DNA from: a virus
Length of the DNA stretch: 22,081 bases
Direction: 5' to 3' (one strand)
Virus record (IMG/VR): IMGVR_UViG_3300025881_001611
Coordinates: 1-22,081 of that record
Shown: one piece after another, positions 1 to 22,081 of the stretch
Layout: each line of letters begins with the position of its first letter
How positions within the stretch are numbered: position 1 is the first letter of the stretch
Made by a program: the position numbers and the translations under genes
The notes under the pieces: generated by a model
Told to the model about the DNA's origin: nothing
Databases searched by the model: none
Seen by the model: only the letters and a program-made list of their open reading frames with translations

Positions 1-1
1 A

Positions 2-526
2 AACTGGCGAGAAACATATGCTATGGCAAAACCTTACATCACACAAGGAACTGTTGGAATTGATGTCGGTTGTAGGGAAGGCGGATTCTCAGCACAGATG
101 GAACAGGATTTCAAACACATATTTGCATTTGATTTTAGAAACACATTAAAATACTTTAAGAAGAATGTAAAAGACATTTCAAAATTCACCTACACTGTTT
201 GTGGTATTGGTGAACAAAATGGTTATTCGTTCACTAGCAGTAACAAAGTTGGTAGGATCAAGGACAGTGGCAACCTCAAGGTTCCTATTAAAACAATTGA
301 TAGTTTTGAATACGACGATGTTGGTTTCATAAAATACGACATAGAAGGTTATGAACTGAGAGCAATCAAAGGGAGTGAGAAAACTATAAAAAAATATTGT
401 CCTGTGATAATTGTTGAACAAAACAAAGGCAACACAGACGCTGTAGAATTGTTACAAAGTTGGGGATATAAATTGAAAGGCATAGATGACATGTTTAAAA
501 GCGATTATCTCATGGTGAAAGAATGA
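2..526 (+). CDS. FkbM-family SAM-dependent methyltransferase (5' end probably outside window)
   Basis: A probable O-methyltransferase acting on a sugar or small-molecule hydroxyl, using S-adenosylmethionine in the cytoplasm. The SAM-binding glycine motif is seen as VGIDVGCREGG, and the FkbM signature FIKYDIEGYE...IKGSE follows about 80 residues later, ending in an acidic VEQN strand as in the family. The first ATG (23) leaves only about 13 residues before motif I, whereas the FkbM paralogue at 3848-4474 has about 49. The frame is open upstream to base 2 and reads NWRETYA, which looks coding, so I treat the gene as truncated by the window edge; a start at 23 remains possible. Its stop overlaps the start of the radical SAM gene (ATGA), implying translational coupling. 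The family call is solid; the substrate is unknown, though glycan neighbours suggest a sugar. Confidence 0.8.
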   Translation, partial: NWRETYAMAKPYITQGTVGIDVGCREGGFSAQMEQDFKHIFAFDFRNTLKYFKKNVKDISKFTYTVCGIGEQNGYSFTSSNKVGRIKDSGNLKVPIKTIDSFEYDDVGFIKYDIEGYELRAIKGSEKTIKKYCPVIIVEQNKGNTDAVELLQSWGYKLKGIDDMFKSDYLMVKE

Positions 527-1524
527 TATACCAATCGATACCACTACCCACATCAATAGCGTTCGAACCTATCAATCTATGTAATGCAAAATGTTATTGC
601 TGTCCGTACACCACACTGAGTGAGGACGAAACTTATCACGGTAAGGCAATGACCCAAGAGCAGATAGGAACCTTGTTACATGATTACGGAGCACTCATAA
701 AGAAATACCAAGTGAAGGATTACACGTGTGCAGTGAGTCCATGGAGATACAGTGATCCATTGGTACAGCCTAATCTAGAATACATAATGGAACTTTGTGA
801 CCAGTACAAAATTAAAATAGGACTTTGTACAAACGGTGTGTCCTTTACAAAAAAACAGTGTGAAATTTTGAACAAGTACATACACCTAATAGGTAACATC
901 CATATGAGTGTTATTGGTCACACAGCAGAAGAGCTGTGGGAGTTCATGAAGATCAAGAAAGACAAAACATTAGACAGTTTAAAATTTGTAAAAGAAAACT
1001 ACCCAAAACTTTCAAAAAGAATCAGGATTGGAATCAAACATAAAAAACAATCAGCGACTGCAAGTAGTGAAACCATCGCCGAGTACCAAAGTGTGATACT
1101 TGGTAAAGTTAAATCAAAGACCCAATGGGTTGAGAACAGAATGGGTGACGGAGATGGAGATTGGACAAAACCCTACGATGCAGTGATAAACGAAAAAAGT
1201 TATATGCAAGGTTGTGCAATGGGTGGTGGACGTATACTGCGACAAATGGAAGTCTTAGTCGACGGACAAACAGTGTTGTGCTGTGATGATGCAGAAGGAA
1301 AAACAAATTATGGAAATGTGTTCGAGATTGGCATAGAAAAAGCATGGCAAAATTTACAGAAGGAGCACGATATCATATACAGCAAAAAATACAACGAAGC
1401 CAAAAAAAACTTAATCTGTAACACATGTTCTAGGGGAAAGTTTAACGGATATTGGACACAATCTATGGAATCAAAAGTAATATCCAAGCAACAGGGTGTT
1501 ATTGACAGAATAGGAAGTATGTAA
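523..1524 (+). CDS. Radical SAM enzyme with SPASM-like C-terminal cysteines
   Basis: A 333-residue radical S-adenosylmethionine protein. The CxxxCxxC cluster motif (Cys20, Cys24, Cys27 in NLCNAKCYCCP) would bind the 4Fe-4S cluster that cleaves SAM. The C-terminal third carries more cysteines in the order GCAMGG, VLCCDD and CNTC, the layout of a SPASM/Twitch auxiliary cluster domain, with the usual YGNVFE segment between them. Family members modify peptides, sugars or other small molecules by radical chemistry; the substrate cannot be read from the sequence. It overlaps the upstream methyltransferase by 4 bases and its last base is the first base of the downstream oxygenase-like gene, so the three probably form one operon. 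Confidence in the family is high; the role in glycan modification is inferred from context only. Confidence 0.88.
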   Translation: MIYQSIPLPTSIAFEPINLCNAKCYCCPYTTLSEDETYHGKAMTQEQIGTLLHDYGALIKKYQVKDYTCAVSPWRYSDPLVQPNLEYIMELCDQYKIKIGLCTNGVSFTKKQCEILNKYIHLIGNIHMSVIGHTAEELWEFMKIKKDKTLDSLKFVKENYPKLSKRIRIGIKHKKQSATASSETIAEYQSVILGKVKSKTQWVENRMGDGDGDWTKPYDAVINEKSYMQGCAMGGGRILRQMEVLVDGQTVLCCDDAEGKTNYGNVFEIGIEKAWQNLQKEHDIIYSKKYNEAKKNLICNTCSRGKFNGYWTQSMESKVISKQQGVIDRIGSM

Positions 1525-2126
1525 TGATTGGCAAATATTTCTTAGACAACTGTCTCAACAGCACAACAGTCAACGACCCATGGCCTCATCAAACTATAAA
1601 TGATACACTACCACAAGAAGAATTTGTTAAACTGAGACAAGAATGTGAAAAACTAGATGTACCCGATGACAGATTAGTGGCCATATACCCAAAAGATTTC
1701 GAAGACTACAATATTTCATTTTACAAACAAGTAGAAGACATAAGCAAAAATATTCTTAATAACGCTAAAGAGCTATGTGAAAAATATCCTAAACACAGAT
1801 GGTTCGAAGATCTGGCAGTGAACGCACATATATCTATTACTCCACCATTACCATGGAAGTTTTACATACACCAAGAAGGATTGGAGAAAATATGGAGCAG
1901 TGTAACATATATCACTCCAGAAGAGAATGTGGGGACTAAGATGTACACAGCACAAAAAGAAGACACATTTGTAAAGGAAGCAGAATGGAAACCTAACAGC
2001 ACTTTCATATTTTGTGGACAGCAAGGCAAGACCTGGCACAGTTATGAGAGCGATCAAACAGAACAAAGAATAACTTTGAACTTCTTTCTAATGAAAGAAA
2101 ACAAGCACTGTTTTTATAAAGGTTGA
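1524..2126 (+). CDS. 2-oxoglutarate/Fe(II) oxygenase-like cupin-fold protein
   Basis: This 200-residue protein resembles the 2OG-Fe(II) oxygenases that are frequent in marine T4-like phages. The putative iron ligands follow the H-x-D/E ... H ... R pattern of the double-stranded beta-helix: His116 and Glu118 (YIHQEG), His172 (TWHSYES) and Arg182 (QRITLNFF), with a YITPEENVGTKMY strand pair between. Glu in place of the usual Asp in the first motif is less common but tolerated in the superfamily. If active it would hydroxylate or oxidise a substrate with 2-oxoglutarate and oxygen. An AGGA sequence sits about 8 bases before the ATG. It ends the rightward block and converges with the leftward glycosyltransferase, their 3' ends overlapping by 13 bases. 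The substrate is not known. Confidence 0.65.
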   Translation: MIGKYFLDNCLNSTTVNDPWPHQTINDTLPQEEFVKLRQECEKLDVPDDRLVAIYPKDFEDYNISFYKQVEDISKNILNNAKELCEKYPKHRWFEDLAVNAHISITPPLPWKFYIHQEGLEKIWSSVTYITPEENVGTKMYTAQKEDTFVKEAEWKPNSTFIFCGQQGKTWHSYESDQTEQRITLNFFLMKENKHCFYKG

Positions 2127-2827
2127 TTTATTTTTTCTTTCAATGCAAGTACATCTGCTTGTAAATGCCTGTCTTTTACTTTTTCCCAAACAAAGTTATC
2201 TCTATAATTAATATTAAAATTTTTACGTATTTGTTTCCCGGCGTCGTCGTCAATAATTTTTTTGGCTTTGAATGTTACTGTTGGCAAATATAGACATCTG
2301 TTTAATTTACGTGCAACTTTCTGTGTGTATGTGTCTACATGCCAGTGCCAAAAAAATGCAGGTGCAAGATATCCTAAAGTGTTTATCCAATTCTTATGCA
2401 CTGCAAAATGTGCCGCTGGAAGTGGCTTGTCAGGCCAAAGTGTAGTTTCGTCACTGTGCTTTTTATTACCTTTAGTTCTCCCGTCGCTGGGCACTACCAT
2501 AAGAATTCTATCATCGTATCTAAGAAATTCATCTGTAATCAGTTGGTCCCAATCCTGTGTTTGCACTTGTACATCGTCTCCCATAAGCATAACAATATCA
2601 TGAGATGCTTCCTCTGCCATTAAATTCCAACTGTAACAAGTAGATTGATTTGGGCCAATCGTATAATGTTTTTCGTCTAGTAAATCTTTGTACTGTTCTA
2701 ATTTTTCATCATCATCGTTTAGATAAAACAAAAACTCAGTATCGCCTTTTTGCGTTTCTGTTGCGGTGTCGATTAGCCTTTTGGCTAGTTCGGGCCTGCC
2801 CCTTGATGGACAACAGAAAGAAATCAT
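2114..2827 (-). CDS. GT-A-like (family 2-type) glycosyltransferase
   Basis: A 237-residue protein with features of a small GT-A-fold glycosyltransferase: an N-terminal SRGRP motif (residues 8-12) typical of phage-borne family-2-like enzymes, an acidic YLNDDDE strand (35-41), and LMGDDVQV (81-88) in the position of the metal- and nucleotide-sugar-binding DxD. A later HWHVDTY segment may supply the catalytic-base region. It would transfer a sugar from an NDP-sugar in the cytoplasm. It is the last gene of a five-gene leftward block and its ATG overlaps the stop of the epimerase gene (ATGA). No membrane segment is visible. Donor and acceptor are unknown; the family call rests on motif layout. Confidence 0.65.
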   Translation of the reverse strand: MISFCCPSRGRPELAKRLIDTATETQKGDTEFLFYLNDDDEKLEQYKDLLDEKHYTIGPNQSTCYSWNLMAEEASHDIVMLMGDDVQVQTQDWDQLITDEFLRYDDRILMVVPSDGRTKGNKKHSDETTLWPDKPLPAAHFAVHKNWINTLGYLAPAFFWHWHVDTYTQKVARKLNRCLYLPTVTFKAKKIIDDDAGKQIRKNFNINYRDNFVWEKVKDRHLQADVLALKEKINQPL

Positions 2828-3828
2828 ATCAATTTATTCTTCCAAGTATCTGGTGTTTGATCATTTATAATTTCTAATGGTAGGTGGTATTGAAACTTTT
2901 TTGTACCTCTGGTTCTTATGTATTCTGCTGTCTTCTTAACTGACTGACGCATATTCGTCGCTGTGCTGTAACCTAGTAAATCCCTTGCTTTGTCTGATGA
3001 ACACACTGCTAGTTTGACTTCTTTGGGTCTATCTTTGTGGTGTATAGGATCTAAATTAAGTCCTGTTTCGTTTGCACAGGCCTCTGCTAACTCATTGATT
3101 GTTATAGGTTCTTCGTCTGGTCCTATGTTAATAACCTCTCCAACTACATTGTCTTGGAACGCAAGTGCATTCAAACAATACAAACAATCGTCTATGTAAC
3201 TAAAACATCTTTGCTGTTTGCCATCTCCGTATATGATTGGTTGCTTACCCTGTAACATTCTGTTCAACATGATAGACATAACATTCCTAAACGGATCATC
3301 ATACTTCTGTCTTGGTCCAACAATGTTGTGTGGCACAGCGATTACATACTCAACTCCGTGCGTTTCACATAAATTTTTAAGCACATCTTCTCCGGCTTTC
3401 TTTGCAATACCGTATGGATCTTGGGGACGACATTCGTAAGTTTCTTTGTAAGGCATCTCATCATGATGACCGTACCTTGCCATACTTGAACAATACACAA
3501 TACGTTTAACTTTGTTTCTTATTGCCGCTGTAATAGTTGTTACTGATGCTTCAAATATATTTCTTGTTACAAGCACAGGAGAGAACACTGACAGTCCTTC
3601 GTATGCCGTTGCGGCAGTATGATAAACTATGTCACAGCCTTCCATGGCTTTGGTCATGTTTTCTAAATCGCAACAGTCCACTTGATGAAACTCTACATTT
3701 TGGGGGACATTGTCTGTGTATCCACCAATCATGTTATCATTACCAGCCACTGTATGACCTTCTGATATCATTAAATCTGCTAGATGGGAACCTAAAAAAC
3801 CTGCTACACCTGTTATAAAAATTTTCAT
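2824..3828 (-). CDS. NAD-dependent nucleotide-sugar epimerase/dehydratase (extended SDR)
   Basis: An extended short-chain dehydrogenase/reductase of 334 residues. It has the N-terminal GxxGxxG NAD-binding motif (TGVAGFLGSHL, Gly7/10/13), the Ser114-Ser115 active-site segment (YCSSMARYG) and the catalytic YxxxK pair Tyr139/Lys143 (DPYGIAKKAGE). The C-terminal half has the family segments GPRQKYDDP, YGDGKQQRCFSYIDD and NIGPDEEPITINEL. Such proteins epimerise or dehydrate UDP- or dTDP-sugars; the closest general type is UDP-glucose 4-epimerase, but the exact reaction cannot be assigned. The tail ending in TPDTWKNKLI lies beyond the core fold. It lies between the FkbM gene (3848-4474) and the glycosyltransferase gene, in one leftward operon. 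A TTAAATAC sequence precedes its start by 5 bases. Confidence 0.85.
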   Translation of the reverse strand: MKIFITGVAGFLGSHLADLMISEGHTVAGNDNMIGGYTDNVPQNVEFHQVDCCDLENMTKAMEGCDIVYHTAATAYEGLSVFSPVLVTRNIFEASVTTITAAIRNKVKRIVYCSSMARYGHHDEMPYKETYECRPQDPYGIAKKAGEDVLKNLCETHGVEYVIAVPHNIVGPRQKYDDPFRNVMSIMLNRMLQGKQPIIYGDGKQQRCFSYIDDCLYCLNALAFQDNVVGEVINIGPDEEPITINELAEACANETGLNLDPIHHKDRPKEVKLAVCSSDKARDLLGYSTATNMRQSVKKTAEYIRTRGTKKFQYHLPLEIINDQTPDTWKNKLI

Positions 3829-3847
3829 TTTGAGTATTTAATTTAAG

Positions 3848-4474
3848 TTATGTACGGTAAAAAACTTTATCAGGCCAATGATCCAAGAGAACCTTAAAGC
3901 CTATTGAGCCTAGATACTTCTCTATCTCTATATTATTACTACCGTATTTTTTAGTGTTGTTGTTTAACTCTATCATTAGATATTTTACAGTTTCTAAAGT
4001 TTTCGTTGCACCTTTTACCACTTCCATTTCATAACCTTCAACATCAATTTTTATCATATCAATATCATAATACCCCATACTGTCAATAGTAATCATTCTT
4101 ATGTCGCCTTGTTTATCGACTCGTTTTGCTTGGGTGAAGTCATCCTCAGTTAACGATATTGATTTTATTTCTGATCCTACTGCTTCATTTCTCGGATCAC
4201 AATTTATAGTGCAATTACGTTGTAAACATTCAAAATGTAGTTTGTCTGGTTCGAAAGCAATTACTTTTTTTGCAAATGGTTCAATAGCCTTTGCCCATGT
4301 GCCGCACCAAGCACCTATATCAATAACTGTTTTAAATTTTTTACTTTGACTATTGCAGTAATCTAAAAACTTCAGTAAACATTTATTTTGAGTAAAAGGT
4401 TGTCCAGATTTCCATTGCTCTATATGTATATCATTCGATGGAACCCAAAAACCGTTTACTTTTTCTATCTTCAT
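3848..4474 (-). CDS. FkbM-family SAM-dependent methyltransferase
   Basis: A complete 208-residue FkbM-type methyltransferase. Motif I is TVIDIGAWCGTW (residues 49-60) and the next acidic strand is VIAFEPD. The family signature MIKIDVEGYEMEVVKGA spans about 140-156 and is followed by YLMIELN with the expected Glu. It would O-methylate a sugar hydroxyl or related acceptor in the cytoplasm with SAM. An AAAGGA ribosome-binding site lies 5 bases before the ATG, inside the end of the upstream glycosyltransferase-like gene, whose coding region overlaps by 4 bases. It is a distant paralogue of the truncated FkbM gene at the left edge of the window, so the locus carries two methylation steps. Function as a class is confident; the acceptor is unknown. 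Confidence 0.87.
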   Translation of the reverse strand: MKIEKVNGFWVPSNDIHIEQWKSGQPFTQNKCLLKFLDYCNSQSKKFKTVIDIGAWCGTWAKAIEPFAKKVIAFEPDKLHFECLQRNCTINCDPRNEAVGSEIKSISLTEDDFTQAKRVDKQGDIRMITIDSMGYYDIDMIKIDVEGYEMEVVKGATKTLETVKYLMIELNNNTKKYGSNNIEIEKYLGSIGFKVLLDHWPDKVFYRT

Positions 4475-5283
4475 AATATTCCTTTGTCCATTAGTATCTC
4501 AACTGCTGTGCCGTTGCTTAACTCCTCAGGAGTGAATTGTTGATAGGCCAAACTATATAACCAAGGTTCAGGTCCACCGTAATAAGGATTCTCTATGTCA
4601 GATAGTGCCACGTTGCCTACGTCCACAGCAAAACTCTTGTCATCACAGAACACAGGTATGCCTTCGCAAATCGCTTCAATTGCCGCGATACTGCAACTGG
4701 TAACAACACACCAGGCTTCCTTAAGGTCCTCGGATAGGGGTACTGTTGCCTCGCTTGGTCCTGATGTACCCCTGCCCCTAGGCTTGTGTCGAAGTCGGAT
4801 TGGTCTGTCTGTGTATCTCTTGATCTGTTCGATAGTCTCGTTCGTCCAGTTAGGTCTGTCTAAATAATTGTGTATGCCTGCACTACTAGGACAAACTAAA
4901 ATATACTTGCCAGCGAAATTTGGTGCCTTGATCTTCATTCCAAACTTTTCAAATCTATCGGCCTTGCAATTTTTGATGTAAGGAACGTGAATGGCATTCT
5001 TGCACACACGCCAATAATGGTTGTCAGGTTTTAGGTTGTTGTTGTCGAATCTTCCAAAGTAAGGTGTGTCGGTGAACCAGTAGTTGTGATTACGTGCTTC
5101 CAACTTCTTGACCATTTCCCTATTGTTGCCAACGAATCCCCAAAACATGCTGTTGCTTACTGGATCCGTTTCCGCGGCGTTGTCTAATTTTGTAATTTGA
5201 TCTGGCCAGGATTTCTCCACGCCATTAAACACTTCCCATGCCTTGCTGTTCTTATTATTAAATGGTGCGTAAATTGTTAGCAT
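4471..5283 (-). CDS. GT-B/Kdo-transferase-like capsule biosynthesis protein (paralogue 1 of 4)
   Basis: A 270-residue cytoplasmic protein sharing its C-terminal half with three other genes here (8954-9769, 9759-10739, 13249-14118). The shared core is AWCVVTSCSIAAIEA followed by GIPVF (residues 190-212), then an AVDVGNVALSDIENP segment and a tail with LAYQQFTPEEL. The pattern of a Ser-rich turn, an IEA helix and G-I-P-V-F is typical of the C-terminal nucleotide-sugar-binding domain of KpsC/KpsS-like capsule glycosyltransferases, so a retaining GT-B role is inferred. The equivalent of the RPHP motif seen in two paralogues is degenerate here (LRHKPRG). It also shares YILVCPSSAGIHNYL and TDRPI with the 8954 gene. 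It overlaps the SGNH-like gene upstream by 26 bases. Donor and acceptor are unknown. Confidence 0.6.
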   Translation of the reverse strand: MLTIYAPFNNKNSKAWEVFNGVEKSWPDQITKLDNAAETDPVSNSMFWGFVGNNREMVKKLEARNHNYWFTDTPYFGRFDNNNLKPDNHYWRVCKNAIHVPYIKNCKADRFEKFGMKIKAPNFAGKYILVCPSSAGIHNYLDRPNWTNETIEQIKRYTDRPIRLRHKPRGRGTSGPSEATVPLSEDLKEAWCVVTSCSIAAIEAICEGIPVFCDDKSFAVDVGNVALSDIENPYYGGPEPWLYSLAYQQFTPEELSNGTAVEILMDKGIL

Positions 5284-5947
5284 CTATAAACTCTTTAAGT
5301 TGTCCTGCCCAGTCCTTGTGTCCTTGTACGCTAGGGTGTGGATCTCCGGGTTTGCATTCTTGTTTGTTCGCAACAGTATAATCCAAATGGCTGGTGTTTG
5401 GTTTGAAAAATCTTTTCTTGTCAATCTTGTCAAACATAAACTTTATATCTTCGTTCGTTATTTCTGCGTCAGACAGTGTGTTATAAAACACATATGGATA
5501 TTTTTTATTTTGGAAATAGTCTTGCAAATCTAATAAAGCCAAGATTGATTCTATCTGTGTTGTTTGCTCTAAGTCCATTCCTGCTTTGAATAGATATTTT
5601 GTAAAATTTTTTGTGTGTTCATCCCTATTTGGATCCCACGTTTTCCATGTAGTTTTCATTGACGGAAATTTATGTGCTTTGTATCCATCTCCGGTTGGAT
5701 AATCAAACCTGTTCCCCCCACTTGATCCTATTAGAAAAAAACATTTTTCTGCTTGTTCAGGAAATTTCTCACACCATGTCCTAGTAGTCCACATCATTCT
5801 TTTTGAACCCCTGCCACCTCCGGCCAGGTTAACTGCAACATCCAGTTCCATCAATTTTGCAAGTTCGAGACCACAGTGAGTGTGTACGTTATCTTTTGGT
5901 CTGGTGGTAAGAAACGAGCAACCATTAATGAATAGATTAGAAACCAT
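5258..5947 (-). CDS. SGNH/GDSL-hydrolase-like protein
   Basis: A 229-residue protein with the block layout of SGNH hydrolases. The nucleophile block is FINGCSFLT with Ser11 (GCS in place of GDS), the oxyanion glycine lies in NLAGGGRGSKRM (40-51), the third block is GSSGGNRFD (74-82, with Asn79), and the Asp/His block is GDPHPSVQGHKDWA (201-214, Asp202 and His204). Such enzymes remove or transfer acyl groups, often acetyl groups on glycans. It has no signal peptide, so it would act in the cytoplasm, for instance on a glycan intermediate. It is the first gene of the leftward block, and its ATG lies only about 9 bases from a TATAAT sequence on that strand. Some family members are acyltransferases or have lost activity, so the reaction direction is unsure. 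Confidence 0.68.
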   Translation of the reverse strand: MVSNLFINGCSFLTTRPKDNVHTHCGLELAKLMELDVAVNLAGGGRGSKRMMWTTRTWCEKFPEQAEKCFFLIGSSGGNRFDYPTGDGYKAHKFPSMKTTWKTWDPNRDEHTKNFTKYLFKAGMDLEQTTQIESILALLDLQDYFQNKKYPYVFYNTLSDAEITNEDIKFMFDKIDKKRFFKPNTSHLDYTVANKQECKPGDPHPSVQGHKDWAGQLKEFIDANNLRTI

Positions 5948-5987
5948 AGTGCTATAATTATAGTGTAGTTATTCACAAAATGCAAAC
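5948..5987. promoter_or_regulatory. Divergent promoter spacer with palindromic TATAATTATA
   Basis: The 40-base gap between the leftward block (starting 5947) and the rightward block (starting 5988) contains the perfect 10-base palindrome TATAATTATA at 5952-5961, giving a sigma70-type -10 hexamer on each strand. On the plus strand it is preceded by TG in an extended -10 form, TGCTATAAT (5949-5957), identical to the -10 at 15351-15359. No convincing -35 was seen on either strand. Leftward transcripts would have almost no 5' leader. Promoter function is inferred. Confidence 0.55.
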
Positions 5988-7070
5988 ATGAAGAACATAG
6001 ATTCAATCAAATATTTCTTAGACAAGTGGGAGACTGTGGACGCCAGTTATAATTACACGGTACCATACCACCAAGATATAGATCCAAATTTCACAAGTTT
6101 ACCAACTTTCGTTGCTGAATTCCACGACTGCAAAGTGCATAGTTGCCCATTACTAGTAACCTATCAACAGAAATTGATAACCAATTATATATGGGGGCTC
6201 ACAAATCAACGCAGGAACAAACCAGGCAAGACACACAAACTATGGAAGGAATGGGGAGACGAAGTACAGGCAGAGCTACCGCCTGTTAGCCAACACTTCC
6301 ATGAGAAATATCTGTATGTATGGTTGCCCATAGATGAGGAAAGTGCAAACAACCCATGGCACATATGGATTGATGTGATATCAAAATTTAGGCTGTTGGA
6401 GAAACGCTGGTCCACAGATTTCACAAAGTATTGCTACGTGCTGGCAAACGAGAGCAGATATTTTAAGAAAGTAATCGAAGAATTGTTTCCTGAAATAAAA
6501 GTGCTCGTCATGCCAAAAGATGAAACGTGGCAATTCAAACACTTACTAGTGCCTAGCGCCAGTAATACAAAAGACGGAGTGATTACTCCTCATCTAGCAC
6601 CGTGGTTGAGGCACTTCAAGGGCCTGCACGGATCTGAGGTAAAAGAACCACATCGAAAGATTGTTGTGTTACGTCCAAGTGCAAAAACAAGAAGAATGAC
6701 AAATTCAGATGAACTGTTACTTGCCTTGAAAGGATGGGAGACAGTTGTGTTAGAAACAATGACAGTGCGAGAGCAAATGAAAACGTTTGCAGAAGCAACA
6801 CACATTGTTGCGGCCCATGGAGCAGGATTGGTCAATCTACTTTGGTGTAAACCAGGAACAAAAGTAATCGAAATACAAGACACTAAAATGATACATAAAA
6901 AAGTCTACCCGATCCTTTCACACCACCTAGGATTGAAACACGAACTGTACTTGGCCGACACGGTGCCAATAACATTACAAGACGGCAAGAAACCCAAGGG
7001 CATAAAAAGGCTAAGCGATCTAATAAATTTTAAAATCAATGTTCCTGACCTACTTAAATATCTCGATTGA
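5988..7070 (+). CDS. GT61-like (DUF563) glycosyltransferase
   Basis: A 360-residue protein whose C-terminal third matches the glycosyltransferase family 61 pattern. The segment RKIVVLRPSAKTRRMTNSDEL (223-243) is followed by FAEATHIVAAHGAGLVNLLW (267-286), with the diagnostic HGAGL at 277-281, and then CKPGTKVIEI. Family members transfer xylose, GlcNAc or other sugars; bacterial and phage members sit in capsule or LPS clusters. The N-terminal 200 residues are rich in Trp and Tyr and were not assigned to a domain. No signal peptide or membrane helix is visible. It is the first gene of the long rightward block driven from the divergent spacer at 5948-5987. No clear Shine-Dalgarno sequence precedes the ATG. 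Confidence 0.8.
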   Translation: MKNIDSIKYFLDKWETVDASYNYTVPYHQDIDPNFTSLPTFVAEFHDCKVHSCPLLVTYQQKLITNYIWGLTNQRRNKPGKTHKLWKEWGDEVQAELPPVSQHFHEKYLYVWLPIDEESANNPWHIWIDVISKFRLLEKRWSTDFTKYCYVLANESRYFKKVIEELFPEIKVLVMPKDETWQFKHLLVPSASNTKDGVITPHLAPWLRHFKGLHGSEVKEPHRKIVVLRPSAKTRRMTNSDELLLALKGWETVVLETMTVREQMKTFAEATHIVAAHGAGLVNLLWCKPGTKVIEIQDTKMIHKKVYPILSHHLGLKHELYLADTVPITLQDGKKPKGIKRLSDLINFKINVPDLLKYLD

Positions 7071-7072
7071 CA

Positions 7073-7963
7073 ATGAAAATTAAAGTTATAACATCTTACA
7101 AACCGGGCACTTGGGGATCGTTCGCCAAACGAGGAATACACTCCATGGTCGAACAATTTCCTCCGGAGGTAGATATATTTCTCTACTGTGAAGAACAACA
7201 ACCAAAGGACGTTGACAATAGAATAACGTGTGTTGATCTAACACAAGCAGAGCCAGAACTATTCAAATTTAAAGACAAGTACAAGGACGATCCAACCGCA
7301 AATGGCAAAATAAAACAGATCGAAGGTGGTGTAAGAAGGTCGCCCAACTTACAAGGGCTAGATAAAGATAAAGATTCTTTTCTTTGGGACGCTGTGAGAT
7401 TTGCAAACAAAGTTTTCTGTGTTATTAATGCAGTGCGTAACTCCGACGGATACGACTACGTGCTGTGGATAGATGCAGACACTTTCACTTTCAGACCTGT
7501 GCCATTAGATTTTTTCTCAAAATTATTACCAAAAGAAACCATGCTGACATACCTAGGTAGAGAAAATCCAACGTTAGGTGACGGGGGTGTTTATCCGGAA
7601 TGTGGATTCGTAGGATACAACCTTAAGCATCCAGAGACCCGGAACTTTATAAACGACTGGGAGCAACTTTATAAAACAGGCGATGTATTTAAAATTCTTG
7701 AATGGCATGATTCGTACGTGTTCTGGCATTTGTCAAAAATGTACAGGGCAGAAAAAAATATACAAGTGAACGACATAGGATATCACAAAGGAGTCAAAGG
7801 TCATCATGTTTTTATCAATAGTGAATTGGGACTGTACATGGACCATTTCAAAGGCAAGAGAAAACTCCACGGCACGTCTGCTAGAAATGATTTCCGTGTT
7901 AATCCTAACGCATCCTTTGATCTACAAAAGATAGATTACTGGAAAAAAGTACCACCGAGTTAA
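7073..7963 (+). CDS. DxD-motif glycosyltransferase (copy 1 of a duplicated pair)
   Basis: A 296-residue GT-A-like glycosyltransferase. The metal/nucleotide-sugar motif is DAD at residues 134-136 in YVLWIDADTF, followed by RPVP and a conserved PECGFVGYN block; the C-terminal half has INSELGLYMDHFKGKR. It closely resembles the gene at 12384-13247 along its whole length, including MKIKV-TSYKPGTW at the N-terminus. That paralogue begins exactly at MKIKV, so I place the start at ATG 7073; a TTG at 7067 would add two residues and overlap the preceding stop. TTAAATAT lies 11 bases before the ATG and also precedes the paralogue. Donor and acceptor are unknown; a role in building a phage-encoded glycan is inferred from the neighbours. 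Confidence 0.75.
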   Translation: MKIKVITSYKPGTWGSFAKRGIHSMVEQFPPEVDIFLYCEEQQPKDVDNRITCVDLTQAEPELFKFKDKYKDDPTANGKIKQIEGGVRRSPNLQGLDKDKDSFLWDAVRFANKVFCVINAVRNSDGYDYVLWIDADTFTFRPVPLDFFSKLLPKETMLTYLGRENPTLGDGGVYPECGFVGYNLKHPETRNFINDWEQLYKTGDVFKILEWHDSYVFWHLSKMYRAEKNIQVNDIGYHKGVKGHHVFINSELGLYMDHFKGKRKLHGTSARNDFRVNPNASFDLQKIDYWKKVPPS

Positions 7964-7983
7964 ATTAGACATAATTACATTAA

Positions 7984-8967
7984 ATGAAAAAAATTGCATT
8001 TGTAACAGGAATGACCGGACAAGATGGTCCTTACCTAGCCAAACACTTATTAGAAAAAGATTATAAAGTATACGGTTTGGTAAAAAGATACAGCAATCCA
8101 AATCTATCTAATCTTAACTATCTTGGAATAGAGAACGATGTAGAATTAATTACGGGCGACATAACAGACGATGCCAATGTGAACCATTTGGTAAAAACAA
8201 TTAGACCAAATGAATTTTACAATCTTGCCGCACAGAGTTTTGTGGGTGCTAGTTGGGATCTTAACAAACAGACAACTGAAGTAAATGCAATGGGTGTGTT
8301 GAATATCCTTAATGCAATAGTAAATCAAAACCCACTTACAAAATTCTATCAAGCAAGTACCAGTGAACTCTACGGCAACTCAAACGTTGACGGTTTACAA
8401 AACGAACAAACACCGTTCCACCCACGTTCTCCATATGGTGTGTCAAAACTGTATGCCTATTGGATGACTGTCAACTTCCGAGAAAGTTACAGCATACACG
8501 CCTCGAACGGAATTTTATTCAATCACGAATCACCCATAAGGGGCAAGGAGTTTGTCACAAGAAAAGTCACAGACGGTGTTGCTAAGATCAAACTAGGACT
8601 CGCAAAAAAAATTACACTAGGAAACCTAGATGCAAAAAGAGATTGGGGATTTGCTGGAGACTTTGTTGAGGCCATGTACACAATGGTGCAACAGCAAGAT
8701 CCAGGAGATTACGTAATATGCACAGGAGTGCAACATTCTATTAGAGAATTGCTTACTCATGCTTTCAGAACCGCTGGCATCGACGATTGGGAACAGTATG
8801 TTGAGTCGGACCCACGTTTCAAGCGTCCAGCAGAAGTACACGCACTGCATGGCTCATATGCCAAGGCAAAAGAAAAATTAGGATGGGAACCTAAGACCGA
8901 ATTCAAAGACATGGTTGCTTTGATGGTCACTGAAGACATAAAAAGATTGTCTCATGATCTACGTTAG
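7984..8967 (+). CDS. gmd: GDP-mannose 4,6-dehydratase
   Basis: Converts GDP-mannose to GDP-4-keto-6-deoxymannose, the precursor of GDP-fucose, GDP-rhamnose and GDP-perosamine. The family signatures are complete: GMTGQDGPYL for NADP binding (residues 9-18), TSELYG (126-131) carrying the catalytic Thr/Glu, YGVSKLYAYW with Tyr151 and Lys155, FNHESPIRGKEFVTRKV (179-195) and LGNLDAKRDWG (212-222). At 327 residues it is shorter than the E. coli enzyme (about 373), as phage versions tend to be. No obvious partner reductase (Fcl or Rmd type) or aminotransferase is seen in the window, although the epimerase at 2824-3828 might act on the product; otherwise host enzymes would complete the pathway. It overlaps the next gene by 14 bases. 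Confidence 0.95.
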   Translation: MKKIAFVTGMTGQDGPYLAKHLLEKDYKVYGLVKRYSNPNLSNLNYLGIENDVELITGDITDDANVNHLVKTIRPNEFYNLAAQSFVGASWDLNKQTTEVNAMGVLNILNAIVNQNPLTKFYQASTSELYGNSNVDGLQNEQTPFHPRSPYGVSKLYAYWMTVNFRESYSIHASNGILFNHESPIRGKEFVTRKVTDGVAKIKLGLAKKITLGNLDAKRDWGFAGDFVEAMYTMVQQQDPGDYVICTGVQHSIRELLTHAFRTAGIDDWEQYVESDPRFKRPAEVHALHGSYAKAKEKLGWEPKTEFKDMVALMVTEDIKRLSHDLR

Positions 8968-9769
8968 TTCCACCAATAGGGCACTCACAGAAAAATATAC
9001 TGACTGGGCCGCACAAGGCTTACCAGGAGCCGAGAAACTTGCACCAACTGAAATCATAAACAAGACGGACTGTACAAAAGCAGTGATGTTTGGTGTACTG
9101 CGTGGCACACATCTAGTGTATAAATGGGCAGAGAAAAATAACATAGATTTCTACTACATGGATCGACCCTACTGGGGAGAAACAAGATTCAATCCTTACT
9201 ATCTCAAAATTGTTAAAAACAATCATTTAAAAAACTGGCAGGAGGATAGACCAGACGATCGTTTTAAAAAATCATTCCCATGGCCCATTCATCCTTGGAA
9301 AAAGGACGGCAAGAACATAATAGTGTGTCCTCCATCTAATGCTATGAAGGAATTCTTTGGTGTGCATGATTGGTTGGACAAAACACTGGCAACACTGAAA
9401 GCCAACACAGACAGGCCGATAATTATTAAAAACAAAGGTTACAATCCTATCATAGGACGTGATGCCAACGGAGGAATGATTGTCACTGGTAAAGATAATA
9501 GTAAACCAAGTGGTCCCATAGACTGGGACAACGCTTATGCTGTTGTGACGTACAACTCAAATATCTCTTTAGAAGCGACCACTAGAGGCATTCCGTGCTT
9601 CACTGATCCACACAACGCTTGTGCACCTATATCAGAAACAGATTTCTCAAAAATAGAAAAACCTTGCTACATTGATAGAGAACCGTTATACTACTCAATG
9701 GCATACGGTCAATTTACAGCAGAAGAATTAAGAAACGGATATGCTTGGAGGATACTAGATGAAAGTTGA
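8954..9769 (+). CDS. GT-B/Kdo-transferase-like protein (paralogue 2 of 4)
   Basis: A 271-residue protein of the same family as the genes at 4471-5283, 9759-10739 and 13249-14118. The shared core is AYAVVTYNSNISLEA then RGIPCF (194-216), followed by a tail with YSMAYGQFTAEEL that is closest to the 4471 copy (LAYQQFTPEEL). It also shares NIIVCPPSNAMKEF and TDRPIIIK with that copy, so these two form a sub-pair. The RPHP phosphate-binding segment found in two other paralogues is not preserved. A nucleotide-sugar transferase of the capsule KpsC/KpsS type is the best guess. It overlaps gmd by 14 bases and the next gene by 11 bases, a strongly coupled arrangement. The exact sugar is unknown. Confidence 0.58.
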   Translation: MIYVSSTNRALTEKYTDWAAQGLPGAEKLAPTEIINKTDCTKAVMFGVLRGTHLVYKWAEKNNIDFYYMDRPYWGETRFNPYYLKIVKNNHLKNWQEDRPDDRFKKSFPWPIHPWKKDGKNIIVCPPSNAMKEFFGVHDWLDKTLATLKANTDRPIIIKNKGYNPIIGRDANGGMIVTGKDNSKPSGPIDWDNAYAVVTYNSNISLEATTRGIPCFTDPHNACAPISETDFSKIEKPCYIDREPLYYSMAYGQFTAEELRNGYAWRILDES

Positions 9770-10739
9770 AATATTTAGAAGGACAGTAAAAGATAGACGT
9801 AGGGGTGCTAGTTGGGATCTTTTACAGTACATGGCCGAGGGTATAAGAGCATGCGGTGACGAACCAATCATGGTAAACGAAACAAAAACCGGACCATGGA
9901 CTGAAAACGAAATGGAACCCACACACCCGATCGGTTGCATGTTTGGCTACGGAGGGACTAATCAAATGCATCACACAAAGGGTCGCAGACGAGACCTAGT
10001 GGAACGTGCAAAGAAAAAAGGAATCAAAATTATCACATTCGATGGTGGTTTACTTTCAAGTTTTGGCAACGTGCATGGCTCAAAACATCATTGGAGGGTT
10101 GCTTTGTTCTCACCAATGAACAATGGAGACTTCTTGTCAGATAACAGTCCCCCAGACAGATGGGAGGCCGCTAAAGCCAGATGGAATATCAAAAATGAAC
10201 CATGGAGAAAGTCCGACCAGGATGATCCTATTATGTTTGTGCTACAACCTAAAGACAACTGGAGCATGAACGAACTCGATCCCATAGAATGGTTCCATGG
10301 AGTATATGAAAAATTGAGACCTATCACAGAAAGGAAGTTCATTGTGAGGCCACATCCTAATCATGTTGTTGCTATAGAAAACAGGATGGGAGAATTTCCA
10401 GAAGATGTTGAAGTGGTCATAGGACAGAAATATTTCAACGGAGACGAAAAAAAATATTACAGATTCAATTATCAAGAAGCGATATCCAATTGTCATGCCG
10501 TTGTTACACACAATTCAACTGCGGGCGTAGATTCATGTGTGCGTGGTATCCCTACATTCAACACCTCAGATCTAGCATTGAGCTGGCCCGTGGCAAACAA
10601 AGATCTGAACAACATAGAAACTCCAGAGTACCCGGACAGGACACAATGGCTGAACGATCTCGGATACAAGTTATGGAGCGAAAAGGAAATCAGAGATGGC
10701 ACAGTGTTCAAAAGATTCAAAGATAAGTTGGGAATGTAA
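9759..10739 (+). CDS. GT-B/Kdo-transferase-like protein (paralogue 3 of 4)
   Basis: A 326-residue member of the four-gene family. It keeps the best-preserved pair of motifs: FIVRPHPNH (194-202) and CHAVVTHNSTAGVDS followed by RGIPTF (245-267), the arrangement seen in KpsC/KpsS-like capsule glycosyltransferases and related GT-B enzymes. An N-terminal Rossmann-like half ends near IKIITFDGGLLSSFG (89-103). A GGAGG ribosome-binding site at 9747-9751 lies 7 bases before the ATG. A 19-base stretch at 9803-9821 encoding GASWDL is identical to a stretch in gmd (8244-8262). Its stop shares one base with the start of the asparagine synthetase gene. A cytoplasmic glycan-building role is inferred. Confidence 0.62.
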   Translation: MKVEIFRRTVKDRRRGASWDLLQYMAEGIRACGDEPIMVNETKTGPWTENEMEPTHPIGCMFGYGGTNQMHHTKGRRRDLVERAKKKGIKIITFDGGLLSSFGNVHGSKHHWRVALFSPMNNGDFLSDNSPPDRWEAAKARWNIKNEPWRKSDQDDPIMFVLQPKDNWSMNELDPIEWFHGVYEKLRPITERKFIVRPHPNHVVAIENRMGEFPEDVEVVIGQKYFNGDEKKYYRFNYQEAISNCHAVVTHNSTAGVDSCVRGIPTFNTSDLALSWPVANKDLNNIETPEYPDRTQWLNDLGYKLWSEKEIRDGTVFKRFKDKLGM

Positions 10740-12367
10740 TGTGTGGCATATACGGTATAACCGAACATAATCCAGAATTCATAAAACAATTCATAGAAGT
10801 TTGCAAACACAGAGGTCCGGACGGTTCAAGCATGTGGCACAACGATAAAATAACATTAGGTCATAACTTGTTGAGTATAATGGGTGAACCAGGCAATGCG
10901 ACACAACCATGGACGACCCCTAACGGAAACAAACTTGTTTACAATGGAGAAATCTTCAACTACTACGAATTGAAGGAAAAGTACAAGGATTTTACAGACA
11001 CCTCAGGGTGTGACACCGAACTGCTCGCATGGGGACTTGACAATTTAGGACTATCATTCCTTGACGAGATAGATTCAATGCACGGCTTTGCTTACTACGA
11101 AAGAGACAAGAATACACTTACACTGAGTAGGGATCACGCAGGCGTTAAACCTGTGTACTATGCAGAAATAAAAGAGGGTCTGGTGTTTGGTTCTGAGATA
11201 AAAGGCATGTTAGATAAAGTGCCTGGGAGTAGGAAGCAGGACGAACTTGCTGTAGGTTGTATGACCACAACTGGCATTAATCCATTACGTAACACTTTTT
11301 TCACAGGAATAAAAAAATTACTCGCAGGTGAAACTATTGTATATGACTTAGACAACAAAACGGTAGTGAAAACAAAAAGGATATTCATAAAACCAAATTC
11401 AAACAAGAAATTCAATGCTGAAGAATTTAGAAAGATAGCACAAAAGTCTATAAAAATGGCAAGTATTGGCAGAAGAAAAATTGGAGTATTCTTGAGTGGC
11501 GGACTTGATTCCAGCATAGTTGCTTATGAACTTAAGAACGTATTGGGCTATGCCAACACTTTCACTAACAGGATGGAGCCAAACTACGTTCACCCAAAAG
11601 ACGGCGATCACAACGAGGATGCCGACTGTGCTAAAGTATTAGCGGATGCCAATGACTTCAACCATACAGAAGTAATAATTACGCCTGAGATTGCAAAACA
11701 ATACTGGGATGATTCTATATATTACATCGAGCAACCTGTGTATAATCCAAGCCTGTCGATGTATTGCTATACTAATAAAGTATTACATAGTAATGGTATA
11801 GTAGTCACAATGGCGGGCGATATGGGAGACGAGGTTTTGGGCGGCTATCCAAAATATTGGAAATTAAGAAAAGAACAATTCAATAATTGGTCGGACATAA
11901 TAGATAAATGGATCAATCGTATCAAGAGACCAATCAAAGTGTATGACAAAGTAAGATTACGTGATGAACTTTTAAAATGCTATCCAGACGACTTATGGAA
12001 TCCTAATGACCCTATAGGGTCATACATGGCACTGGATTGTGTTGCACAGGTTCCTGAAGAATTTTTAATGAGGAACGACAAGTATGGAATGGCTTACAGC
12101 ATGGAAGGACGTTTTCCTTTAGCGACGAAAACTTTCATGCAGTATTGCATGGACATTCATAGTGACGAGAAGATAGGTGAAACAAAAAGCGATACTAAAC
12201 TTTTGACCAAGGTTGCATACAAAAGATTATTACCAGATGTGATTGTCAATAAGATGAAGACAGGTTGGACTGTGCCACTACAACATTGGTGGAACAAAAC
12301 AGGCAAGGCAAGTATTCCAACAATGATTGTGGCTGATTGGATTAAAAAGTACAACATGACCGGGTAG
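10739..12367 (+). CDS. asnB: Glutamine-hydrolysing asparagine synthetase family protein
   Basis: A complete 542-residue class II glutamine amidotransferase, close to the E. coli AsnB length (554). The nucleophile Cys2 begins the protein (MCGIYG). RGPDG (25-29), YNGEIFNY (68-75) and RDHAGVKPVYY (131-141) complete the glutaminase half, and the ATP-binding PP-loop SGGLDSS lies at 253-259. The canonical reaction is aspartate plus glutamine plus ATP giving asparagine. Homologues inside O-antigen and capsule clusters are thought to amidate sugar carboxyls such as uronic acids, which fits this neighbourhood better than amino-acid supply, but the sequence alone does not decide. It overlaps the upstream gene by one base and is followed 16 bases later by the second DxD glycosyltransferase. 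Confidence 0.9.
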   Translation: MCGIYGITEHNPEFIKQFIEVCKHRGPDGSSMWHNDKITLGHNLLSIMGEPGNATQPWTTPNGNKLVYNGEIFNYYELKEKYKDFTDTSGCDTELLAWGLDNLGLSFLDEIDSMHGFAYYERDKNTLTLSRDHAGVKPVYYAEIKEGLVFGSEIKGMLDKVPGSRKQDELAVGCMTTTGINPLRNTFFTGIKKLLAGETIVYDLDNKTVVKTKRIFIKPNSNKKFNAEEFRKIAQKSIKMASIGRRKIGVFLSGGLDSSIVAYELKNVLGYANTFTNRMEPNYVHPKDGDHNEDADCAKVLADANDFNHTEVIITPEIAKQYWDDSIYYIEQPVYNPSLSMYCYTNKVLHSNGIVVTMAGDMGDEVLGGYPKYWKLRKEQFNNWSDIIDKWINRIKRPIKVYDKVRLRDELLKCYPDDLWNPNDPIGSYMALDCVAQVPEEFLMRNDKYGMAYSMEGRFPLATKTFMQYCMDIHSDEKIGETKSDTKLLTKVAYKRLLPDVIVNKMKTGWTVPLQHWWNKTGKASIPTMIVADWIKKYNMTG

Positions 12368-12383
12368 ATTAAATATTGATAAT

Positions 12384-13247
12384 ATGAAAATAAAAGTACT
12401 AACATCATATAAACCAGGCACCTGGAACGAGTACGCCAAGCGAGCCGTTGACAGTGTGTTGCAACACTGGCCCCAAGATACGCAAGTGGCGGTGTACCAC
12501 GAAGCACAGTCTCAAGATGTGTTTGAACATCCGAGAGTGGAATGGTTAGATGCTCACGAAGTACAGCCTGAGTTGTTAAAATTTAAGAACAAGTACAAAG
12601 ACGATCCTGTGGCAAACGGTGAAATAAATGAAATACCAAACGGTGTGCGTAGACCAATACCCATGGCACCTAAAGGATCTTTCCTTTGGAATGCTGTGAG
12701 ATTTGCAAACAAAGTTTTTTGTGTAACTCATGCAATAAAAAATTCTGCAGGTTATGATTATCTGATATGGTTGGATGCTGATACATACTCCTTTAGGCCA
12801 ATACCAAAAGAGTTTCTTGAAGGACTACTGCCAAGTGATTCAATGTTGACTTATTTGGGCAGGCAAAATCCAAACCTAAATGACGGTGGAAAATATCCAG
12901 AATGCGGATTCGTGGGGTACAATCTGAATCATCCCGAAATACAGAACCTTACCAAGGACTGGGAAGACCTGTATGTGTCTGACAAAATATTTGAACTAAT
13001 CGAGTGGACTGATTGTTCTACGTTATGGTACTTGTCTAAAAGATATCAAAATGAAAAAAATATAAAAGTAAACGATATAGGTTACTGGAAAGGGGTCAGG
13101 GGACATCACGTGTTCATCAACAGTGAACTAGGACTGTACATGGATCATTTCAAAGGCAACAGGAAATCAGAAGGCAAAAGTAAATTGAAAGACTTCAAAG
13201 GTGCCGGAGATGACATAAAAAGTTTGGACTACTGGAAAAAAATATAA
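12384..13247 (+). CDS. DxD-motif glycosyltransferase (copy 2 of a duplicated pair)
   Basis: A 287-residue paralogue of the gene at 7073-7963. Shared landmarks are MKIKVLTSYKPGTW at the N-terminus, KYKDDPVANG, FLWNAVRFANKVFCV, LIWLDADTYSFRPIP with DAD at 131-133, PECGFVGYN, and FINSELGLYMDHFKG near the C-terminus. Even the DNA is conserved locally: 26 identical bases at 12693-12718 match 7391-7416. The variable parts are about residues 20-60 and the C-terminal tail, plausible places for acceptor specificity. It sits 16 bases after asnB, with TTAAATAT 7 bases before the ATG, as in the other copy. A second sugar transfer with a related donor is the likely job. Confidence 0.75.
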   Translation: MKIKVLTSYKPGTWNEYAKRAVDSVLQHWPQDTQVAVYHEAQSQDVFEHPRVEWLDAHEVQPELLKFKNKYKDDPVANGEINEIPNGVRRPIPMAPKGSFLWNAVRFANKVFCVTHAIKNSAGYDYLIWLDADTYSFRPIPKEFLEGLLPSDSMLTYLGRQNPNLNDGGKYPECGFVGYNLNHPEIQNLTKDWEDLYVSDKIFELIEWTDCSTLWYLSKRYQNEKNIKVNDIGYWKGVRGHHVFINSELGLYMDHFKGNRKSEGKSKLKDFKGAGDDIKSLDYWKKI

Positions 13248-13248
13248 A

Positions 13249-14118
13249 ATGAGAATAGAAGCATGGCCCATGCATGGCCCATTGAACAGCAAAAATATCT
13301 TTGCAAAATTTATAAAATCTATACAGGAAACTGGTGACGAGGTGCACGTGAACAAAGAGACTAATGGTGACGTTGCAGTAATATGGAGTGTGCTATGGAG
13401 AGGTCGTATGCAGAGTTACAAAAGCATTTGGGATAGATACAGGAACCAAGGCAAACCTGTAATCGTGATAGAGGTAGGCGGACTGCGTAGGAATCTCAGT
13501 TTCAAATTAGGCATCAACGGTATAAACAGAGACGCAGATTTTGCCAACCAAGAGTTCGATGGCAAGCGTTGGCCTTTATTCAAGCACGAGCTACGTCCAT
13601 GGAATCCAACCGGAGAGCTGATAGTGATATGCGGTCAACATGACGCATCCGAGCAATGGAAAGGACTCCCCAAGATGTCCAACTGGATTGAACAACAGAT
13701 TACAGAGATCAGAAAGTACACAACCAGACCAATATTGGTTAGACCGCATCCTCGTAATATTATAAGTTTTGATGAAAGCAAATTCAAGAATGTCAAAGTC
13801 AGATTACCTAAAAGAGATTACAGGACATACGATGACACTGATTTTAAGGCCACACTAGAAAGAACTTGGGCAGTGGTAAACCATTCCAGCAACCCGGCAA
13901 TAGAAGCAGTGATGAAGGGCATACCTGTGTTTGTTTCAGATTCAAGCCTGTGCCATGACGTGGGCAACATCAAACTAGCAGACATCAACACACCGGCCAT
14001 GCCCAACAGATCGATATGGGCAAATAAATTATCATACACCGAATGGTTTGAAGATGAGATAGAGCAAGGACTGCCATGGGCAAGGATTAAAAAAAGACTA
14101 GAGGAGAGATACTTGTAA
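13249..14118 (+). CDS. GT-B/Kdo-transferase-like protein (paralogue 4 of 4)
   Basis: A 289-residue member of the four-gene family, with both diagnostic segments present: ILVRPHPRN (162-170) and WAVVNHSSNPAIEA followed by KGIPVF (207-228), then HDVGNIKLADINTP. This HSSN...EA...GIPVF pattern is the most canonical of the four and supports a KpsC/KpsS-like GT-B assignment. It follows the preceding glycosyltransferase with a single-base gap, and its stop shares a base with the next ATG (TAATG). An 11-base perfect tandem duplication (13261-13282) lies near the start of the gene and encodes the N-terminal EAWPMHGP region. No membrane segment is visible. The sugar transferred is unknown. Confidence 0.63.
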   Translation: MRIEAWPMHGPLNSKNIFAKFIKSIQETGDEVHVNKETNGDVAVIWSVLWRGRMQSYKSIWDRYRNQGKPVIVIEVGGLRRNLSFKLGINGINRDADFANQEFDGKRWPLFKHELRPWNPTGELIVICGQHDASEQWKGLPKMSNWIEQQITEIRKYTTRPILVRPHPRNIISFDESKFKNVKVRLPKRDYRTYDDTDFKATLERTWAVVNHSSNPAIEAVMKGIPVFVSDSSLCHDVGNIKLADINTPAMPNRSIWANKLSYTEWFEDEIEQGLPWARIKKRLEERYL

Positions 14119-14873
14119 TGCAAACTATTAATATCGGGAGAAAAAATGTAATTGAACCAATCCCATGGGAACCATACACAGGTGAAACTATTATCTTAAA
14201 CACAACAATACGCAAGGGAAAACGTATACAAGAAACAGGATACTTTGAAGACAAAGTCAAAGCGGTCCCACGTGGCAATGCCTATTGTATAGGTAACGGG
14301 CCTTCACGTAAAGATTTTGATCTCAACAAACTAAAGGCCACAGGACAGACATATGGATGTAATGCACTGTACAGGGATTTCATGCCAGACTTCATATTCT
14401 CTGTAGATACCAAGATGTCAATGAAGATGGTGGAAGACGAGGTTGGGCTAAAGACTGTCCATTATGGTCCTTCGCTAGAAGTCAACAGGAAACAAAGCAA
14501 GGGAATGATACACTTAATTCCCAACAACCCCCACTGGATATCGGGCAACGCGGCATTCTGGACAGCAGGCGTACACGGACACAAAAACATATACCTACTA
14601 GGTTACGACTTCAGGGAATACGGCAAGGGAGAACTTAACAACATATATCAAGACACTGAGAATTACGGAGAACGTAATGACGACAAAATATTCGAGGGAT
14701 GGCTAAAACAATTCAGAGACATGTTAAAGATGAGGCCTTATGTGAACTATACCGTAGTACATGACAATCCTCCGGAGCATATGAACTATCTACAGACAGG
14801 CACCGATCTTGGCAACAGTCGAGTTATTAGTTACGATGAATTTGAAAAGATACTAGCACCTAGTAAGGCCTAG
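14118..14873 (+). CDS. DUF115/sialyltransferase-like Rossmann protein
   Basis: A 251-residue protein with the segment AYCIGNGPSRKDFDL (55-69), then TYGCNALYRDFMPDF (78-92) and a VD at about 96-97, then SGNAAFWTAGVHGHKNIYLLGYDF (142-165; key residues Gly143, Asn144, Gly162, Asp164). An I-G-N-G-P-S glycine loop followed by an N-x-x-Y segment and a later G-x-D is typical of the DUF115 (MptE/MAF-like) and GT42 sialyltransferase-related superfamily, which handle nucleotide-activated sugars including nonulosonates. The exact activity cannot be assigned. A GAGGAGAG ribosome-binding sequence lies upstream and the ATG overlaps the previous stop. It is the last gene of the rightward glycan block and converges with the SprT-like gene, overlapping it by 21 bases. 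Confidence 0.55.
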   Translation: MQTINIGRKNVIEPIPWEPYTGETIILNTTIRKGKRIQETGYFEDKVKAVPRGNAYCIGNGPSRKDFDLNKLKATGQTYGCNALYRDFMPDFIFSVDTKMSMKMVEDEVGLKTVHYGPSLEVNRKQSKGMIHLIPNNPHWISGNAAFWTAGVHGHKNIYLLGYDFREYGKGELNNIYQDTENYGERNDDKIFEGWLKQFRDMLKMRPYVNYTVVHDNPPEHMNYLQTGTDLGNSRVISYDEFEKILAPSKA

Positions 14874-15329
14874 TCCTGCAATCTTAAACTTGTTTCTCCA
14901 AGCAAAGAAGTTCGCATTGTGATTTGAATAAGGATCATTCATCCAGGCCATTTGGTAAAGGTGTACCATTTCGTGTGCCAAAGTCTCTATGAAGTCTTTC
15001 CATTTTGGAAACTTACAGTGCATTTCAATATAGAATTCAACTTCTAGATGGTAGGGTATCTTACGCTGATCAAATTTACCTTTTGGTGTTTTCCTGTTGT
15101 CCCAATTGGCAACACATCTACCCCAGTCTTTGTGTAGTTTTTTGATTTGTATCTCAACTATTGGTAATCTGCTGTTGAATAATGTCCTGTTAATGTATCT
15201 GAACCATTGATATGCTTGTTGCTGAGTTGGCCTGAAGCCTTTGGCATTCTTGTATCTAGTCGCAGTATTTTCCAACTTTACCTTAAGTTGTTTTTTGACA
15301 TTTACCGCTTTGTTCTTTGTTTTTTTCAT
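14853..15329 (-). CDS. SprT-like zinc metalloprotease
   Basis: A 158-residue protein with the zinc-binding HExxH motif as LAHEMVH (His119, Glu120, His123) and a likely third ligand His137 in SNHNANFFAWRNKF, the SprT/Spartan layout. Upstream segments FNSRLP and WGRC are also characteristic of the SprT fold. The N-terminal 35 residues are very lysine-rich and may contact nucleic acid. Cellular Spartan proteins cut DNA-protein crosslinks; small SprT-like genes occur in several T4-like phages with no established role. It is transcribed leftward, alone, between the glycan block and the replication block. Its start lies beside the promoter of the rightward operon, so the two are divergently arranged. 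Confidence 0.8.
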   Translation of the reverse strand: MKKTKNKAVNVKKQLKVKLENTATRYKNAKGFRPTQQQAYQWFRYINRTLFNSRLPIVEIQIKKLHKDWGRCVANWDNRKTPKGKFDQRKIPYHLEVEFYIEMHCKFPKWKDFIETLAHEMVHLYQMAWMNDPYSNHNANFFAWRNKFKIAGLGLTRC

Positions 15330-15331
15330 GG

Positions 15332-15359
15332 TTGACTATATTACCAAGTGTGCTATAAT
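15332..15359 (+). promoter_or_regulatory. Sigma70-type promoter with extended -10
   Basis: TTGACT (15332-15337) and TATAAT (15354-15359) are separated by 16 bases, and the -10 is extended as TGCTATAAT (15351-15359). This is the best host-sigma promoter match in the window and sits 24 bases before the ATG of the replication operon (15384). The same extended -10 occurs at 5949-5957. An early or middle phage promoter read by host RNA polymerase is the likely role. Confidence 0.68.
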
Positions 15360-15383
15360 ATACTAATAATTACCTAAAATATC

Positions 15384-16742
15384 ATGACTAATATGCACAC
15401 AGATTTGCCAAAAACAATTAACGAAGCACTTAAAATACTAGCATATAACGATTATTTTTGGGCAAATCCATCAATGATAGGAAATACAGCCGTAATCAAA
15501 CCACACCCCAAAGATCACGAAACTGTGAGATCTCTTGCAGAATCACAGTATGCATGGACGGAGAAGCAGGCCAGACTGGCATTAGTGATACTGAAAAGAT
15601 ATCTGACCAAGTTCCGGGCACACGGCATGGACATCAAGAAGTTGTTGGACAACCCTGTGTACGATGATGACTTCCGTGTGATCAGTTTTGACAAGGTCAT
15701 TGAGAAGTACACGGACGACGACAACGTTGACAGGATAGAGATGAGATTCCCATATCACAAGAAAGTAATACAACTGATACGTTGTATGAAAGACAAACGT
15801 GACCTACCAGGAATGTATGCGTTGTACGATGGTGAGAAGAAGAAATGGACATTCCAACACAGTGACGTCACTGCCTACTATCTGACCTTGATCGCTGTGA
15901 GATATGATTTTAAATTCACAGACGACAGTCTGCTCGACGACTACGAAGAGATTAAAAAACAAGTGATCGGACATCGTAAACCCACAGCACGATTGGTTGC
16001 CGGAGAGGTGGTCTTGGACAACGCACCAGAATCTCTGCAGGAATTCTGGAATGAAAATCTCAAGGACAAACCAGCGTTGACACAAGTGGACTCACTGAAG
16101 AACTTCGACATATCGACCAATGGCATCAATGTGCCAGCAGAGACCATGCTGGGTCACAAGATAGCACACAACAATTACCACAAGTTATGGATTGACTCCA
16201 AGGGCTTCTCAAAGAAGGAGGTGGTCAAAGGTCTCATTGAATTAGACTGTTTCCCATTGATCATGCCGGTGAGTGGAGACATACACATGGAAGATGATGT
16301 TAAGGATTTCTGGGAATGGATGAATGCATTCAAGACACACGGTGTTGACCTGTTGAATGAATGTAGTTGGGGATTCGATGTCAAGGAACCCATCTACAAG
16401 AAGGACCTAGAACGTTTCAACAGCGAAAGGACCTATCTATTAGACAATCAAAAATCAAAAGAGTTCTTTGAGAATCTATACGAATTACATCAAATGAGCA
16501 AACAGTTTAAATTAATCAATAAACAAACAAAAATAATATTCGTTAGGAATAGAATACCAAGGGCGTTGATCAAGAGCAAAGTCAAACCAAAAGCATCACT
16601 GGTTGGAATAGGTGGTGGTTATTATGCCACGGGCACGGACAACTTGAAAAGAATGCTTGAAAATCTTCCAAAAAAGTTGTATTATAGTGATCACCAACCG
16701 AGTAGTTGGGATTGGCATGATCACGTTATAGTAAAACTTTAA
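15384..16742 (+). CDS. Unknown 452-residue protein with a HARP-like segment, next to UvsW
   Basis: I do not recognise this protein as a whole. Residues about 118-190 run IEMRFPYHKKVIQLIR...GMYALYDGEKKKWTF...YYLTLIAVRYDFKF. The order of an R-x-P-Y strand, a helix, then K-x-W-x-F resembles the small HARP-like domain found ahead of SMARCAL1/Snf2-type annealing helicases. No Walker A or DEAD/DEVH box is present, so it is not itself a helicase. A C-terminal segment KIIFVRNRIPRALIKS...GIGGGYYATG (about 380-420) looks like an alpha/beta domain. It is the first gene after the promoter at 15332-15359 and ends 2 bases before uvsW, suggesting joint function in fork remodelling or recombination. ATG 15384 is used; an in-frame ATG at 15393 is an alternative. 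The domain resemblance is tentative. Confidence 0.8.
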   Translation: MTNMHTDLPKTINEALKILAYNDYFWANPSMIGNTAVIKPHPKDHETVRSLAESQYAWTEKQARLALVILKRYLTKFRAHGMDIKKLLDNPVYDDDFRVISFDKVIEKYTDDDNVDRIEMRFPYHKKVIQLIRCMKDKRDLPGMYALYDGEKKKWTFQHSDVTAYYLTLIAVRYDFKFTDDSLLDDYEEIKKQVIGHRKPTARLVAGEVVLDNAPESLQEFWNENLKDKPALTQVDSLKNFDISTNGINVPAETMLGHKIAHNNYHKLWIDSKGFSKKEVVKGLIELDCFPLIMPVSGDIHMEDDVKDFWEWMNAFKTHGVDLLNECSWGFDVKEPIYKKDLERFNSERTYLLDNQKSKEFFENLYELHQMSKQFKLINKQTKIIFVRNRIPRALIKSKVKPKASLVGIGGGYYATGTDNLKRMLENLPKKLYYSDHQPSSWDWHDHVIVKL

Positions 16743-16744
16743 AT

Positions 16745-18211
16745 ATGAGCAGTTGTAAATTAGTAATAAAAGATGAAGTGAATGTGAAGTTCGAGAACCT
16801 GAGCCTCGAATGGCGCAAGCGATTGTCTAACAAATTCAAATATGAGATACCATATGCAAGACATCTGCCAGCAGTCAAGTTGGGCAGATGGGATGGCAAA
16901 GTAAGTTTCTTTGGGTTGGGTGGTACAACATACCTGAACCTAGTTGACCAAATACTTCCTATTCTAGATGAGGGTGGTGTATACATAGATGTTGAAGATA
17001 AAAGAGAGCAACATAACTTTGAATTTAAACAAGTAGACAAAAATTATCTATCACACATAACGTGGCCCGACAATCATCCAGCGGCGGGACAGCCAATCGA
17101 ATTGAGAGACTATCAAGTGGAAACCATAAACAAATTTATAGAACATCCACAGAGCATACAAGAAATTGCCACGGGTGCAGGTAAGACCATTATTACAGCG
17201 GCCTTGTGCCAATTGGTCGAACCATATGGTAGGACACTGACCATTGTTCCAAATAAGAGTCTTGTCACACAGACCGAAGAGGACTTCCTTGCTTGTAATT
17301 TAGATGTGGGCGTGTACTACGGAGATAGGAAAGAACTAGGTAGGTTCAATACGATTGCAACATGGCAGTCACTAAACGTATTAGAAAAGAAAAGCAAAGA
17401 CGAACACACAACCGATTTCTTAGAAGCCATACAAGGAATAAACACAGTGATCATCGATGAGGTGCACATGGCCAAAGCAGATGTACTGAAGAGATTGCTG
17501 ACCGGTCCATTCGCACACTGTGGAATACGATGGGGACTTACAGGAACTGTGCCAAAAGCAGAGTACGAGTTCATGGGATTAAAATGTAGCATAGGTGACG
17601 TGTCCAATAGGATACAAGCCAGTGAACTGCAAGACAAAGGCGTGTTGGCCAACTGCCATGTGAATGTTTTACAGACACAGGATCATCCACAGTTCAAAAC
17701 ATACGGTGAGGAACTTAAATGGCTGACCACGGATAAGACCAGGATGAAGTGGGTTGCCAACACAATCAAAGACATATCAAGTTCGGGCAACACACTGATA
17801 CTTGTGGACAGGATATCTGCAGGTGAGATCTTAGAAGAACAGATCGAAGATTCAGTGTTTGTGTCTGGATCAACTAAAAACACAGACAGGAAGGAACAAT
17901 ATGATGAAATATCTACTGCAACAAATAAAGTTATCATTGCCACATATGGAGTTGCCGCTGTTGGTATTAATATTCCTAGGATTTTTAATCTTGTTCTCAT
18001 AGAGCCGGGCAAGTCATTTGTCAGGGTAATACAGAGCATAGGACGTGGGATTAGAAAAGCGGAAGACAAGGACAGCGTACAGATCTGGGACATTACCAGC
18101 AGTTGCAAGTTTGCAAAAAGACACCTAGGGGCAAGGAAAAAGTTTTACAAAGAGGCCAATTACCCGTATAATATAGAAAAGATAAATTATGAAAATCCTT
18201 ACACTGGATAA
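16745..18211 (+). CDS. uvsW: UvsW-type superfamily 2 DNA/RNA helicase
   Basis: T4 UvsW unwinds R-loops and branched DNA, drives fork regression and helps switch from origin- to recombination-dependent replication. At 488 residues this protein is close to T4 UvsW (about 503). The N-terminal 60 residues match the UvsW DNA-binding domain pattern (KFENLS...ARHLPAVKLGRWDGKVSFF). Motif Q/Ia begins at IELRDYQ (118-124), Walker A is ATGAGKT (142-148), the DEVH box is IIDEVH (236-241), motif III is GLTGT (264-268) and motif VI is QSIGRGIRK near residue 440. The gene starts 2 bases after the HARP-like gene and overlaps the next by 23 bases, within one rightward operon. Confidence 0.95.
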   Translation: MSSCKLVIKDEVNVKFENLSLEWRKRLSNKFKYEIPYARHLPAVKLGRWDGKVSFFGLGGTTYLNLVDQILPILDEGGVYIDVEDKREQHNFEFKQVDKNYLSHITWPDNHPAAGQPIELRDYQVETINKFIEHPQSIQEIATGAGKTIITAALCQLVEPYGRTLTIVPNKSLVTQTEEDFLACNLDVGVYYGDRKELGRFNTIATWQSLNVLEKKSKDEHTTDFLEAIQGINTVIIDEVHMAKADVLKRLLTGPFAHCGIRWGLTGTVPKAEYEFMGLKCSIGDVSNRIQASELQDKGVLANCHVNVLQTQDHPQFKTYGEELKWLTTDKTRMKWVANTIKDISSSGNTLILVDRISAGEILEEQIEDSVFVSGSTKNTDRKEQYDEISTATNKVIIATYGVAAVGINIPRIFNLVLIEPGKSFVRVIQSIGRGIRKAEDKDSVQIWDITSSCKFAKRHLGARKKFYKEANYPYNIEKINYENPYTG

Positions 18212-18692
18212 CAGAACATACACATTAGAGAAGATACCTGAATGGGTTGATGAGGAACTTAGATTCGCAGTGCTTGACAATTCAGATCCGGCAAACCCGG
18301 ACTTCTTCTACATACCGTTAATATTTCTAGAGAGCTTCAATGCACCAGCGGCGGTATTAGAAATAGGTGATTATAAAATCAAAATGCCTTTGGATTGGAA
18401 GATGCTTATAGGAGAAGCAGGACAATCGGAGATGCACGTGTTACCAATTACAAGTCTGAATGATAGAGGATTTGATGCTTTCACATTCAATCCGTTATCA
18501 AGTCCTAAACCTGATTTTTATCCAATTGATGTGGTAGACATATACACAGAAGTGAAATGGTATTTCCCAAAAATAAAATCAGGACAGATGTTGGCAGTGC
18601 CACTGAACAACGGTCCAAAACCTATGTGTGCCTACTTTGTCAAGGACATCTCGAGACAATGTGAACAGGTAGACTATGGCTCTGTCTGGTAG
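18189..18692 (+). CDS. Conserved hypothetical protein of T4-like marine phages
   Basis: A 167-residue protein with no known catalytic motif. Recognisable segments are IPEWVDEELRF near the N-terminus, FLESFNAPAAVLEIGDYKIKMPLDW (about 49-73) and LPITSLNDRGFDAFTFNPLSS (about 85-105). From memory, proteins with this FNAPAA...P-LDW...LNDRGF pattern are conserved in marine T4-like phages close to replication or transcription genes, with no assigned function. No membrane segment, signal peptide or zinc motif is seen. It overlaps uvsW by 23 bases and the next gene by 17 bases, so coupled translation is likely. No Shine-Dalgarno sequence is obvious before the ATG. Confidence 0.82.
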   Translation: MKILTLDNRTYTLEKIPEWVDEELRFAVLDNSDPANPDFFYIPLIFLESFNAPAAVLEIGDYKIKMPLDWKMLIGEAGQSEMHVLPITSLNDRGFDAFTFNPLSSPKPDFYPIDVVDIYTEVKWYFPKIKSGQMLAVPLNNGPKPMCAYFVKDISRQCEQVDYGSVW

Positions 18693-18909
18693 GAAAACAA
18701 TAACAATCGACGCACCGATCCTGATAACCAGTAACAAGATTGCTGTGTGGATGGACGAGGACTGGATGTATAATTTCTTTGACTTCATGAAGAAACACAA
18801 ATTCCAATTTTCAGGTTTACAACACAAGAACAAGAAACTAAAATTAACATTTGCAACAGCGAAAGATTGTACGATGTTTGCACTAAAATATGCCAGCAGA
18901 AAAAAATAG
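18676..18909 (+). CDS. Small hypothetical protein (77 residues)
   Basis: A basic 77-residue protein not recognised by family. Its middle part, AVWMDEDWMYNFFDFMKKHKFQF, is an amphipathic aromatic-rich stretch, followed by a lysine-rich segment (QHKNKKLKLTF) and an ASRKK tail, which could suit nucleic-acid or partner binding. It overlaps the preceding gene by 17 bases and the gp62-like gene by 20 bases. The overlaps, unbroken frame and operon context support a real gene despite its small size. No function is proposed. Confidence 0.7.
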   Translation: MALSGRKTITIDAPILITSNKIAVWMDEDWMYNFFDFMKKHKFQFSGLQHKNKKLKLTFATAKDCTMFALKYASRKK

Positions 18910-19342
18910 AAAATTTTTTGATCTAAGAAACGGTTTAAAAGCCGTGGACTTCAGGAACAAGGACTACTTCGACAGGATCGATGACAAGGAGAAATCGTTG
19001 TACTCACCATACATGCTGATGAGATATGTTTCCAATGTGTCTTCGAAGGATCCGTTCTATATAGAACACTACATAGAGATGGTAAACGAATGTGTGAACA
19101 AGCACTGCTTCACACTGGGCAAACACAAGAAACTGTTATGGATACTGACCGCCATGTGTGGAGCAGAGACAACACAATTCCATCAATGGATCAAACCAAT
19201 GAAGCGTGTACCAAACAAAAGTCTAAAGAAATTACAACAGATATACCCAACGTGGAAGGAAGCAGACCTAGAGACATTAGACAAGGTAATAACTGATAGA
19301 GAACTAGAGGAACTGATAGAGGCACATGGCATCGACAAATAA
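18890..19342 (+). CDS. gp62-like small clamp-loader subunit (probable)
   Basis: A 150-residue protein whose layout resembles the DNA polymerase clamp-loader small subunit gp62 of marine T4-like phages. An acidic N-terminal region ending DDKEKSLYSPYMLMRYVS parallels the E-K-x-Y-x-P-F...N-x-x-LSY segment. A central EMVNECVNKHC...GKHKKLLWILTAM...FHQWIKP parallels the NEMN...L-x-K-x-Q-x-x-x-x-x-N-x-I-R...KW segment, and a C-terminal helix pair has LKKLQQIYPTWKEADLETLDKVITDRELEEL. gp62 joins gp44 to load the sliding clamp gp45. The T4 protein is longer (about 187). gp44 and gp45 are not in this window, so the linkage differs from T4. The match is recalled by eye rather than computed, hence moderate confidence. 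It overlaps neighbours on both sides. Confidence 0.6.
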   Translation: MPAEKNRKFFDLRNGLKAVDFRNKDYFDRIDDKEKSLYSPYMLMRYVSNVSSKDPFYIEHYIEMVNECVNKHCFTLGKHKKLLWILTAMCGAETTQFHQWIKPMKRVPNKSLKKLQQIYPTWKEADLETLDKVITDRELEELIEAHGIDK

Positions 19343-20009
19343 ATGCACATACTGTGGCAAGGAGTTTGCCAAGGAACGTACACTGCAAGTGCATCTGTGC
19401 GAGCCAAAGAGAAGGTATCTTCAAAGAGATGAGAAGTGGGTAGTGAATGCGTTCATGGTGTTCCAAAGATTCTATCAGATACATCAACACAATTCAAAAA
19501 CAAAAACATACGACGATTTCGTCAAGAGTTCATACTACAACGCATTCGTGAAGTTTGGAAGATTCATCATGCATGTCAACCCATTGTATCCTGAAAAGTA
19601 CATAGAGTTTGTTTTGAGATCAAAGATAAAACTTGACCACTGGGCAAGGGATGACCTATACGAAACTTACTTAATAGAAGCACTTAAAACAGAACCGGTG
19701 GAGGCCGCACTGCAAAGAAGCATCGCAACAATGATGGATTGGGCCACAGAACAAAACGCACAATGGTCAGACTACTTCAGATTGGTCAACACCAACAGGG
19801 CAGTGCAACACATACAGCAAGGAAAAATTAGTCCGTGGCTATTGTTAGGTTGCGGCGCAGGCAAAAGGATGTTAAAATCTTTTAACGACGAACAATTACA
19901 AATGATAGAAAAATTTATTAATACAAGTTTCTGGCCAAGCAAATTAAAGAGTTATCCTGCTGACCACATGCTGGTGCAAGACACAGCAAGGGAGGCCAAG
20001 ATTGTCTAA
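19326..20009 (+). CDS. Zinc-finger-containing conserved phage protein
   Basis: A 227-residue protein starting with a zinc-finger-like motif: Cys7-x2-Cys10, then FAKERTLQVHLC with His23 and Cys25, a C2HC-type arrangement. This is followed by PKRRYLQRDEKWVVNAFMVF, FDDFVKSS-like YDDFVKSSYYNAFVKFGRF and ISPWLLLGCGAGKRML. From memory, this combined architecture is conserved in T4-like marine phages as an unnamed protein. The finger suggests nucleic-acid binding. A GAGG sequence precedes the ATG, which lies inside the end of the gp62-like gene (17-base overlap). It overlaps the next gene by 8 bases. A regulatory or replication role is inferred from the context only. Confidence 0.8.
   Translation: MASTNKCTYCGKEFAKERTLQVHLCEPKRRYLQRDEKWVVNAFMVFQRFYQIHQHNSKTKTYDDFVKSSYYNAFVKFGRFIMHVNPLYPEKYIEFVLRSKIKLDHWARDDLYETYLIEALKTEPVEAALQRSIATMMDWATEQNAQWSDYFRLVNTNRAVQHIQQGKISPWLLLGCGAGKRMLKSFNDEQLQMIEKFINTSFWPSKLKSYPADHMLVQDTAREAKIV
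19990..19995 (+). promoter_or_regulatory. Strong ribosome-binding site deciding a TTG start
   Basis: GGGAGG ends 6 bases before a TTG codon at 20002. No ATG lies near the start of this reading frame, so this Shine-Dalgarno sequence supports the unusual TTG initiation of the next small gene. Confidence 0.6.
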
Positions 20010-20235
20010 GATCGATTTAGAAGTGTCTGACAACTTGCAATTTGATGACGGCGACTGTGCAGTGATAATCAAAGAGGATGGATCCATAGGAAGAGTGGTC
20101 ATGCCAGATGTGAATAGGAAAATGATAGCGTCGGAAGGATATAAGAAATTGTTAGATGTTCTAGAAGTATTGCAACCAGGTGCACGTGATAAAATGATAA
20201 ACTATGCCCAAAAAGGCAAAGGGAGTATGCACTAA
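20002..20235 (+). CDS. Small acidic hypothetical protein (77 residues, TTG start)
   Basis: A 77-residue protein starting at TTG behind a GGGAGG ribosome-binding site. Its N-terminal half is acidic (DLEVSDNLQFDDGDCAVIIKEDGSIGRVVMPD), with an IKEDGSIGRVVMPD beta-hairpin-like segment; the C-terminal half looks helical (YKKLLDVLEVLQPGARDKMINYAQKG). I do not recognise the family. It overlaps the zinc-finger gene by 8 bases, and its stop shares a base with the ATG of the miniature PolIII-alpha-like gene, so the two are probably co-translated and may be partners. No function is assigned. Confidence 0.72.
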   Translation: MSKIDLEVSDNLQFDDGDCAVIIKEDGSIGRVVMPDVNRKMIASEGYKKLLDVLEVLQPGARDKMINYAQKGKGSMH

Positions 20236-20825
20236 TGCCTGATGTAGATATAGATTTCTTTGACAGAGATAATACACTAAAACTTTTCAAACACACACCT
20301 GCATCGATGATCAAAGATGGCAAGTCAGAGAAGCATAAGACTGGTGTGTACTTCCATGCGGTTCCAGAACATCCTGTGACCGGACATGCGTCATTGGATT
20401 ATAAGAATGCAGAAGACAGGGGTTACTTCAAGATCGACTGTCTAAACGTTAACATCTACAAGGACGTAAAGTCAGAACAGGAACTTGTAGAGTTAATGAT
20501 ACAGGAACCTGACTGGGACATGCTTAAAGATCCAAAGGTGGTCGAGAATCTTTTTCATCTGAATGGTCATTTCAACATAGTTTCCAAACTGGAGCCAAGG
20601 ACCATAGAACAACTTGCGGCCGTGTTGGCTATAATACGTCCCGCCAAGAGGGGACTGATGTACAAGGATTGGACCGAAATAATGAATGAAGTGTGGACCA
20701 AGCCAACTGATGGTTCCTACTTCTTCAAGAAATCACACGCAGTTGCATACGCCCAGGCCATAGTGGTGCAGATGAATCTGATCGCAAAAGATAAATATAA
20801 CTTTAGTGTACAACAAGACAAATAA
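20235..20825 (+). CDS. Miniature DnaE/PolC-like protein (PolIII alpha palm/fingers core)
   Basis: A 196-residue protein with a collapsed version of the bacterial DNA polymerase III alpha catalytic core. It opens with PDVDIDFFDRD, matching the PDFDxDF motif that holds two catalytic aspartates (here Asp5 and Asp7). HASLDYKNAEDRGYFKIDCL (51-70) matches the segment ending in the third catalytic aspartate (KFDFLGL; here Asp68). FHLNGHFNIVSKLEPRTIEQ and LAAVLAIIRPAKRGLM (about 107-142) match the Q-L-E-S...L-A-x-x-RPGP fingers region, and YFFKKSHAVAYA (162-173) matches the NKSHxxAYA motif. Cellular alpha subunits exceed 1000 residues; the PHP, tau-binding and OB domains are absent. It could be a catalytically crippled regulator, a partner of another polymerase, or a minimal nucleotidyltransferase. 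The homology is read by eye but the motif order is complete. Confidence 0.75.
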   Translation: MPDVDIDFFDRDNTLKLFKHTPASMIKDGKSEKHKTGVYFHAVPEHPVTGHASLDYKNAEDRGYFKIDCLNVNIYKDVKSEQELVELMIQEPDWDMLKDPKVVENLFHLNGHFNIVSKLEPRTIEQLAAVLAIIRPAKRGLMYKDWTEIMNEVWTKPTDGSYFFKKSHAVAYAQAIVVQMNLIAKDKYNFSVQQDK

Positions 20826-21090
20826 AAAACTCACTAAAAAATCCAAACCCATCGTAGTAGACCTATCCAATGATGGACCGTTCTCGGTCGTGTCGTTGTC
20901 CAATTTCCTTACAAACTACTGGAAATCCAAAACAAAAAATAAATGGAAAGTACTGAACAAAGAGGAGCAACTGGATGCCCGTTGGATCAAGCAGGAACTA
21001 CCTTACTGGCAAGAGATTTGGTTAGAGCGTGGTATAAAGATTAGATGGGATCGCAGACAGCGGTCTTTTTTTTTGACTGCTGTTAAGTAG
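20806..21090 (+). CDS. Small basic hypothetical protein (94 residues, GTG start)
   Basis: A 94-residue lysine/arginine- and tryptophan-rich protein that I do not recognise. The N-terminus is strongly basic (YNKTNKKLTKKSKP), followed by a hydrophobic IVVDLS strand, then WKSKTKNKWKVLNKEEQ and a C-terminal YWQEIWLERGIKIRWDRRQR. The composition suggests nucleic-acid contact, but no motif confirms it. The GTG start overlaps the end of the DnaE-like gene by 20 bases and has no clear Shine-Dalgarno sequence; a later start is possible. It closes the rightward replication operon, and a hairpin/T-tract lies inside its last codons. It converges with the leftward gene ending at 21083. Confidence 0.65.
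   Translation: MYNKTNKKLTKKSKPIVVDLSNDGPFSVVSLSNFLTNYWKSKTKNKWKVLNKEEQLDARWIKQELPYWQEIWLERGIKIRWDRRQRSFFLTAVK
21055..21074 (+). terminator. Possible intrinsic terminator inside the end of the operon's last gene
   Basis: AGAC (21055-21058), a 4-base loop and GTCT (21063-21066) form a short stem that runs into nine Ts at 21066-21074. The stem is only 4 base pairs, so strength is doubtful, but the T-tract sits exactly where the rightward operon meets the leftward gene ending at 21083. It overlaps coding sequence. Confidence 0.35.
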
Positions 21091-21457
21091 GTCTTCTGAC
21101 TAATTGGATGGTTCTTCTTTTCACCCGTTTCTTTGAAATATCAGAAAGTTTCACTGTAGGACCATGAACAATTTCAACATCCTTTGAATTTAATGTTACC
21201 AAAGTTGATCTAAAGTAACTGAACTCTCCCTTGAGAAATATGTTGATTGGTAATTTACGATTGGACTCGTGCCACCATGTTTCACCACATTTTAAATATT
21301 TCATCTTGTCCTGCGGCATCATAAGCCTGCCGTAGTCATAGAAACTGATAACATTGACATCCTCATTCTGTACTATGCCCACGTACTCCAGATCGCCCTT
21401 TCTAATCAGGCTTAGGAATGGGAATTTGTCCCTTAGAGTGTTAAAAATTTCGTTCAT
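21083..21457 (-). CDS. Conserved hypothetical protein of T4-like marine phages
   Basis: A 124-residue protein transcribed leftward. The central segment YGRLMMPQDKMKYLKCGETWWHESNRKLPINIFLKG (about 42-77; key residues Trp61, Trp62, Glu64, Ser65, Asn66 and the PINIFL strand) recalls a family of small conserved proteins of marine T4-like phages with a W-W-x-E-S-N-R-x-(I/L)-P-I-x-I-F-L pattern. It ends in a highly basic tail (SKKRVKRRTIQLVRRP). No function is known to me. It converges with the last gene of the replication operon (8-base overlap) and diverges from the structural gene to its right. It is isolated on its strand, so it probably has its own promoter in the 21458-21489 gap. Confidence 0.75.
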   Translation of the reverse strand: MNEIFNTLRDKFPFLSLIRKGDLEYVGIVQNEDVNVISFYDYGRLMMPQDKMKYLKCGETWWHESNRKLPINIFLKGEFSYFRSTLVTLNSKDVEIVHGPTVKLSDISKKRVKRRTIQLVRRPT

Positions 21458-21465
21458 TCTATATC

Positions 21466-21473
21466 TATAAATA
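21466..21473 (+). promoter_or_regulatory. T4-type late promoter (TATAAATA)
   Basis: An exact match to the T4 late-promoter consensus TATAAATA, here within CTATAAATAC, lies in the short gap before a structural-protein-like gene. In T4 this octamer is read by gp55 sigma with gp33 and the gp45 clamp. Its placement on the proper strand in front of a likely virion gene strengthens the call. The leader to the preferred GTG start would be roughly 85-90 bases. Confidence 0.75.
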
Positions 21474-21552
21474 CTGTTAAATATGTATTATGCAAACAGT
21501 ACAAAGGTATTTAATAAATCAATTGGTAATAGCCTACATAAGTGGTTATCAC

Positions 21553-21560
21553 GGGAGGAA
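21553..21560 (+). promoter_or_regulatory. Strong ribosome-binding site supporting a GTG start
   Basis: GGGAGGAA lies 7 bases before an in-frame GTG at 21568. The alternative in-frame ATG at 21490 has no Shine-Dalgarno sequence, so this site favours the downstream start for the structural gene. Confidence 0.6.
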
Positions 21561-21567
21561 CTCAAAA

Positions 21568-22081
21568 GTGTACGATAGACGCCTAACACTGCATAGAGGT
21601 GTATCAAATCCAATCTCATTCACGTTCAAGAACGAGGATCAGAAAGCACAGGATATCACTACAAAAACTTATGAGCTCAATATAATTGACATCGAAAGCA
21701 AGAAAGCAGTGGTTACAAAAAATTTGACTGTCCTGGACGACGGATCAACAGTAAGCACTAAAGGTGATGCTAGTTGTACAATCACTGATGGCGATCTGTT
21801 AAAACTAGATGCCAAGTTTTACAATTTTTCAGTTAGTGATGTCACTGATAGGGATAATCCACAGATAACATACTCGGATACCGGTTATGCGGCCGGTGGC
21901 ACAATCGAAGTGTTGGATGGAGCATATGCACAACACGTTTCAAGCACATCGATCAGTGCATTCACACTTTCGGACGACACATTCACATCAAGTGCGGTCA
22001 CAGGCAGACCTGGCATTAACAACAACGAAGCACTACACACTATCGCAATATATCCTAAAAATTTCTCAGGTACGGTTACAG
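21568..22081 (+). CDS. T4-like phage virion structural protein, N-terminal part (cut by window end)
   Basis: An open frame running off the window. The product begins VYDRRLTLHRGVSNPISFTF then KNEDQKAQDITTKTYELNI. The sequence R-G-V-x-N-P-I-x-F-x-F-x-N-x-D-Q-K recalls an immunoglobulin-like N-terminal domain common in structural proteins of marine T4-like phages. The visible 171 residues are beta-rich and high in Ser, Thr, Asp and Gly, as expected for a virion or tail-associated protein. GTG 21568 is chosen because of the ribosome-binding site at 21553-21560 and because the recognisable domain starts there; an in-frame ATG at 21490 would add 26 residues. Expression is expected late, from the TATAAATA at 21466. 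The exact virion location is unknown. Confidence 0.7.
   Translation, partial: MYDRRLTLHRGVSNPISFTFKNEDQKAQDITTKTYELNIIDIESKKAVVTKNLTVLDDGSTVSTKGDASCTITDGDLLKLDAKFYNFSVSDVTDRDNPQITYSDTGYAAGGTIEVLDGAYAQHVSSTSISAFTLSDDTFTSSAVTGRPGINNNEALHTIAIYPKNFSGTVT

Follow-up and report, generated by a model that had tools for sequence, protein, structure and literature searches.

The ORF at positions 15,384 to 16,742 (+ strand, ATG...TAA) of a 22,081-nucleotide stretch of viral DNA (IMG/VR record IMGVR_UViG_3300025881_001611; hereafter, the window) encodes a 452-aa UvsW-adjacent HARP-like pseudo-helicase, designated P0001. The family to which it belongs is genuine, evolves rapidly, consists of HARP-like pseudo-helicases without a motor, and is fixed before uvsW. 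The anatomy of this family, which is partly predicted, its position, and its co-inheritance with uvsW are demonstrated or well supported. P0001 is probably a helper of UvsW and not an enzyme of its own. The more specific reading, that it is a non-catalytic partner of UvsW that binds branched DNA, has about an even chance of being correct, and here we infer both the partnership and the DNA binding.

Gene Position and Domain Organization

The uvsW gene (16,745–18,211, + strand), which encodes an intact SF2 helicase (T4 UvsW, E 4e-30), begins exactly 2 bases behind the P0001 ORF, as originally predicted. The fourth codon of P0001 (ATG at 15,393) is the start in a number of homologues. Three modules can be delineated in the protein: an N-terminal helical module (residues 40–100; 15,501–15,683, + strand), in which T59, Q62, and Y73 are kept in at least 90% of 56 family members; a HARP-like module (residues 104–180; 15,693–15,923, + strand) with a predicted strand-strand-helix-strand-strand-helix order; and a predicted single degenerate RecA-like lobe of the helicase type (residues 225–452; 16,056–16,739, + strand). 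A weak DUF7400 match at residues 53–105 (15,540–15,698), seen in 12 of 24 close members with a best E of 0.0099, overlies the conserved T..Q..Y helical module. P0001 had no match in PHROGs, and tblastn searches of the annotated phage collection found no close homologue of P0001 or, likewise, of two divergent family members. Searches by sequence against solved structures, performed with the single sequence and with two alignments, gave nothing useful.

A promoter-like site (TTGACT-16-TATAAT with TG; 15,332–15,359, + strand), which is a consensus match only (11/12), lies 24 bases before the ATG. The original prediction regarded it as the strongest promoter in the window; it does have the top score, but it shares that score with a promoter-like site at 18,144–18,172, and such matches as a class were not above shuffled sequences in a local scan (12 versus 8.8, sd 3.0). 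Divergent from P0001 lies a gene for an SprT-like metalloprotease (14,853–15,329, − strand; PF10263, E 3.3e-8), which lies directly upstream of the P0001 relative in every one of the 55 close contigs that could be tested but was found in only 1 of 87 diverse uvsW loci. Directly behind uvsW is a gene for a 167-aa protein of unknown function (phrog_11279; 18,189–18,692, + strand), a conserved neighbor that has a counterpart no more than 1 kb downstream of uvsW in 82 of 87 diverse loci. A phrog_11058 gene (19,326–20,009, + strand), whose product weakly matches a C2H2-type zinc finger, has counterparts in 64 of the 87. Upstream of the recombination genes, positions 523–12,367 hold a sugar or surface-modification cluster that encodes a radical SAM/SPASM protein, a glycosyltransferase, two nucleotide-sugar epimerase-like proteins, and an asparagine synthase-like protein.

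HARP-Like Module

Mason and others reportedly solved the structure of the HARP domain in 2014 and swapped this domain into UvsW. The HARP profile (PF07443) was the top Pfam match of P0001 (E 0.0097, 15.9 bits), aligning residues 119–161 with positions 2–36 of 55. The Pfam gathering cut-off of 25 bits was reached neither by P0001 nor by any of 13 records, the best score being 19.7 bits. Among 24 close homologues, 21 gave the same match at E ≤ 1, as did 12 of 18 members of a more divergent selection; these counts come from related and not from independent sequences. In the 56-member family set, the match was found in 11 members. HARP was also the sole Pfam match of L257, a member only 19% identical to P0001, at homologous residues (E 0.038); nine other distant members gave no HARP match in the same search (1 of 10 in total). 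The HARP resemblance originally proposed for about residues 118–190 is therefore borne out as a sub-threshold similarity that recurs in homologues.

Within the HARP-like segment, an F-P-F/Y core (residues 122–124) is kept across the family; of the 43 distant rows, 88% have P123. The segment has a pI of 6.8; it is not basic and does not advertise DNA binding. The AlphaFold2 (AF2) model places the strand-strand-helix-strand-strand-helix order at residues 105–173, which is compatible with the HARP fold as described in a passage of PMC4666394. Set against the five-stranded sheet and two helices of HARP, this predicted order is what P0001 offers, in a region that was barely sampled by the fold searches; no HARP structure appeared among the inspected rows of the Foldseek and fold comparisons of the P0001 models with the PDB. 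A HARP search of 288 prokaryote genomes gave no match, and its controls were equally silent. According to passages of PMC9368896, no SMARCAL1 homologue is known in prokaryotes.

Predicted Motorless Helicase Lobe

Structure prediction by AF2 with a 56-row alignment, 43 rows of which were distant, gave a mean pLDDT of 82.3 (80.6–82.3 for the five models, which agree in score) and a RecA-type sheet after the HARP-like segment. When the Foldseek matches in the PDB were re-aligned, residues from about 225 to 452 could be superimposed on the lobes of SF2 enzymes, including SauUSI (Z 10.5, rmsd 3.7, 139 aligned residues), TFIIH XPB (Z 9.8, rmsd 3.9, 154 aligned), Snf2 and Chd1 (Z about 8.7), and lobe 1 of T4 UvsW (1RIF, residues 87–282; Z 8.2, rmsd 4.4, 159 aligned). 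A second model gave Z of about 8–9.3, mostly with first lobes and in some cases with second lobes of DEAD-box proteins. Taken over both predicted models, a RecA-like lobe was matched with Z of about 8–10.5 over 132–170 residues, where a best Z of 7–8 is typical even without a clear structural match. The Foldseek E-values of the P0001 models against the PDB were not significant (best, 8e-3 and 1.1e-2), and the lobe assignment therefore relies on how consistently helicase lobes recur among the rows, together with the domain order.

From this topology, the place of motif I (Walker A) is likely to be between predicted strand 267–271 and helix 277–286 (16,182–16,223, + strand), that of motif II at strand 384–387 (16,533–16,559, + strand), and that of motif III at and after strand 404–407 (16,593–16,640, + strand). 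GK[ST] and DExH are absent from the motif I and II places of P0001, and the motif I place holds no GK[ST] in any family member inspected. Among 58 family members in uvsW loci, GK[ST] occurs somewhere in six, DExH in one, and both in none, whereas both are present in 58 of the 58 neighboring UvsWs. A second RecA-like lobe is also absent, as P0001 stops after one lobe at residue 452; the HARP-like module is fused to this one degenerate lobe and not to an active SNF2 motor. The earlier statement that the protein lacks helicase motifs thus holds for the sequence motifs at the expected places but not for the fold, which is predicted to be of the helicase type. With its C-terminal half predicted as a degenerate helicase lobe, P0001 is also not the mere recognition module that had been envisaged. 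As modeled, P0001 corresponds to half a helicase without the motor, and its domains follow the order seen in the N-terminal half of T4 UvsW.

It is quite unlikely that the HARP resemblance arose by chance and that P0001 is an alpha/beta protein of unrelated origin, its C-terminal sheet aligning with helicase lobes by accident. The sub-threshold Pfam scores, the lack of a HARP match in most of the distant members (1 of 10 matched in one search), and the range of Z that is typical without a clear match would fit such a coincidence; nevertheless, HARP was the top match at homologous residues in two sequences as divergent as P0001 and L257, the best Z reached 10.5 and the rows seen were helicase lobes, and the order of HARP followed by a lobe is shared with SMARCAL1 and T4 UvsW.

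Family Distribution and Co-Inheritance with uvsW

Pattern scans of IMG/VR with three queries yielded 144, 230, and 294 relatives, of which 80 were kept for each query from partly shared contigs. In the 80 contigs kept for the first query, uvsW lies directly downstream of the P0001 relative in 75 of 75 testable contigs; the remaining five end within about 50 bases. A further sample consisted of 80 loci picked by UvsW alone. At E ≤ 1e-4, a profile of the window clade recovered 30 members from the ORF pool of these loci in addition to the clade's own three; all 30 are directly before uvsW, and the first match elsewhere had an E of 1.1. Among the 73 loci whose sequence reaches more than 1.1 kb beyond the start of uvsW, an iterated profile detected the family in 50, namely 48 of 65 IMG/VR loci, the metagenome-assembled genome (MAG) contig L224, and one of seven annotated phage records (Sinorhizobium phage Phosso). 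The conserved adjacency to uvsW, whose absence from related phages was among the outcomes named as refuting the original prediction, was accordingly found in close contigs and diverse loci alike. No family member was found at the uvsW of Atu_ph07, PAC2, GAP32, 121Q, SCTP-2, or Vibrio phage 2.275.O, and the iterated profile detected none in 17 of the 65 diverse IMG/VR loci. In five loci without the family (L228, L241, L258, L274, and L296), a gene with a weak AAA ATPase match precedes uvsW, which is possibly a functional replacement for the P0001 family. Because 17 of 65 loci are without a detectable member and several of them carry an AAA protein, UvsW can do without a P0001-type protein.

The gap or overlap between the family gene and uvsW is nearly always small. 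Mean identity within the P0001 family is 22%, against 67.5% for the neighboring UvsWs, and pairwise distances in the two proteins correlate with a rho of 0.80 over 48 pairs, where 500 permutations gave at most 0.15. The low identity of the family relative to the adjoining UvsWs would also fit a takeover or counter-defense factor, in which a dead helicase acts as a decoy or inhibitor of a host or host-defense helicase and evolves rapidly for that reason. Such a role is distinctly improbable, as the family keeps its position and is co-inherited with uvsW and not with variable accessory genes, and its members occur in a large and diverse set of phage contigs.

Within the phage collection, the jumbo phages Phosso, Atu_ph07, PA5oct-like, and GAP32 have the UvsWs nearest to that of the window, and among the contigs of the family/uvsW loci, L272 (357 kb) and L279 (280 kb) are of jumbo size. 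P0001 relatives also occur in three MAG contigs (L224, L225, and L226) labeled Candidatus Pelagibacter and Verrucomicrobia TMED56, which are probably phage contigs binned with their hosts. As to the description of the genome as pelagiphage-type, the nearest UvsWs come from jumbo phages; a close P0001 relative lies in the Candidatus Pelagibacter contig L224, and Pelagibacter may be right as the host.

A full-length window-clade profile found no match in seven whole jumbo phage records; this search was too coarse, since it missed Phosso gp418, whose homology emerges when profiles are compared. Atu_ph07 gp083 was considered as a family member and set aside as weak (profile score 22.6; best shuffle, 21.4). 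Matches in BFVD included a 181-aa Atu_ph07 protein (E 6.2e-6) of the same length as gp083, proteins of uncultured Caudovirales phages with E-values as low as 7.8e-22, and, in Bacillus phage vB_BcoS-136, a "HepA-related protein" of 245 aa.

Split Versions in Phosso and L227

As judged by sequence comparison, P0001 is truly split elsewhere, namely in Phosso and in L227. In both, the N-terminal HARP-like half is a separate gene (gp418 of Phosso, 212 aa; 223 aa in L227), followed by a gene for a protein of about 500 aa and then by uvsW. The homology of Phosso gp418 covers about residues 28–211 of P0001 (E 2.6e-12). With the window-clade profile, gp418 scored 38.3, where 100 shuffles gave no more than 25.5; with a deep profile built without L227, it scored 77.0, where the highest of 100 shuffles was 20.7. 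Homology links the two genes of about 500 aa (E 1e-19), and neither had a significant match in the databases; by eye only, they look like decayed SF2 helicases.

The intervening gene in Phosso and L227 bears on an unlikely, though not negligible, explanation in which P0001 is an independent recombination protein that binds DNA structures, as an annealing protein or mediator beside UvsX/UvsY, and stands near uvsW by gene clustering without contacting UvsW. Adjacency alone also fits this explanation, AAA proteins take the place of P0001 in some loci, and the region from the RecA-like gene to uvsW holds varied genes in several jumbo phages. On the other hand, the nearly always small gap or overlap with uvsW and a predicted anatomy that points to helicase ancestry argue against such independence.

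Relation to UvsW and Known Systems

T4 UvsW serves as a model enzyme for fork regression. The N-terminal region of the window UvsW (residues 1–110; 16,745–17,074, + strand) contains its own HARP-type domain, as recognized by homology to T4 UvsW, to which it aligns from residue 27 on, within the N-terminal domain. T4 UvsW has a single N-terminal HARP domain according to a passage of PMC4666394. Since the window UvsW has a HARP-type domain of its own, P0001 does not replace a missing module but adds a second one, and the original idea of a split system, with the fork-recognition module of UvsW provided by the phage as a separate subunit, is not supported in that form. The P0001 profile showed no sequence homology to UvsW (hhalign E 0.22 for the whole protein and 0.035–0.46 by domain). 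An origin of P0001 by duplication of UvsW was also considered and is unsupported, with no profile similarity either overall or by domain.

P0001 resembles SMARCAL1 in its sub-threshold HARP match at residues 119–161, in the compatible strand/helix order, and in the order of HARP followed by a lobe, which is also that of T4 UvsW; it differs in scoring below the cut-off, in covering only the first 36 of 55 positions, and in lacking an SNF2 motor on the same polypeptide. SMARCAL1 has two HARP repeats, a layout comparable to the P0001 module together with that of UvsW. The N-terminal half of T4 UvsW (1RIF), which consists of the HARP-type domain and the first RecA lobe, has the same domain order as P0001, whereas P0001 shares no sequence similarity with it, lacks the catalytic motifs and the second lobe, and adjoins an intact uvsW. 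The gp418–gp419 pair of Phosso and its L227 counterpart are alike in the homology of gp418 and in its location upstream of uvsW, and unlike in comprising two genes. In RecC and AddB, both parts of active complexes, a helicase-like fold persists as a noncatalytic element that binds DNA or a partner; in contrast to P0001, these two are of the SF1 type and belong to different complexes. In passages of PMC7824862, UvsW.1 of T4-type phages is described as a trihelical protein and a potential DNA-binding partner of UvsW, and UvsW and UvsW.1 are named in jumbo phages; no mention of HARP or inactive helicases was found in those passages. P0001 differs from UvsW.1 in its large size, its alpha/beta architecture, and the location of its gene before uvsW. 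In the open-licence literature, covered mostly as titles and abstract openings, no paper on a HARP-like protein beside a phage uvsW was found.

Proposed Mechanism and Implications

Based on the predicted anatomy and the conserved gene order, a possible mode of action can be proposed for P0001. The protein would be related to the HARP-type SF2 helicases but without a motor, and built from a small helical module, a HARP-like module that binds branched DNA, and one RecA-like lobe in which the motifs for ATP binding and hydrolysis are lost. P0001 is probably co-translated with UvsW. The HARP-like module may then hold stalled forks, D-loops, or R-loops, while the dead lobe could provide a docking or clamp surface, such that UvsW would regress or anneal the right junctions. 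The joint work of the two proteins would be fork regression, annealing, or R-loop removal, with the partner contributing a second binding module beside the HARP-type domain of UvsW. By extension, in many jumbo-type phages, UvsW could be a two-subunit fork remodeler, composed of an active HARP-bearing motor and a motorless HARP-and-dead-lobe subunit translated just before it, a generalization that we regard as tentative, with a likelihood somewhat short of even.

If this two-subunit arrangement is true, a fork-regression enzyme would have a pseudo-helicase as its partner, and phages would possess an equivalent of the doubled HARP module that SMARCAL1 carries. A conserved, unannotated gene for a UvsW partner would make fork remodeling a two-protein process in a wide set of large phages, and the P0001 family would give a minimal natural test of a HARP module without a motor. 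Partnership with UvsW also offers a testable function for a family whose member in the window has no match in PHROGs or among annotated phages.
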